From Segatella oulorum JCM 14966 (GTDB taxonomy: Bacteria > Bacteroidota > Bacteroidia > Bacteroidales > Bacteroidaceae): DNA of 64,000 nt. Shown piece after piece: positions 1 to 64,000 of this stretch; positions within the stretch are counted from its first letter, which is position 1, and each line of letters begins with the position of its first letter. Under the pieces are notes generated by a model. That model was given only the letters and a program-made list of their open reading frames with translations. It did not search any database and was not told where the DNA came from. Location: the NCBI RefSeq assembly GCF_000613785.1, contig NZ_BAJQ01000002.1:88283-152282 (forward strand). Direction: 5' to 3'. The position numbers and the translations under genes were made by a program.

Positions 1-1416
1 CATGTGCGCAATAACCTCCTGGGGTGGTCGTTAGCACAAATCATGCAAGCCAACGGAAACCGCGTGGTGAAGACCAATATCGTGAACGATCGCGGCATAC
101 ACATCTGCAAATCGATGCTCGCTTGGCTTAAATATGGCGACGGAATCACACCCGAAAAGGCCGGAAAGAAAGGCGATCATCTCATCGGCGACTTCTATGT
201 GGCCTTCGATAAGCATTACAAAGCAGAGTGTGAAGCGCTGCAAAAAGAGTATGTTGCAGCAGGCATGAGCGAAGAAGCTGCGGCAGAAAAAGCCAAGAAC
301 GAGGCGCCTTTGATGAAAGAAGCACGCCAGATGCTCGTGAAATGGGAGCAGAACGACCCCGAAATTCGCGCGCTCTGGGCACGCATGAACAACTGGGTTT
401 ACGCCGGATTCGACGAAACCTACAAGGCTTTGGGCGTGGGTTTCGACAAGATTTACTACGAATCGCAAACCTATCTCGAAGGAAAGAAAAAGGTGGAAGA
501 GGGACTTTCCAAAGGACTGTTCTTCAGAAAAGACGACAATAGCGTGTGGGCCGACCTCACAAACGAGGGCTTAGACCAGAAATTGTTGCTGCGTAGCGAC
601 GGCACTTCGGTCTACATGACGCAAGACATCGGCACAGCCGAGATGCGCTTTAAGGACTATCCCATCGACAAAATGATTTATGTGGTGGGCAATGAGCAAA
701 ACTATCACTTCCAAGTGCTGTCGATTTTGCTCGACCGATTGGGCTTCAAATGGGGCAAAGAGCTGGTGCATTTCTCCTATGGCATGGTGGAATTGCCCAA
801 CGGAAAGATGAAAAGCCGCGAAGGAACGGTGGTTGATGCCGACGAACTCATTGCGACCATGGTCAGCGATGCACGCCGAATGAGCGACGAGTTGGGCAAA
901 TTCCACGATATGAGCGAGGACGAAAAGCAGCGCATTGCACGCATCGTTGGTCTCGGAGCCTTGAAATATTTCATCCTGAAAGTGGATGCACGCAAGAACA
1001 TGTTGTTTAATCCTGAGGAGAGTATCGACTTCAATGGCAACACAGGGCCATTCATTCAATACACCTATGCGCGCATCCGTTCCATCCTAAGAAAGGCCGA
1101 AAGAGAGGCCATCCACGTGCCTACGCAGCTCGATGCGCATGCTCCGCTGAACGAAAAAGAGATTGAACTCATTCAAAAGATGAATGAATATGCCGCCGTT
1201 GTGGCGCAGGCCGGCAAGGATTATAGCCCCAGTGGCATCGCCAACTACTGCTATGAGCTGACAAAAGACTTCAATCAGTTCTATCATGATTATAGCATTT
1301 TGAATGCCGACACGCCCGAAGAGAAGACCACTCGCTTGGTGTTGGCGCAGAATGTAGCAAAGATTTTGAAGAACGGCATGGCGCTTTTGGGCATCGAAGT
1401 GCCCGAGAGAATGTAA
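1..1416 (+). CDS. argS: Arginyl-tRNA synthetase, 5' end outside window
   Basis: Class I synthetase that charges tRNA-Arg in the cytoplasm. The window opens inside the gene: the first codons read H-V-R-N-N-L-L-G-W-S, the end of the HIGH signature plus the following helix. The KMSKS-type loop is seen as GKMKSREG (about residue 265 of the visible part), followed by the helical anticodon-binding domain and a short end at ...IEVPERM. The visible 471 codons are the catalytic core and C-terminus; the N-terminal tRNA-binding domain lies upstream. The next gene starts 15 bases downstream, so the RNase H gene probably shares its transcript. Family identification is secure. Confidence 0.95.
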   Translation, partial: HVRNNLLGWSLAQIMQANGNRVVKTNIVNDRGIHICKSMLAWLKYGDGITPEKAGKKGDHLIGDFYVAFDKHYKAECEALQKEYVAAGMSEEAAAEKAKNEAPLMKEARQMLVKWEQNDPEIRALWARMNNWVYAGFDETYKALGVGFDKIYYESQTYLEGKKKVEEGLSKGLFFRKDDNSVWADLTNEGLDQKLLLRSDGTSVYMTQDIGTAEMRFKDYPIDKMIYVVGNEQNYHFQVLSILLDRLGFKWGKELVHFSYGMVELPNGKMKSREGTVVDADELIATMVSDARRMSDELGKFHDMSEDEKQRIARIVGLGALKYFILKVDARKNMLFNPEESIDFNGNTGPFIQYTYARIRSILRKAEREAIHVPTQLDAHAPLNEKEIELIQKMNEYAAVVAQAGKDYSPSGIANYCYELTKDFNQFYHDYSILNADTPEEKTTRLVLAQNVAKILKNGMALLGIEVPERM

Positions 1417-1431
1417 TCTTTCGGCACACTT

Positions 1432-1911
1432 ATGGCCAAAAAGTCAACCCTTTCCAACCCGCCTAACTGGCGAAACGACACGGTTCTTCCACTCCCTGCC
1501 GAGGTGAAAGCCATGGCTTGGGCGGTGGATGCAGCCTGTTCGGGCAACCCAGGCCCCATGGAATATCGGGCGATCGATTTGCAAACGGGTGCCGAAGTGT
1601 TCCATTTCGGCCCCACGCATGGCACCAACAACATCGGCGAATTCTTAGCCATCGTGCACGCGTTGGCCTTGCTCGACAAGCAACACGATACTGAACGCGT
1701 CGTTTATTCGGACAGCTATAACGCCATTTTGTGGGTGCACAACAAGAAATGCAAAACCAAATTGACACGTAATCCGCAAACCGAAGGGCTCTATCAGATT
1801 GTGGAACGTGCCGAGAAATGGCTGCAAACCCACCCCGTCACCACCCCCGTTCTGAAGTGGGAGACGAAGAAATGGGGCGAAGTGCCCGCCGATTTCGGCC
1901 GAAAGAAATAG
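1432..1911 (+). CDS. Ribonuclease H family protein
   Basis: Likely degrades the RNA strand of RNA-DNA hybrids in the cytoplasm. The 159-residue protein shows the RNase H order of acidic residues: VDAACSGNPGP (first Asp), NNIGEFLAI (Glu), VYSDSYNAI (Asp) and a C-terminal WGEVPADFGRK segment that supplies the last Asp. It begins 15 bases after argS. About 30 residues precede the first catalytic strand, an ordinary lead for this group, so I keep the ATG at the 5' edge of the frame. It lacks a separate hybrid-binding domain. It fits the viroplasmin/RNase HI-like bacterial group better than RNase HII. Confidence 0.85.
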   Translation: MAKKSTLSNPPNWRNDTVLPLPAEVKAMAWAVDAACSGNPGPMEYRAIDLQTGAEVFHFGPTHGTNNIGEFLAIVHALALLDKQHDTERVVYSDSYNAILWVHNKKCKTKLTRNPQTEGLYQIVERAEKWLQTHPVTTPVLKWETKKWGEVPADFGRKK

Positions 1912-2015
1912 GCCATCGCGCCACCATTGCAATCGCAACCTTCGGCAGGAGCAGCGCCCCTTTCATCTCTTCTTATGGATTTTCTTTCAAATATTCATCC
2001 TATTTATCCATTGAC

Positions 2016-2762
2016 ATGCAAACAACCATTCAACACATCATCACCAAAATGGCAGGACCGGGCATGCGTTTGCTGCTCGCTCCCATCTGTTTGTTCACCG
2101 CTTGTGGCACACAAGCGCAGGAAAAAACCTTTCAACCCACCCCACACTACCAGCAACGCGTGGCCGAGTTTGATGCCCATCCTGCCGTGAAAGCCCACTC
2201 CATCGTGATGCTCGGCAACAGTTTGACCGAGAATGGCGGCGATTGGAACGCCCGATTGCACACGCAAAACGTGGTCAACTATGGCATCATTGGCGACGAC
2301 ACCGAAGGCATGTTGCACCGCCTGCAGCAGATAACGCCCCATCATCCGCGCGCCATCTTCCTGCTTTGTGGCGTCAACGACCTCAGCCATCAGCTCTCAG
2401 CGCAAGAGGTTTTCGACCGCGTAACGCAGCTCATCGAGACCCTTCGCCGGCAAACCCCGCAGACCACGCTCTACATTCAAAGTCTCTTGCCCATCAATGA
2501 AGACTTTCAACGTTGGAAAACGCTCAACGGAAAAACCAACGATATCCCCGCCATCAACCGCCTGTTGAAAAGCTATTGCCAGGCAAAAGGCCTCACCTTT
2601 ATCGACATCTACCCCCACATGGTGGAACCCGGAACGGCGAAATTGGAACCTACCAACAGCACCGACGGTCTGCATCTGTCGAAAAAAGGCTATCAGATTT
2701 GGGCAGAAGTGTTGCGCCCCTACGCACAAAAAGAGGATAAGGCAGCCACAAAACAGCGCTAA
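2016..2762 (+). CDS. SGNH/GDSL-family hydrolase, probable lipoprotein
   Basis: Predicted envelope esterase or acetylhydrolase; substrate unknown. Block I is seen as GNSLTE (GDS variant with the nucleophilic Ser), the block II Gly in GIIGDDTEG, block III as CGVND, and the catalytic Asp-His pair as DGLHLS near the C-terminus. All catalytic residues are therefore present. The N-terminus carries LLLAPICLFTAC, a lipobox-like end to a signal peptide, so the mature protein is probably lipid-anchored. Starts at 2016, 2049 and 2064 are all possible; 2049 gives the most normal signal length, while 2016 is the longest plausible start clear of the RNase H gene. It sits alone between rnh and the TonB receptor. 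Confidence 0.8.
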   Translation: MQTTIQHIITKMAGPGMRLLLAPICLFTACGTQAQEKTFQPTPHYQQRVAEFDAHPAVKAHSIVMLGNSLTENGGDWNARLHTQNVVNYGIIGDDTEGMLHRLQQITPHHPRAIFLLCGVNDLSHQLSAQEVFDRVTQLIETLRRQTPQTTLYIQSLLPINEDFQRWKTLNGKTNDIPAINRLLKSYCQAKGLTFIDIYPHMVEPGTAKLEPTNSTDGLHLSKKGYQIWAEVLRPYAQKEDKAATKQR

Positions 2763-2835
2763 TCGCCCATAGCCGCAACATCCATCATCAGCAGACAGGC
2801 TCCAAGAAGCACATCTGCTGATGACTTTTTTATGC

Positions 2836-2923
2836 CATTTTGCAGCACAATCTCACGCACTTTACGCTGCAATTTACACCACTTTTCCGCACAAAACAGT
2901 CCACTTTACTCGCAGCAAAAGCC
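2836..2923 (+). repeat. 22-bp periodic repeat, four units
   Basis: Four consecutive 22-base units start at 2836, 2858, 2880 and 2902 with no slippage. Each opens with CATTTT or CACTTT and has a GC-CAA-like block about 10-15 bases in. The units are degenerate between those blocks. The array lies just upstream of the TonB receptor promoter and belongs to the same family as 18669-18955. Confidence 0.75.
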
Positions 2924-2947
2924 CCCTTTTTCTCCTTATAAATGATG

Positions 2948-2979
2948 ATTGTGCACAAAAAGAAAAAGCCGTAACTTTG
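2948..2979 (+). promoter_or_regulatory. Promoter of the TonB/hem operon
   Basis: Bacteroidota-type promoter: -7 box TAACTTTG at 2972-2979 and ATTG at 2948-2951, 20 bases upstream. It is 26 bases before the TonB receptor start and fits transcription of the four-gene operon. Confidence 0.7.
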
Positions 2980-3005
2980 CAGTTGCATATTAACAAAACA
3001 TAGAA

Positions 3006-5078
3006 ATGAAGTCTTCGCTCCTCCTTTTCGCCGCCATCCTCCCCTTAAAAGGGCTCGCCGAAACGGCCGATTCAACGATTGCGCAGCACCACACTTTAGA
3101 GGAAGTGGTGGTGAGAGGCTTTAAACAAGACAACTTAAGCCGAGCACCCTTGTCGGTATCGGTGGCAGGAAGCACCTTCTTGCAACGCAATGAGCTCAAC
3201 GGCCTGCGCGACATGAGCAGCGTGTTCCCCAATCTTTTCATCGCCGATTATGGCGCACGGCAAAACACCCCCATCTACATTCGCGGCATAGGCTCAAAAA
3301 CCAACGCGCCATCGGTGGGCTTATATGTCGACGGAATGCCCTATTTTGAGCGGTCGGTTGTCGACATGGATATTGCTGGAATCAGCGGTATTGAGGTGCT
3401 TCGCGGTCCACAAGGCACGCTATATGGACGCAATTCAACGGGCGGTCTCATCAACCTCTACACCTATTCGCCGTTGGATTATCAAAACACCATGGCCAAA
3501 ATCAGCTATGGTTCGCGCAACGATCTGCGCCTCGGCGTGAACCATTATCAAAAAATTTCATCGCACGTGGGCATCAATGTGGCGGCCAATTACCACCACA
3601 ACGATGGTTTTTTCCGCAACCTTTATACGGGAGCGAAGGCCGACAACCTGCAAAGTGCCAACGCCAAAGTGGGACTTGCCTGGCAAGCCACGCCGCTTTG
3701 GACGATGCGTCTCAGTGCACTTTTCGACCATTCCACGCAGGGTGGCTACCCATACGGCCACTATCATGCGGTCGATAACACCGCCGATGCCGTGAATTAC
3801 AACCGCCCCGGCAACTATCGCCGCAATCTTTTCACGGCAGGAATAAATTGGCTCTACAAAGGAAATGCGGTGCATTTCAACAGCCAGACATCGGTTCAGC
3901 TGAGTAAAGACAAGCAACAGATTGACCAAGATTTCACACCGCGCGACCTGTTTTTCACGCTAACGGGCTTGAAACAAACGCTCGTGAGCCAGGAGTTCAC
4001 GCTACGTTCGGCCAAAGACAACAGCCGCTACCACTGGATGGTGGGCGCATTTGGCTTCTATCAACGGCTCAACAACGCCATTGAGACGCAATTCTTTACC
4101 CCCAATTATGCCACACCTAAGTTCTATCATACCCCCACTTGGGGCGGCGCTTTCTACCATCAATCGGCTTATGACCTGACAAAAACGTTGCGCGTGGCGG
4201 TGGGTTTGCGCTATGATTACGAGCGTGTGGCACAAGATTATGAAGCCAACAAATACACGTTGACCACGGGATGGAGCAGCCTTGTGCGCACGGCGGCGTT
4301 CAACGACCACACGCATTTCAGCCAAATCACGCCGAAATTCACCGTCAGCCAGCAACTGAGTGCCGACAAAATGGTCTATGCCTCGGTGGCAAGAGGCTAC
4401 AAAGCAGGCGGTTACAACGTCACTTCGACCACCACAACGCTGCCGGCTTACGACCCAGAATACAACTGGAACTACGAGATTGGTGTCAAGTTGGGCTTCC
4501 TACAGGGCAGACTTCAAACCGAGATGAGCCTGTTTTACATCGATTGGAAGCATCAACAAGTCACCACAACCGTGCCGGGATTGGGCAACATCATCAACAA
4601 TGCGGGCCATTCTGACAGCAAAGGTTTTGAGCTTTCGGCCACCTATCGCCCCCTCATGGGCTTAGAATTGCAGGCCAATTACGGTTACACCTACGCCCGG
4701 TTTCTGCGCTACGAGAAGAGCGCCACGGTGCATTTCACGGGCAACATGCTGCCGATGGTGCCCCGACAGACCATGGCTTTCGCGGCCAACTACACCTTGT
4801 TCCACGTCATGGGCTTAGATAAACTCATGCTGAATGCAGCACTCACGGGCACGGGAAAGATTTATTGGACCGAGGATAACCAACTAAAACAGCCGTTTTA
4901 TGCGCTGCTCAACCTGAAGATTGCAGCCACGAAAGGGCGCTTTACGTGGGAACTGTGGAGTAAAAACACCACCAACACGCGCTACATGAGCTATGCCTTT
5001 GCCTCGTCTGCCCTGTATGCTCAGCGCGGAAAACCCTTCATGATGGGCACTTCTATCCTCTTTAAACTCAACCCATAA
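3006..5078 (+). CDS. TonB-dependent outer-membrane receptor
   Basis: Outer-membrane barrel for energised uptake. It has a signal peptide (MKSSLLLFAAILPLKGLAE), a TonB-box-like LEEVVVRG at about residue 30, then a plug domain with YIRGIGS, GLYVDGMPY and EVLRGPQGTLYGRNSTGG, followed by a roughly 500-residue barrel. It has no N-terminal carboxypeptidase-like domain and no SusD partner, so it is a classical siderophore/porphyrin-type receptor rather than a polysaccharide SusC. The MFS gene starts 2 bases after its stop and is followed by two late heme-pathway genes, so a porphyrin or heme-related ligand is a reasonable inference. The ligand is not shown by the sequence. Confidence 0.9.
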   Translation: MKSSLLLFAAILPLKGLAETADSTIAQHHTLEEVVVRGFKQDNLSRAPLSVSVAGSTFLQRNELNGLRDMSSVFPNLFIADYGARQNTPIYIRGIGSKTNAPSVGLYVDGMPYFERSVVDMDIAGISGIEVLRGPQGTLYGRNSTGGLINLYTYSPLDYQNTMAKISYGSRNDLRLGVNHYQKISSHVGINVAANYHHNDGFFRNLYTGAKADNLQSANAKVGLAWQATPLWTMRLSALFDHSTQGGYPYGHYHAVDNTADAVNYNRPGNYRRNLFTAGINWLYKGNAVHFNSQTSVQLSKDKQQIDQDFTPRDLFFTLTGLKQTLVSQEFTLRSAKDNSRYHWMVGAFGFYQRLNNAIETQFFTPNYATPKFYHTPTWGGAFYHQSAYDLTKTLRVAVGLRYDYERVAQDYEANKYTLTTGWSSLVRTAAFNDHTHFSQITPKFTVSQQLSADKMVYASVARGYKAGGYNVTSTTTTLPAYDPEYNWNYEIGVKLGFLQGRLQTEMSLFYIDWKHQQVTTTVPGLGNIINNAGHSDSKGFELSATYRPLMGLELQANYGYTYARFLRYEKSATVHFTGNMLPMVPRQTMAFAANYTLFHVMGLDKLMLNAALTGTGKIYWTEDNQLKQPFYALLNLKIAATKGRFTWELWSKNTTNTRYMSYAFASSALYAQRGKPFMMGTSILFKLNP

Positions 5079-5080
5079 CA

Positions 5081-6322
5081 ATGGAACAGCAAGAAGAAAT
5101 CAGCGAACATTCCTCACAGAAAGCGGGCTACCTGTCCACTTTCTTCAATCTTTATCTGGCCCAAGCCGTGCCGATGAGCTTCTTTACCACGGCACTTCAA
5201 GTCATTTTGCGCGAGCAAGCGGTGCCCCTTTCGCTCATTGGTTTGCTGCAAATCGTGAAACTTCCGTGGATTTTAAAGGTGTTTTGGTCGCCCGCTATCG
5301 ACCGACATTGCCACACGATTAGAGATTATAAACGCACGATTATCGGTGCGGAAATCGTGTATGCCCTGTTGATTTTGGTGACAAGCCTTTTCGATTTGCA
5401 CACTATTCTGCCCCTTTCCTTCCACCTGCTCATCGTGCTTATCCTTCTTGCTTTGGCTGCTTCGGCCACACAAGACATCGCCACCGACGCCTTGGCCATA
5501 CGCACTTCGGCACCTCATCAACGCGGATTGCTCAACAGCATGCAGTCGATGGGCAGCTTTGGTGGCAGTCTTTTGGGCAGCGGAGTGCTCTTGATGGTGC
5601 TCCATTCTTATGGTTGGAACCGCGTAACCCAGTGCTTAAGTCTGTTTGTTCTCATCGCCATGGTGCCGCTATGGCTGCATAAAAAGCTACGGTTTCAGCA
5701 AGAACGGCCGACCAAACAGCGGGCCACTTGGAGAGACTTTGGGCACTTTTTCACCCAAAAAGGCATCAGCCGGCAACTCATTTTCCTCGTGCTCTACTAC
5801 ACAGGCATCATCGGTATCATGTCGATGCTCAAACCGTTTATGGTCGATTTGGGCTACTCGATGAAAGAAATTGGCTTTCTTTGTGGCATAGTGGGCATTG
5901 GTTCGGCCTTCATCATGGCCTATCCTGCGGGGTTGTTGGTGCGCCGTTGGGGGGTGCAACGCATGCGCATCGTCTTCGCTTTCGTGATGTTTTTGGCCAC
6001 CCTTGCCTTCGTTTGGCTCGCCATGAACCGCCCTTCTACCCCCATGTTAACCGCTGCTATCATCGTGCTTTGGGGCAGTTACGGCATGGGAACAGTGGTG
6101 GTTTACACCTCATCGATGCAACATGTGCGCACAGGACGTGAGGGAACCGACTTCACGATCCAAACAGTTATCACCCATCTCATGGGCATTCTCATTGCCA
6201 TCGTGGCCAGTTTAATAGCCCATTGCGCGGGCTACACGGGCATGTTTGCCATGCAGAGTAGCCTCGCTTTGGGCTCTTTTCTCTACACGTTGCACCTGTA
6301 TAAAACAGCAAAACAACAATGA
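5081..6322 (+). CDS. MFS transporter (AmpG-like fold)
   Basis: Inner-membrane permease of 413 residues with about twelve hydrophobic segments. The opening segment (STFFNLYLAQAVPMSFF, then LLQIVKLPWILKVFWSPAIDRH) matches the AmpG/acetyl-CoA-transporter branch of the major facilitator superfamily. It starts 2 bases after the TonB receptor and its stop overlaps the hemN start (ATGA), so the genes are almost certainly co-transcribed and translationally coupled. The pairing with an outer-membrane receptor suggests it carries the same substrate across the inner membrane. With HemN and HemG downstream, a tetrapyrrole precursor is my inference; muropeptides, the AmpG substrate, are the alternative. 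Confidence 0.85.
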   Translation: MEQQEEISEHSSQKAGYLSTFFNLYLAQAVPMSFFTTALQVILREQAVPLSLIGLLQIVKLPWILKVFWSPAIDRHCHTIRDYKRTIIGAEIVYALLILVTSLFDLHTILPLSFHLLIVLILLALAASATQDIATDALAIRTSAPHQRGLLNSMQSMGSFGGSLLGSGVLLMVLHSYGWNRVTQCLSLFVLIAMVPLWLHKKLRFQQERPTKQRATWRDFGHFFTQKGISRQLIFLVLYYTGIIGIMSMLKPFMVDLGYSMKEIGFLCGIVGIGSAFIMAYPAGLLVRRWGVQRMRIVFAFVMFLATLAFVWLAMNRPSTPMLTAAIIVLWGSYGMGTVVVYTSSMQHVRTGREGTDFTIQTVITHLMGILIAIVASLIAHCAGYTGMFAMQSSLALGSFLYTLHLYKTAKQQ

Positions 6323-7682
6323 ACGAAACGCTTTTCAAGAAATATAATGTGCCCGTTCCACGCTATACGAGCTATCCTACAGCCAATGAATTTGAGCCTT
6401 TCGATGCCCATCGCTATCTGAAAGCCGTTGAAACATCGAACGATGCCGCAGCCGATAACATCTCTTTCTATATCCATGTGCCCTTTTGCAGGCATCTTTG
6501 CCATTATTGTGGCTGCAATTCGGTGGCCATGGCACAGCCCAAACGCATTGAAGAATATTTTGAAACGCTGCACCAAGAAATTGACTTGCTGCTGCCTCAT
6601 CTGCGAAAAGACCGCCGCATCAGTCAGATTCATTATGGCGGAGGCAGCCCTTCTTCCATGCCGTTGCCGCTCATTCGTGGCATCAACGAGCACCTGTTGT
6701 CGGCCTTTTCAACCATCGACAAGCCCGAAATTGCCATCGAATGTCACCCCGGCTATCTCGAATCCAACGATTGGCAATACCTGTTGGACAGCGGATTTAA
6801 CCGCTTTAGCCTCGGCATTCAGGATTTTAACACCGACGTTCTGCGCACGGTGAACCGACGACCGAGCCTGCTTCCTGTGGCCGACATCATGGAAATTCTG
6901 CGCAAAGGCGGTGCAAAAGTCAACTTCGACTTTATCTATGGTCTGCCAAAACAAACCACAACGGAGTTTGTTTCGACCATCCAAACGGCCATTTCACTGC
7001 ATCCCAATCGCTTAGTAACATTCAGTTACGCCCACCTTCCAAGCCTTTTCAAGCGGCAAATGATTTTGGAAAAGGCGGGACTTCCACTGCAAACTGAGAA
7101 GTTAAAGATGTTTGAAGAGGCCTCGAAAATGCTGCAATCGGCAGGCTATGTGCCCATCGGTATGGACCATTTCGTGCTGCCCGACGACGATTTGAATGTG
7201 GCTTTGCAGCACCACACACTGCATCGTAACTTCCAAGCTATTGCCCTCGCCGCATCACTGCGCAGGTTTACGCCTTCGGTGTGTCAGGCATCAGCCAGTT
7301 GGATGCCGCCTATGCGCAGAACGCCAAGGATATTTCGGCCTACATGGCGCAAGTGAATGCCAGCCAAATGCCCATCCAACGGGGTTACGCCTTAGCGCCT
7401 TGGCAACGCATTACACGGGAAGTGATTGAATGTATCATGTGCAACAACGCCATCAACTGGCACGACATGGCGCAGCGTTTGCATGTTTCGGTCGACGAAA
7501 TCAAGCAGACTATCCACTACAACGAAGCCGAATTGCACACTCTGCAAACCGATGGTTTGATTGCTTTCGATGCCGATTCGATGGAAATCACACCCGATGG
7601 ACTGCCCTTTGTGCGCAATGTGGCAGCCGCTTTCGACCCGATGATGCGCCATAACCATCGGCTTTTTTCCAAACCTGTCTAA
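6319..7682 (+). CDS. hemN: Oxygen-independent coproporphyrinogen III oxidase, one-base frameshift
   Basis: Radical-SAM enzyme that decarboxylates coproporphyrinogen III to protoporphyrinogen IX without oxygen. The [4Fe-4S] motif is CRHLCHYC at about residue 57, followed by YGGGSPS and QDFNTDVLRTVNR. Near residue 306 the reading frame breaks: after LHRNFQ the sequence CAAGCTATTGC would restore G-Y-C-P-R-R with one extra G, and the protein continues in the next frame as FGVSGISQLDAAYAQN to the stop at 7682. Joined length is normal for HemN. The single missing G is part of a window-wide deletion pattern, so the gene is probably intact in the organism. It overlaps the MFS gene by 4 bases. Confidence 0.9.
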
Positions 7683-7689
7683 CATTTTT

Positions 7690-9087
7690 ATGTTTAAAAC
7701 AATGCAAAACGAGAAGCAATCCCCAATAGATGCTGTCGTCATCGGTGCCGGACTCACTGGCTTAACCACTGCACACACGCTCAAAAAACGCGGCAAGTCG
7801 GTCGTAGTGGTGGAGAAAAAGAACCGCATTGGCGGCCAAATTCAAACCCACCAGCAAGGCGATTTCACCTTTGAGAGTGGTCCAAACACGGGCATTGTGA
7901 GCTATCCTGAGGTGGCAGAGCTATTTCAAGATCTCGAAAAATGGGGTTGTCAGCTCGAAGAAGCGTACGAAGAAGCGCGGCAACGTTGGATTTGGAAGGG
8001 CACGAAGTTTCATGCTTTACCCGCTAATCCCATAGCCGCTTTGCGCACACCGCTCTTCACTTGGCGCGACAAATGGGGCATTTTGCGCGAACCTTTCCGC
8101 CCAAAAGGTACCAATCCCAATGAGGATGTGGCGACAATGGTGGTGCGACGATTGGGCAAAAGCTATTTAGATTATGCCGTAGACCCTTTCATTTCGGGCG
8201 TCTATGCAGGCGATCCCCACACGCTCATCACGCGATTTGCCCTGCCAAAGCTTTACAACTTAGAGCAAAACTATGGCAGTTTCATTCGTGGTGCCATCGC
8301 TAAAAGCAAAGAAAAGAAAAGCCATCGCGACCGATTGGCCACGAAAAAGGTGTTTTCTGCGGTAGGAGGATTGCAGCATTTGGTCGATGCTCTGGCACAA
8401 TCTGTAGGTCATGAGCACATCATCTTGCAGGCAAACAACGTGATTGTCACGCCCGTTGATGGCCAATGGCAGGTGGATTACACCGCCACAGCGGGCGAAA
8501 AGGTGAGCCTTCGCTGCCGAAAAGTCATCACAACGGTGGGGGCTTACGCGCTGAAAGCCATGCTTCCGTTTGTTAAAGACAGCGACATGGCACCGATTTC
8601 TGCGCTGCGTTATGCGCCTATCGTGCAGGCCAGTGTAGGCTTTTCAGATGCACATGGCATTGAAAACAAGGCTTTTGGCGGGCTTATTCCCTCGTGCGAA
8701 CGGCAACAACTCTTGGGCATTCTCTTTCCATCAGCTTGTTTTTCACGGCGTTGTCCGGCACAAGGTGCCCTCTTTTCGTTCTTCCTTGGAGGGTTGAAAC
8801 ACGCTGAAATGTTGGATAAAACCGATGATAAACTGCGCGAAATCATCATGAAAGCCTTGCCCATGATGCTCGGTTTTCCTCATGATGTGCAACCCGATAG
8901 GATACAATTCTTCCGCCATGCGCGTGCCATTCCGCAGTATGAGCTGTCGAGTGGCGACCGTTTTGCCGCCGTAGCGCGCATAGAACAGGCGCATTCCGGC
9001 ATCGTTATTGGCGGTAATCTGCGCGATGGCATCGGCATGGCCGACCGCATTCGCCAAGGTGTTGCCATGGGTATGCAAGACGATTAA
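7690..9087 (+). CDS. hemG: Protoporphyrinogen oxidase (HemY-type, FAD)
   Basis: Flavoprotein that oxidises protoporphyrinogen IX to protoporphyrin IX. The N-terminus carries the dinucleotide fold VVIGAGLTGLTTA with the following acidic VVVVEKK and GGQIQT. The middle shows the usual SGVYAGDP segment, and the C-terminus has the second FAD-binding stretch GGNLRDGIGMADRIRQG. Length (465 residues) is normal. It follows hemN by 7 bases and ends the operon before a strong hairpin. The 7690 ATG could be replaced by an in-frame ATG at 7702 (MQNEKQSP), which gives a tighter N-terminus. The HemY/HemG name varies between databases; this is the FAD amine-oxidase-like form. Confidence 0.9.
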   Translation: MFKTMQNEKQSPIDAVVIGAGLTGLTTAHTLKKRGKSVVVVEKKNRIGGQIQTHQQGDFTFESGPNTGIVSYPEVAELFQDLEKWGCQLEEAYEEARQRWIWKGTKFHALPANPIAALRTPLFTWRDKWGILREPFRPKGTNPNEDVATMVVRRLGKSYLDYAVDPFISGVYAGDPHTLITRFALPKLYNLEQNYGSFIRGAIAKSKEKKSHRDRLATKKVFSAVGGLQHLVDALAQSVGHEHIILQANNVIVTPVDGQWQVDYTATAGEKVSLRCRKVITTVGAYALKAMLPFVKDSDMAPISALRYAPIVQASVGFSDAHGIENKAFGGLIPSCERQQLLGILFPSACFSRRCPAQGALFSFFLGGLKHAEMLDKTDDKLREIIMKALPMMLGFPHDVQPDRIQFFRHARAIPQYELSSGDRFAAVARIEQAHSGIVIGGNLRDGIGMADRIRQGVAMGMQDD

Positions 9088-9148
9088 GCAGATTTTGCAG
9101 CATCATTCCCCACGAACAAGCCCAAAAGGCATGCCACAAAAATGAAAA

Positions 9149-9181
9149 AAGGCGCACGCTTCATCACGGAGCGTGCGCCTT
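9149..9181. terminator. Bidirectional terminator between hemG and beta-galactosidase genes
   Basis: Perfect 12-bp stem (AAGGCGCACGCT at 9149-9160 with its complement at 9170-9181) and a 9-base loop. It lies between convergent genes, with an A-run on the left that becomes a U-run for the minus-strand gene. Confidence 0.85.
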
Positions 9182-9217
9182 ACTATTGTATGACTAAAAC
9201 CTTTCCTTAAGAAAAAC

Positions 9218-12424
<3,207 letters not shown>

Positions 12425-12455
12425 TTAATGCAAATGATAATAGGTTAGAACGGGA

Positions 12456-12463
12456 CAAAGATA
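12456..12463 (-). promoter_or_regulatory. Promoter -7 box for the beta-galactosidase gene
   Basis: On the minus strand this reads TATCTTTG, a full match to TAnnTTTG, with a TTG about 20 bases further upstream. It gives a 5' leader of roughly 40 bases before the start at 12412. Confidence 0.65.
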
Positions 12464-12581
12464 GGCAAAAAAGACCCATGTCCCAATAATAATTTGTGAA
12501 ATAAACAAAAAAGGTAACGGGGGAATGAACCACCTTGCTGCATGGGTGAGCCGTTTGTGATGTCACTTGCAACACAAAAAA

Positions 12582-12659
12582 GGGCTTTCGATGCTCCTTT
12601 GCCCATCAGCACTGCGGCAGAAATGCCACAAAACTCATCACAGCAAGCATCAAAAGCCC
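12582..12659 (-). terminator. Probable enolase terminator
   Basis: A 14-base arm (GGGCTTTCGATGCT, 12582-12595) pairs with 12646-12659 with one mismatch, enclosing about 50 bases. On the minus strand it is followed by a run of U. It lies just past the enolase stop; the long loop makes it less certain than a simple hairpin. Confidence 0.55.
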
Positions 12660-12678
12660 CCTGAAAACCAATATTCTT

Positions 12679-14013
<1,335 letters not shown>

Positions 14014-14022
14014 TTAATGCCA

Positions 14023-14053
14023 CAAAGATAACAATTTTTTGGTGGATAAACAA
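14023..14053 (-). promoter_or_regulatory. Enolase promoter
   Basis: On the minus strand the -7 box TATCTTTG lies at 14023-14030, and TTG at 14051-14053 is 20 bases upstream. This is a near-consensus Bacteroidota promoter, fitting a highly expressed gene. Confidence 0.75.
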
Positions 14054-14200
14054 CACTTCTATTTAATGCTTTGCACATTTTTTTGTAAGTTTAAACCTAC
14101 GCCCCGTTCCATTGCCTTATTTTTCTTCTTCGCACCCTTCTGCAAGTCCCTTGCCATGGGCTCTTCACCCATTTGGCGGCCATGCCCCATCATTTTGCGC

Positions 14201-14266
14201 CACTTTGCCCGGCAATGTGATGCACTTTATCGCGTAAAACAGCACACTTTGCGCCACAATAGCATA
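14201..14266 (+). repeat. 22-bp periodic repeat, three units
   Basis: The 584-base gap between eno and namZ holds two promoters and this array. Units start at 14201, 14223 and 14245, each opening CACTTT. A fourth, out-of-phase copy (CATTTGGCGG) begins near 14170. No open frame in the gap looks coding. Confidence 0.7.
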
Positions 14267-14537
14267 GCAATTAGTGGGCCGAAGCGACTTTCCACGTGCG
14301 CATCGGCCACCACCTGCCGCCTCGTTGTCCGTCGAAAGCCTGTTCAAAAGGACTGCCGTTCTGTGACAACCCCTATCCTCATGGGCGAGAAATAGAAGTG
14401 CCCAGCCGCCGAAAATCCCATCAAGGCAGGGAAATTGCGGCAAAGAAAAACAGGTGTTTCGCAACTTCATTTCCCATTCCTGACATCAAACAAAAAGAAA
14501 AAACCGCCAAAATGATGCTTATTTCCAAGATTTATCT

Positions 14538-14545
14538 TACCTTTG
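14538..14545 (+). promoter_or_regulatory. Promoter -7 box for the namZ operon
   Basis: TACCTTTG matches TAnnTTTG and lies 27 bases upstream of the namZ start. The -33 region is weak. Confidence 0.55.
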
Positions 14546-14571
14546 CTGTCACAACCTCGAATTAATATGTA

Positions 14572-15744
14572 ATGAGAAAAATCGTTCTTCTCCTCATCAT
14601 GGGCTTCTGTTGCGGCGCAATGTGGGCCGCAAACGGCAACGATGTGCGCACGGGAGCCGACCAAACGGCGCGCTATCTGCCCCTGCTCAAAGGCAAAAAG
14701 GTGATGCTCTTTGCCAACCACACGAGCTGCATTGGCCAGCAACATCTGTTGGATGCGCTGCTCGGACACAGCATTAAGGTCGTGGGGGTGTTAGCCCCCG
14801 AACACGGATTTCGCGGCACTGCCGATGCCGGTGAGCATGTAAACGACGGCGTAGACGCGCAAACGGGCATCAAAATCTATTCGCTTTACAAGGGAACGAG
14901 CGGCAAGCCCGACCCTAAGGTGATGAAAAAAGCCGACATTTTGGTGATTGATATTCAAGATGTGGGCTTGCGATTTTACACCTATTATATAGCGATGCTG
15001 CGACTGATGCAGGTGTGTGCCGACACGGGCACGCCCGTATTGCTGCTCGATCGCCCCAATCCCAACGGGTTTTATGTGGATGGTCCGGTGTTAGAGGCAT
15101 CGCATTTCTCGGGTGTTGGTGCACTGCCTATCCCCGTGGTGCATGGCCTTACGCTCGGCGAATTGGCGCGCATGATCAACGGTGAAGGCTGGTTGGGCGG
15201 CAAAAAACAGTGCAAGCTCACCGTCATCCCTTGCGAAAACTATACCCATGCCACGCGCTATCGCCTGCCGATTGCCCCCTCTCCCAACCTGCCCAACATG
15301 CAATCCGTCTACCTTTACCCCGCCATTTGCCTCTTCGAAGGCACATGTGTGAGCTTAGGTCGCGGCACTTCGCTGCCCTTTCAGCAATATGGGCATCCGC
15401 AAATGGTGGGCTATAGTCACAGTTTCACGCCCCGAAGTGTGCCGGGAGCCAAGCATCCGCCGTTGGAAAATGAGCGTTGTTGGGGCATAGACCTCAGCCA
15501 ACTGCCCGAAGACAGCGTGCAGAAAACGGGCTTCGACCTATCGTATGTCATCAACGCCTACCGCAATTTAAACCGTGGAGACGCCTTCTTTACCTCGTTT
15601 TTTGAGAAGCTTGTGGGTGTCGATTACGTGCGCACCATGATTGAAGAAGGGTGCAGTGCGGGCGAAATCAAGGCGATGTGGCACGACGATGTCGAACGCT
15701 TTAAGCAACAACGCCGCCCCTATCTGCTCTATCCTAACTCGTAA
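14572..15744 (+). CDS. namZ: Exo-beta-N-acetylmuramidase NamZ-like (DUF1343, GH171)
   Basis: Predicted periplasmic or secreted enzyme that removes terminal MurNAc from peptidoglycan fragments. A signal peptide (MRKIVLLLIMGFCCGAMWA) is followed by the family motifs APEHGFRG, DIQDVGLRFYTYY, LDRPNPNG and SLGRGTSLPF. About 390 residues is normal for DUF1343 proteins such as B. subtilis NamZ (YbbC). The neighbours are a sodium symporter (15 bases away) and an AmpC-like serine hydrolase, the kind of set seen around characterised NamZ genes and in Tannerella MurNAc salvage. The family function is known; activity of this copy is inferred. No murQ, murK or phosphotransferase gene lies within the window. 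Confidence 0.85.
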   Translation: MRKIVLLLIMGFCCGAMWAANGNDVRTGADQTARYLPLLKGKKVMLFANHTSCIGQQHLLDALLGHSIKVVGVLAPEHGFRGTADAGEHVNDGVDAQTGIKIYSLYKGTSGKPDPKVMKKADILVIDIQDVGLRFYTYYIAMLRLMQVCADTGTPVLLLDRPNPNGFYVDGPVLEASHFSGVGALPIPVVHGLTLGELARMINGEGWLGGKKQCKLTVIPCENYTHATRYRLPIAPSPNLPNMQSVYLYPAICLFEGTCVSLGRGTSLPFQQYGHPQMVGYSHSFTPRSVPGAKHPPLENERCWGIDLSQLPEDSVQKTGFDLSYVINAYRNLNRGDAFFTSFFEKLVGVDYVRTMIEEGCSAGEIKAMWHDDVERFKQQRRPYLLYPNS

Positions 15745-15759
15745 ATACAACAAAAAATC

Positions 15760-17208
15760 ATGACACCTATACTGATCTTAACAACTGTTTTTCTCTACTT
15801 CGCCTTTCTTTTGTACATTTCTTTCCGTGCAAAAAGGAATGCTTCCAACGCTGCTTTCTTCTCGGGCAACCGGCAATCGCGCTGGTATGTGGTGGCCTTT
15901 GCCATGATAGGTGCCAGCATTTCGGGCGTCACCTTTGTGTCGGTGCCGGGCATGGTGGCGCAAAGTGGCTTCGGTTATCTGCAACTGATGTTGGGTTTTA
16001 TCGTGGGACAGTGCATCATCGCCTATGTGCTTGTGCCGCTGTTCTATCGCATTGGGCTCACTTCGGTTTACGAATATCTGCAAAATCGCTTTGGTAAAAC
16101 GTCCTATGTCACTGGCGCTTGGTTCTTCTTCCTATCCAAAATGCTCGGTGCGGCAGTGCGTTTATTCTTGGTTTGTGCCACCCTTCAGCTCCTGGCTTTC
16201 GGACCTTTGGGCATCCCTTTCGCCTGCAATGTGGCGGTATCGGTGTTCTTTGTGTGGCTCTATACGCACGAAGGCGGTGTGAAATCGGTGCTTTGGGCCG
16301 ACACCATGAAGACTTGTTGCTTGATAGCAGCTGTGGTTTTGTGTATTTTTTTCATTGCAAATAGTATGGACTTAAGTTTTTCTGCCCTACTAAAAAACAT
16401 TACATCGAGCCCCATGAGCCATGCCTTTCACTTCGAAGATGTAAACGACAAACAATATTTCTGGAAGCAATTCTTAGCCGGCATCTTCACGATGATTGCC
16501 ACAACGGGCTTGGATCAGGACATGATGCAACGCAATTTGAGTTGCAAAAACAGTAGGGAGTCGCAAAAGAACATGCTACTGAGCATTGTGTTGCAGCTGA
16601 TTGTGGTGAGTGCTTTCCTGATGTTGGGCGTGCTACTCTATCAGTTTGCTGCGGCCAAAGGCATCGAAGCCACAGGCGACAAGCTCTTTCCTGCGGTGGC
16701 AACGGGTGGCTATCTGCCCCTCGTGGTGGGCTTTTTGTTCATCATTGGCTTGGTGGCTTCGGCCTATAATGCGGCAGGATCGGCCTTAACCGCCCTCACA
16801 ACCTCGTTCACTTTAGACGTGTTGGGCCGCAAAAGCGACGACGAACAACAGACCACCCGCACGCGAAAAGGGGTGCATATCGGTATGGCTGTCACGATGA
16901 TGGTAGTGATTTTGGTGTTCAACGTGTTCAACAACACCAGCGTAGTCGACGCGGTCTACACCTTAGCCAGCTACACCTACGGCCCCATTCTCGGCCTCTT
17001 TGCCTTCGGCTTGCTCACCCATCATGCCGTCAACGACCGCTATATTCCGCTTGTTGCCATTGCTTCGCCACTGCTTTGCTACTTCATTGACAGCCATTCG
17101 GCGCAGTGGTTCAACGGCTATCGCTTCAGCTATGAGCTGTTGTTGATGAATGCTTTGTTCACCTTCGTCGGCCTTTGTCTGCTCATTAAAAAAGGAACGC
17201 GCGCATGA
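15760..17208 (+). CDS. Sodium:solute symporter, possible MurNAc transporter
   Basis: Inner-membrane SSS-family symporter of 482 residues with about thirteen hydrophobic segments. Family features include FSGNRQSRWYVVAFAMIG near the N-terminus, GASISGVTFVSVPG, and YNAAGSALTALTTSF in the later half. It begins 15 bases after namZ and overlaps the serine hydrolase by 4 bases, so all three are coupled. SSS proteins carry sugars, sialic acid or amino acids with Na+. Next to a muramidase, MurNAc is the best guess, by analogy with the MurT transporter of Tannerella. The substrate cannot be read from the sequence. Confidence 0.85.
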   Translation: MTPILILTTVFLYFAFLLYISFRAKRNASNAAFFSGNRQSRWYVVAFAMIGASISGVTFVSVPGMVAQSGFGYLQLMLGFIVGQCIIAYVLVPLFYRIGLTSVYEYLQNRFGKTSYVTGAWFFFLSKMLGAAVRLFLVCATLQLLAFGPLGIPFACNVAVSVFFVWLYTHEGGVKSVLWADTMKTCCLIAAVVLCIFFIANSMDLSFSALLKNITSSPMSHAFHFEDVNDKQYFWKQFLAGIFTMIATTGLDQDMMQRNLSCKNSRESQKNMLLSIVLQLIVVSAFLMLGVLLYQFAAAKGIEATGDKLFPAVATGGYLPLVVGFLFIIGLVASAYNAAGSALTALTTSFTLDVLGRKSDDEQQTTRTRKGVHIGMAVTMMVVILVFNVFNNTSVVDAVYTLASYTYGPILGLFAFGLLTHHAVNDRYIPLVAIASPLLCYFIDSHSAQWFNGYRFSYELLLMNALFTFVGLCLLIKKGTRA

Positions 17209-18479
17209 AACATTTTTATTTACATTCTTTACGCTGTGCCTTCGTCCTCGCAGGGCTGTTGTTTGGCTTCGCCATGTCGGCACAAAACATTGAGAAAACC
17301 ACCCCCGAAGCAGTGGGATTGGATGTCCATCGGCTGCAACAGGCAGATGCTTGCATTGACAAAGCCATCAGAGAAGGTCGCACGCCCGGTGCCGTTTTGG
17401 CCGTCGTGCGCCATGGAAAGATAGGCTATCTCAAGGCATACGGTCGGCGACAGACACTGCCTTCGCCTCTACCAATGACCGAAAACACCATCTTTGACAT
17501 GGCTTCGTGCACCAAATCGATGGCTACAACGATGGCTGTCATGCAACTGTTGGAGCAAGGAAAGCTGCGCTTGAACGACCCTGTGCAGCTATATTTGCCC
17601 CATTTTCAGAACTGGAAAGAGGGCCAAGGCGATAGCGTTGTCATCCGCATCGTGCACCTTTTGACCCACACTTCGGGCCTGCCGGCCTACGCACCGGTGG
17701 CCGATTTGCAAAAGAAGGGACGCTTCCCGGATGCCGAACGACAAATGAATTACATCGAAACATGCCGCAGAAACGAGAAACCAGCGTGCGACATGCAGTA
17801 TAGTTGCCTGAATTTCATCACATTACAACATATCGTTGAGCAGATAACGGGACAGTCTTTGCGCGACTATTGCGCCGAGCATGTGTTCCAACCCCTGCAC
17901 ATGCGCCACACGGATTTCATCCCTTGTGCGCCCAACAAACAGGGTTTTTGGGTGGAAACCGACAAACCTCGCTGGATGAAACGGGGCGAAAAGGCTGACA
18001 ACACACCCCTCGCTCCCACCGAAAAGCAGCCCAACGGTCAGATACTCTGCGGCATTGTGCACGACCCTTTGGCGCGGGTGATGAACGGAGGCATATCGGG
18101 TAATGCGGGTTTGTTTAGCAATGCCGAAGACATTGCGGTACTCTGTGCCATGTTGTTGAATGGGGGTTCGTGGCAAGGGCGGCAGATATTGAGCCCCTTA
18201 ACGGTTGAAAAAATGCAACAAATTCCTGCGGGTTTCGAGGCTTTTGGCCGCTGTTTAGGTTGGGACAAGTCGTCACCTTATGCCTCGAACAAAGGCGATT
18301 TGCTGAGCGATGCCGCCTTCGGTCACACGGGATATACGGGCACTTCGATTGTGATTGACCCCAAGAACGACCTCGCCATCATCCTTCTTACCAACGCTGT
18401 TCACCCCGTTGACAAAACCAATGTGGTGCGTTTGCGTGCCGAAGTGGCCAACGCCGTGGCAGGAAGCGTTACCCAATAG
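17205..18479 (+). CDS. Serine hydrolase (beta-lactamase/AmpC fold), probable muropeptide amidase or esterase
   Basis: Secreted penicillin-binding-protein-like hydrolase of 424 residues. It has a signal peptide (HSLRCAFVLAGLLFGFAMSAQ), the SxxK motif as SCTK at about residue 104, a YSC-L-N segment in place of the second YxN motif, and the HTG motif as GHTGYTG near the C-terminus, so the nucleophile and Lys are intact. It overlaps the symporter by 4 bases and ends the operon. In Bacillus, a related protein (YbbE/AmiE) acts with NamZ to strip peptides from MurNAc, so the same role is likely. A carboxylesterase role is the alternative. Confidence 0.8.
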   Translation: MKHFYLHSLRCAFVLAGLLFGFAMSAQNIEKTTPEAVGLDVHRLQQADACIDKAIREGRTPGAVLAVVRHGKIGYLKAYGRRQTLPSPLPMTENTIFDMASCTKSMATTMAVMQLLEQGKLRLNDPVQLYLPHFQNWKEGQGDSVVIRIVHLLTHTSGLPAYAPVADLQKKGRFPDAERQMNYIETCRRNEKPACDMQYSCLNFITLQHIVEQITGQSLRDYCAEHVFQPLHMRHTDFIPCAPNKQGFWVETDKPRWMKRGEKADNTPLAPTEKQPNGQILCGIVHDPLARVMNGGISGNAGLFSNAEDIAVLCAMLLNGGSWQGRQILSPLTVEKMQQIPAGFEAFGRCLGWDKSSPYASNKGDLLSDAAFGHTGYTGTSIVIDPKNDLAIILLTNAVHPVDKTNVVRLRAEVANAVAGSVTQ

Positions 18480-18584
18480 GCCACATCACCCCAACCTTTT
18501 CGACAAGAAGAAAGCGAGAAGGTGGCGGGAAGTAACGACATATAGCTTGTAAGGAAAGAAGAACTGTATCAGGAAAACAAAAGA

Positions 18585-18620
18585 AAAAGGTTGGCTTTGC
18601 GATGCAAGGGCCAACCTTTT
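18585..18620 (+). terminator. Terminator of the namZ operon
   Basis: Perfect 11-bp stem AAAAGGTTGGC / GCCAACCTTTT around a 14-base loop, ending in four U on the plus strand. It lies about 100 bases after the serine hydrolase stop. Confidence 0.8.
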
Positions 18621-18668
18621 GTGTGGGGATTATGGGGCAAAGACTGTGGGCATAGCCCCTGACAACGC

Positions 18669-18955
18669 CATCTTTCGCAGGCAATCTCAGGCATCTCTTA
18701 CACCCACCCGTGCCCCCTTTTGTAACCAGCTCAACCGCTTTTTGGCGTCACCTCGGTCGTTGTTTGAAGCAATCTCTACCACTTTCCGCGGCAATCTCCA
18801 CCATTTTTCGTGGCAATCGCTGCCATTTTTCGCAGTAATCTCTACTGCTTTTTAGCGCTATCGCTATCATTTTTCAAAGACACCTTAAAGACTTGTTGCG
18901 GAAGGCACAGCTGTTTTCTGCGGCAACCTCAACGGCCTTTTGGGGAAACGAGCTA
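18669..18955 (+). repeat. Long 22-bp periodic repeat array, about 13 units
   Basis: Most of the 540-base gap between two convergent operons is one degenerate tandem array. Clear units start at 18669, 18692, 18714, 18736, 18758, 18780, 18802, 18824, 18846, 18868, 18890, 18912 and 18934: a 22-base step with a single 1-base slip. The consensus has CATTTTTCGC at positions 1-10 and GCAATCTC at positions 12-19. It lies between two terminators, so it may not be transcribed as part of either operon. No open frame is supported here. Confidence 0.85.
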
Positions 18956-18966
18956 TACATGATCAA

Positions 18967-19002
18967 AAAATGCACGTTCCATCTGTGTGAAACGTGCATT
19001 TT
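18967..19002 (-). terminator. Terminator of the FKBP operon
   Basis: 12-bp stem AAAATGCACGTT / AACGTGCATTTT with a 12-base loop just beyond the last FKBP stop. On the minus strand it continues into a U-run. Confidence 0.8.
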
Positions 19003-19019
19003 ATAGTGATGAAATATCC

Positions 19020-19916
19020 TTACTTCTTCTTCTCGATATTCACCAGTTCGACGGTAAAGATGAGTGTAGAATAGGGCTTAATCTGACCTGCTTGTCGCGC
19101 ACCATAAGCCAATTCTTGCGGAATGCACACCTCCCATTTGCTGCCAACGGGCATCATCGTGAGCGCTTGTGTCCATCCTTTAATCACTTCATCGCAACGG
19201 AACGTGTTGGTTTGTGGGTCGCGTCGGTAGCTGCTATCAAAGACAGTACCGTCGATTAAGCGGCCTTCGTATTTCACAACCACACGGTCTGAGTCCTTAG
19301 GCACAGCGCCTTTGCCTTCGACAAGCACCTTATATTGCAAGCCAGAAGGAAGCGTTTTGAAGCCTTCTTTCTTGGCATTGTTGGCCAACCATGCTTCGTT
19401 CTCCTTTTTATAGGCTTCGTTTTTGCGGGCAATGGCCTGGTCACGGTGCTGCATAAAGCTCTGTGCTGCCTTGCGAGGTGTGAAGAGCAATGTGTCGTTG
19501 TGCAACGCATCGACAAATCCTTTGATAAAAGTGGCCCGCTGAATCGAATCGTTTGTGCCCTCAAGTCCTTGGCGCATGTTGGGCAAAATGCGGCTGTTCA
19601 CCATCTCGGCAATCTGCATTCCGGCCGCATAAGCCTTGAAAGCCGCGTCGTTAACATGCTGTTGTGCCTCGTTGAAACCACGCAGAAAATCGGCCATTCC
19701 GGTGCTGTCTACGCCAAATTGCTGCTGCAAATAGGGCAAAAGACCCTCGGTAGCGGTCATTCCTGCCACATAACTTAGGGTGTCATTAGGTGTTAAAAGC
19801 TGCACAGCCTCTTTCTGTTCAACCACCCCTTTCTTCTTCTTTCCCTCCTTTGCCTGTAGGGTTGCAAAGGAAACGCTCGCCAAAAAGACGAGCGTCAGCA
19901 TGAATATTTTTTTCAT
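19020..19916 (-). CDS. FKBP-type peptidyl-prolyl isomerase, secreted (third of three)
   Basis: Periplasmic prolyl isomerase of 298 residues. It has a signal peptide (MKKIFMLTLVFLASVSFATLQAK), a helical FkpA/Mip-like dimerisation domain, and an FKBP domain from about residue 195 (LPSGLQYKVL, DGTVFDSSY, VIKGWTQAL, PQELAYGARQAG). A lysine-rich stretch follows the signal. It lies 9 bases after the second FKBP gene and is the last of the operon. A role in folding outer-membrane or periplasmic proteins fits the family; no specific client is visible. Confidence 0.9.
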   Translation of the reverse strand: MKKIFMLTLVFLASVSFATLQAKEGKKKKGVVEQKEAVQLLTPNDTLSYVAGMTATEGLLPYLQQQFGVDSTGMADFLRGFNEAQQHVNDAAFKAYAAGMQIAEMVNSRILPNMRQGLEGTNDSIQRATFIKGFVDALHNDTLLFTPRKAAQSFMQHRDQAIARKNEAYKKENEAWLANNAKKEGFKTLPSGLQYKVLVEGKGAVPKDSDRVVVKYEGRLIDGTVFDSSYRRDPQTNTFRCDEVIKGWTQALTMMPVGSKWEVCIPQELAYGARQAGQIKPYSTLIFTVELVNIEKKK

Positions 19917-19925
19917 TATTGCTGT

Positions 19926-20807
19926 TTATTTTCCATTCACTTTCACCAATTCAATCTTAAAGATGAGGGCAGAGAAAGGCTTAATCTGACCTTGTTCGCG
20001 CTCACCATAAGCCAGTTGCTGAGGAATATACACTTCCCATACCGAGCCGGCAGGCATGTGTACGAGAGCTTCTGTCCATCCTTTAATCACCTGATTGGCC
20101 TTCAAAGTGATGGGTTCCTTACGTGCATAACTGCTATCGAACACCTTTCCGTCGATGGTTTTACCCTCATAGTTCACCACAACCGTAGAAGTATCCTTAG
20201 GCATTGCGCCGCTACCCTCTTTGATGACCTTATATTGTACGCCCGAAGGAAGTGTCTTTACACCAGCTTTCTTGGCGTTAGCAGCCAACCATTTCTCGCC
20301 GGCTGTCTTGTTAGCGCCATATTGTTGCATCATATTCTTGCTCTTAATGGCCATCATTTTAGCCTGAGCCAAGGTCTGAGCCTGCTCGATTGTCATCTTC
20401 ACAGCACCCGTCTTGCCCGTTGTTCCGGCAATGAAACCGGCCATAAAGTTCTTCAAAGAGATGCTCTTTGTAGAGTCTTGACCATAGACTTCGGTATTGA
20501 TTCCCTTAATCATTTGGTTAGAAATCTGCTGACCTATCTGTATACCAGCATAATAAGCGGCACGCTTCTTGTCGTCACCTGCATTAGCACCATCGTTCAA
20601 ACCTTTGATAAAATCGTCCATATAGGTGGTGTCGATTTGCATTCTCTCAACTAAGAAGTTCTTCAAACCTTGTGTTTGAGCCATTCCCATTGCGTAACTC
20701 ATGGAGTCAACATCACTCTTTAAGTCGGCTTTAGGAGTTGAATTTCCGCACGAAGCGAATGTTAAAGCCATGCCAAACATGGCAGCTGCGAAAGCAATTT
20801 TTTTCAT
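19926..20807 (-). CDS. FKBP-type peptidyl-prolyl isomerase, lipoprotein (second of three)
   Basis: Lipid-anchored prolyl isomerase of 293 residues. The signal MKKIAFAAAMFGMALTFASC ends in a lipobox, so I chose the ATG at 20807; the frame stays open further upstream but runs into the neighbouring gene. A helical FkpA-type domain precedes the FKBP domain (LPSGVQYKVI, DGKVFDSSY, VIKGWTEAL, PQQLAYGEREQG). It is closely similar to the third gene, so the two look like a tandem duplication followed by a change of signal type. Spacing is 14 bases to the first gene and 9 to the third. Confidence 0.92.
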   Translation of the reverse strand: MKKIAFAAAMFGMALTFASCGNSTPKADLKSDVDSMSYAMGMAQTQGLKNFLVERMQIDTTYMDDFIKGLNDGANAGDDKKRAAYYAGIQIGQQISNQMIKGINTEVYGQDSTKSISLKNFMAGFIAGTTGKTGAVKMTIEQAQTLAQAKMMAIKSKNMMQQYGANKTAGEKWLAANAKKAGVKTLPSGVQYKVIKEGSGAMPKDTSTVVVNYEGKTIDGKVFDSSYARKEPITLKANQVIKGWTEALVHMPAGSVWEVYIPQQLAYGEREQGQIKPFSALIFKIELVKVNGK

Positions 20808-20821
20808 TTTGATGATTATTT

Positions 20822-21427
20822 TTATTTTACTGCTACTAATTCTACATCGAAAATCAAGGCGGCATAAGGCGGAATCGAGGCACCGGCGCCACGCTCTCCG
20901 TAGGCCAACTGATAGGGAATGAAGAAACGATACTTTGCTCCTTCGTGCATGAGTTGCAGCCCTTCGGTCCAACCTGCAATCACTTGATTGAGTGGGAACG
21001 TGGCCGTTTGTCCACGATCGTAGGACGAATCGAACTTTGTTCCATCGATTAACGTGCCTTCATAATGGCATTCCACCTGATCGGTAGCCTTGGGTTGTTT
21101 GCCATTTCCATCGCGAAGCACCTGGTATTGCAAGCCCGAAGCGGTGGTTTTCACCCCCTCTTTCTTTGCATTCTCGGCCAAGAACTGCTCGCCTTCGGCC
21201 TTTGCTGCCTTGCCTTTCTCGGCATTTGCAGCCTGTTGCAGGGCCTCTTGTTCGGCAAAAAACTGCTGCACCATCTGCTGTGCTTCAGCCTCTTTCATCT
21301 TCAACTCGCCGCCAGTCATCACATCTTTGATGGCTTGTGCAAAGTCATCTATGTTGAGCCCCTCGGCATTCATTTGCAATAATTGGTGCCCAATGCCCAA
21401 ACCCAGGGCGTAACTTAATTGATCCAT
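20822..21427 (-). CDS. FKBP-type peptidyl-prolyl isomerase without signal peptide (first of three)
   Basis: 201-residue prolyl isomerase whose N-terminus (MDQLSYALGLGIGHQLLQ) is already the start of the FkpA-like helical domain, with no signal sequence, so it is probably cytoplasmic. The FKBP domain occupies about residues 92-201 (TASGLQYQVL, DGTKFDSSYDRG, VIAGWTEGL, YQLAYGERGAG). An EAQQMVQQFF to AANAEKGKAAKAEGE stretch forms a long Ala/Gln/Glu helix. It leads the operon from a consensus promoter. Confidence 0.9.
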   Translation of the reverse strand: MDQLSYALGLGIGHQLLQMNAEGLNIDDFAQAIKDVMTGGELKMKEAEAQQMVQQFFAEQEALQQAANAEKGKAAKAEGEQFLAENAKKEGVKTTASGLQYQVLRDGNGKQPKATDQVECHYEGTLIDGTKFDSSYDRGQTATFPLNQVIAGWTEGLQLMHEGAKYRFFIPYQLAYGERGAGASIPPYAALIFDVELVAVK

Positions 21428-21477
21428 CTGCGTAATATCGCTTTGCTGATTAATGTTTTACATTTAAATTTCAGCTG

Positions 21478-21508
21478 CAAAGATAGCAGAATAAAACAGA
21501 ATTCAAAA
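21478..21508 (-). promoter_or_regulatory. Promoter of the FKBP operon
   Basis: On the minus strand the -7 box TATCTTTG lies at 21478-21485 and a TTTTG at 21504-21508 lies 18 bases upstream. The leader is about 45 bases. Confidence 0.7.
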
Positions 21509-21560
21509 GAAACAACACCTTAATTTTATTAAAAAAGGCACACCATCCGCGTTTTTTCGT

Positions 21561-21568
21561 TATATTTG
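21561..21568 (+). promoter_or_regulatory. Promoter -7 box for the sirtuin gene
   Basis: TATATTTG, full match to TAnnTTTG, 65 bases upstream of the start. No good -33 element is seen. Confidence 0.5.
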
Positions 21569-21633
21569 TGGTCAGCCTGTTGGAACCCACCTGACTGCTG
21601 TTCCACGGCGAAGCAAAACAAAACAACATTCAA

Positions 21634-22347
21634 ATGATGAAACATCTTGTGTTTTTAACGGGTGCAGGCATGTCGGTTGAGAGTGGTTTTAAGACCTTTC
21701 GCGGGAGTGATGGCCTGTGGGAGAACTATCCTGTGGAGCAGATTGCCACCCATGAAGGGTGGGAACGCGACCCCGAATTGGTGACGAATTTCTACAACAT
21801 GCTGCGCAAAAAGCTATGGACGGCCGTGCCCAACGAGGGACATCGCCTCATTGCATCGCTGCAAAACGACTACGAAGTGACGGTCGTCACGCAGAATGTA
21901 GACAATCTTCACGAGCGGGCGGGCAGCAAAAAGGTGATTCATCTGCATGGCGAATTGGCCAAAGTGTGCTCGAGTCGCGACCCTTACAACACCCAATGTA
22001 TTGAGGAACTGACCCCCGAAAACAGCGATGTGGTGCCGGGTTCGCGTGCCAAGGATGGCAGTTTGCTGCGCCCCTTCATCGTGTTTTTCGGTGAAAGTGT
22101 GCCGATGATTGAGCCGGCCATCGCCGAAACGCAGCGTGCCGACCTCTTCATTGTCATCGGAACGAGCCTCAATGTCTACCCGGCAGCAGGTCTTTTGCAC
22201 TATTGTTCGCCCCAAACGCCCATCGTGCTCATCGATCCTAACCCTGTAAACACGGCTCACGACCGACCCATCACCACGCTAAAGATGGGAGCAAGCGAAG
22301 GCATGCGCACCCTGATAGCGCAGCATCTGACGCAGCTGTTGGCTTAG
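21634..22347 (+). CDS. cobB: Sirtuin, NAD-dependent protein deacylase
   Basis: Removes acyl groups from lysines using NAD in the cytoplasm. The Rossmann core shows LTGAGMSVESGFKTFRG, the catalytic histidine stretch TQNVDNLHERAG and HLHGEL, and IVIGTSLNVYPAAGL. The zinc-binding module is unusual: one cysteine follows the active-site His (KVCSSRD) and another is eleven residues on (TQC), but no second CxxC pair is present. The substrate-pocket motif begins FYNMLRKK, keeping the Tyr of the YxxR deacylase motif but with Leu at the Arg position. Desuccinylase activity is therefore uncertain. The stop overlaps the convergent DUF3108 gene by 4 bases. Start may be 21634 or 21637. Confidence 0.88.
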   Translation: MMKHLVFLTGAGMSVESGFKTFRGSDGLWENYPVEQIATHEGWERDPELVTNFYNMLRKKLWTAVPNEGHRLIASLQNDYEVTVVTQNVDNLHERAGSKKVIHLHGELAKVCSSRDPYNTQCIEELTPENSDVVPGSRAKDGSLLRPFIVFFGESVPMIEPAIAETQRADLFIVIGTSLNVYPAAGLLHYCSPQTPIVLIDPNPVNTAHDRPITTLKMGASEGMRTLIAQHLTQLLA

Positions 22348-23222
22348 TTTCTGAGGCCTTTCACGCCCACCAAGAACGCTTTTGCCGAACCAAAGCGCAA
22401 GAAAAGGTCTAATCGCACGGGCACATGGTTGGCATCATCGGTGACATAGAAGTCGACAATGCGCTTGTATTTGCCGTCCTGCAACTCTAAATACGACAGC
22501 CGTAAACAGTTATATTTCACGTCGTTGTCGCCCGTCACCGTGGTTTTTCCTTCGAAACGCAGTTGTGCCGGCTTGCGATCATCACCGTCAACGATGGGGA
22601 AATTCACGACATATCCCGCCTTCCAGTTGGCAGGATTGAACGAACGTGCCCGCAAAAAGATGCTCAACATGTCGTAGACACAGTCGTCATAGCTGTGCTT
22701 TGTCCACGAATTAGTGCCGTCGTTGTGCAACATGTGCTGCTGCACATTGCATTTTCCGCTGCCATACGTGTAAAACACCTCGTCCACTGTGTAACGTTTT
22801 CCCTCGCGTGCACCCTTGCGAAAATACAGAGGTTCGAGGTCGAGCGAGTTGTAACAGAGCAACGTGTCGCGCAACACAAACACATTGTCGACACGATTAC
22901 TGCCGCGTGTTATCAAGCTGGCGCGATAGGCATCCTTACCTTTATAACGGCTTTGCACAATCGACATGCTGGCCGTTCCCGCCTTTACCCACACGAATTT
23001 CCAGTTGTAATAGAGGTTGTAGGACAGAAACTCGCCCGACTTAAAGGCGGTGTTGCGAAACTTGCAGGGTGAGTCGCCCGCGTCATGCGTGGCTGAAGGT
23101 GCTGCCGCGTGCAGCATAAAACTTGACAAAGTGATGGTCATGAGACCCAAACCAACCCCCAGCAGCCACGCTGCATAGCGGGGTTTGCGAGGCGATTTAT
23201 TTTTTCCTTTCTGTGTTGTCAT
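22344..23222 (-). CDS. DUF3108 domain-containing secreted protein
   Basis: 292-residue protein with a basic N-terminus and one membrane-spanning signal (YAAWLLGVGLGLMTITLSSF), followed by a beta-rich domain beginning GEFLSYNLYYNWKFVWVKAGTASM, typical of DUF3108. The function of the family is unknown; members are usually envelope proteins. It is the last gene downstream of the GH3 / Ig-like lipoprotein pair, but a 225-base gap with a 22-bp repeat array separates them, so co-transcription is uncertain. Its stop overlaps that of the sirtuin gene. Confidence 0.8.
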   Translation of the reverse strand: MTTQKGKNKSPRKPRYAAWLLGVGLGLMTITLSSFMLHAAAPSATHDAGDSPCKFRNTAFKSGEFLSYNLYYNWKFVWVKAGTASMSIVQSRYKGKDAYRASLITRGSNRVDNVFVLRDTLLCYNSLDLEPLYFRKGAREGKRYTVDEVFYTYGSGKCNVQQHMLHNDGTNSWTKHSYDDCVYDMLSIFLRARSFNPANWKAGYVVNFPIVDGDDRKPAQLRFEGKTTVTGDNDVKYNCLRLSYLELQDGKYKRIVDFYVTDDANHVPVRLDLFLRFGSAKAFLVGVKGLRN

Positions 23223-23287
23223 ATCCTTTTATGTTTAATCTTTTTCTTCAATTTTTCTTCGTTCCTCTTTTGTGCCGCCCTAAAAGC

Positions 23288-23353
23288 CATGCTTTTGCGG
23301 CGTAAAGACGCATGGATTGTGCGCCAAAATGGTGCAGATTGCCGCCCCATTCG
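23288..23353 (-). repeat. 22-bp periodic repeat in reverse orientation, three units
   Basis: Read on the minus strand, units cover 23332-23353, 23310-23331 and 23288-23309, with CATTTTGGCG and GGCAATCTGC blocks matching the family consensus. A more diverged copy may occupy 23354-23375. It lies between two same-strand genes. Confidence 0.65.
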
Positions 23354-23447
23354 CATGCTTTTACTCCGGCTGAAGCATGCCCTGTGCATCGCAACCGGCA
23401 GCTTTGGGCGCCGGGACTGCCACCAAAAGACGCAGCTGCCCACCCAC

Positions 23448-25456
23448 TTAGGGTTTATATTCAATGCCCAAACTGCGGGCGCGCTCGGCATTTCGATGCT
23501 GAATGGTCTTCTGCTTGTCGGCCTTCTGCTGCGTGATGGCGGCGGGTTTCTGCGCATAAAGCGGCACGGCCGTGGGGTTCCACGTCTCGTTCACATCCCA
23601 TTTCGCCTTGCATTCTATCTTCCCCGGATAATAATACACGGCCTCGGGCTGCCGCTGAGTGGCATAATCGCCCGTGTCCCACACGCCATTATGGTTGTCA
23701 TCGACAAACAAACGCAGGTAATAGGTGTCGGGAACGACATAGAAAAACTCCGCGCGGCCGTCGGCAGCCCGCGCCGTTTTCACCACCTTGTCGCTCTTGT
23801 CGAGCAGCGACACCACGCAATCTTTGCCCTCCATGCCGGCGAGCGTGATGAACAGCGTGCTGTATTCATCGAGGGTTTTCACCTTAAATCCCTGTTTAAA
23901 CTTTTTCGAAATGGCACCGTAGATGTCGGCAAACGCCAAACTATCGGTCTCGAAACTATACTCCTGTCCGGGCTTCCACTCGCCCAACAGCTCATAGTCT
24001 GTGCCATATTTCAGCGAGTCGGGGCGCACCAACTGCCCCAAAGCGTTGCGCCGCGCGACGGGTTTCAGTTCATAACGCGCCCGATACCACAGCGTGTCGA
24101 CTTTGGTATAGAGGTGCACCTTGCTCGTGTCGATGGTGGCCAACGGCGTGTTGAAATGCAACAACACGTTTTTATCGGGGGCGAAATCGCTCGAGATGTC
24201 GGCCTGCATCGTCACCATTTCGGGCGGATAGGCCGTCTCATAGGGTTCGTCGCGCTTTTTCTTTTTCTCCTGTTGTTTTTGCCATTGCTCAAAAGCCTTT
24301 TGCTTTTGCTTCATCCGTTGCGCATAGGTCACTTTCGACAGCACCTCCAATGTGTCGGTATGTGCCACGAGTTGGCCGAGCGAGTCGGTGCGCATGTAGG
24401 TCAATTCCATGCGCAACGTGTCTTGATTCACCAAGGCCGTGTCGCGCAACCAATAGTCGATGGTGTCGTTTTTGGCGTGGGCAATGGGGATGAAGGCGTT
24501 GTGGGCGTTGAAATTCAGCCCTTGATGGTGGGCAAATGCTTGTCGCCATAGCTGAAATTCACCGTGAAATGGTTGGCCTCTTTGCGGTTGACGCTGAGCA
24601 GATAGCGATTGGTCTGCACCTCTTGAAAGGCCGCAAGCGCAATGTCATCGGGCAGGAAATGGGTGTAGCCCACGCGCTTGATGTCGGCAATGTGGAGCGA
24701 ATCGCGCCACACGGTGTCCTGTCTGACGTCAGCTTTATAGGCAGTTTGAAGCGTGTCGTGGTTGAAAGCAATCTTCTCACTCTTTTGGTTGAACTGATAG
24801 TTGCCATCCATATCCTGCAAGGCATAGATGCGATAGGTGCCCGATTTCACGCCTTTGATGACAAAATGGCCGCGGCTGTCGGTGCGACTCACACGCAACA
24901 TGGGCAGCGTTTGAAAGGCCGAGTCGGATAGATTGGCATACAGCCCCACCAAAATGCCCTTCACCGGCTCAAGGTTTTCGGCCGCCACAACATAGCCCGA
25001 CACCTGCATTGTGTCGATGGTTTCGCCGGTAGAGAAACTGTAAGTGTAGTTGCCTAAGGGGTTTCCCTCGTTATTATCGCTGATGGCATCGCTGAAATCA
25101 ATGGTGTAGGTGGTGTTGCGTTGGAGCGAGTCCAACAGCTTCACTTCAATAGTTTTACCCGTGGCTTTGATTTCGGGCATCTGTAATTGGGGCGGCGAAA
25201 CAATCACTTTCTCGGTGGCATTGTCGATTTTGACAAACTCGTTGAAGTTGATTCTGATTTTACGCTGCTTCACATTGGTGCCCTGATCAGCTGGTTCTGC
25301 ACCCACAACGTGCGGCGGTGTCTCGTCATACCAGCCGCCATCGGGGTTGCCCATGCGTGCACATGCGGCCAAACAGGCCACAAGCAGCACTGCAAAGAGC
25401 ACTGTGAGACTGCTCCACCGCTTGCGATATATCGAACAATTATTGGCTTTTTTCAT
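23448..25456 (-). CDS. Ig-like (SbsA-type) domain lipoprotein, one-base frameshift
   Basis: Envelope lipoprotein of about 669 residues if the frame is restored. The signal ends at LLVACLAAC, and the mature start (RMGNPDGGWYDETPP) is typical of Bacteroidota proteins with a bacterial Ig-like domain (TNVKQRKIRINFNEFVKIDN). A carboxypeptidase-regulatory-like segment follows. The frame stops at KHLPTIKG (TGA at 24515-24517). Adding one base to AAGGGCTGAATTTC restores G-L-N-F-N-A-H-N-A-F and reads on to 23448. The second half holds a Lys/Gln-rich coiled stretch and a further Ig-like unit. It starts 16 bases after GH3. Function is unknown, and the break is probably a sequencing deletion. Confidence 0.8.
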
Positions 25457-25472
25457 ACCTTACGTTATAGAA

Positions 25473-26999
25473 CTACTCCGCCATGAGGTTGGAATGGTCA
25501 AACGAGAGCAGCGCCTCGATGTTCTTTCGACTGTTGCTCAAGCGCGGCACTTTGTGTTGTCCGCCCAATTTTCCGTTGGCTTTCATCCAGTCGTTAAACA
25601 GTCCTTTGCGCGCCACAATCACCTCTAACGGCTGCAAGGTGATGTCATGAAAGCGCTTAGCTTCGTAGTCGCTGTTGAGGGTTTGCAGCTGCTGGTCCAA
25701 CAGTTCGGCAAAATGGGCGATGGAGTTGGGCGGCGTAGCAAACTCAATGAGCCACTGATGGCGGCATTTTGCCTGCTCATTCATAAACACGGGCGCAGCG
25801 GTATATTCGCGCACTTCGGCACCTGTTTGCGCACAAGCATAGGCCAATCCCTGCTCGGCATTGTCCATAATGAGCTCTTCGCCAAAGGCATTGATGAAAT
25901 ATTTGGTGCGCCCGGTGATGATAAATTTATAGGGTTGGGTGCTTGTGAAGCTCACGGTGTCGCCAATGGCATAACGCCACAGGCCGCAACTCGTGGTGAT
26001 GAGCATGGCATAGTTGACGCCTGTCTGCACGCCTTCCAAGGGGATGATGGTGGGATGTTCGCTTCCAAACTCGCTCATGGGAATGAATTCGTAGAACACA
26101 TCGTAGTCGACCATCAGCAAAAGGCTCTTGTCGGCGGGGTCGCTTTGTATGCCAAAGAAACCTTCACTGGCGTTGTAGGTCTCCATATAGTGCATGTTGG
26201 GGCTGGTGATGAGCTGCTCGTATTGCGAGCGATAGGGCGTGAAAGCGATGCCGCCGTGAAAAAATACTTCCAAATTGGGCCACACTTCTTCCAAATGTTG
26301 CTTGCCCGAGAGTTCCATCACGCGCACCAAAACACTGAGCATCCAGCTCGGCACGCCCGAGATATTCGTGACATTTTTGTGCAGACATTCGTGGGCTATG
26401 CGGTCGCGTTTCAGTTCGAAATCGCTCAACAGTGCCGTTTGTTTCTTCGGCACCCGCACGAGATTGGCCAAGGGGTTGATATTCTCTATCAAGATAGCAC
26501 TGAGGTCGCCCACCAAAGAACCTACCCGATTGTAGTTGGAAGCGTGGCTGCCGCCGAGGATAAGGCCGCGCCCATCGAAGAGTTTGCTTGTGGGATGGTT
26601 GCGCAGATAGAGGGCCACGGTGTCGAAACCGCCGGCATAATGAATATGATGTAAGCCCATGTGCGACACGGGAATGAACTTGCTTTTGTCGTTGGTGGTG
26701 CCCGACGATTTGGCAAAGAAACGCACCCGCCCCGGCCAAAGCACATTGTTTTCGCCATGACGCATGCGGTCGATGTCGGCTTTCAATTCTTCATAGCTGT
26801 TCACAGGCACCAACTTAGCAAAGTCATCATACGTTGCCACGCGGTTCATTTGCACCTTTCGGCCATATTCAGTGTTGGCACCTTGCGCCACCAAACGCAT
26901 TAAAACATCGTGCTGCAAGGCGATTGCGGCATCATCATAACGTTCTAATTGCTTTTGGCGCGGCACGAAAACATTGCGCACAATATGGGTTAAACTCAT
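25473..26999 (-). CDS. GH3 family protein (auxin-responsive GH3 fold)
   Basis: 508-residue member of the GH3 acyl-adenylate-forming family, named for plant hormone-amino acid conjugases; bacterial members have no established substrate. Seen here are the adenylate motif AKSSGTTNDKSKFIPVS (about residue 95), GVPSWMLSVL, YNASEGFFGIQ and the C-terminal INAFGEELIMDNAE. Length is normal. It leads an operon with the Ig-like lipoprotein, from a -7 box 25 bases upstream of its start. Conjugation of an amino acid to a small carboxylate is the family reaction, and its use here is unknown. Confidence 0.88.
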   Translation of the reverse strand: MSLTHIVRNVFVPRQKQLERYDDAAIALQHDVLMRLVAQGANTEYGRKVQMNRVATYDDFAKLVPVNSYEELKADIDRMRHGENNVLWPGRVRFFAKSSGTTNDKSKFIPVSHMGLHHIHYAGGFDTVALYLRNHPTSKLFDGRGLILGGSHASNYNRVGSLVGDLSAILIENINPLANLVRVPKKQTALLSDFELKRDRIAHECLHKNVTNISGVPSWMLSVLVRVMELSGKQHLEEVWPNLEVFFHGGIAFTPYRSQYEQLITSPNMHYMETYNASEGFFGIQSDPADKSLLLMVDYDVFYEFIPMSEFGSEHPTIIPLEGVQTGVNYAMLITTSCGLWRYAIGDTVSFTSTQPYKFIITGRTKYFINAFGEELIMDNAEQGLAYACAQTGAEVREYTAAPVFMNEQAKCRHQWLIEFATPPNSIAHFAELLDQQLQTLNSDYEAKRFHDITLQPLEVIVARKGLFNDWMKANGKLGGQHKVPRLSNSRKNIEALLSFDHSNLMAE

Positions 27000-27023
27000 C
27001 TTTTTTCCATCTCAAATGAATTG

Positions 27024-27031
27024 CAAATTTA
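27024..27031 (-). promoter_or_regulatory. Promoter -7 box for the GH3 operon
   Basis: TAAATTTG on the minus strand, 24 bases upstream of the GH3 start. Confidence 0.6.
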
Positions 27032-27235
27032 GTGCAATCTTCTGAAAAAAGGGCATGATTTAGCAATTTTAAGAAACCCACGCACCCCCAACTCGCCCAT
27101 ATAACCAGGAGAAAACGGCTTATGTGGTTACACCTTATTATATATAGCCATGCCAAAACAAATTGTATTGCGACGCAATGGCACCGATTTTATGCGTCAT
27201 ATCAGTAGCCATCTTACACAATTACGACAAAAAAA

Positions 27236-27267
27236 TTTGGATATTCCATGAATAAAACTTATCTTTG
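27236..27267 (+). promoter_or_regulatory. Promoter of the tRNA-Gly/tRNA-Leu unit
   Basis: TTTG at 27236-27239 and TATCTTTG at 27260-27267 with a 20-base spacer: a full-consensus Bacteroidota promoter, 11 bases before the first tRNA. Confidence 0.85.
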
Positions 27268-27278
27268 CACCACTGTTT

Positions 27279-27351
<73 letters not shown>

Positions 27352-27382
27352 CGATTTGTTAATATCTAAGGAGCAATCCGAT

Positions 27383-27467
27383 GCCGCAATGGTGGAATTG
27401 GTAGACACGAGGGACTTAAAATCCTTGGCCAGAAATGGCTGTGCGGGTTCGAGTCCCGCTCGCGGCA
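27383..27467 (+). tRNA. tRNA-Leu (TAA)
   Basis: Class II tRNA with a long variable arm, anticodon loop CTTAAAA and T arm GGGTTCGAGTCCC. The acceptor GCCGCAA / TCGCGGC contains one A-C mismatch at pair 6-67, either natural or a base error. It lies 31 bases after tRNA-Gly, in the same transcript. Confidence 0.93.
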
Positions 27468-27491
27468 CATCACTTTAAAGATGTATACATT

Positions 27492-29162
27492 ATGAACAGA
27501 AACCTTATTCTTACGCTATCTGCATGCGCTTTTCTCTCACTAACTTCGTGTTCGAAATTAGGTAAGTTGACGGCTGATAATTTTTCAGTCAGTCCACAGC
27601 CGTTAGAAGCGGTTGGAGGAAAGGTTCCTGCGACGATAGAAGGGCAGTTTCCCGAGAAGTTTATGAACAAAAAAGCCACGGTAACCGTTATTCCCGAGCT
27701 ACATTATGGCAACGGACAAGTGGCAAGAGGCGAAAGCACAACCTTCCAAGGCGAGAAGGTGATGGGCAACGATCGCACGATTTCTTATCGCTTAGGCGGT
27801 CGCTACACGATGAAAGCCAACTTCAACTATGTGCCCGAGATGCAGAAGAGCGACATGTATTTGGCGTTCAATGCAACCATTGGCAACAAGAAAGTGGAAG
27901 TGCCTGCATTGAAAGTGGGTTATGGTGTGATTGCCACCGCCGAGCTTTATCGCCGCACCATTCGTCAAGGTGGGGCCTGTTTGGCGCTCGACTCGTTCCA
28001 ACGTGTGCTCAACAAGCAGCAGGAAGCCAACGTGAAGTTTCTCATTAACCAGGCCAACTTGCGCAGCAACGAGTTGAAAAACAACAGCGTGAAAGAGTTT
28101 GTTGCAATGCTGAAACGCATCAATGCCGACCGCGAAGGCTTGGCTATCAAGAATGTTGAGGTGAAAGCCTATGCTTCTCCTGATGGCGGTTACGCCTTCA
28201 ACGACAAGTTAGCCAACAAGCGTCAGAACGTAAGTGAGGGCTATGTGAAGCAGCAACTCAAAGGCAACAAGATGCAAGCTGACATCGATGCGCACTACAC
28301 CGCGCAAGACTGGGAGGGCTTTATGAAGCTCGTTCAGGCCAGCAACATCCAGGATAAGGACGTGATTTTGCGTGTGTTGTCGATGTATAAAGACCCACAA
28401 GAACGCGAACAGCAAATCAGAAACATGAGCGAAGGGTTCAGAGAGCTGGCCGATGGCATTCTCCCTGAGTTGCGTCGCAGCCGTTTGATTATCAATTATC
28501 AGGTGATTGGGCGCAGCGATGAGCAGATTAAGCAGCAATATGCAGCCGATCCCACAAAGCTAAGTTTGGAAGAATTGCTCTACTTGGCAGCGTTAGAGGA
28601 TCAGGTTTCGACCAAAGAAGCGATTTATAAGAAGACCATTCAGTTGCATAAGAACGACTTCCGTGCCTATAACAACTTGGCCGCTTTGGCCTTAAACAAA
28701 GGTGATGAAGCCACAGCCGAGCGCTATTTGAGCCAGGCTTTGCGCTGCAACAGCAAAGCACCCGAGGCCTTTGCCAACAAAGCTTATATTGACTTGACAC
28801 ACGGACGCGCGGCACAAGCAGAACAAAATCTTGCCAATGCCACCGAAGCGAATGGCTTTAACGAGATTTTAGGCGCATTGAACATCGCACGAGGCAATTA
28901 TGCTAACGCCACCGAAGAGCTGTTTAACAACAACAACAGCGCGGCTTTGGCACAGTTGCTCAACAAGAACTACATGGCAGCCGAGCAGACTTTGAATGCC
29001 ATTCAGCAGGGCGATGCCATGACAAGCTATCTGAAAGCCATTCTCTATGCACGTCAAGGAAAGCGCGATGCTGCTCAACAAGCGCTCCAACAGGCATTGC
29101 AACAAGATGCCACTTTGCGCACCTATGCCGAAAACGACTTAGAATTGGCGAACATTCGTTAA
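27492..29162 (+). CDS. Lipoprotein with OmpA-like and TPR domains
   Basis: 556-residue envelope lipoprotein: the signal MNRNLILTLSACAFLSLTSC ends in a lipobox, which fixes the start at 27492. A beta-rich N-terminal part is followed by an OmpA-like peptidoglycan-associating segment (VKAYASPDGGYAFNDKLANKR, about residues 225-245). The C-terminal third is a series of TPR helices (YNNLAALALNKGDEATAERYLSQA, then similar units) with Ala/Gln-rich ends. It lies 24 bases after tRNA-Leu and may partly be read from the tRNA promoter. The next gene starts at its stop codon (shared A). A structural link between outer membrane and cell wall is plausible; no specific complex is shown. Confidence 0.85.
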   Translation: MNRNLILTLSACAFLSLTSCSKLGKLTADNFSVSPQPLEAVGGKVPATIEGQFPEKFMNKKATVTVIPELHYGNGQVARGESTTFQGEKVMGNDRTISYRLGGRYTMKANFNYVPEMQKSDMYLAFNATIGNKKVEVPALKVGYGVIATAELYRRTIRQGGACLALDSFQRVLNKQQEANVKFLINQANLRSNELKNNSVKEFVAMLKRINADREGLAIKNVEVKAYASPDGGYAFNDKLANKRQNVSEGYVKQQLKGNKMQADIDAHYTAQDWEGFMKLVQASNIQDKDVILRVLSMYKDPQEREQQIRNMSEGFRELADGILPELRRSRLIINYQVIGRSDEQIKQQYAADPTKLSLEELLYLAALEDQVSTKEAIYKKTIQLHKNDFRAYNNLAALALNKGDEATAERYLSQALRCNSKAPEAFANKAYIDLTHGRAAQAEQNLANATEANGFNEILGALNIARGNYANATEELFNNNNSAALAQLLNKNYMAAEQTLNAIQQGDAMTSYLKAILYARQGKRDAAQQALQQALQQDATLRTYAENDLELANIR

Positions 29163-30172
29163 TGAAACAAATTTACATCCTGATACTGCTCATCTTGGGT
29201 TTTGTATCGTGTAGCACCGACAAGAAGCATTTTTCCTTCGACGGTCGCTTAACGAACATCAACCAAGGTGAGTTTTATGTGTATGCCTTAGACGATGCTT
29301 CGGCGGGTTTAGACACCGTGAAGGTGGAGGCAGGGCGCTTCTCTTATGAGATGCCTTGCACCAAACCCAGTATCTTGATGTTGGTGTTTCCCAACTTTTC
29401 CGAGCAGCCTATCTTCGCCGAACCCGGCAAATCGGTTGATGTGAAGGGCGACGCCTCGCACTTAAAAGAGTTGGAAGTGACGGGAAGCAAGACCAATGAG
29501 CTGATGAATAAGTTTCGTCAGCAGATTGCAAATGCTTCACCTCCCGAGATGGAACGCTATGCCGCGCAGTTCATTGCCGACCATCCCGAGTCGCCTGTCG
29601 GGGCTTATTTAGTGACGAAATATTTCATCAAGACGCCTCGTGCCAACTACAACAAGGCACTTTCGCTCATCAACATGCTGCTCAAGGCACAGCCCGAATA
29701 TGGCTATCTGCGCCTGTTGCAGGGCCAACTCAAATCGCTTGCTGCCTTAGAGAAGGGCACCTTGCCCAACTTCTCGGCACGCGATATCAACGGGAAAGCC
29801 ATTGATGTGAAGGCATTGCGCACGGCTCCGGTGGCCGTTCTCTACACATGGGCCACGTGGAATTACGATTACAACATGCTGAACAGCCGCCTCAACGACA
29901 GCTATCAGCGTGCCAATGGCCAGCTGAAAGTCGTTGGATTTAACCTCGATGCAAGCCGAAGTGACTGCCGACGGAGCCTTGAAAGTCAGTCGATTGCTTG
30001 GCCCACGGTGAACGATCAGCAACTGTTCAACAGTCCAACGCTGCAACTGCTCGGCCTAAACACCGTGCCCGACAACCTCGTTTTACAACGGGGACGCATC
30101 GTAGCGCATGGCCTTTCTATCGAACAACTGATGAAGAAGGTGGACGAACTGCTGCCCAAGACGGCACCGTAA
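29162..30172 (+). CDS. Thioredoxin-fold lipoprotein lacking the CxxC pair (DUF4369-like)
   Basis: 336-residue lipoprotein (signal MKQIYILILLILGFVSC). The N-terminal half has the DUF4369 pattern (FDGRLTNINQGEFYVYALDD), and the C-terminal half a TlpA/thioredoxin fold (LPNFSARDINGKAIDVKAL, VAVLYTWATW). Where a redox CxxC would follow TW, the sequence is N-Y-D-Y, so it cannot act as a dithiol oxidoreductase. The only later cysteine is in RSDCRRS. The start codon shares its A with the preceding stop, so it is coupled to the OmpA/TPR lipoprotein, and a joint scaffold or binding role is a fair guess. Confidence 0.83.
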   Translation: MKQIYILILLILGFVSCSTDKKHFSFDGRLTNINQGEFYVYALDDASAGLDTVKVEAGRFSYEMPCTKPSILMLVFPNFSEQPIFAEPGKSVDVKGDASHLKELEVTGSKTNELMNKFRQQIANASPPEMERYAAQFIADHPESPVGAYLVTKYFIKTPRANYNKALSLINMLLKAQPEYGYLRLLQGQLKSLAALEKGTLPNFSARDINGKAIDVKALRTAPVAVLYTWATWNYDYNMLNSRLNDSYQRANGQLKVVGFNLDASRSDCRRSLESQSIAWPTVNDQQLFNSPTLQLLGLNTVPDNLVLQRGRIVAHGLSIEQLMKKVDELLPKTAP

Positions 30173-30271
30173 ACGGCAAAAGCAGTCAGCAGATGTCACA
30201 CTTCGTCGCGCATTTGCTACGCCCCACGCCCCTCATCTTCTACACCTAACCATTCATTCCCCCACCACTCC

Positions 30272-31812
30272 ATGTTAGTAAAAACCTATAGTGCTGCCGT
30301 TAATGGGCTCGAAGTGACCACCGTCACGGTGGAAGTGAGTCTCCATCCCGGCGTGATGTACCACCTGACCGGCTTGGGTGACAAGGCTGTTCAAGAGGGA
30401 CGCGACCGCATTGCCGCAGCAATGTTGTTCTGTGGCTATAAGTTTCCACGCGCCGACATCACCATAAACCTTGCGCCTGCCGACCTGAAAAAGGAAGGTA
30501 GTGGCTTTGATTTGCCTTTAGCCATCGCCCTTTTGGCGGCCAACGGCAACCTCCATTCCGACGTGTTAGACCACTATATGCTCGTGGGTGAGCTGAGTTT
30601 AGACGGCCATCTGCAACCCATCAAAGGCGCATTGCCCATCGCTATCCGGGCAAGAGCCGAGAAATTTAAAGGCCTCATCGTGCCCAAAGCCAACGTAAGA
30701 GAGGCCGCTGTGGTGAACAACCTCGACGTTTATGGCATGGAAACAATGGCCGACGTGCTGCAATTCCTCACCCAGCCCGACGCTTTCCAGCCCACTGTCA
30801 TCGACACCCGCAAGGAGTTTTATGAGCAACAAAGTCACTTCGACTTCGATTTCAGCGATGTGAAAGGGCAAGAAAGCGTGAAACGTGCGCTCGAAGTGGC
30901 GGCGGCTGGCGGACACAACCTCATCATGTTGGGGCCTCCGGGCAGCGGAAAATCGATGATGGCCAAGCGACTTCCGTCCATTCTTCCGCCGCTAACCTTG
31001 GCCGAAAGCTCGAGACGACGCAGATACACAGCATCGCCGGGCGCTTAGGTTCGGGCACATCGCTCATCAGTCAGCGCCCCTTCCGCGCGCCCCATCACAC
31101 CATTTCCGAGGTAGCTTTGGTAGGCGGTGGCGCCAATCCCATGCCGGGTGAAATCTCATTAGCCCATCATGGCGTGCTCTTTTGCGACGAGTTGCCCGAG
31201 TTTAATAAACACACTTTAGAGGTGTTGCGGCAGCCATTGGAGGACAGAATGATAACCATCAGCCGCGCAAAATACAACATCACGTTCCCTTGTTCGTTCA
31301 TGTTTGTGGCCAGCATGAACCCCTGTCCGTGCGGCTATTACGGCGATCCGACCCACCATTGCGTGTGCTCGCCGGGGCAAATTCAGCACTACATGAACAA
31401 AATCTCGGGGCCATTGCTCGACCGCATCGACATCCAATGTGAGATAACGCCCGTGCCTTTTGCCGACATCAGTCGCGCAACGCCCGGCGAACCCAGCGCC
31501 ACCATCCGCGAACGGGTGATGAAGGCGCGCGAAATCCAGACCCAACGCTTCAACACCCACAAGGCCATTCACTGCAATGCACAGATGACCGAGCGCATGA
31601 TTCATCAGTATGCCGAGCCCGATGCCGCGGGAATCGAACTGCTCAAGACGGCCATGCAGCGCCTCAGTTTGAGTGCCCGTGCCTACAGTCGCATCCTCAA
31701 AGTGGCGCGCACCATCGCCGATCTCGACGCCAGTGCGCAGGTGTTGCCCCACCATCTCTCAGAAGCCATCAGCTATCGCCAGCTCGATCGGGGCGATTGG
31801 GGCGAGCGATAG
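30272..31812 (+). CDS. comM: ComM-like Mg-chelatase-family AAA ATPase, one-base frameshift
   Basis: AAA+ helicase of the YifB/ComM family, which in naturally transformable bacteria promotes branch migration during integration of incoming DNA. The N-terminal Lon-like domain ([22 protein letters not shown]) is followed by Walker A GPPGSGKS, a zinc-like [20 protein letters not shown] segment and the C-terminal helical domain. The frame breaks at 31007-31010 (AGCT): one added base turns AES-R-R into [15 protein letters not shown] and continues to 31812. Restored length is about 513 residues, as in the family. The deletion matches the window-wide pattern, so the gene is likely intact. Confidence 0.9.
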
Positions 31813-31915
31813 TCAGACAGGCATGCCCGAAGCCGGCAACAATATCGTCCATTTTACTCCGTAATTACAACGTAAATACGGCATAAAGTGAATGGAAAAA
31901 GTGCACTATTCATGC

Positions 31916-32114
31916 TATATTTGTCAGCTCTATCTCCCCAAACGAACGATCATTCCAATCCATCGCACGGCTACGGCCGAAGCATTTATTTACCATTTTG
32001 AAACAATTCTGCCGCGACGAAACGATTGCTTTCATGAGAAGATGGTGTGTAGCCACGGCTGACCAATGAGAAAAAAGAAAACGAAGTGTTCTGCCATGGC
32101 AGAACACTTCGTTT
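31916..32114 (+). ncRNA. Candidate small RNA with own promoter box and terminator
   Basis: The 470-base gap between comM and the C1 peptidase has a TATATTTG box (31916-31923) on the plus strand and a perfect 36-base palindrome (32079-32114) followed by a U-rich run. Between them, about 150 bases hold no convincing open frame. A transcript of roughly 185 bases is possible. The -33 element is poor, and the terminator could also serve the convergent C1 peptidase gene. The rest of the gap (32115-32282) shows nothing. Confidence 0.3.
32079..32114. terminator. Perfect 36-base palindromic terminator
   Basis: 18-bp arms (AAACGAAGTGTTCTGCCA and its exact complement) with A-run on the left and TTTATTTTA on the right, so it can act on both strands. 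Confidence 0.8.
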
Positions 32115-32282
32115 ATTTTATGACACCCTTCCCACCAAAGCGGAAAGCCGATTTTAAGCTATAATATGCTATTTTGAAGAGAATGCCCGACCTCAACGTC
32201 ATGCACGATGCTGAAAAGTTTTTGGAAATAGGCACCACATCGCGAAACCCTCCCCTATACATTGCACCAAGAAGGCAACCCA

Positions 32283-33290
32283 TCACCCCACAATCAGCGT
32301 GGTGTTGAGCCGCACATAGGCCTCGCTGAGGTAGATAAAGCCATGGAAACGGTTGTGGGCGCCCCACGAATTTTTAGCAATGAAATAGCGGTTGCCGCGG
32401 TGGTCGTGGGCCAATCCCACGAGTGCCATGGCGTGATCGTCGGTGGTTTGAAGGCGCTCGAAAGCCTGTTGGCGCTGTTGTTGCGTGATGTGTTGCGTGG
32501 TGAGGACGGCCACTCCGCCGGCGAAATCGAAACCTTCTGACGACACATCACCCTCCCAAAACACCGCTCTTCCGCCTTGCAAACGCTGCACGATGAACGC
32601 CATCAGCTTGTCGAGAGGCACATTGAGCGCACTGTCGCCCGCCACATTGTCGGGCACTTCGAGGGCAAAACGTTGGCCAAAGGGATGATGGGTGAAGCTC
32701 GTTAGCGCCTGGTATTCATCGTCGCGACACACACTTCGGGCGAACTCCTGCGGCGTATAGTCGGCGCCGAGCATGTGAACCGTGGCACCAGGCAGATAGC
32801 CCAAGGCCTCATCGAGCAACCGATTGCCCTGCGCATTGAGCGAGGCAAAGTCGTGAACGGCCTGCGTGGCGCGCTGCAAACGATGGGCAAGCACGTTGAG
32901 ATTGACGGGCTTGAGGGTGGAATAGCTATCATAGGGCACCACCCCATAGGCCGAAAGGAGATGCAACAAGCGCGGCCCCATGCCCCGAAGGCGCAACGGC
33001 GCGGCACCATGAGCAAGATAACAGCGGCGCATCTCGTCCATCATCAGACTGCGTGCAATGTAATTTGGACTGAGATTCACCGAGTCGCCCTGCATCAGGT
33101 GGTTGGTTTCGATGGTGGCCAGCATGGCATAAACCCAGCAAAGCGTGCTACGCCCCTGGTCTTTCACCGGCGTTGTTTTGAGCAACACATCAATGATGAA
33201 TGGCGATTTTTCGGCCTTTCGCTGCACCGGTCGTGTGCAAGAACTGAGCCACAGAAGCCCCATTGTGAGGCAAAAAAGAATTTTCTTCAT
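32283..33290 (-). CDS. Papain-like (C1 family) cysteine peptidase lipoprotein
   Basis: 335-residue lipoprotein (signal MKKILFCLTMGLLWLSSC, which sets the start at 33290). The C1 fold is clear: TPVKDQGRSTLCWVYAMLA holds the oxyanion Gln and catalytic Cys (about residue 52), DDHAMALVGLAHD the His, and AKNSWGAH the Asn/Trp pair. There is no long pro-domain; the catalytic domain starts about 25 residues after the anchor. It probably degrades proteins or peptides at the cell surface or in the periplasm. It is divergent from the U32 peptidase gene. An inhibitory or inactive role is unlikely, since all catalytic residues are present. Confidence 0.88.
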   Translation of the reverse strand: MKKILFCLTMGLLWLSSCTRPVQRKAEKSPFIIDVLLKTTPVKDQGRSTLCWVYAMLATIETNHLMQGDSVNLSPNYIARSLMMDEMRRCYLAHGAAPLRLRGMGPRLLHLLSAYGVVPYDSYSTLKPVNLNVLAHRLQRATQAVHDFASLNAQGNRLLDEALGYLPGATVHMLGADYTPQEFARSVCRDDEYQALTSFTHHPFGQRFALEVPDNVAGDSALNVPLDKLMAFIVQRLQGGRAVFWEGDVSSEGFDFAGGVAVLTTQHITQQQRQQAFERLQTTDDHAMALVGLAHDHRGNRYFIAKNSWGAHNRFHGFIYLSEAYVRLNTTLIVG

Positions 33291-33317
33291 GCCCAACAAA
33301 GTTACAAAGAAAATCAG

Positions 33318-33325
33318 TAATTTTG
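33318..33325 (+). promoter_or_regulatory. Promoter -7 box for the U32 peptidase gene
   Basis: TAATTTTG ends only 5 bases before the ATG at 33331, so transcription would begin at or next to the start codon (leaderless message). Confidence 0.55.
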
Positions 33326-33330
33326 CAGCC

Positions 33331-34605
33331 ATGAAAGGAAAAATCACGGATTACGAAGTGATGGCACCCGTGGGCTCGCGCGAAAGCCTCGCAGCTGCCA
33401 TCCAAGCGGGCGCCGACTCGGTTTATTTCGGCATCGGAAAGCTCAACATGCGGTCACATTCGGCCAACCATTTTGACATCGATGATCTGCACGAAATCGC
33501 AGCCACATGTGCCCAACATGGCATGAAGAGCTACCTGACGGTGAACACCATCATCTATGATAACGACCTGACGACGATGAAAACCATTGTCGATGCCGCC
33601 AAGGCAGCAGGCATCTCGGCCGTCATTGCCAGCGATGTGGCCGTGATGAGCTATTGCAACGAAGTGGGACAAGAGGTGCACCTGTCGACCCAACTCAACA
33701 TCTCGAACATCGAATCGCTGAAGTTCTACAGCCGTTTTGCCGACGTTGTGGTGCTGGCGCGCGAACTCAATATGGAGCAGGTGAAAGCCATTCACGAGGA
33801 TATTGAGCAGCAACACATCTGCGGTCCCATGGGAAATCCCATCCGCATCGAAATGTTTTGCCACGGCGCTTTGTGCATGGCGGTGAGCGGAAAATGCTAC
33901 CTTAGCCTCGCCAACAGCAACCGTTCGGCCAACAGAGGCGAGTGTATTCAGATTTGTCGACGCTCGTATGAGGTGCGAGATAAGGAGACCGGCAACGAAT
34001 TAGAGGTGGACAACCAATATATTATGAGTCCGAAAGACCTGAAAACCGTGCGCTTCATCGACAAAATGATGGATGCCGGCGTGCGCGTTTTCAAAATAGA
34101 AGGTCGTGCACGTGGCCCTGAATATGTCTACACGGTGGTGAAAAGCTACAAGGAAGCCATCCGGAGTGTGCTCGAAGGCACGTTCACCGAGGCCAAGAAA
34201 GATGCGTGGGACGAGCGACTCGCCACCGTCTTTAACCGCGGTTTTTGGGATGGTTACTACCAAGGACAGACGCTCGGCGAGTGGAATAAGCACTATGGCA
34301 GTGTGGCAACCGAGAAGAAAGTACTCATCGGTAAGGTCATCAAATACTTCTCTAAATTGGGCGTTGCCGAAATTTCCGTGGAGGCTTCCACCTTCAATCA
34401 GGGCGAAAAGCTGCTCATTACAGGGCCCACCACCGGCGTGATGTACCTGCATGCCGACGAAATTCGCTACGACCTGCAACCCGTTCCCACCGCCGAACAG
34501 GGCACACGCGTGTCAATTCCCGTGCCCGAGAAGGTGCGACCGAGCGACAAACTCTATAAGTTGGTGCCCAATCCCCAAACGCTTTCAGAAAAGGAAGGGG
34601 CGTAA
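33331..34605 (+). CDS. U32 family peptidase-like protein (YhbU/RlhA/TrhP group)
   Basis: 424-residue U32 protein. Motifs: ITDYEVMAPVGSRESLAAAIQAGADSVYFG at the N-terminus, VHLSTQLNISN, the signature MFCHGALCMAVSGKCYLS, and CIQICRRSYEV with extra cysteines for a likely iron-sulfur cluster. Members of this group (RlhA, TrhP) are now known to hydroxylate rRNA or tRNA, so the peptidase label may be misleading. The start at 33331 is chosen because the conserved N-terminus begins there; the frame is open further upstream, but inside the divergent gene. It is transcribed alone. Confidence 0.88.
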   Translation: MKGKITDYEVMAPVGSRESLAAAIQAGADSVYFGIGKLNMRSHSANHFDIDDLHEIAATCAQHGMKSYLTVNTIIYDNDLTTMKTIVDAAKAAGISAVIASDVAVMSYCNEVGQEVHLSTQLNISNIESLKFYSRFADVVVLARELNMEQVKAIHEDIEQQHICGPMGNPIRIEMFCHGALCMAVSGKCYLSLANSNRSANRGECIQICRRSYEVRDKETGNELEVDNQYIMSPKDLKTVRFIDKMMDAGVRVFKIEGRARGPEYVYTVVKSYKEAIRSVLEGTFTEAKKDAWDERLATVFNRGFWDGYYQGQTLGEWNKHYGSVATEKKVLIGKVIKYFSKLGVAEISVEASTFNQGEKLLITGPTTGVMYLHADEIRYDLQPVPTAEQGTRVSIPVPEKVRPSDKLYKLVPNPQTLSEKEGA

Positions 34606-34773
34606 AAAGCTAAAATGGTTTGAGAGAGTCAGATGGACTTGAGCAACAATACAAAGCAAGAATAATAAATCACAATCAACAAAACATAGAAACTTCATCT
34701 CCACAGCCCACCACTCCCCTCCCTCTTTAGAGAGGTTTTGGAAGCAAGGCTTTTGGAGAAATGACATTCATTT

Positions 34774-35196
34774 ATGAGGACTATCAACGAAATACAAGAC
34801 GAAGTGATTGATGAGTTCGAGGGCTTTTCAGACTGGATGGATCGCTATCAGCTGCTCATCGATTTGGGTAATGAGCTCGAAGCGCTGCCCGAACAGTATA
34901 AAACAGAAGAAAATCTCATCGACGGCTGTCAGAGTCGCGTGTGGATTCAATGCGACAACGAGGGCGGAGAATTGGTGTTCCGCGCCGACAGCGATGCGCT
35001 GATCGTGAAAGGAATCATCGCCTTACTCATTCAGGTGCTGAGCCATCACACGGCAAAAGAAATTCTTGAGGCCGACCTTTACTTCATCGATCGCATCGGA
35101 TTGCGCGAACATCTCAGTCCAACGCGCAGCAATGGGCTCCTGGCTATGGTGAAAAGAATCAAGGCCTACGCGCTGGTCTATGCGCAAGAAGCATGA
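34774..35196 (+). CDS. sufE: SufE-family sulfur acceptor
   Basis: 140-residue SufE protein, which accepts persulfide sulfur from the SufS cysteine desulfurase for iron-sulfur cluster assembly. The acceptor cysteine lies in LIDGCQSRVWI (about residue 51), and the N-terminus EVIDEFEGFSDWMDRYQLLIDLG is typical. Neither sufS nor other suf genes are in the window. The stop overlaps the next start by 4 bases (ATGA), so it is coupled to the RNA methyltransferase gene. The 168-base upstream gap has no clear promoter. Confidence 0.93.
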   Translation: MRTINEIQDEVIDEFEGFSDWMDRYQLLIDLGNELEALPEQYKTEENLIDGCQSRVWIQCDNEGGELVFRADSDALIVKGIIALLIQVLSHHTAKEILEADLYFIDRIGLREHLSPTRSNGLLAMVKRIKAYALVYAQEA

Positions 35197-35732
35197 GAAA
35201 GCTCAAAACCATAGAGATGACGCGCCTCTCGATTGAGGCGTTTAAGGCGGCGCAGAAGCTGCCCCTCGTGGTGGTGTTAGACAATGTTCGCAGCCTGTAC
35301 AACGTGGGAAGCGTGTTCCGTTCGGGCGATGCTTTCCGCATTGAGGCGCTTTATCTCTGCGGCATCACAGCCACTCCGCCTCACGCTGAAATCCATAAAA
35401 CGGCTTTAGGTGGCGAGGATAGTGTGGCATGGCAATATTTTTCGTCGGCCGAAACAGCGGTAGAAACGCTGCAACGCAACGGCTATTTCGTCTATGCCGT
35501 GGAGCAAGTGGAAGGCAGTTGCAAACTGCAAAAGTTGAATTTACACACCGAAACACCGGCCAAAGGCTATGCCGTGGTGTTGGGAAACGAGGTGAAAGGC
35601 GTGCAACAAAGTGTGGTCGACCTTTGCGATGACTGCTTGGAAATTCCGCAGTTGGGCACCAAACACAGCCTCAACGTGAGCACTACGGCTGGCATTGTGA
35701 TGTGGGAATTTGCCCGCCAGCTGCTGCTTTGA
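35193..35732 (+). CDS. SpoU/TrmH-family RNA 2'-O-methyltransferase
   Basis: 179-residue SPOUT methyltransferase. Motif 1 is seen as VVVLDNVRSLYNVGSVFRSGDAF, motif 2 as YAVVLGNEVKGV and motif 3 as LEIPQLGTKHSLNVSTTAGIVMWEF. These form the knotted SAM-binding site, so it probably methylates a ribose 2'-OH in tRNA or rRNA. It lacks the N-terminal substrate-binding domain of TrmH or RlmB, so the target is unknown. It is coupled to sufE by a 4-base overlap. Confidence 0.9.
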   Translation: MRKLKTIEMTRLSIEAFKAAQKLPLVVVLDNVRSLYNVGSVFRSGDAFRIEALYLCGITATPPHAEIHKTALGGEDSVAWQYFSSAETAVETLQRNGYFVYAVEQVEGSCKLQKLNLHTETPAKGYAVVLGNEVKGVQQSVVDLCDDCLEIPQLGTKHSLNVSTTAGIVMWEFARQLLL

Positions 35733-35753
35733 GCATAAAAAGATAAGATTATA

Positions 35754-35785
35754 TTTGGAACTTATTGCTTCATTCGTTATCTTCG
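35754..35785 (+). promoter_or_regulatory. Promoter upstream of the antitoxin remnant and msrBA
   Basis: TTTG at 35754-35757 and TATCTTCG (one mismatch to TAnnTTTG) at 35778-35785, spacer 20. It would transcribe the antitoxin remnant and read into msrBA. Confidence 0.5.
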
Positions 35786-35821
35786 CAGCACAATTCGGTC
35801 TCATTTGTCAGAAAGGTCATC

Positions 35822-35989
35822 ATGGATAAAGAAAAGAAAAAACGCATCATGCAGTGAACTTCTTTTGATGAACTGCTGAATGTTGAATATGAATATAGAG
35901 GAACAAAAACAAGAGAAGCATTTGAATATGAGGCAAAACGCTTTTATCTCTCTGCAAAAAGGGAAGAAGAACAAGTGTCATCACGCTAA
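35822..35989 (+). pseudogene. Remnant of a HigA/XRE-type antitoxin gene
   Basis: From ATG 35822 the frame reads MDKEKKKRIMQ, then TGA (35855-35857), then continues in frame as [20 protein letters not shown] and on to a stop at 35989. The TSFDELL...YGxRGTxxRE...FE...A..FYL pattern resembles the leader that precedes the helix-turn-helix in HigA-like antitoxins. The HTH itself is missing. The internal TGA could come from CGA by one change. No toxin gene is next to it, and the frame overlaps the 5' end of msrBA. I rely on pattern memory, so this call is tentative. Confidence 0.4.
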
Positions 35990-37061
35990 CTTTTGCGCGG
36001 CGAGGGCGACAGTTCACCTCCTCCTATGGGGCATCCTGCTCCTTTCTGCCTGCAACAGCAACGGGCAAAACAACGTAGTAAACAATATCAAAAGTATGGA
36101 AATCAACGATACCAACCAATACATCAAGCACGACGATGCCACGTTGCGCAAGATGCTCACCGCCGAACAATATGCCATTACGCAGCAGGCGGCCACCGAA
36201 CATCCCTTTACCAATGCCTACGACCACGAGTTTCGGCCGGGCATCTATGTCGACATCACCACCGGACAGCCGCTGTTTCTCTCGTCCGACAAATATGATT
36301 CGGGCTGCGGTTGGCCCGCTTTTCGCGCCCCATCAGCAACGATCTGCTCGCCGAGCACACCGATTTGTCGCATGGCATGACGCGCACCGAGGTGAGAAGC
36401 AAATTGGGTGATGCCCATTTGGGACATGTTTTCAACGATGGACCACGCGAAAAAGGCGGACAACGTTATTGCATCAACAGCGGCGCTTTGCGCTTCATCC
36501 CCGAGCAAGAGATGGCAAAAGCGGGCTATGGTGCCTATCTCAAGCTGCTCCATCCTTGCGAACCATCTATCTTGCAGGCGGATGTTTTTGGGGAACAGAG
36601 CATTTTTTCAAACAGATTCAAGGCGTAAAAGCCACACAAGTGGCTATGCCAACGGACACAAAGCTCATCCTAACTACGAAGAAGTGTGCACCGACAAAAC
36701 CGGATTTGCCGAGACCGTTGAGGTGGAATACGACCCTTCGGTGGTCAGTCTGCCCTTCCTGCTCGACCTTTATTTCAAGGCCATCGACCCCACCTCGCTC
36801 AATCAACAAGGCAATGACCGCGGCACACAATACCGCACAGGCATTTATTACACCGACAAAGCCGATTTACCCCTCATCGAAGCGGTGATGCACGAACAGC
36901 AAAAACACTTCAACAAGCCCTTGGAAGTGGAGGTTTCGCCCCTGAAAAACTTCTATCCCGCCGAAGACTACCATCAAGATTATCTCGACAAAAATCCCAC
37001 CGGCTACTGCCATCTACCCCAAAGTTTATTTGAAATGGCGCGAAAAGCCAAAATGAAATAA
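35928..37061 (+). CDS. msrBA: MsrB-MsrA fusion methionine sulfoxide reductase lipoprotein, three frameshifts
   Basis: Envelope repair enzyme reducing both R- and S-methionine sulfoxide. A lipobox ([12 protein letters not shown]) precedes the MsrB domain ([31 protein letters not shown]), and the MsrA domain follows with [11 protein letters not shown] and YHQDYL. The order is MsrB then MsrA. The frame breaks at three places: near 36320-36323 (one T lost from TTTTT, or similar), near 36553-36556 in the linker, and near 36642 (GTGGGCTAT read as GTGGCTAT). All three are single-base losses. With repairs the protein is continuous, so sequencing error is more likely than true decay, but three hits in one gene leave a pseudogene possible. 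The start at 35928 is uncertain. Confidence 0.8.
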
Positions 37062-37107
37062 ACCATAAGCGAGAGCTGTAGCGTCAAGAAATAAAAGAAA
37101 AAGGATG

Positions 37108-37179
37108 TGGTCTCACCGAGAATCGAACTCGGATCTAATCTTTAGGAGAGACTTGTTCTATCCATTGAACTATGAGACC
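37108..37179 (-). tRNA. tRNA-Arg (CCT)
   Basis: Acceptor GGTCTCA / TGAGACC, anticodon loop with CCT (CTCCTAA), T arm with GTTCGATTC. The discriminator is A and CCA is not encoded. Confidence 0.95.
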
Positions 37180-37264
37180 TTCATAGCCATCGCAGTGAAA
37201 CAGCGCGCACACTATCACCCTTCGGCCGGCAATCGCTGATGCGTGCCGCTGCAAATACGCCCTG

Positions 37265-37272
37265 CAAAGGTA
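37265..37272 (-). promoter_or_regulatory. Promoter -7 box upstream of tRNA-Arg
   Basis: TACCTTTG on the minus strand, 85 bases before the tRNA. The rest of 37180-37476 shows nothing else I can support. Confidence 0.5.
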
Positions 37273-37476
37273 CAATATTTTGTGGAAATAGAGATAAAAA
37301 GCTTGGGGGAGAAAGGCAAAACTGCCATTTTCTTTGCGCAAAAGGGTGCAGAAGACGTTTAGAAAGACCGAAAAGGCTAAACAGAACGCCACAATAGGGC
37401 TATGTAAGATGATAAAAGAAAGCGCTGAAAGCACCCACTTCATTAACTGATTTCATGAGCATCAAGAATCCCTCTC

Positions 37477-37689
37477 TCACTCTCCGTTGAAGACCTTATT
37501 CATATCTTCGGCAATCATGCTTGCATCTCGCCGAAAATCGTCTATATCATTGCCCTTTAAATAATCTGCAAAACGCTGTCTCGGCATCAGGCCTAATGCC
37601 GAAAGAATGCCAGTCTTCAATGTCGGCCGCTGCGAAAACAGCACCGATGTGGATGTGCGTTTGTGACTTGTTTGCCGTAAATCTTTCAT
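37477..37689 (-). CDS. Small conserved-looking hypothetical protein
   Basis: 70-residue frame with no recognised family. The N-terminus is basic and Ser/Thr-rich (MKDLRQTSHKRTSTSVLF), the middle has TLKTGILSALGLMPRQRF, and the end is acidic (NDIDDFRRDASMIAEDMN). It is kept because a near-consensus promoter lies 35 bases upstream on the same strand and the composition is protein-like. It has no signal peptide or membrane segment. It is isolated between a tRNA and a repeat array. Confidence 0.5.
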   Translation of the reverse strand: MKDLRQTSHKRTSTSVLFSQRPTLKTGILSALGLMPRQRFADYLKGNDIDDFRRDASMIAEDMNKVFNGE

Positions 37690-37723
37690 ACAGAAAAATC
37701 ATGTGATTGTGATAAACACGCTA

Positions 37724-37755
37724 CAAATATAAACGTTTTCTGCGATATATCAAAA
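37724..37755 (-). promoter_or_regulatory. Promoter for the small hypothetical gene
   Basis: On the minus strand TTTTG (37751-37755) and TATATTTG (37724-37731) with a 19-base spacer, near consensus. Confidence 0.7.
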
Positions 37756-37809
37756 TAGAAGGTGCTCTTATTTTGATTTCCCCGTGCAAAGAATAGCGGA
37801 TAACTGCAT

Positions 37810-37882
37810 GCTTTTACCCTGCAATCTGCACCATTTTAGTACGCAAAGGCAAAGAGATTGAGCGGAAAAAGCATAGCGATTG
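37810..37882. repeat. 22-bp periodic repeat, direct and inverted units
   Basis: Two plus-strand units (37810-37831 and 37832-37853) with TGCAATCTGCAC and CATTTT blocks. They are followed by sequence (37854-37882) that matches the family on the minus strand (TATGCTTTTTCCGC then CAATCTC). The array leads into the 44-bp tandem repeat. Confidence 0.6.
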
Positions 37883-37907
37883 TTCACAAAGGGCGCAGCC
37901 CCGTGGC

Positions 37908-38083
37908 GCTACTTTCAAAGGCATTCGTGGCAAAAGGCATGGACAAGTGACGCTACTTCCAAAGACACTCCTTGCAAAGGGCATGGATAAGCGGAGCTAC
38001 TTTCAAAGGCATTCTCGGCAAAAGGCATGAACAAGTGGCGCTACTTTCAAAGGCACTCGCTACAAAAGGCATGGACAAGTGGC
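37908..38083. repeat. Four tandem 44-bp repeats
   Basis: Units start at 37908, 37952, 37996 and 38040, each opening GCTACTTTC or GCTACTTCC and containing two AAAGGCA-type blocks about 22 bases apart. The unit is therefore a doubled 22-mer. It is much better conserved than the other arrays and ends 32 bases before the stop of the cysteine desulfidase-like gene. Confidence 0.85.
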
Positions 38084-38115
38084 GCCGACAGCGCAGCAAG
38101 ACGCGGACAATGCCG

Positions 38116-39405
38116 TTAGCACGATTGCTTTTGCGTCATGATTTTCAGCACCATATCGTCGGTGGCGCACATGGCTTCTTTGCCGATGCTCGTGAGGTTG
38201 TGGATGCTCTGATCCACGCAATCATCGATAATTCCCTCGGCCGACGTGACACATCGTCTCGCGTGCCAACAAAGCGCTGAGCAAAGCTGTGCTCACTCCC
38301 GAACAAATCTTCAGCGAACAACTGGGCTTTGCCCCATCACAAATCATGCCAGTGAGGTTGGCTATCATGTTTTTTACCGCATGACAGACGTCCGAATAAT
38401 TGCCGCCCATGAGATAGGTGATGCCACAACTGCTGCCGATGCTGGCCACCACGCAGCCACAAAGGGCGCTGAGCTTGCCAAGACTTTGCTTGATATAGAT
38501 GGCCGTGAGGTGGCTCAAGATGAGCGCTCGCGTGAGTTCTTCCTCGGTATTCTCGTTCTCTTCGGCATAAACGGCCACGGGATTGGTGGCGCAGATGCTT
38601 GGTTGCCCGAGCCCGAATTGCTCATCACGGGGATTAAAGCACCGCCCATACGCGCATCACAGGCCGAAGCGGTGGCCGAAATGATGTGCGAAAAGATGCT
38701 GTTGCCAAAGATGCCGTGGCTCAACGGACGGTCCATCGTCTTGCCTAAACAATGACCATAGTTGCCTTTTCGGCTCTCGCGCGCCGCCTTCAGGTTGTAT
38801 TCCTTGGTTTGAAGAATGAACGACAGCTCGTCGATGGGGGTTGTTGTGGCAAAATCCCACACCAACTTCATATTCAGTTCTATATCGTCATTTCCTTGTT
38901 CCTCACCGCCTTTCATGCGCTTATCGAGCATCACCTTGCCCCCAACGGCCTCATAAACAAAGTTGGTGTGGGCGCGTTGAATGATGGCTGTGGCCTGCTT
39001 GTCGCCCTTTTGGCACGTCACCTCCACATAAAGTTTGTCGCAACAATCCTCCTTGAGCTTGATGTTGAGACACACTTTCTCCAAATATTGTTTACCTTCA
39101 GACAGGCTTTCGGGCGTCAAATCCTTCAGCACCTCCAACTGATAGGCGCTCTTTCCGATGGTAGCCCCTAAGGCAATGGCAATGGGAAGGCCTATCATGC
39201 CCGTGCCGGGAATGCCCACTCCCATGGCGTTTTTGAGGATGTTGGCACTCAAAAGCACCTCAATCTTCTCGGGACGACAGCCCAAAAGTTCGGTAGCGCG
39301 CGCCGTACAGAGCGCAACAGCCATGGGTTCGGTGCACCCAACCGCAGGCACTACCTCGCGTTGGATGAGCGAAAGCAGTTGCTGGCGTATGGTTTTGTCA
39401 AGCAT
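38116..39405 (-). CDS. UPF0597 / L-cysteine desulfidase-like protein, two frameshifts
   Basis: Member of the CyuA/YhaM (UPF0597) family, whose characterised members break down L-cysteine to pyruvate, ammonia and sulfide. The start MLDKTIRQQLLSLIQREVVPAVGCTEPMAVAL is typical, with conserved cysteines later (SSCGITYLMGG, CDGAKPSC). The frame breaks near 38598 (CAAGGCATC read as CAAGCATC on the minus strand) and near 38248-38252, where TGTGTG seems to have lost two bases. Restored, the protein continues through GNQGICATNP to IMTQKQSC at 38116. It starts 11 bases after dsbD and is likely co-transcribed. The breaks are probably sequencing errors. Confidence 0.8.
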
Positions 39406-39416
39406 TTTCGTACGTT

Positions 39417-41533
39417 TTATGGCTGTTTGCGATAGGCCTCAAGACCGCGTTGCAAGAAACCTAAATAGGCTTTCACATCTTCTTTATAAGCATAGCTGCC
39501 CACCAATGGACGCCCTTCGTTGTTGACGGGCACATAGAACGGTTGGGCATTGGCGCCAAACTTGCTGCGTTGCAGATAGCTCCACTTATCACCCACGGTG
39601 TGCAGCGTGCGCGTCTGCCCGTTTTCTTGCACCGTCATGGCCTGCGGAAGCGGGGTCTTGTCGTCGACAAAAAGCGAGATGAGCACGTAATCCTCTTGCA
39701 AAGTCTTGGCCACAGTGGGGTCGGTCCACACGGCAGCTTCCATCTTTCGACAGTTCACACAGCCGAAACCGGTGAAGTCAAGCAATGCCGGTTTGCCGGC
39801 TTTTGCAGCAGCTGCCATGCCCGCCTCATAGTCATGATAGGTGGCACGCACCTCTTTTGTGTTCAAATTAAAATCCTGTGTGCTCATGGGTGGTGCGAAA
39901 GCGCTCACGGCTTTGTTGGGTGCGCCCCACAAACCGGGCACCAAATAGATGGCAAAGGCCAACGAACACAGGCCCAGCATGATGCAGGGCACGGGCATGG
40001 GTTTATCGATTTCGCCCCCGATGGCGTCGCTCTGAAACTTCAGTTTGCCAATGAGATAGAGCCCCAAAGCGGCGAAAATCACAATCCAAAGCGACAGGAA
40101 CACCTCGCGATCTAAGATGTGCCAGCCATAAGCTAAGTCGGCAACGCTGAGGAACTTCAGCGAGAACGCCAACTCGATGAAGCCAAGAACAATCTTAATG
40201 GTGTTCATCCACGATCCCGATTTGGGTGCGCTCTTGAGCCAACTGGGGAACATTGCAAAGAGTGTAAACGGCAAAGCCAACGCCAATGCAAAGCCAAACA
40301 TGCCCACAGCAGGGCCAATCAGCGAGCCCGAAGTGGCCGAAGCGACCAACAAAAAGCCGATGATGGGACCCGTACACGAGAAACTTACCAAGGCCAACGT
40401 GAAGGCCATGAGGAAGATTGAGAGCAAACCTGTGGTGGAAGAGGCTTTCGTATCGACCGCATTGCCCCATTTATCGGGCAGCCGAATCTCAAACCAACCG
40501 AAGAAACTCACCGCAAACACCACAAGCATCAAGAAGAAAAAGACGTTGAAAAGGGCACTCGTAGAGAGCGCATTCAAGGCCGACGCGCCGAAAAGACGCG
40601 TGACAATGAGCCCCAAAGCCAAATAGATAACTACGATAGAGGCACCATAGGTGAGGGCATCTTGAATGCCCTTGCGCCGGTTATCCTTAGCCCGTTTCAG
40701 GAAAAAGCTCACCGTCATGGGATGATGGGCCACACACAGGGTGTGAAAAGCGCCAACAGCCCGCCCAAGAAACCCATCAAAAAGATGTAACCCCAGCTCT
40801 GACTGTCGCTCGCATCGGTGCCGTTTTGCTGCTGAAGCACGTTGACAACGGGCTTCCACAGCGTGGCTTTGTCGGCCGCCGAAAGCGTCTTTTCCCCAGC
40901 AACAGCTGCGGTTGCCAAACTATCGGCTGCGGTTTGCTGCGCTAAATTGGCCGGTGTGGCGGGCGTTAATACAGCTGCATCTATGCCCATCTGCGCGCCA
41001 TCGCCTCCTTTTTCACCCGCCTTAGCCGCCGCTATCGCAGTCGTTTGCTCGGGTTCAGCGTTTTTTTTTGCTACGAAAGCCGGACTTTTGCCTTGCTCAT
41101 GCACTTCGACTTGCGTGGGCGGCAAGCAACTTTGGTCGTTGCAAGCACCATATTCCAAATAGCCTTTCAACGCATATTGCGGTTTGGTGAAGCGTATTTT
41201 CTGCACAAACTGCACACTGTTTTCGAAATAACGCAGCTGCATTTCGAACGTTTTGTCAAAGTTTTTAATCTCTTTTCCACGTGGCGTGAGCTTGCCAACC
41301 AGCTCCACTCCGTCGAGCTTCTCGACGTTAAAAGTGGCCGAAGTGGGACCTCCGCCGGGCAAATTAGTAGAATAGACGTGCCAACCGGCCGCAATCTTAC
41401 CTGTGAATACCAACTCCGCTTCGGCGGTCTTTCCCGCTTTTAGCTGCACAGAGAACTTTGCAGGATTCTGTATTTGGGCTTGAACCAAGATGCTCACCAT
41501 GAGCATCAAAGCCATTGTGCATAATTTTTTCAT
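39417..41533 (-). CDS. dsbD: Thiol:disulfide interchange protein DsbD, one-base frameshift
   Basis: Inner-membrane protein that passes electrons from cytoplasmic thioredoxin to the periplasm. It has a signal peptide (MKKLCTMALMLMVSILVQAQ), a periplasmic N-terminal domain with YGACNDQSC, an Ala/Thr-rich linker, an eight-helix membrane domain with FTPCVWPIIP and FSCTGPIIG, and a C-terminal thioredoxin domain with GCVNCRK. The frame breaks at 40719-40721: one more base in CATGGGATG turns WPIIP-stop into WPIIPMTVSFFLKR. Length with repair is about 705 residues. It heads a transcript with the cysteine desulfidase-like gene. Confidence 0.9.
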
Positions 41534-41608
41534 TCAGCTTTCGTGTTATGTCTTTATATATAATAATGTCTTTTATCGCCAACATTGGTTTCAAAGTCAA
41601 CGCTTTTG

Positions 41609-41616
41609 CAAATTTA
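41609..41616 (-). promoter_or_regulatory. Promoter -7 box for dsbD
   Basis: TAAATTTG on the minus strand, 75 bases upstream of the dsbD start. The 324-base gap also holds the divergent acpP promoter and nothing else I can support. Confidence 0.55.
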
Positions 41617-41772
41617 CTAAAAAACTTAGAATAATATAATTTGTCGATAAGATTTTGCATTTTTGAACAAAAAGAGAATGGCTTTTGGGGCAAAAAACAG
41701 TGAAAAACCGGCCAAAAACCTGCACAACTTAGGGGTGTTTGTGCAAAAGAGGGTGCTTTTTTGATAGAAATA

Positions 41773-41804
41773 TTTGCGAATATGAAAATTAATGTGTTCC
41801 TTTG
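41773..41804 (+). promoter_or_regulatory. Promoter of acpP-fabF-rnc
   Basis: TTTG at 41773-41776 and TTCCTTTG (one mismatch) at 41797-41804 with a 20-base spacer, 53 bases before acpP. Confidence 0.7.
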
Positions 41805-41857
41805 CACCCAGTTTTTTATTAGGGAATTATTTATTAAACATTTTAAAAGTAACAATT

Positions 41858-42094
41858 ATGTCAGAAATTGAAAGCAAGGTAAAGGCGATTATCGTAGACA
41901 AACTTGGTGTTGACGAGGCTGAAGTAAAGCCCGAAGCAAGTTTCACAAACGATTTAGGTGCTGATTCTTTGGACACTGTAGAATTGATTATGGAGTTCGA
42001 AAAAGAGTTTGGTATCTCTATTCCCGATGACAAAGCAGAAACCATCCAGACCGTTGGTGACGCTATTAAGTACATCGAAGAAAACGCAAAGTAA
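41858..42094 (+). CDS. acpP: Acyl carrier protein
   Basis: 78-residue carrier of growing fatty acids. The phosphopantetheine serine sits in [20 protein letters not shown] (about residue 39), and the protein is acidic throughout. The start [17 protein letters not shown] is the standard N-terminus. fabF follows after a 123-base gap containing an inverted repeat, and rnc follows fabF: the classic acpP-fabF-rnc order. Confidence 0.97.
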
Positions 42095-42128
42095 TTGCAT
42101 AGCAAACGCTTTATTTTGCAAATCATAC

Positions 42129-42202
42129 GATTAGGGGTTAGTGATTAAGGATTGGTAGCCGCGCAAGTGTGTGCCCAATCACTGGTCCCTAATCCCTAAT
42201 CA
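42129..42202. repeat. Imperfect inverted repeat between acpP and fabF
   Basis: Left arm GATTAGGGGTTAG (from 42129) and right arm CTAATCCCTAATC (ending about 42201) pair with a few mismatches, and inner parts (GGATTGG / CCAATC) also pair. It would form a long hairpin in the operon message. No U-run follows, so it is not a plain terminator. Confidence 0.6.
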
Positions 42203-42217
42203 TATTTTATATTTCAC

Positions 42218-43479
42218 ATGGAATTAAAAAGAGTCGTTGTAACAGGCTTGGGAGCTGTAACCCCTGTAGGCAACAATCCCGAAGAAACATGGGCTAATCT
42301 GCTGGCCGGAAAGAGCGGTGCGGCGCCCATCACCCTGTTTAATACCGAGATGTTCAAAACCAAATTCGCGTGCGAAGTGAAGGATTTGAATGTCACCGAT
42401 TATATTGATCGCAAGGAAATGCGCAAGATGGATCGTTATTGTCAGCTGGCTATGATTAGCGCCATGCAGGGCATAAAAGATGCCAATATCGACGTAGAAA
42501 CCGAAGACTTAGACCGCGTTGGCGTGATTTTCGGTGTCGGAATTGGAGGCATCAAGACGTTCCAAGACGAGGTAACCTATTATGGACAGCACGAAGATCA
42601 AGGGCCCAAGTTCAACCCTTTCTTCATTCCTAAGATGATAGCTGATATTGCTGCAGGGCAGATTAGCATTCAATATGGCTTCCATGGTCCCAACTATACC
42701 ACGACAAGTGCATGCGCTTCGTCGAGCAATGCCTTAGCCGATGCGTTTAATCTCATCCGCTTAGGCAAGGCCAATATCATCGTCAGTGGCGGTGCAGAAG
42801 CTGCCATCTGCGAGTGTGGTGTAGGCGGATTTAACGCCATGCACGCCCTCTCTACCCGCAATGATGACCCCGAACATGCGAGCCGTCCATTCAGTGCGAG
42901 TCGCGATGGCTTCGTGATGGGCGAAGGAGCAGGCTGTCTTATCCTCGAAGAGTTAGAGCATGCGAAGGCTCGTGGCGCTAAGATTTATGCCGAAATGGTA
43001 GGCGAAGGTGCCAGTGCTGATGCCCATCACATCACCGCTTCTCACCCAGAAGGGCTCGGAGCTAAGCTCGTGATGCAGCGCGCTTTGGAGGATGCAGGCT
43101 TGCAACCCACCGATATCGACTACATCAACGTGCACGGAACGTCGACACCTGTGGGCGATGTTTCTGAGGCAAAGGCCATCAAAGACGTCTTTGGCGACCA
43201 TGCTACAAGCTCAATATCAGCTCAACCAAGAGCATGACCGGCCACCTTCTCGGTGCAGCAGGTGCGGTAGAAGCCATGGCTTGCGTGCTCAGTGTGAAGC
43301 ATGACATCGTGCCACCGACCATCAATCACGAAGAGGGTGACAACGATGAAGCATTGGATTACAACATGAACTTCACCTTTAACAAGGCACAAAAACGCGA
43401 AGTGCGTGCCGCTTTGAGCAACACCTTTGGCTTTGGTGGGCACAACTGCTGCGTGATTTTCAAGAAATATGCTGAGTAA
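42218..43479 (+). CDS. fabF: 3-oxoacyl-ACP synthase II, one-base frameshift
   Basis: Condensing enzyme of fatty-acid elongation. The catalytic cysteine lies in TTTSACASSSNALADAF (about residue 165), the first histidine in VHGTSTPVGD and the second in STKSMTGHLLGAAGAVEA. The frame breaks at 43203: one base added to CATGCTACAAG (CATGCCTACAAG or similar) restores H-A-Y-K-L-N-I-S-S-T-K-S-M-T-G-H and reads to 43479. Restored length is 419-420 residues, normal for FabF. The gene is normally essential, so a real disruption is unlikely. Its end overlaps rnc by 11 bases. Confidence 0.95.
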
Positions 43480-44724
43480 TCTCATCGATAGGATAAAGCT
43501 TCCTTTCCGCAAGGAAAAGGAGCTTTATTCGTCTTTACACACCATCTTGGGCTTCTATCCCCACGATATTAGCTACTACAAGCTGGCACTGATGCACAAA
43601 AGTGTCATGCGGCGCAACGCAAAAGGGCGTCCGGTGAACAACGAACGGTTGGAATTTCTCGGCGATGCTATCCTCGATGCCATCGTGGGTGACATCGTCT
43701 ATCGGCACTTTCCGGGCAAGCGTGAAGGCTTCCTGACCAACACACGCTCGAAACTTGTGCAGCGCGAAACGCTCAACCGCTTGGCCAAAGAGATGGGCAT
43801 CACCCGCCTGGTGCTTAGCAATGGGCGCAGCTCTTCGCACAACAGCTACATGGGAGGCAACGCTTTCGAGCTTTGGTGGGCGCCATCTATCTCGACAAAG
43901 GCTATGAAGCCTGCATGCGCTTCATGCAGAAACGCATCCTCGGACAGTTGGTAAACATCGATAAGGTGGCCTATAAAGAGGTGAATTTCAAGAGCAAACT
44001 CATCGAATGGAGCCAGAAAAACCGCGTCAATCTCAGCTTTGAGAATATCGCAGAAACCACCGATCAGGGTGGAAGTCCTGTGTTCCAATATAAGATTGTC
44101 ATCGAAGGTCTCGAGGGATGTGCCGGAAAAGGCTACAGCAAAAAGGAGAGTCAGCAAATGGCTTGCAAGCTGACCTTAGAGAAACTGCGCAAAGAGCCTC
44201 AATTCATCGATGCCGTCTTCGCAGCCAAAACCAACCGCACGAAGATGGAAGAGGAGCCGGTTGAAAACGTGCCCACTACCGAACCTGACGAGAGTTTCTT
44301 GATGTCTGCGCCCGAAACAACGGCTCCTGCAACGCAAGAAGCATCGGCTGACGACGCACAGACTGCTGCAAACGACACCCAAACGGCCGAAAAGCCGGCT
44401 GCAAAGGGCAAGAGACGCCGCCGTTCGCCCATGTACAAGGCAAAAGAAACGCCGGCAGAAGGGCAAGCCTCCATGGCTGAACAGCCTGTCAACGATGCCG
44501 AAAAAGCCGACGAACCAGCTGGCAAAAGGACTCGTAAAATAGCCAAAACGGCAGAAGATACGGCCGAAAACGTCAACAAGATGGCTGATCAACGCGCCGA
44601 CAACACAACTCCATCGGCCGACGAAACCGCCGATGACGACTTCGATTTGAGCGACATCAGTGCCCGAAAGCAAAGCCGTGAGGAGATTATCGAAGCTGCC
44701 GAAGCTGCCGCTTTCGGCGAATAA
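43469..44724 (+). CDS. rnc: Ribonuclease III with long charged C-terminal tail, one-base frameshift
   Basis: Cleaves double-stranded RNA in rRNA and mRNA maturation. The catalytic signature NERLEFLGDAILDAIVGDI is at about residue 60, and the dsRNA-binding domain runs from FKSKLIEW to MACKLTLEKL. The frame breaks at 43870: GAGCTTTGG needs one more G (GAGGCTTTGG) to give F-E-A-L-V-G-A-I-Y-L-D. After the dsRBD there is an extra tail of roughly 175 residues, rich in Ala, Glu, Asp and Thr with a basic patch (KGKRRRRS) and a closing DDDFDLSDISARKQSREEI. The tail is absent from E. coli RNase III and may be a Bacteroidota feature. A terminator follows. Confidence 0.92.
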
Positions 44725-44773
44725 GCCTCGCAATCTCTGCGACTTTAGTCGGCAATTCATACGAAAAAACAAG

Positions 44774-44801
44774 AAAAGGTGGCCCACATTTGCCACCTTT
44801 T
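44774..44801 (+). terminator. Terminator after rnc
   Basis: 10-bp stem AAAAGGTGGC / GCCACCTTTT with an 8-base loop and trailing U. The rest of the 342-base gap (44802-45066) shows no convincing gene or signal. Confidence 0.85.
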
Positions 44802-45066
44802 TCATTGCTTTTGCAAACCCATCGTTCACCAATGTCTTAGAAGATGAGTTTGCTAACGCGTACAGCGTGCACTCCATCTTCCCAAAAACGCAACATTTTC
44901 CCTTTCCACACCTCATCCCATCGCCCTCTCTTCCGCCAGCCACAATGAAAAGAAGGCATTTCTTTGGCGGAATAAAAAAATATACCGAAATTTGCAAAAC
45001 GGCTGGTCTGTGCGCAGTCTATAGACGAAAAGGGCACGGCAACGATACGCAAAAAGGAAATTAGGA

Positions 45067-45684
45067 ATGAAAATTTTTGGCATAGAAGGCAATTATAACA
45101 CTGCGGCATGCACGCAACAAGGGGATGGAACAGGGGCAGATGCACCCGTGCTTTTCACCAAATGCGACACGGCTTTGCTCAAAGACAGTAAACCTTTTTT
45201 CATTCCCGACCACTTAGGCACCATCACTGCTGCCGTGCATCTCGTGGTGAGAATCTGCCGATTGGGCAAGACTATCGCCCCACGTTTTGCCACACGCTAT
45301 TATGATGCCGTCACCCTTGGTGTAGATTTCACCGCTACAGACTTGCAAAAAAACTTACAAAAGGTCGGTCAACCCTGGGACTTGAGCAAGAGCTTTGATG
45401 GTAGCGCCGCCATAGGCACATGGGTTCCGCTGGACGAACTCAAACCCGTTCACAACCTCCCCTTCACACTTTCGTGCAACAACACGCCCTTGCAAGCGGG
45501 CTATTCGGGCGACATGCGCCACAACATCGACGACCTCATTGCCTACATCAGCCAGTTTTTCACCCTCAAAACAGGCGATATCCTCTTCACCGGAGCCCCC
45601 GTTTCACCCAACATCGTCCACATCAACGACCACCTCGAGGGCTTCATTGGCGAACGAAAAGTGCTGTCGTTTAACTGTAAATAG
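45067..45684 (+). CDS. Fumarylacetoacetate hydrolase family protein
   Basis: 205-residue FAH-fold protein. Family features include the acidic metal-binding part of the core (VTLGVDFTATDLQKNLQKVGQPWDLSKSFDGSAAIG), LSCNNTPLQAGYSGDM and the closing LKTGDILFTGAPV. Relatives hydrolyse acylpyruvates or decarboxylate oxaloacetate; the actual substrate is unknown. It is 6 bases before porU. Relatives are also found next to porU in other Bacteroidales as far as I recall, so the linkage may be conserved rather than functional. Confidence 0.88.
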   Translation: MKIFGIEGNYNTAACTQQGDGTGADAPVLFTKCDTALLKDSKPFFIPDHLGTITAAVHLVVRICRLGKTIAPRFATRYYDAVTLGVDFTATDLQKNLQKVGQPWDLSKSFDGSAAIGTWVPLDELKPVHNLPFTLSCNNTPLQAGYSGDMRHNIDDLIAYISQFFTLKTGDILFTGAPVSPNIVHINDHLEGFIGERKVLSFNCK

Positions 45685-45690
45685 GAAGCG

Positions 45691-48600
45691 ATGGGGCACA
45701 TGAAACGATTCAAACGTTCAAAACAAGTTACGATACAACGCTGTTCAGGCCTACTTTTGTTCTGTATGCTGGTGATGAATGGGGCCGCTTCCTCACGCTT
45801 TTTCCACCTCTCGTCCACCCAATTACACATCGATTCGGCATTGGCGCGCTTCACGTATGCCATGCCTTTGTCGGGCAACTACCGCGATTCCACCTACCAG
45901 GTGGAGGTGGTTTACCCCGAATTTGCCCCTCTTTCGCCCCCACAGCAGCAGGCTTATCGGGCGATAACCACGGCGTTGCCGCCCACATGGCCCACGGTTG
46001 AGCAGACGATGGTGGTGCAACGCAAGCAGCCGATGCTGGTGGTTTCGTTTTCTCCCTACGCCTATCGTGACGGGCATTATTGCGCTTTGACGCGTTTCAT
46101 GTTGCGCATCACGTCGCAACCTCGTGCGCTTGCCCACGCTCAACGCAACCCTTTGTCCACCCGTGTGGCTGCTGCCGACCGCTATACCCATCAATCTGTA
46201 CTGGCACAAGGGCGCTGGGTGAAGATCAAAGTGGCCGAGACGGGCGTGCATCAACTCAGCGAATCGCTCATCCGTCAGGCAGGGTTCACCGATATAAATA
46301 AGGTGCATATCTATGGTTATGGCGGTTGGTTGCAAAACGAAGTGTTGCGCGAAGCCGACCTCATTGCGGGCGATGACCTGCACGAAGTGGCGCAATGTGT
46401 GGTGGGAGGTCGCCATCTTTTCTATGCCAAAGGGACGGTTTCGTGGGATGATGCCACGGCACTTCGCCGCACACGCAACCCCTATTCCGACTATGGTTAC
46501 TACTTCCTTACCGAGTCATCTGCGCCACCACGCACCATGAACGAAACCGATTTTCTGCAACAATTCTACCCCTCGCCCAACGATTACCACACGCTTATCG
46601 AGGACGACAGCTATGCTTGGTACCACGGTGGGCGCAACCTCTACGACAAAACGCCCATCCCTGCCGGTCAAACGGCCACGTTCTCGTTAGCCCATCCCCC
46701 TGCAGCTACTGCCGCAATGCTATCGGTAAATGTCAGCGCGGGTGCTCCATCTGTGGTCGAAGTGGCTGTGAACGACCAGCCCGTCGGCCAACTTTCCATT
46801 CAACTGCACGCCTATGACGCAGGCAATGAGGCGCAAGGTGTCTATGTGTTGCCCACGCTCCAGCCCACCGATCGCGTGCGCATCACCACCCTTTCGGGCG
46901 GCCCTTGTCGGATGGACTATGTGTCGATGACCTGGAATGCCCCCTTCTCTGCGCCACAATTAGCCACCGATGCCTTCCCCATTCCCACCATCGCCGGCAC
47001 CATCTCACCGCAAAATCTCCACGGCGATGGTCCTGCTGACATGGTCATCATCGTGCCTTCGTCGGGCAAACTCACGGCCGAAGCCGAACGCTTAAAGGCC
47101 TTTCATGCCCAACACGATGGGCTTCGCGTCAAGATTGTGGCGGCCGATGCGCTCTATAATGAGTTCTCTAGCGGCACACCCGACGTGAATGCCTACCGCC
47201 GTTACCTCAAGATGCTCTACGATCGCGCCACCAATCCCGCCAATGCCCCCCGCTATTTGCTGCTCTTTGGCGACTGCCTTTGGGACAATCGGCTGCGCAC
47301 AACGGCCACGAAGCAGCTGCAGGCCGACGACTACTTGTTGTGCTACGAGAGCGAAAACTCATTTAATGCCATCGAATGTTACGTGAGCGATACCTTCTTA
47401 GGACTGTTGGATGACGGCGAAGGTGGTGCGCTTCAGACCCACGATATCCCTGACATTGGCGTGGGACGCTTCCCTGTTTCCACCCCCGAAGAGGCTCGAA
47501 CGATGGTCGATAAAACCATTCGTTATGCCGAAAACGCTGATGCCGGCGCATGGCAAAACACCTTACTTTTCATGGGCGATGACGGCAATCAGAACCTACA
47601 TATGGACGATGCCAACGACGTTGCCGACGCTGTTGCCCAGCAACACCCTGCACTCTATGTGAAAAAGGTGATGTGGGACGCCTACAAACGCCAGACCTCG
47701 ACCACGGGAAACAGCTATCCCGACGTGCGAAAAGCCATCATCGAGCAGCAACAACGCGGTGCCCTCATCATGGATTATGCCGGCCATGGCTCCGAGGTGC
47801 AGCTCTCCCACGAGGGCGTTCTCAACCGCAACGACTTCGCAACCTTCAACCATCGCCATCTGCCACTGTGGATAACGGCCTCGTGTGACATTGCTCCTTT
47901 CGACGGTTTGGCACCCACCTTGGGCGAAACGGCCGTGCGAAATGCCCACGGAGGCGCAGTGGCTTTCTTCGGAACCACACGCACCGTCTATGCCCGTTAC
48001 AACAAAATGCTCAACATGGCCTATCTCAAACACGTGCTGAGCACCACCAACGGCCGCCTCAACACCCTCGGAGAGGCCCACCAGTTAGCACTCGCCGAGA
48101 TGATTACCACGGGCAAAGACCGCACAACCAACAAGCTGCAATATGCGCTTTTGGGCGACCCTGCCCTGCGTTTAAACCTGCCTCGACAGCAAATGGTGGT
48201 CGATTCGATTGCCGGCATAGCGACCCACAGCGGCACAATGCCCACGCTCAAGGCAGGCAGTGTGGTGCGCATCGCGGGCCACATCGACGGGCAACCGCAA
48301 TTCAAAGGCCTATCTACGCTCGTGGTACGCGATGCACCCGAGCGCGTGACTTGCCGTTTAAACGACCCCACAGAGGCCGACACTGCCTTTCAATACACCG
48401 ACCGCCAGACGGTGATTTTCACGGGAACGGACAGCGTTCGCGCCGGAAAATTTGCCTTTACCTTTGCTGTTCCGCGCGACATTCGCTACAGCAACGGGCA
48501 AGGTCTCATCACCCTTTTCGCCACCGACGACAGCCAACGGCTCACGGTGAATGGGCAATCGCAGCAGTTCACCGTAGGCGGTTCGGCGCTACCCCCCACC

Positions 48601-49266
48601 GATGGCACGGGACCCACCGTCACTTGCTACCTCAACCACCCCTCGTTTCGGTCGGGCGGTCGCGTGAATGCCACGCCAATGTTTGTGGCATCGCTCCACG
48701 ATAGCGACGGCATCAACGTCACGGGCAGCGGCATTGGGCACAACTTGACACTCGTTGTCGACGGCGAACCGCAGCAAACCTACAACCTCAACGACCATTT
48801 CCAGTTCGACATCGGCAGCTACACCTCGGGAACGGTGACTTTCCAGCTGCCCCAACTCAGCGAAGGCCGCCACCGATTGCAGTTCCGTGCGTGGGATGTG
48901 CAAAACAATTCGTCGGTCACCACGCTCGACTTCGTTGTCGACAGCCACATGGAGCCCCACCTCATCAACGTGCAGCTGTCCGAAAATCCGGCGCGAAACC
49001 ACACGCAGTTCCGCATCGAACACGACCAGATAGGCTCCCCCCTGTCGATAGAAATCAGCGTCTTCGACCTCGTAGGCCGCCCCCTGTGGCACCACATCGA
49101 GCAGGCCACGCCCGCCCACGCCGTCTACACCATCGACTATAACCTCACGATGCAAGGCGGAAGTTGCTTGCCACCGGGGCTCTATCTCTGCCGCGTGCGC
49201 CTCGTCAATGGCGGCAACAACCACGAAACGAAAACCCTGAAATTGCTCGTTGCGGGCAATAAATAA
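45691..49266 (+). CDS. porU: Type IX secretion sortase PorU (gingipain-like C25)
   Basis: Outer-membrane protease/sortase that removes the C-terminal signal of T9SS cargo and joins it to A-LPS. The 1191-residue protein has an N-terminal signal segment, a beta-rich prodomain, and a C25 caspase-like domain with the catalytic His in MDYAGHGSEVQLSHE and the Cys in WITASCDIAPFDG. Ig-like domains follow, and a C-terminal type A sorting-like domain (VQLSENPARNHTQFRIE ... GLYLCRVRLVNG). The start could be 45691 or the in-frame ATG at 45700. porV lies 38 bases downstream, and PorU needs PorV to function. Confidence 0.92.
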   Translation: MGHMKRFKRSKQVTIQRCSGLLLFCMLVMNGAASSRFFHLSSTQLHIDSALARFTYAMPLSGNYRDSTYQVEVVYPEFAPLSPPQQQAYRAITTALPPTWPTVEQTMVVQRKQPMLVVSFSPYAYRDGHYCALTRFMLRITSQPRALAHAQRNPLSTRVAAADRYTHQSVLAQGRWVKIKVAETGVHQLSESLIRQAGFTDINKVHIYGYGGWLQNEVLREADLIAGDDLHEVAQCVVGGRHLFYAKGTVSWDDATALRRTRNPYSDYGYYFLTESSAPPRTMNETDFLQQFYPSPNDYHTLIEDDSYAWYHGGRNLYDKTPIPAGQTATFSLAHPPAATAAMLSVNVSAGAPSVVEVAVNDQPVGQLSIQLHAYDAGNEAQGVYVLPTLQPTDRVRITTLSGGPCRMDYVSMTWNAPFSAPQLATDAFPIPTIAGTISPQNLHGDGPADMVIIVPSSGKLTAEAERLKAFHAQHDGLRVKIVAADALYNEFSSGTPDVNAYRRYLKMLYDRATNPANAPRYLLLFGDCLWDNRLRTTATKQLQADDYLLCYESENSFNAIECYVSDTFLGLLDDGEGGALQTHDIPDIGVGRFPVSTPEEARTMVDKTIRYAENADAGAWQNTLLFMGDDGNQNLHMDDANDVADAVAQQHPALYVKKVMWDAYKRQTSTTGNSYPDVRKAIIEQQQRGALIMDYAGHGSEVQLSHEGVLNRNDFATFNHRHLPLWITASCDIAPFDGLAPTLGETAVRNAHGGAVAFFGTTRTVYARYNKMLNMAYLKHVLSTTNGRLNTLGEAHQLALAEMITTGKDRTTNKLQYALLGDPALRLNLPRQQMVVDSIAGIATHSGTMPTLKAGSVVRIAGHIDGQPQFKGLSTLVVRDAPERVTCRLNDPTEADTAFQYTDRQTVIFTGTDSVRAGKFAFTFAVPRDIRYSNGQGLITLFATDDSQRLTVNGQSQQFTVGGSALPPTDGTGPTVTCYLNHPSFRSGGRVNATPMFVASLHDSDGINVTGSGIGHNLTLVVDGEPQQTYNLNDHFQFDIGSYTSGTVTFQLPQLSEGRHRLQFRAWDVQNNSSVTTLDFVVDSHMEPHLINVQLSENPARNHTQFRIEHDQIGSPLSIEISVFDLVGRPLWHHIEQATPAHAVYTIDYNLTMQGGSCLPPGLYLCRVRLVNGGNNHETKTLKLLVAGNK

Positions 49267-49304
49267 ACGTCCAACACGTTATGTCATTACACATTTGCAA
49301 CACA

Positions 49305-50483
49305 ATGAAAGTAAAAACAACGATGCTCGTCGCCCTCATGCTGGCTGGTTTCAGCCCACAGATAGCGGCGCAATCCATCAAAGAAACGATTTTCAACCCC
49401 GTCTACACGGCCGTAACGTCGCAGACCATCGCCCCCGATGCCCGAGCAGCCGGCATGGGTGACGTGGGTGTAGCCACCGATCCCGACGTGAATGCGCAAT
49501 ATTGGAACCCCGCAAAATATCCGTTCAACATCAGTCGGGCGGGCGTTTCGCTCAACTATACACCGTGGTTGCGCCGCTTGGTCAACGATATGTATTTGGC
49601 CAACCTCACGGGATTTTATCGCATCGGCAACTACAGTGCCGTGTCAACCTCGCTGCGTTATTTCAACATGGGCGAGGTGGAACTGCCCCATAGCGGCTCG
49701 ACGGGCGCCATCCCCATCATCCATCCCCACGAGATGTCGTTCGATGTGGGCTACGCTTTGATGCTCAGCGAGCGCTTTTCCATCGCGGCTGCCGTGCGTT
49801 ATATCCACTCCGACCTCACCTATGATTATAGCGATGCCACCCAGCCCGGCAGTGCTTTTGCCGCCGACCTCGCCCTTTACTATCAAAACTACGTCACGAT
49901 GGGGCAGCGCGAGTGCCAATTAGGCTTGGGCATGAACATCTCTAACATCGGCAGTAAGATTAATTTCAGCAGCGATGACAACAGTGAATTCATCCCCACC
50001 AACCTGCGTTTGGGCGGCGCTTTGATGGTGCCCATCGACGAATACAACCGCTTTTCGGTGGCCGTGGATGCCAACAAACTGCTCGTTCCCACACGCCCCA
50101 TTCAGCGCGACAACGAACTTCCCGCCGATTTCGACAAGCGCTTGCAACGCGACTACTACGATGTGTCGAGCATCAACGGCATCTTTAAGAGCTTTAGCGA
50201 TGCGCCCGGCGGACTGAAAGAAGAACTGCAAGAGGTGGCATGGAGCCTTGGTGGCGAGTATGTTTACCACGACCAGTTTGCCGTTCGTGCGGGTTATCAC
50301 CACGAGAGTGCCAACAAAGGCAACCGAAAATATCTCACCCTCGGCGCCGGTTTCAAAACCCATGGCATCGCTTTAGACGCGGCCTATCTCATCGCCACGG
50401 CCAAAAGCAACCCCTTGGACCAAACGTTGCGCCTCTCGCTCGCCTTCGATTTCGACGGCATCAAGGACCTTTTCCGGCGGTAG
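49305..50483 (+). CDS. porV: Type IX secretion outer-membrane protein PorV
   Basis: FadL-like outer-membrane barrel of 392 residues that shuttles T9SS substrates from the translocon to PorU. It has a signal peptide (MKVKTTMLVALMLAGFSPQIAAQ), the family hallmark APDARAAGMGDVGVATDPDVNAQYWNP soon after cleavage, then alternating strands ending in LSLAFDFD. I chose 49305 over the ATG eight codons earlier because it gives a normal signal peptide. It is directly downstream of porU, as in Porphyromonas. The type IX core genes (porK-N, sov) are not in the window. Confidence 0.93.
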   Translation: MKVKTTMLVALMLAGFSPQIAAQSIKETIFNPVYTAVTSQTIAPDARAAGMGDVGVATDPDVNAQYWNPAKYPFNISRAGVSLNYTPWLRRLVNDMYLANLTGFYRIGNYSAVSTSLRYFNMGEVELPHSGSTGAIPIIHPHEMSFDVGYALMLSERFSIAAAVRYIHSDLTYDYSDATQPGSAFAADLALYYQNYVTMGQRECQLGLGMNISNIGSKINFSSDDNSEFIPTNLRLGGALMVPIDEYNRFSVAVDANKLLVPTRPIQRDNELPADFDKRLQRDYYDVSSINGIFKSFSDAPGGLKEELQEVAWSLGGEYVYHDQFAVRAGYHHESANKGNRKYLTLGAGFKTHGIALDAAYLIATAKSNPLDQTLRLSLAFDFDGIKDLFRR

Positions 50484-50575
50484 TCACGCTCGTTGCGTGA
50501 CAGCAACAAGGGCTATGCGCGCCACACATGGGGTTGATGCACCCCACAAAAGCAGCATGCGCCGCAACCCTTGCG

Positions 50576-50665
50576 CATTGTTCGCCCAGCAAAAGCAAAG
50601 CAATAGCCTCGCAAACCACGCCATTTTTCCGCACAATCTCGTGCAGATTGGCGTGCAATTTCATC
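50576..50665 (+). repeat. 22-bp periodic repeat near ispF
   Basis: Clear units at 50622-50643 (CATTTTTCCGCACAATCTCG) and 50644-50665, with weaker copies back to about 50576. It sits between porV and ispF and ends 20 bases before the ispF start. Confidence 0.6.
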
Positions 50666-50685
50666 GACATTCAAAATCAACCAAT

Positions 50686-51159
50686 ATGATAAGAGTAGGA
50701 ATGGGCTTCGATGTCCACCAGTTAGTTGAAGGCCGCGACCTGTGGTTGGGCGGCATCAAAATTCCGCATAGCATGGGTTTGCAGGGCCATAGCGACGCCG
50801 ATGTGCTCACACATGCCATCAGCGACGCCCTCCTTGGCGCAGCCAATCTGCGCGACATCGGCTATCATTTTCCCGACACGAGCAACAAAACGCTCAACAT
50901 GGACAGCAAAATCATCCTCAAAGGTGTCGTCGACCTGCTGGCCGAAAAGGGCTACCACATTGGCAACATCGACGCAACCCTTTGCGCCGAACGACCCAAA
51001 ATCAATCCCCATGTGCCGGCCATGCGTGCGTGTTTGGCGCAGGTGATGGACATCAACGAAGACCAAATCTCCATCAAAGCCACCACCACCGAGCACTTAG
51101 GGTTCACGGGTCGCGAGGAAGGCATGTCGGCCTATGCCGTGTGTCTCATTGAGAAATAA
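50686..51159 (+). CDS. ispF: 2-C-methyl-D-erythritol 2,4-cyclodiphosphate synthase
   Basis: Isoprenoid (MEP pathway) enzyme of 157 residues. The start MIRVGMGFDVHQLVEGRDL carries the first zinc ligands (DVH), followed by HSDADVLTHAISDALLGAANLRDIGYHFPDT and the C-terminal TEHLGFTGREEG. The start at 50686 is fixed by the conserved N-terminus. It follows porV after a repeat-bearing gap of 202 bases. Confidence 0.97.
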   Translation: MIRVGMGFDVHQLVEGRDLWLGGIKIPHSMGLQGHSDADVLTHAISDALLGAANLRDIGYHFPDTSNKTLNMDSKIILKGVVDLLAEKGYHIGNIDATLCAERPKINPHVPAMRACLAQVMDINEDQISIKATTTEHLGFTGREEGMSAYAVCLIEK

Positions 51160-51182
51160 AGCCGTTTCTCGGTTCTTTTTCT

Positions 51183-51190
51183 TAATTTTG
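51183..51190 (+). promoter_or_regulatory. Promoter -7 box before the membrane protein gene
   Basis: TAATTTTG lies just after the ispF stop, 18 bases upstream of the next start. Confidence 0.55.
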
Positions 51191-51208
51191 CAGGCCAACA
51201 AAGGCAAG

Positions 51209-52657
51209 ATGAAACATATTTTTGGCATTTTCCGCATCAAGAAAGACGAACGAGGGATGGCGCTCTCCGCGGCACTCTATGCCGTGGTGCTCAACCTTTT
51301 GGTCATCCTCCACTACGCTTCCCTATATACTAAGGTGGGCGAAGCCTATCATCAGCTGTTCGTTCGCACGTTCCACATCTCGGGATTCGACCCACTGAGC
51401 TACGCCGTGGTGTCGCAATGGGAACAGGCTTACAACATTTATCGTCACCCGTTGTTGGCATTTTTCATGTTTCCTGCTGCGCAACTCAACCAAGCACTCA
51501 TGGCCATCACGGGGCTTAACATGGCACCTTTCATCGTGGGCTGCATGCTGGTGTTCTGCGCTTTCTACAGCATCCTGTTCCTCTATCGCCTCATGGTGCA
51601 AGTCATTGGTGTGCAACGTCTCGACGCTTCACTGCTGTCGGCTTTTTTCATGAGCATGGCCTATGTCATGGTTTCAGTGAGTGTGCCCGACCATTTCTGC
51701 TTTTCGATGTTCATGTTGCTGCTCACGTTGTGGGTGGCAGGGCGCAAAATGCAGCAGGGACAGCCGTTCACCAAGTGGCAAACCATCTTGTTTTTCATCG
51801 TCACGGCGGGCATCTCGCTCAACAACGGCATCAAGATTTTCATGGCTAATGCGTGGGTCAATGGCCGAAAATTCTGGCGTCCGGCCAACATCTGCCTCGC
51901 CATTGTGCTGCCGTCGCTGCTGATGTGGGGCGCGGCACGCATGGAATGGAACTATTATGAACGCCCCTCACAATACATCAAAAACCAAAAACGCAAGGCC
52001 GAGGTGGCTGTTGCGCATGCCAAAATCGCACAGGCCGTGCGCGATACCACGCACCTCACCGACACCACGGCCATCAAACGCGCCATTCAACAGGCCATCA
52101 AACGGCAGGCACACCAGCAATATATGGCCGACCACAAGCAGCCTTGGAACCGCCACAAGGGGCAACCCATGGGCAAAGGTGAATTCACCCAGTGGACCGA
52201 CGGCACCACTTCGCGCTGGCAGTCGACGGTGGACAACCTCATGGGTGAGTCGATTCAGCTGCACGAAGACCACCTCTTGCAAGACACGTTGCGCGCCCGT
52301 CCGCTCTTTGTGCCCTATCGTTACGCCCTCAACTACGTGGTCGAAGGGCTCGTGGCACTGCTGTTTCTATGGGGCATCTGGGCGGGTCGGCGCCACCGTC
52401 TGTTGTGGCTTGCCCTCTCGTTTTGGGCATTCGACATGGCTATCCACATGGGCTTGGGCTTCGGACTGAACGAGGTTTACATCATGGGTGCCCATTGGCT
52501 CTTCGTCATTCCCATCGCCTACGCCTACCTGTTGCGCCAAACGGCCACACAGCGTCGCTGGCATCGTCTGCTCCGCACGCTCCTTCTCGCCCTCACCCTC
52601 TTCCTCTTTTGCTGGAACTTTGCGCTCTATGCCCACTATCTCTGCACCGCCGCATAG
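51209..52657 (+). CDS. Polytopic membrane protein, possibly DUF6080 family
   Basis: 482-residue inner-membrane protein with about ten hydrophobic segments. It opens with a positively charged MKHIFGIFRIKKDERG, and a large hydrophilic loop of about 120 residues (RPSQYIKNQKRKAEVAVAHA, through a Gln/Lys-rich and Trp-rich part) separates the last helices. The arrangement of helices and soluble loop is like glycosyltransferase-type or DUF6080 proteins, but I see no catalytic motif I can name. The start at 51209 is preferred over one 25 codons upstream because it follows the -7 box and clears ispF. Function unknown. Confidence 0.7.
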   Translation: MKHIFGIFRIKKDERGMALSAALYAVVLNLLVILHYASLYTKVGEAYHQLFVRTFHISGFDPLSYAVVSQWEQAYNIYRHPLLAFFMFPAAQLNQALMAITGLNMAPFIVGCMLVFCAFYSILFLYRLMVQVIGVQRLDASLLSAFFMSMAYVMVSVSVPDHFCFSMFMLLLTLWVAGRKMQQGQPFTKWQTILFFIVTAGISLNNGIKIFMANAWVNGRKFWRPANICLAIVLPSLLMWGAARMEWNYYERPSQYIKNQKRKAEVAVAHAKIAQAVRDTTHLTDTTAIKRAIQQAIKRQAHQQYMADHKQPWNRHKGQPMGKGEFTQWTDGTTSRWQSTVDNLMGESIQLHEDHLLQDTLRARPLFVPYRYALNYVVEGLVALLFLWGIWAGRRHRLLWLALSFWAFDMAIHMGLGFGLNEVYIMGAHWLFVIPIAYAYLLRQTATQRRWHRLLRTLLLALTLFLFCWNFALYAHYLCTAA

Positions 52658-52704
52658 CCCCATTCCCACGTCTCTACCCACCGATCGCCGCCGGCATGGT
52701 AACG

Positions 52705-54048
52705 CTACTCACACGCTTTGCGGGGTAAAAAGGGCACTTGGGGTGCGCACAACGCAAAATATTTCTGAATGCCATAGAGCGGAATATTCTGCATCCACGT
52801 TTGATTTTCATAGCCAAGCATGCTGATACGCAGACCTTTAAGCCCGTATTCGGGATGCCTCTCAACATAGGTTTTCAACGATTTTGCACGCACATTCTCT
52901 TCAGCCTTCACCTCTATAGGTATCGTTCGCAGAGGCGTTTGCACCACAAAATCAATCTCGGCCGGTGTCGAAGTGCTGCTCCAATAATAAGATTGCAGCC
53001 CCAATGCCGTGAGCTGTTGCAATACAAACTGCTCGGTGAAAGCACCCTTAAATTCCTTAAAAACATCATTGTTGACAATCATCTGCTGCACAGGCGCGCC
53101 TGCCATGCAAGCAAAAAGACCACAATCGAGCAGAAAGAGCTTGAAAGCAGTGAGATCTTCATAAAATTTTAACGGTGCATGCACTTCCTTCACACGGCTC
53201 ACCTTTTGCACAATCCCTGCATCAATGAGCCACTGAATAGCCAACTCATACTCGCGTGCACGCGCCCCTTGCCGAATAACGCCATAGAGAAATTTCTTGT
53301 TTTCCTTGGCCAACTGCGAGGGTAAGCTGTCTAACACCTGCCCAATGCGCACACTCTCGGCCTTAGAACAATGCTTCGAAATGTCATTACGATAGGCATT
53401 GAGGAGGTTTTCTTGCAACTGACGAACGACCATTAAATCGTGCTGCTGTGTGAAAGCAGCAACCACTTCGGGCATTCCTCCCACATAATAGTAATAACGC
53501 AAGTGCTCCATCAGCTTCGATGCCACACCATTGACCACAGACCAATCGCCTTGTTGCAACAAATGAAGCAAGCCTTCCTCGTCTTGCGCCATGAGAAATT
53601 CTTCGAAATCCATGGGATGGAGCGTGAGCATATCCACCTTCCCTACAGGAAAAGAATACCCTTGCTGGAGCGTAATGCCCAGCAACGAACCCGCCGCCAT
53701 CACATGATAGTCGGGTGCTTGCTCTTGAAAATATTTCAAACTATGTAGCCCACGAGGTGCTTCCTGCAACTCATCGAAAATAATCAGCGTATGATGTGGC
53801 TCGGGATAAACACCTGTGATGGCCTGAATGGTCAGCAACATACGTGGCAGATTGTAGTCGGCTTCAAACAGACTGCGCGCCAAAGGTTCGGCATCACAGT
53901 TGATATAGGCCACCGATGAATAGCACCGGCGACCAAACTCACGCATCAACCAAGTCTTTCCCACTTGGCGTGCGCCCAACAAAATCAAGGGTTTGCGCTG
54001 CTCATTCGCTTTCCATTGCGCTAATAACTGAAAGGCTTTTCGTTCCAT
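52705..54048 (-). CDS. AAA ATPase with DUF4143 domain
   Basis: 447-residue ATPase of the AAA_14/DUF4143 class. Walker A reads LLGARQVGKTWLMREFG (about residue 22), Walker B LIIFDELQEAPRGL, and sensor-type MAAGSLLGI follows. The C-terminal half is the DUF4143 domain, with TEQFVLQQLTALG and a PD-(D/E)xK-like core (PAEIDFVVQTPLRTIPIEVKAEE). The family is abundant, often multicopy and poorly understood; the nuclease-like end suggests DNA action. It converges on the membrane protein gene. Three 16-bp direct repeats and a -7 box lie immediately upstream. Confidence 0.9.
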   Translation of the reverse strand: MERKAFQLLAQWKANEQRKPLILLGARQVGKTWLMREFGRRCYSSVAYINCDAEPLARSLFEADYNLPRMLLTIQAITGVYPEPHHTLIIFDELQEAPRGLHSLKYFQEQAPDYHVMAAGSLLGITLQQGYSFPVGKVDMLTLHPMDFEEFLMAQDEEGLLHLLQQGDWSVVNGVASKLMEHLRYYYYVGGMPEVVAAFTQQHDLMVVRQLQENLLNAYRNDISKHCSKAESVRIGQVLDSLPSQLAKENKKFLYGVIRQGARAREYELAIQWLIDAGIVQKVSRVKEVHAPLKFYEDLTAFKLFLLDCGLFACMAGAPVQQMIVNNDVFKEFKGAFTEQFVLQQLTALGLQSYYWSSTSTPAEIDFVVQTPLRTIPIEVKAEENVRAKSLKTYVERHPEYGLKGLRISMLGYENQTWMQNIPLYGIQKYFALCAPQVPFLPRKACE

Positions 54049-54067
54049 TCCAAACTATTCTTTTCTG

Positions 54068-54075
54068 CAAATTTA
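54068..54075 (-). promoter_or_regulatory. Promoter -7 box for the AAA/DUF4143 gene
   Basis: TAAATTTG on the minus strand, 19 bases before the start, overlapping by one base the first of three direct repeats. No consensus -33 element is present, as expected for a regulated promoter. Confidence 0.6.
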
Positions 54076-54156
54076 CACATTTTTCGAGGGATAATCACAC
54101 TGTTTTTACACATTTTTCGAGGGTTCAACGTGCAAAAACAACACATTTTTCGAGGG
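54075..54156 (-). repeat. Three 16-bp direct repeats with 33-bp period at an ATPase promoter
   Basis: ACACATTTTTCGAGGG occurs exactly at 54075-54090, 54108-54123 and 54141-54156; the 17-base spacers differ. The 33-base step is about three helical turns and also a whole number of codons; in one minus-strand frame each copy encodes PRKMC. The rest of 54157-54300 shows nothing else I can name. Confidence 0.9.
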
Positions 54157-54302
54157 AAAGGCACAGAGATGGAGAAACCGTTACGCATGTTTTGAAAACA
54201 AAAACGCGATAGATTTCCACTCATGCGCAACCCTTTTCAGGAACCATCATTGCCTTTTTCGTGGAAAAAAGTGCTTAAAAAGTACATAAACGTTGTTTTT
54301 TA

Positions 54303-54333
54303 TTGCATAATTCAATTATAATCCTTACATTTG
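54303..54333 (+). promoter_or_regulatory. Promoter of the Lrp-type regulator
   Basis: TTG at 54303-54305 and TACATTTG at 54326-54333 with a 20-base spacer. It gives a leader of about 250 bases before the chosen start, with no named RNA element seen. Confidence 0.7.
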
Positions 54334-54587
54334 CTCTGCTTAAGGCGCATTTCAAAACCTACGCTTCGCAACAACAAGGCCGTTCATTGCGTAACTTTTC
54401 CTTTCTTTTTGAAAGCACGATAAGGCCCATAAGGTTTTCAAAAAAGGAAGAGCCAGCGTGCCGAAAGATGGCCAATAACCCAGCATAGGTGCATGGCTTT
54501 GCCCTAAAAATAAGGGCCGAGTGCCATACGAATGTGCCCCAAAGAATGGAAAAAATAAACAACATGAAACAAGAGGAAGAGAAAAAA

Positions 54588-55058
54588 ATGGAAAAAATAG
54601 ATCAACTCGACCGTAAGATTTTACGTATTTTATCAGACAATGCGCGCGTTCCTTTCAAGGAAATCGCAGCAAGATGTGGTGTTTCGCGCGCTGCTGTGCA
54701 TCAACGTGTGCAGCGTCTCATCGACAACAATGTGTTTATGGGCAGCGGTTTCGACATCAATCCCACCCGTTTGGGCTATCCGCTTTATGCCTATGTGGGC
54801 GTGCATTTGGAGCATGGAAAGCTCTATCACCAGGTGGTTGAAGGCCTGAAAGCCATTCCAGAGGTGGTAGAATGTCACTGCGTCACAGGTCGTTACGCCA
54901 TGTTATTGAAGCTCTATGCGCGCGATAATGCCCATCTCATGGCACTACTCAACACGCAGGTGCAAGCCATTGCGGGTGTCGTTTCTACCGAAACGCTCGT
55001 GAATTTGGAGGCAAGCATACAGCGTGAACTCCCCATTCACATGGAGAACGGAAAGTAA
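54588..55058 (+). CDS. Lrp/AsnC-family transcriptional regulator
   Basis: 156-residue amino-acid-responsive regulator. The winged helix-turn-helix is in DQLDRKILRILSDNARVPFKEIAARCGVSRAAVHQRVQRLIDN, and the C-terminal RAM domain contains VEGLKAIPEVVECHCVTGRYAML. Upstream ATGs at 54546 and 54564 are in frame; I chose 54588 because MEKIDQLDRKIL is the family N-terminus and a purine-rich stretch precedes it. It lies 24 bases before the C26-M19 peptidase gene, so it may control that operon. The ligand is unknown. Confidence 0.9.
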   Translation: MEKIDQLDRKILRILSDNARVPFKEIAARCGVSRAAVHQRVQRLIDNNVFMGSGFDINPTRLGYPLYAYVGVHLEHGKLYHQVVEGLKAIPEVVECHCVTGRYAMLLKLYARDNAHLMALLNTQVQAIAGVVSTETLVNLEASIQRELPIHMENGK

Positions 55059-55082
55059 TATTTTTTCATAAACATTCGAGAC

Positions 55083-56822
55083 ATGAACAAATCCTTTCAG
55101 CTTCAGGCACAGCTCGATGCCATCTATGGCCATTTTCCCGAGGCCAAGCCGCGCCCTTTGATTGGCATTTCGGCCAATACGGCCGACATCGACCTCACGC
55201 TTCGGCGCGTATATTGTGATCAGATTGTGCGTGCAGGCGGTGTTCCGGTGGTGCTTCCACCAGTCGATGATGCCGAAGTGTTGATTAACATGCTCGAAGG
55301 AATCGACGGATTGGTGCTCACGGGCGGTGCCGATTACAACCCATTATGGTATGGCGAACAGCCTGAAAAAGAGCTGCATACCATCAATTCCACACGCGAT
55401 TTGCCCGAACTGCTGCTCACTCGTTTGGCTTTCAACCGCCAAATTCCCATCTTAGGCATCTGCCGTGGTGTGCAAACCATGGCCATTGCCTTGGGCGGAA
55501 ACTTGGTGCAAGACCTCAAAACGCCCCTCAAACACAGTCAGGACGCACCGCGTTCGGAGGCCACACACAGCGTGACTATCACCGAAGGCAGCACCCTATA
55601 TGGCCTTTATGGGCAGGAAACTTTTGTCAATAGTTTTCACCATCAAGCGGTGAAAGACTGCGGTTCGCATCTCCATGTCGTAGCCACGGCACCCGATGGT
55701 GTGATTGAAGCGGTGGAAAGCACCGAGCAAAAGGCGCTCATGGGCGTGCAATGGCATCCCGAATGGATGGGCGACGAGGGACTGAAACTGTTTGAATGGC
55801 TCACGCAACGCAGCCGAGAGTTCAAGGCTGCCAAGGCACTTCACCGCGAAATTCTCACGCTTGACAGCCATTGTGACACGCCGATGTTCTTCCCACAGGG
55901 CGTGCATTTCAAGCAAAGAGACCCCAAGGTGCTCTACGATCTGCACAAGATGACCGACGGAAAGCAAGATGCCGTGACCATGGTGGCCTATCTTCCGCAG
56001 CATCCTAAGCCCGGAGAACTGCCCGAAGGCATGTCGCCTCGCCAGTATGCCGACAGCATTTTCGACCAGATAGAGGCCATCGTGGCGCACGAGAGTGACT
56101 ATGTTGCCTTGGCCAGAACGCCCCAACAGCTCTACGAAAACAAGGCGATGGGCAAGAAAAGCATCATGCTCGGCATTGAAAACGGGCTGGCTATTGAAGA
56201 CGATATTCGCAATATTGCCCACTTTGCGCAACGCGGAATCGTTTATATCACGCTGTGTCACAACGGCGACAACGCGATTTGCGACAGTGCAAGAGGCACG
56301 CAAACGCATGGCGGTGTGAGTGCTTTTGGCGAGCAGGTGATAGGCGAAATGAACCGATTGGGCGTGATGGTCGACCTCAGTCACGGTGCCGAAACGAGTT
56401 TCTTCGATGCCCTTTCCATCAGCCAAACGCCCATTGTGTGCAGCCACAGCAACTGCAAAGCGCTGTGCGATGTGCCGCGTAACCTCACCGACGCGCAGTT
56501 AAAGGCGCTCGCTCAGGCGGGGGGTGTGGCGCAAATCACACTCTATCACGGCTTTTTGCGCAAGGAAGGTGAGGCCGACATCCGCGATGCCATGGCCCAT
56601 TTAAACCATGCTATCGACGTGATGGGTATCGACCACGTGGGCCTTGGCACCGATTTCGACGGCGATGGCGGCATCAAAGGGCTGGCCGATGCGTCGGAAC
56701 TCATCAACTTCACCACCGCCCTTTTGCGGCAACGGTTCTCGAAAGCCGACATCAAAAAGATTTGGGGCGAGAACTGGTTGCGCGTGATGCGCCGGGTGCA
56801 AGCCGCGAAACATGACGCATAG
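55083..56822 (+). CDS. Fusion of class I glutamine-amidotransferase-like hydrolase (C26) and M19 dipeptidase
   Basis: 579-residue two-domain enzyme. Residues about 20-250 are a C26 gamma-glutamyl hydrolase/PuuD-like domain with the nucleophile in GICRGVQTMA and the His-Glu pair in VQWHPEW. Residues about 260-570 are an M19 membrane-dipeptidase domain with metal ligands in LDSHCDTP, YITLCHN, VDLSHG, CSHSNC and GLGTDFDGDGG. No signal peptide is seen. The combination suggests one protein that removes gamma-glutamyl groups and then cleaves the remaining dipeptide, for instance in glutathione-type or polyglutamyl peptide use. That is inferred from the fusion only. It is co-transcribed with the Lrp regulator. 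Confidence 0.88.
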   Translation: MNKSFQLQAQLDAIYGHFPEAKPRPLIGISANTADIDLTLRRVYCDQIVRAGGVPVVLPPVDDAEVLINMLEGIDGLVLTGGADYNPLWYGEQPEKELHTINSTRDLPELLLTRLAFNRQIPILGICRGVQTMAIALGGNLVQDLKTPLKHSQDAPRSEATHSVTITEGSTLYGLYGQETFVNSFHHQAVKDCGSHLHVVATAPDGVIEAVESTEQKALMGVQWHPEWMGDEGLKLFEWLTQRSREFKAAKALHREILTLDSHCDTPMFFPQGVHFKQRDPKVLYDLHKMTDGKQDAVTMVAYLPQHPKPGELPEGMSPRQYADSIFDQIEAIVAHESDYVALARTPQQLYENKAMGKKSIMLGIENGLAIEDDIRNIAHFAQRGIVYITLCHNGDNAICDSARGTQTHGGVSAFGEQVIGEMNRLGVMVDLSHGAETSFFDALSISQTPIVCSHSNCKALCDVPRNLTDAQLKALAQAGGVAQITLYHGFLRKEGEADIRDAMAHLNHAIDVMGIDHVGLGTDFDGDGGIKGLADASELINFTTALLRQRFSKADIKKIWGENWLRVMRRVQAAKHDA

Positions 56823-56945
56823 GGCGTTGAATTGCAACAGAAATCGACGCAGATTATCCATTGATCGCAACGGATCATGCGTGCAAAGCGGTGCATATTT
56901 CGTCGCACACGCACTATACCTATTTTATAGATAGGCAGCGTTACC

Positions 56946-56976
56946 GAGGTGGTCACACATTGTTACCACCTCTTTT
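56946..56976 (+). terminator. Terminator after the C26-M19 gene
   Basis: 8-bp stem GAGGTGGT / ACCACCTC with an 11-base loop, followed by TTTTCTTC. The remainder of the gap to 57252 shows no gene I can support. Confidence 0.7.
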
Positions 56977-57252
56977 CTTCTCTACCCAACCGAAGCCTGC
57001 ACGCTTAGGCAATGAAGTGCATGTTGCCCACAGCCCTCCTTGCATCACATCATCCATCAACACGCCTTGCATGGGCGATGAATGGAGCACTTCACGCATG
57101 CAATAACACCGTTTCCGAGTTAACAACATGGTGCCAATGGGAGCACACGAGGGGGCTCTTTTGCGTGAAAAAAAGTTATTTTTTAAAAACAAGGAGTGGG
57201 ATGTAATGGAATTTTTGGTAGGTTTGCAATCCTAACATTTATTCATTCCCGC

Positions 57253-57594
57253 ATGGCAATTCTACTCTTTTTTCTCCTCATCAACTTCTTTCCGCTGTTC
57301 ATTTTTCTATGGTTTTTCCACCATTTAACCACTAAGGAGCAGCTCGTTTCGCTGAGTCCGGTTCTGTTTCAGCTGATTGTGCTGTTCGTTGCTGCGCTCC
57401 TTTCAGGTGATGACCTACTGGTGGCATTTGCATTTGGGCTGGGCATACCCTTTCTGCTCCTCAACATCATCACCCTTGCCGGTGCGTTTTCTGCCGCCTA
57501 TTGCTATCGTCGGGGATGGAAAAGCAGTGCGAAGGTTGTGGTTTGCACCACTTTTGCTTTCATGTTAATGAGCGCCGCGCTATTCGCGAAATAA
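57253..57594 (+). CDS. Small membrane protein of unknown function
   Basis: 113-residue protein with four likely membrane segments (FFLLINFFPLFIFLWFF; LFQLIVLFVAALLS; FGLGIPFLLLNIITLAGAFSA; VVCTTFAFMLMSAALF) and short charged loops. I do not recognise a family. It lies 54 bases before a second small membrane protein with a similar layout, including an AYC-basic motif near the same point (AYCYRRGWKSS against AYCFLKRWDAQ). The two probably derive from one duplication and may form a hetero-oligomer. Confidence 0.55.
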   Translation: MAILLFFLLINFFPLFIFLWFFHHLTTKEQLVSLSPVLFQLIVLFVAALLSGDDLLVAFAFGLGIPFLLLNIITLAGAFSAAYCYRRGWKSSAKVVVCTTFAFMLMSAALFAK

Positions 57595-57648
57595 GAAAAA
57601 CGGCAGTTGAAGCACATGGATTGCACCTTTTAAACGAACTCAATTCAA

Positions 57649-57996
57649 ATGGAAACATTTTATATTTTCGCCATAGCCCACCTCACCTTGCTCGTGGTCT
57701 ATTTCATCCTGTTCCGCCATGTAGCCCTGAAAAAGCGGCTGTTGGCGCTCTATCCTTTGGACATAGGATTAGTAATCACCATCATTAACGACATTGCATT
57801 CCATCCAAGTCTCGAAAACTTGGCCAATATGGAGCCTCTTCACTACGCCATTATGCAAGCCTTGCTGATGCAAGCGAGCAGCTATGCCGGCGCCTATTGC
57901 TTCTTAAAGCGGTGGGATGCACAAGCCATCGTGGTGCTGTTCATCGGTTTTGCGAGCAGCATATACTTGGTGATATGCACTCTCAGTAACCTCTGA
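57649..57996 (+). CDS. Second small membrane protein, paralogue-like
   Basis: 115-residue protein with about four membrane segments (FAIAHLTLLVVYFILF; PLDIGLVITIINDIAF; MQALLMQASSYAGAYCFL; IVVLFIGFASSIYLVICTL). No family is recognised. It shares length, topology and the GAYC/basic turn with the preceding gene. It converges on gtrA with a 7-base gap. Confidence 0.55.
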   Translation: METFYIFAIAHLTLLVVYFILFRHVALKKRLLALYPLDIGLVITIINDIAFHPSLENLANMEPLHYAIMQALLMQASSYAGAYCFLKRWDAQAIVVLFIGFASSIYLVICTLSNL

Positions 57997-58003
57997 TGGC
58001 GGC

Positions 58004-58408
58004 TCAACGTTTTAATACAAGCCTTACGAGCACGAAATTCAGGGGCACGGTGATGGCAAACATCGGCAAAGGAGCGAGCGTGGGTGCCATACCGAGGGCG
58101 ATAGCGGTGTGGAGGATGAGCTGTTGCAGGCCATAGTTGACCACATGGCAGAGGGCGAACCCCACGCCCTTGCGCGCCGATCCCTTCACTTTGAAGGTGT
58201 AACGCGTGCTGGCCAAGAAGTTGAACAAGAAGCTCACGCCATAGCCTATGGTGTTGGCTATGAACGCGTTGACCACCAAAAGCATGAGCGCATAGACGCC
58301 ATATTGCAACGCTACGGCCGTGATGCCCACCACAACGAAGCGCAACACCTCGCCAAGGAGTGCGCGATGTTCAGGCGCGAAAGGGTTTAAAATGGGCTTC
58401 ATCGGCAT
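58004..58408 (-). CDS. GtrA-like membrane protein
   Basis: 134-residue protein with four membrane helices (VLRFVVVGITAVALQYGVYALML; FIANTIGYGVSFLFNFLAS; HVVNYGLQQLILHTAIALG; MFAITVPLNFVLVRL), matching the GtrA family, which helps move or position undecaprenyl-linked sugars. RFVVVG near the start and FNFLASTRYTFK are typical. It overlaps the upstream HAD gene by 38 bases, or about 32 from an in-frame ATG at 58402, so the two are tightly coupled. It ends the envelope-modification gene group. Confidence 0.88.
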   Translation of the reverse strand: MPMKPILNPFAPEHRALLGEVLRFVVVGITAVALQYGVYALMLLVVNAFIANTIGYGVSFLFNFLASTRYTFKVKGSARKGVGFALCHVVNYGLQQLILHTAIALGMAPTLAPLPMFAITVPLNFVLVRLVLKR

Positions 58409-58961
58409 AGCTTAGGAGTTCTTTGTCGCCTCGACTGTCGCCAAAGGCCACGATATAATAGTGTTCGCGGGGCTGTTTGAGCACGGCTTTCACACGGTTA
58501 ACCTTCTCTGCGCCATAGCAGTTGGGCGTGAGAAACTTGCCCGTGAGGCGGCCGTTGCGCACATCAATCTGCGTGCCGAGCACCAAAACGTTCTGAAAAA
58601 ACGGTGCTACCCAGTTGTCGATGCTGGCACTTACGATCATCACCAAATGGCCTTTGCGCTGCACATCGTGCACAAACGCTGCCCCTTCGGGACGTAACAA
58701 CGCCGCATGTTGCAAGCCGAAATTGTGGCAATGCACGTTGAATTGCTCCACGGGCATGCCGCGAAAGCAATGGGCAAAAAGCCGTTCTTTGGTGCGACTG
58801 TTGCTATAAAGCCGGAGTTTCATCAGCACCAAGAGGGGCAAAAACAGCAACAAGGCGGCATAGAAGCGCAGCCGTCCCACGACAAACGGGATGAACTTCA
58901 GCAGCGTGTCATGCGTGGTGAGGGTGCCATCGAAGTCAAAAATGTAAACCTTTTCTTTCAT
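58371..58961 (-). CDS. HAD-superfamily (IB) phosphatase
   Basis: 196-residue phosphoserine-phosphatase-like HAD hydrolase. The nucleophile motif DFDGTLTTHDT is at residue 9, motif II is VSAS, and motif IV is FGDSRGDKELL. A hydrophobic stretch (RLRFYAALLLFLPLLVLMKL) in the cap suggests membrane association. Its 3' end overlaps the GtrA gene, so they probably act together, possibly on a lipid-linked sugar phosphate; that is inference. It lies 73 bases after the acyltransferase pair and is likely part of the same transcript. Confidence 0.87.
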   Translation of the reverse strand: MKEKVYIFDFDGTLTTHDTLLKFIPFVVGRLRFYAALLLFLPLLVLMKLRLYSNSRTKERLFAHCFRGMPVEQFNVHCHNFGLQHAALLRPEGAAFVHDVQRKGHLVMIVSASIDNWVAPFFQNVLVLGTQIDVRNGRLTGKFLTPNCYGAEKVNRVKAVLKQPREHYYIVAFGDSRGDKELLSYADEAHFKPFRA

Positions 58962-59034
58962 ATTTTTTTTAATCTTTTGGGGTTATCGTTTGTGAAAGGC
59001 GCCCCTGTGTGGTATGTTCCCCCACGATTTGCGC

Positions 59035-60045
59035 TCAAGAAGTGGCCTTCAGGCGTCGTTCTAAGGGCGAGATGAGCCGGCCAACCGCCGCATTTAACAG
59101 CCAAGCAACGGGCAGCGTGATGCCCAAGCACACCCAGAATTTGGCCCAATAGCCCCAGTCGCGCGGCAGATAGGCCAAGACAAAATGGATGTGGAGCAAG
59201 TAACATTCCAAGCTCAGGCTGCCCACAAAGCGGAAGATGCGGTTCGCACGGTCGGGCAAACGACGGAAGATGCGGTTTAACAACAGCACAGCCGTCACCG
59301 TGAGGGGGATGTAAAGCATGCGCTCAACGTACAAAGGAAACAGCCCATGACGCTGCTGTTCTAAGAAAATGCTCGAGAGCAAGGTCATCAAAAACAGGAG
59401 GATAATCATCCAAATGCCTGTGCCATCGATGGTTTCCTTGCGTCGAATGGCCTCGCCCATGTTGATGCCTATGAAGAAAATGGGCATGCGGCTCCAGAAA
59501 ATCTCGATGTGCCCGACGGCCTGATGAATGGGCGTGACATATTGAACGAGCACGCACCACAAGATCATCACCACGGGCAACCACCGATAAACAGGGTGTC
59601 GGCGGATGAGCATCATGTAGAAAGGGGCCAGCGCATAGAGCATCATCGTGGCCGGAATATACCAAAACGTGAGTTCGTCGTGCAGCCAAAAGTCCCAGTT
59701 GAGGGCGATGTCGCCCACGAGGTCGAGCCACATCCAGGCATCGCCTCCATGGAACCGCGGGATGTAGTAAAGGCAAGCGACAACGAGCCACGCGGGATAG
59801 ATGCGCAGATAGCGACGCAGGAAGAAATGTTTGAGCGAGGCATTTTTCATCCACGCATACCACAAGCCCACGCCACTGAGAAACAAAAAGATGTCGACGC
59901 CAATGTTTCCCATGCGCCGAAGCCCAAAGAACAGGTCGTTGCGGGGCAGGCTCACGTGGAAAAGGATGATGAAAAGCATGGCCGCTCCCATCAGCTCGCC
60001 CCGGTATTTCGAGATGTTGAAGAGTTCGATGTCGTTGATTTTCAT
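59035..60045 (-). CDS. Acyltransferase family 3 membrane protein
   Basis: 336-residue polytopic acyltransferase of the OafA/WecH class, which O-acylates sugars in lipopolysaccharide or other glycans. It shows the family start (AAMLFIILFHVSLPRNDLFFGLRRMGNIGVDIFLFLSGVGLWYAW), with the conserved His in FH and the FLSG motif, then about nine further helices. The start at 60045 overlaps the upstream acyltransferase by 4 bases (ATGA on the minus strand), which excludes the longer frame. The two adjacent acyltransferases share topology but differ in sequence. Confidence 0.88.
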   Translation of the reverse strand: MKINDIELFNISKYRGELMGAAMLFIILFHVSLPRNDLFFGLRRMGNIGVDIFLFLSGVGLWYAWMKNASLKHFFLRRYLRIYPAWLVVACLYYIPRFHGGDAWMWLDLVGDIALNWDFWLHDELTFWYIPATMMLYALAPFYMMLIRRHPVYRWLPVVMILWCVLVQYVTPIHQAVGHIEIFWSRMPIFFIGINMGEAIRRKETIDGTGIWMIILLFLMTLLSSIFLEQQRHGLFPLYVERMLYIPLTVTAVLLLNRIFRRLPDRANRIFRFVGSLSLECYLLHIHFVLAYLPRDWGYWAKFWVCLGITLPVAWLLNAAVGRLISPLERRLKATS

Positions 60046-61115
60046 AGCAAAGGAATGCGCTTCATGAGTTCGCGAAAGAACCAAGCCAAGGCCAAACTGG
60101 CCACCACATAGAGCAAAAGGCCCGCATAATAGTCGCCTTGCCGGCTCAAAGGAATGAAGATTTTGCGCGTGATGGGGTGGCAAACGAAGAGGGCTGCGCT
60201 CACACCGCCCATCCAAATGAGTCCCGATTGCAGCCAGTGGGCGTGGAAATAGGTGATGAGTTTCACCAAGGTCACCGTGGCGATGCACACCAACAGGGGC
60301 ACCAACGTCCAGCCCACCATCGTGGTGCTTCCCACCAACACGCCGATAGTCGACACCACAAACAGGCAGCTCACGGCACGACTCGACAGTTCGCGCCCAT
60401 AACGCGCATAGAGAATGCCGAAACCAAAGGGCAACATGCCGCCCATGAAATTATAACGATAGCGGTTCATGGCCTCGCTCTCGGGCGGCAACAGCAGCTG
60501 CACGGCCACGCAAACCACCATCAACCCTGCCACCACTTTCCACGAACGGCGACACACCAGCAGGCGGAAAACGAAATAGCATTGCAGCATGAGCCCGAAA
60601 AACCAGTAGGGACCCGGCCAGATGATGTCGTCGGGATGGGGCAAAAGATTGTTAAACATGCCGAGCATCGCCACCACATCGAGCACCTGATAATGGTGGG
60701 AATGGGGCGTGATGAGGTCGAGCATGGTGAAGGCCACGAAGCCCACAATCATCATCTTAAACAACTTTTTATAGTGAAACAGCATGAAGGTGTTCAGCCC
60801 TCGCCACGGTTTCGACGCGATGATGGGCGGCAACACGGGGCCATTCTCATATTTCATCACCAACCCATAGGCGCTGAGAAACAGGAAGATAGGCACACCA
60901 TAATGACCAAAGAACGACAACACATGCAGCGGCAGCAGCGCATCGGGGTGGGCGATGGCGCGCAGAAAGTCGCGCACGTTGGTGCTGAAAAACTGGTATT
61001 CGTTTTCTTTCACCACCGGATTGAGCCAATGGCAATAGTTATGCAGAAAGATTCCGATGATGGCCAGACCACGCATGGCCTCGCATTCACCGCGCGTCAA
61101 CAGTTCATTTCTCAT
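60042..61115 (-). CDS. Acyltransferase family 3 membrane protein
   Basis: 357-residue polytopic acyltransferase. The N-terminus MRNELLTRGECEAMRGLAIIGIFLHNYCHWL carries the R...FLHN motif, and FFGHYGVPIFLFLSAYGL the second conserved element. About ten membrane helices follow. I chose 61115 because the conserved N-terminus starts there; it overlaps the EptA-like gene by 11 bases. It is probably an O-acetyl or other O-acyl transfer to an envelope polysaccharide; the acceptor is not known. Confidence 0.87.
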   Translation of the reverse strand: MRNELLTRGECEAMRGLAIIGIFLHNYCHWLNPVVKENEYQFFSTNVRDFLRAIAHPDALLPLHVLSFFGHYGVPIFLFLSAYGLVMKYENGPVLPPIIASKPWRGLNTFMLFHYKKLFKMMIVGFVAFTMLDLITPHSHHYQVLDVVAMLGMFNNLLPHPDDIIWPGPYWFFGLMLQCYFVFRLLVCRRSWKVVAGLMVVCVAVQLLLPPESEAMNRYRYNFMGGMLPFGFGILYARYGRELSSRAVSCLFVVSTIGVLVGSTTMVGWTLVPLLVCIATVTLVKLITYFHAHWLQSGLIWMGGVSAALFVCHPITRKIFIPLSRQGDYYAGLLLYVVASLALAWFFRELMKRIPLL

Positions 61116-62952
61116 GTTTAGCTTTGTTTTTTTGCTTGAAAAATTGGGTGCGCAGGGCGTCATAATCGGCCGTTCCTTTGAGCAATCGGGGGCGCGCCTC
61201 GTCATATTCATCACTCAAGACGTTGTATTTTGCGTGATAATCCTTGGCCGAAATGCCCGCCAAATAGAGCAACATGTGGGGCAAGGCATCGGTCATCAGC
61301 CGGCGTTTGCGGGCTTGAACGATGGCCCGAAACAGCTCGGGACGCCGATGGGCATAGCGTGGAGCGCAATAAATCCAAAACGGAATCTCGAACTCATAAT
61401 GTGCCAACGGCCAGTCGATTTGCGCCGAATGGTTGCGACAAAAGAAGCCGCGATTTTCCTCATAGCATTCCTCACCGTGGTCGGGCATGTAGATGACGAT
61501 GGCATCTTTGTTGGCAAAACGCCGGCAAATCTGGTCGACAATCGAGTCGTTGTAACGCACGGCGTTGTCATAATCGGCCAAAATCATGCGCTGCTTCTGC
61601 GTGAGTTCGGGGCGCAACCGCTCGTAGCGTTCGGCCACAAACTTCTTGCGTTCAGGCGGATAGCGGTCGCGATAGTTCATGTGCTGGCCGATGAGATGGA
61701 AGATGATGAGGTTGTGTTGCCGCAAATCAATCTTGCCCGCTTTGAGGAAATCGTCGTAATCCTGCAACAAGCCCGCGTCGTAACGGTGGAGCGCGGTATT
61801 GCGCAAGTCAAACTGAGCACGGTTCAACGTGGGGTTGTTGAGAAAAAATCCGCCACTGAAATCAAACACAGCCGCGGCAGGCTTCATCAGAAACTGGTTG
61901 GTGAGGAACGTCACCTTGTAGCCCGCCTTCTTGAAAATCTCGGGGAAAAGCGGATAGTCGCACCACTCGCCTTGCTGCCCCACGACGTGCATGGAGAACA
62001 CATTTTTAAACACATAGCTCGTGAGGTTCCACGGCGCAACCACGTCGGTGAACGGCACCAAGAACCCTGTTCGGGCGCGCCGCTCTTGCCTTGGCGTGGT
62101 GGGCAGCTGGTAACCATACTGATGGGAGTGATGCCTGCCATAGCTTTCGCCAATGATGAGCACGATGGTGGGCGAGCGAAACGAGCAGCTGTCAACGCTC
62201 ACCTTGTCGGCAGCCGCCACCAATTTGTCCACCTGGTGGCTGGCTAAGTCGTTGGCATAGAGGCTGAAAACCAAGCGCAGCATGGGGTTGTAGAGCACAC
62301 CGTGGTGCTTATTGGTGAGCGTATGTTCCACCTCGCCGATGGTCTTAGCGCTCATCAGCCGATGCACCTTCACCTTGTTCTCCCACGCATCGCAGCCACA
62401 GGCCACCCAACCCGTCACGGCAAGCACGGAAAAAGCTACTTCAACGGGCAGCGAAAGCGCATATTTTGGCCAGTAAAACAGGCGGTATCGTGGTGCGAAA
62501 TGCAGCAAAAGGTTGACGCCGATGAGCAGCAAAATCCAACCTAAGTTGCTGAAAATGAGGTCGGCCGACACCAGCGTGGTGAGAAACTCCCATGCCTCAC
62601 GGCCGTTGGTTTCGCCCACTAACATGAGCATCGAGGGGTTGAGCGTCGAGGAGAACGTCACGTAGCAATAGGCATCCACCAAGGCCACGCCATAGAACAC
62701 CACATAGAGCATCAACCGAAGCCGGCGCCGCCACCGCTCGGGCACCAACGTCAAGGCGGCCACCAGCAAATAAAGGTCGAAGAAAAGTTCGGTGTAGAGG
62801 TGGTCATAGAGCCTGGCATCCTTGTAAGGACCCAGCGTCACCCAGGCGCTGACGCACCCCAACAGGTACATCATCACGAAGAAAAGCGCATTGCTTTTCA
62901 GCGGTTTCCAGCCCACCGCGAGCCACTTCATCCATGTTTCTTGTTTCATCAT
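61105..62952 (-). CDS. Phosphoethanolamine transferase-like membrane sulfatase-fold protein
   Basis: 615-residue protein with five N-terminal membrane helices and a periplasmic alkaline-phosphatase-fold domain. The family motifs are LIIGESYGRHHSHQYGY (metal and substrate site), APWNLTSYVFKNVFSMH with the candidate catalytic Thr, and YMPDHGEECYEE with metal ligands. It resembles EptA/CptA enzymes that add phosphoethanolamine to lipid A or core sugars and change charge and polymyxin sensitivity. Substrate identity is inference. It heads the five-gene minus-strand operon from a near-consensus promoter. Confidence 0.85.
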   Translation of the reverse strand: MMKQETWMKWLAVGWKPLKSNALFFVMMYLLGCVSAWVTLGPYKDARLYDHLYTELFFDLYLLVAALTLVPERWRRRLRLMLYVVFYGVALVDAYCYVTFSSTLNPSMLMLVGETNGREAWEFLTTLVSADLIFSNLGWILLLIGVNLLLHFAPRYRLFYWPKYALSLPVEVAFSVLAVTGWVACGCDAWENKVKVHRLMSAKTIGEVEHTLTNKHHGVLYNPMLRLVFSLYANDLASHQVDKLVAAADKVSVDSCSFRSPTIVLIIGESYGRHHSHQYGYQLPTTPRQERRARTGFLVPFTDVVAPWNLTSYVFKNVFSMHVVGQQGEWCDYPLFPEIFKKAGYKVTFLTNQFLMKPAAAVFDFSGGFFLNNPTLNRAQFDLRNTALHRYDAGLLQDYDDFLKAGKIDLRQHNLIIFHLIGQHMNYRDRYPPERKKFVAERYERLRPELTQKQRMILADYDNAVRYNDSIVDQICRRFANKDAIVIYMPDHGEECYEENRGFFCRNHSAQIDWPLAHYEFEIPFWIYCAPRYAHRRPELFRAIVQARKRRLMTDALPHMLLYLAGISAKDYHAKYNVLSDEYDEARPRLLKGTADYDALRTQFFKQKNKAKHEK

Positions 62953-62992
62953 GCTGTTTACATCAACCTTGTCTTCCGAGCGTTTAGTTTTG

Positions 62993-63023
62993 CAAAGTTA
63001 ATGGAAACGCCGCAATCGGCAAA
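62993..63023 (-). promoter_or_regulatory. Promoter of the envelope-modification operon
   Basis: On the minus strand TAACTTTG (62993-63000) with TTTG (63020-63023) 19 bases upstream, giving a leader of about 40 bases. Confidence 0.75.
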
Positions 63024-63104
63024 GGAAAGTGGGCACACAAATGCGAAAAACATGAAAAAGATGGGGCATCAGGAGCCGCCGTTGCCATTTTTTTGGCCGA
63101 AAAC

Positions 63105-63136
63105 TTGCAAGCCCGATGCGCGATTTCGTATATTTG
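63105..63136 (+). promoter_or_regulatory. Promoter of the terminal plus-strand gene
   Basis: TTG at 63105-63107 and TATATTTG at 63129-63136 (21-base spacer), divergent from the envelope operon, with a leader of about 110 bases. Confidence 0.65.
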
Positions 63137-63253
63137 TGCCCAAACAACCTGATGCGAAGTGCGCTGCAACCCACCGGACAAAGCAGCCCCAAGCAGAACG
63201 AAACAAACGCAACAAACTGTCGCACAGCATGTTGCAACTTAATAATTTTAACA

Positions 63254-64000
63254 ATGCAAAACAAGGAAATCCACACACGCGGTGCCCACAAACGGCCGCA
63301 CCAACCCAAAGTCTCGGGCAAGTTTCTGCTGCTCGACACACGTCTTCTCAACAGCCCCGACCTCTTTCGCCTGCGCGAAACGATGGGCATGGAGGGCTGG
63401 GGCATGGCACTCTTCGTGCTCAACTATCTGCTGGAACACGGCGAATGGGGACGTGCGCCGCTGCATGCCGTGACCGATTTGGCGCGCATGTGCCACAAAA
63501 ACAAGCGCTCGATGATGGCGTTGCTCACCGACTATCCCACGCTGTTCGAAATTGAAGCGGGCGGAAAGGTGTTCAACAGCCCCTACCTGCGGCAGTGTTT
63601 GGGCGGAGAAAAAATAAAAATAAATCAAAAATCCTGCGGTTTAGAAACATTAACAAATGAGCCATCTGATAATCAATCTCTTAGCCTGCATAGGATAAAG
63701 GATGAAAGGATAAAAAAGAAAAACGACGAAGAAAAAGAAACCACCGCCGCCGATGCCGCCGATGCCGTTGCAAAGAAAGCGGAAAAGGGCGCAAAACAGC
63801 CCGCAGCTTCGGGCACCGAAGAGGCGGAAGTTGTTGGTCGTTCAGTCGTAAAGGGAGCAAAACAGCGTGTGACCTCGGGCACCGAAGAGGCGAAAATGGT
63901 TGGTCATCCGGTCGTAAAGGGAGCAAAACAGCGTGTGACCTCGGGCACCGAAGAGGCGAGAATGGTTGCTCGTTCAGTGGCAAGGGGAGCTAAACACGCC
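63254..64000 (+). CDS. Protein with N-terminal DUF4373-like domain and 22-residue repeats, 3' end outside window
   Basis: Frame open from ATG 63254 to the window edge (249 codons). Residues about 18-115 (KVSGKFLLLDTRLLNSPDLF, then MGMEGWGMALFVLNYLLEHG and DLARMCHKNKRSMMALLTDY) resemble the helix-turn-helix-like N-terminal domain of DUF4373 / Lin1244-type replication-linked proteins; the likeness is remote. A Lys/Asp/Glu-rich linker follows, then repeats of 22 residues opening SGTEEA. No signal peptide is seen. Function is unknown; DNA binding is plausible. Confidence 0.65.
   Translation, partial: MQNKEIHTRGAHKRPHQPKVSGKFLLLDTRLLNSPDLFRLRETMGMEGWGMALFVLNYLLEHGEWGRAPLHAVTDLARMCHKNKRSMMALLTDYPTLFEIEAGGKVFNSPYLRQCLGGEKIKINQKSCGLETLTNEPSDNQSLSLHRIKDERIKKKNDEEKETTAADAADAVAKKAEKGAKQPAASGTEEAEVVGRSVVKGAKQRVTSGTEEAKMVGHPVVKGAKQRVTSGTEEARMVARSVARGAKHA
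63783..64000 (+). repeat. In-frame 66-bp coding repeats
   Basis: Units start with TCGGGCACCGAAGAGGCG at 63809, 63875 and 63941, exactly 66 bases (22 codons) apart; the third runs off the window. A partial copy precedes the first. Copies differ mainly in a few codons, so recent expansion is likely. Confidence 0.85.

What the first reader, a model, noticed from the sequence alone, without database searches (positions are those of the whole stretch)
18669..18955. Largest member of a dispersed intergenic repeat family with a strict 22-bp period
About 13 degenerate units run almost without slippage between two convergent terminators. The common blocks are CATTTTTCGC at the unit start and CAATCTC near position 13, about 22 bp or two helical turns apart. 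The same pattern recurs in at least five other gaps of this window and in both orientations, never inside a gene. A period that is kept while the sequence drifts suggests selection on spacing, as for a nucleoid-type protein, a phased bend, or slow turnover by replication slippage. I know of no named element that matches.
Basis: partly seen in the sequence, partly recalled or inferred. Interest (0 to 1): 0.8.

Follow-up and report, generated by a model that had tools for sequence, protein, structure and literature searches.

The report
Chromosome-wide 11-base DNA docking lattice
In this Prevotella-like bacterium the 22-base repeat array is one clear stretch of a pattern that runs through genes and gaps alike, an A/T-rich mark every 11 bases kept in step for about a kilobase and written in genes mainly through silent codon choices, which likely serves as a ladder of docking sites for a DNA-packaging protein that has not been identified.

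Summary
In detail: 18669-18955 holds about 12 units of 22 bp (self-match 0.517 at lag 22; shuffles 0.259, 0 of 1000 reach it). The unit is a degenerate 17-bp dyad (YAAW...WTTR) plus a 5-bp linker, hence "both orientations". It is not a stand-alone family: an A/T mark every 11.01 bp runs through genes and gaps of the 464 kb examined, in step for about 1 kb. In genes it sits in synonymous codons: fourfold sites are 75% A+T at lattice phase 0, 22-28% at phases 3-8; synonymous shuffling removes about 90% of it. Some relatives carry the lattice, and two of them (G011, G060) clear 22-bp dyads of the same geometry but other sequence. Against relative G011, even bases that changed still follow this genome's phase, so it is actively maintained; lattice-negative G016 shows none of this. 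Most likely it is the DNA side of a chromosome-coating protein, one dimer per 22 bp, working like phage p6. Periodic A-tracts are a known kind; the kilobase coherence, the strength and the in-register dyads appear new.

The parts
18669..18955 (.). The array of the finding: about 12 units of 22 bp, each a 17-bp dyad YAAW..WTTR plus a 5-bp linker
18782..18825 (.). 44 bp (two units) absent from the orthologous array of Prevotella sp. HJM029
18586..18619 (+). Terminator-like inverted repeat of the upstream gene (arms 18586-18595 and 18610-18619)
   Evidence: read by eye; not listed by the scan
18967..19002 (-). Terminator-like inverted repeat of the downstream convergent gene (arms 18967-18978 and 18991-19002)
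   Evidence: read by eye; not listed by the scan
2826..2913 (.). About four units of the same 22-bp lattice in another gap
14186..14278 (.). About four units of the same lattice, divergent gap
23276..23368 (.). About four units; the syntenic G011 gap has no clear array
31835..31927 (.). About four weak units
37795..37882 (.). About four units, followed by a 44-bp-period tandem array
50585..50672 (.). About four units; the syntenic G011 gap has no clear array
1..64000 (.). 11.01-bp A/T lattice through genes and gaps; 123 of 127 500-bp stretches above z 2.5, phase kept for about 1 kb
   Evidence: period
42001..43000 (.). Stretch without the lattice, a ketoacyl-synthase (FabF-like) gene

Best explanation
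The array is the intergenic form of an 11-bp A/T lattice that runs in step through genes and gaps, and it likely acts as the DNA side of a nucleoid-protein coat in which one unidentified symmetric dimer would sit on each 22 bp and would touch the minor groove once per 11 bp. Shown here: the 11.01-bp lattice, its coherence over about 1 kb, its coding in synonymous codons, its continuity across gene borders, the 22-bp dyad geometry found with other sequences in G011 and G060, and continued keeping of phase between this genome and G011. In gaps, where no codons bind, the marks would settle into the dimer's own palindromic site; in genes only the A/T contact every 11 bp can be kept.
For: Random-start models of gap DNA converge on one 22-bp dyad. 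AA|TT autocorrelation keeps phase: amplitude 0.0296 at lags 30-150 and 0.0120 at 1000-2000; 50 kb of E. coli is at noise and Synechocystis pSYSM falls from 0.0050 to 0.0015 beyond 150 bp. Fourfold sites 0.749 A+T at phase 0, 0.225-0.277 at phases 3-8 (39,523 sites); synonymous shuffling leaves about a tenth. The mark is a narrow A-then-T peak with flat composition over phases 3-8, as for a contact per turn. Continuity across borders 130 of 152. G011 and G060 units: same 17+5 geometry, different sequence. G011 bases follow this genome's phase even where the third base changed (0.070, 95% 0.042-0.097) or the codon box was replaced (0.111, 0.081-0.146); G016 gives -0.011 and 0.002 with intervals including zero. 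Weak in the ribosomal L2 region, and 25 of 37 lattice-free 1-kb windows lie in three stretches.
Against: No reader found: HU, histone fold, Lrp/AsnC and HU-HIG do not separate the genomes. Array positions turn over: 1 of 5 own arrays in 16 syntenic gaps has a strong G011 counterpart. Fourfold sites at the marks are not significantly more conserved against HJM029 (0.134 against 0.147, z -1.2; gaps 0.119 against 0.150, z -3.3). Decoded arrays show no preferred start or end within the unit. The polarity alternation in gaps is imperfect (autocorrelation +0.027 at 22, -0.032 at 31, but +0.013 at 11). Lattice-negative G016 still has a weak period-22 excess in its gaps (z 5.9).
Confidence: 0.5

Rival explanations
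1. Intrinsic DNA curvature alone: phased short A-tracts make the chromosome a regular superhelix that helps plectoneme or nucleoid folding, with no dedicated reader.
For: AA/TT phased at 11.01 bp; published periodicity is usually read this way (passages).
Against: The mark is a narrow peak rather than a wave, the marks are short (AAW/WTT), gaps add a 22-bp dyad with conserved linker letters that curvature does not need, and the dyad sequence differs between species while its geometry stays. Curvature itself was not computed.
Confidence: 0.25
2. Mutational imprint: a rotationally phased coat or DNA damage and repair bias the mutations every 11 bp, and the sequence in turn keeps the phase; no selection on the lattice itself.
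For: It touches nearly all synonymous sites examined, which is much to ask of selection; 25 of 37 lattice-free windows fall in three stretches with island-like genes; constraint against HJM029 is weak at fourfold sites.
Against: Amino-acid-setting codon positions move with it too (position 1 A+T 0.586 to about 0.42, position 2 0.685 to about 0.59), marks in gaps are moderately conserved (z -3.3), and a palindromic 22-bp unit is not an expected mutation product.
Confidence: 0.15
3. Minisatellite or MITE family: the arrays spread and slip as selfish or neutral tandem repeats like BrickBuilt of Porphyromonas gingivalis.
For: Exactly two units gained or lost against HJM029; near-identical units in L002; array positions differ between species.
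Against: Does not explain the in-register lattice inside genes, nor the same geometry with other sequences elsewhere; no match in the plasmid or phage collections.
Confidence: 0.07
4. RNA hairpins: the dyads act in transcripts as stems, for example as terminators or stabilisers.
For: Units are quasi-palindromic; the terminator scan lists three weak stem-plus-T sites inside the array.
Against: No consistent Watson-Crick covariation between dyad halves: z from -4.6 to 3.1 over 8 pairs in 1139 own units and -8.4 to 2.1 in 517 G011 units (these were picked by match to the palindrome, which biases against covariation). No Rfam family in the window except three tRNAs. The lattice also lies inside coding DNA.
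Confidence: 0.03

Closest known systems
A-tract (AA/TT) 10-11 bp periodicity of prokaryotic chromosomes (PMC3431218, PMC3940949, PMC4132750, PMC7537859; Tolstorukov 2005 A-tract clusters as cited there; PMC1242344 seen in a listing only)
   Same: AA/TT phased at about 11 bp, carried by synonymous third positions (cyanobacteria: synonymous replacement leaves 10-20%), weaker around highly expressed genes
   Different: Published patterns are about 100 bp long and about 2 percent in E. coli; here phase holds for about 1 kb, fourfold sites swing from 75% to 22-28% A+T, and gaps carry a 22-bp dyad in register
phi29 / GA-1 protein p6 nucleoprotein filament (PMC10899789, passages)
   Same: Works alike on paper: one dimer per about two turns (24 bp; monomers every 11 bp in GA-1), minor-groove contact, recognition of a bendability rhythm rather than one sequence
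   Different: p6 is a phage protein on a phage genome; no p6-like gene was looked for here, and here the rhythm is written through a bacterial chromosome
BrickBuilt minisatellite-MITE of Porphyromonas gingivalis (PMC4596501, abstract, section 5, part 1 of section 7)
   Same: Bacteroidales, intergenic, short tandem units, copy-number change
   Different: 23-nt unit, 19 copies, leader and tail with terminal inverted repeats; no genome-wide register described in the parts read
Lrp/AsnC octamer wrapping (recalled; families tested)
   Same: Dyad sites spaced about two turns; four dimers would span 88 bp, close to the common 4-unit runs
   Different: Copy number does not follow the lattice, and the helix of the compared paralog is the same in G011, G060 and lattice-negative G016

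Membership tests
Chromosomal A-tract periodicity | AA/TT spacing near the helical repeat | tested here: met
   11.009 bp, bootstrap SD 0.0013, 46 pieces of 10 kb
Chromosomal A-tract periodicity | carried by synonymous positions in genes | tested here: met
   about a tenth left after synonymous shuffling
Chromosomal A-tract periodicity | coherence of about 100 bp | tested here: not met
   far exceeded: amplitude 0.0120 still at lags 1000-2000
BrickBuilt MITE | 23-nt unit | tested here: not met
   22-bp model gain 1748 against 732 at 23
BrickBuilt MITE | intergenic location | tested here: met
   the 22-bp polarity is seen in gaps, not genes
BrickBuilt MITE | leader and tail with terminal inverted repeats, target duplications | not tested
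   no systematic search made
p6-like dimer filament | dimer every two turns with one contact per turn | tested here: inconclusive
   the DNA pattern fits; protein binding is not testable here
p6-like dimer filament | p6 homologue in the genome | not tested
   no search run
Lrp/AsnC as reader | gene or its helix follows lattice and unit sequence | tested here: not met
   1-3 copies in 21 of 22 genomes, positive and negative alike, none found in lattice-negative G003; one paralog compared: helix identical in G011, G060 and G016, two residues different in this genome
Histone-fold chromatin (PF00808) | gene present | tested here: not met
   none in this genome; 1 of 29 genomes, of another family
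HU / HU-HIG as reader | copy number follows the lattice | tested here: not met
   sequences of the paralogs were not compared
Structured RNA repeat | compensatory changes between the two arms | tested here: not met
   (with the selection caveat)

The most novel reading that the evidence does not exclude
This chromosome carries a written register for bacterial chromatin: a filament of a dedicated dimeric protein, one dimer per 22 bp, lies on nearly the whole genome in a fixed phase kept since this species and G011 split, and the need to keep that phase, more than translation, decides most synonymous codon choices.
Probability: 0.4. Interest if true: 0.95.

Novelty: new variant of a known kind. 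Interest (0 to 1): 0.87.

Why it matters
The role of 10-11 bp periodicity in bacterial chromosomes has stayed open because the signal is usually weak and short. Here it is strong, has a defined 22-bp unit that can be used as bait, and comes with close relatives that lack it, so its reader and purpose become directly testable. If right, much of the codon bias in these genomes is set by DNA packaging, which matters for codon-based gene finding, for spotting acquired DNA (island-like stretches lack the lattice), and for any use of synonymous sites as neutral.

Tried and rejected
BLAST-only family view: dropped once models trained on all gap DNA gave the same unit. Freely trained background: too diffuse (71% occupancy), replaced by a fixed one. 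Coding against gap occupancy with the 22-bp model: coding 0.486, gaps 0.412, but the AT-rich background lets coding DNA score by composition; not used either way. Array edges: no clear preferred register. Hairpins. Reader candidates HU, histone fold, Lrp, HU-HIG. Position of arrays between species: mostly not kept; one apparent long array, L020:11349-12651, probably includes a missed gene end. First ortholog test had only 4 genes of G011 and was replaced by 53. SNP constraint looked strong in the first 20.9 kb (fourfold phase 0 0.113 against about 0.19) and shrank with 49.8 kb. I first noted the period as exactly 11.00; the bootstrap gives 11.009. In G011 the count of dyad matches at 11 of 16 or more is not above scrambled palindromes (157 against 100-173 in the first 10 pieces); matches at 13 or more are (19 against 0-4), and the 22-bp spacing carries the signal. 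Plasmid and phage collections: no match.

Full report
What was asked.

The array. The period is real (0.517 at lag 22, shuffles 0.259 +- 0.027, 0 of 1000). Twelve units are placed at 22-bp steps apart from a first 44 and a last 25, between convergent genes. BLAST of the array against its own 2.83-Mb genome gives 15 matches at E<=1, itself included; the clearest other array, L002, has ten units, several identical. Chaining units with a profile showed that the unit is nearly its own reverse complement, which explains the two orientations. The nearest named record is Prevotella sp. HJM029.

The intergenic unit. I fetched 400 kb more of the genome (464 kb with the window, about 16% of it) and called genes by codon statistics (home-made, so gap borders are approximate). 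In 83 kb of gaps the self-match peaks at 22, 44 and 66 (z 18.3, 17.6, 16.5), above 10, 11, 12 and 33 (10.6, 12.8, 15.3, 12.3). Circular models of length 22, one seeded and three from random starts, reach the same gain (1748) and the same unit: YAAW at one end, WTTR at the other of a 17-bp dyad, then a five-base linker. One random start each at other lengths gives 271 (20), 662 (21), 732 (23), 378 (24), 1306 (11), 1399 (33). Occupancy of gap DNA is 0.41 against 0.11 in shuffles; decoded arrays 192 against 47.

The lattice. AA and TT are phased at 11 bp in genes as well. The pooled AA|TT autocorrelation keeps its phase: amplitude 0.0296, 0.0272, 0.0240, 0.0193, 0.0120 at lags 30-150, 150-300, 300-600, 600-1000, 1000-2000. 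The period is 11.009, bootstrap SD 0.0013 over 46 pieces. In the window 123 of 127 500-bp stretches carry it with z above 2.5; phase agrees within 1.5 bp in 101 of 123 neighbouring pairs (chance 33.5), 83 of 121 at 1 kb, 58 of 119 at 2 kb, and 33 of 115 at 4 kb, which is chance. Of 886 1-kb windows 37 have z below 2.5, where 95.6% would without periodicity. Fifty kb of E. coli is at noise. Fifty kb of the Synechocystis plasmid pSYSM gives 0.0050, falling to 0.0015 beyond 150 bp; a plasmid may not speak for its chromosome.

Silent codons carry it. In 177 genes of 900 nt or more (267 kb) the amplitude falls from 0.0276, 0.0233, 0.0167 (lags 30-150, 150-300, 300-600) to 0.0029, 0.0021, 0.0018 on synonymous shuffling inside each gene. 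With the local phase estimated without the site's own neighbourhood, 39,523 fourfold sites have A+T 0.749 at phase 0 and 0.225-0.277 at phases 3-8. Codon positions 1 and 2 move less (0.586 to about 0.42; 0.685 to about 0.59). In gaps the mark reads A before T around phase 0 and composition is flat over phases 3-8.

One lattice, two forms. The phase runs through borders: gap against left flank within 1.5 bp in 130 of 152 (chance 41.5), right against left flank in 109 of 151 (chance 41.2). The array has phase 6.3, the gap before it 6.0, the gene after it 5.8; the gene before it averages 4.5 and has risen to 6.2 by 18001-18500; the 64 bp at 18956-19019 is out of step at 2.9. A 22-bp alternation of AA and TT exists in gaps (0.0073 at lags 8-120) and not in genes (0.0000), though it is imperfect: +0.027 at lag 22, -0.032 at 31, but +0.013 at 11.

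Relatives. Fourfold modulation at period 11: own 0.227 (z 73), HJM029 0.181, G011 0.198, G008 0.076, G012 0.060, G010 0.058, G001 0.054, G002 0.040 (borderline: z 3.5, and at noise). That is 6 of 15 same-genus genomes, 20 kb each, with z of 3.5 or more in the right phase; 0 of 5 genomes of other families; E. coli 0.007. G013 has z 3.1 in the wrong phase. Of 15 further same-genus genomes by autocorrelation, G060 is clear and G054, G055, G068 at most weak, judged against one shuffled 20-kb piece.

Same geometry, different words. G011's gaps give TAATTTGA-N-TCAAATTA-CAnnG from both random starts (gain 3076, against 443-1400 at 20, 21, 23, 24 and 1722 at 11). There are 60 runs of 3 or more matches in 820 kb, mostly 3-4 long, and 134 neighbour spacings of exactly 22. 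G060 gives CAAAAnCGnCGCTTTTG-CAnTG (737 against 292-579; self-palindrome correlation 0.97). G010, from 2.4 kb of gaps, gives TAAAAGnnnTGCTTTTG-Gnnnn (101 against 55-82). G008 prefers 22 (258 against 162-172, self-palindrome 0.85) with a less clear unit; G012 and G001 are too small to read. Negative pools gain 89-168 at any length, with 22 slightly highest. G016 gains 287 at 22 against 171-210, with no readable unit, and has a weak period-22 excess in its gaps (z 5.9), so a trace of the gap form may exist where the coding lattice is absent.

Phase is kept, not just inherited. In 53 own-G011 orthologs per-gene phases agree within 1.5 bp in 42 of 50 genes; in the lattice-negative control G016 in 25 of 41, presumably through shared protein sequence. 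The cleaner test reads G011's fourfold bases on this genome's phase against expectation from G011's codon composition: all same-amino-acid sites 0.143 (95% 0.117-0.169, 5865 sites); only sites whose third base changed 0.070 (0.042-0.097, 3363 sites); only replaced codon boxes 0.111 (0.081-0.146, 2119 sites). G016, 51 orthologs: 0.001, -0.011, 0.002, all intervals including zero. So bases placed since the split still obey the lattice.

Short-term evolution. Against HJM029 (92.4% identity over the first 20.9 kb) the array differs by exactly two units, the only indel of 8 nt or more (net) among 71 in 49.8 kb. Marks are moderately conserved in gaps (0.119 against 0.150, z -3.3), slightly at other coding sites (0.035 against 0.040, z -2.2), not significantly at fourfold sites (0.134 against 0.147, z -1.2). 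Array positions turn over: of 5 own arrays with z above 10 in 16 syntenic gaps, 1 has a strong G011 counterpart; two more G011 gaps score 4.7 and 7.1 with the own model.

Where it is missing. Of the 37 weak windows, 25 fall in three stretches: L016:1-6500, L020:14001 to L021:2000, and L029:5501-10000. Genes there include WYL and metallo-hydrolase, acyltransferase-MMPL, sulfatase, AAA ATPase and DUF4435 proteins (10 of 22 overlapping genes were named by Pfam). The others include a FabF-like gene and PEP carboxykinase. The 20 kb around ribosomal protein L2 has a mean z near 2.9 per kb against a median of 5.4, and in G011 amplitude 0.0029 against 0.0108 elsewhere (the genes in those stretches were not annotated). 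This agrees with the published remark that highly expressed genes lie in weakly periodic segments (PMC3940949 passages).

How it most likely works. A mark every helical turn on one face, A then T, suggests minor-groove contacts; two marks of opposite polarity per 22 bp suggest a symmetric dimer; kilobase coherence suggests a cooperative coat; sequence-divergent dyads of fixed geometry suggest a reader that changes with its site. These four steps are inference. Protein p6 of phi29 is the nearest working analogue: dimer per 24 bp, minor groove, and 11 bp per monomer in GA-1 (PMC10899789 passages). HU, histone-fold, Lrp and HU-HIG gene counts do not separate positive from negative genomes.

Prior work and novelty. 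Third-position coding of 11-bp A/T periodicity is known in cyanobacteria (PMC4132750 passages), and persistent periodicity in some chromosomes (PMC3431218, outline and part 1 of section 4). E. coli spacings vary by about 2 percent (PMC7537859, abstract, part 1 of section 5 and passages). BrickBuilt was read in outline, section 5 and part 1 of section 7 (PMC4596501). In the listings I saw no report of kilobase phase coherence, of 22-bp dyad arrays in register with it, or of either in Prevotella; the library holds only open-licence papers.

Noticed in passing
window 37903-38085: Tandem array of period 44 (4.2 copies, 80% matches), twice the 22-bp unit, right after a gap with lattice units.
   Followed up: no
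window 63784-63996: Tandem repeat of period 66 (3.2 copies, 84% matches) at the window's end, three times 22 and also a whole number of codons.
   Followed up: no
window 54049-54488 and 54546-55058: A gap with period-33 self-match of 0.64 lies just upstream of one of the genome's two Lrp/AsnC-family genes.
   Followed up: partly
L034:18114-18240: An own-genome array that reads more like the G011 unit (TAATTTG...CATATTA) and scores higher with the G011 model (z 28.6) than with its own (17.3); the syntenic G011 gap also has an array.
   Followed up: partly
L016:1-6500 and L029:5501-10000: Lattice-free stretches with island-like genes (WYL, metallo-hydrolase; AAA ATPase next to DUF4435), possibly recent arrivals or defence islands.
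   Followed up: partly
L002:1390-1609 (G000:C135): Ten 22-bp units, several identical, which looks like recent unit-wise amplification.
   Followed up: no
window 19020-21427: Three adjacent minus-strand reading frames that look like related FKBP-type peptidyl-prolyl isomerases (read by eye, no family search).
   Followed up: no
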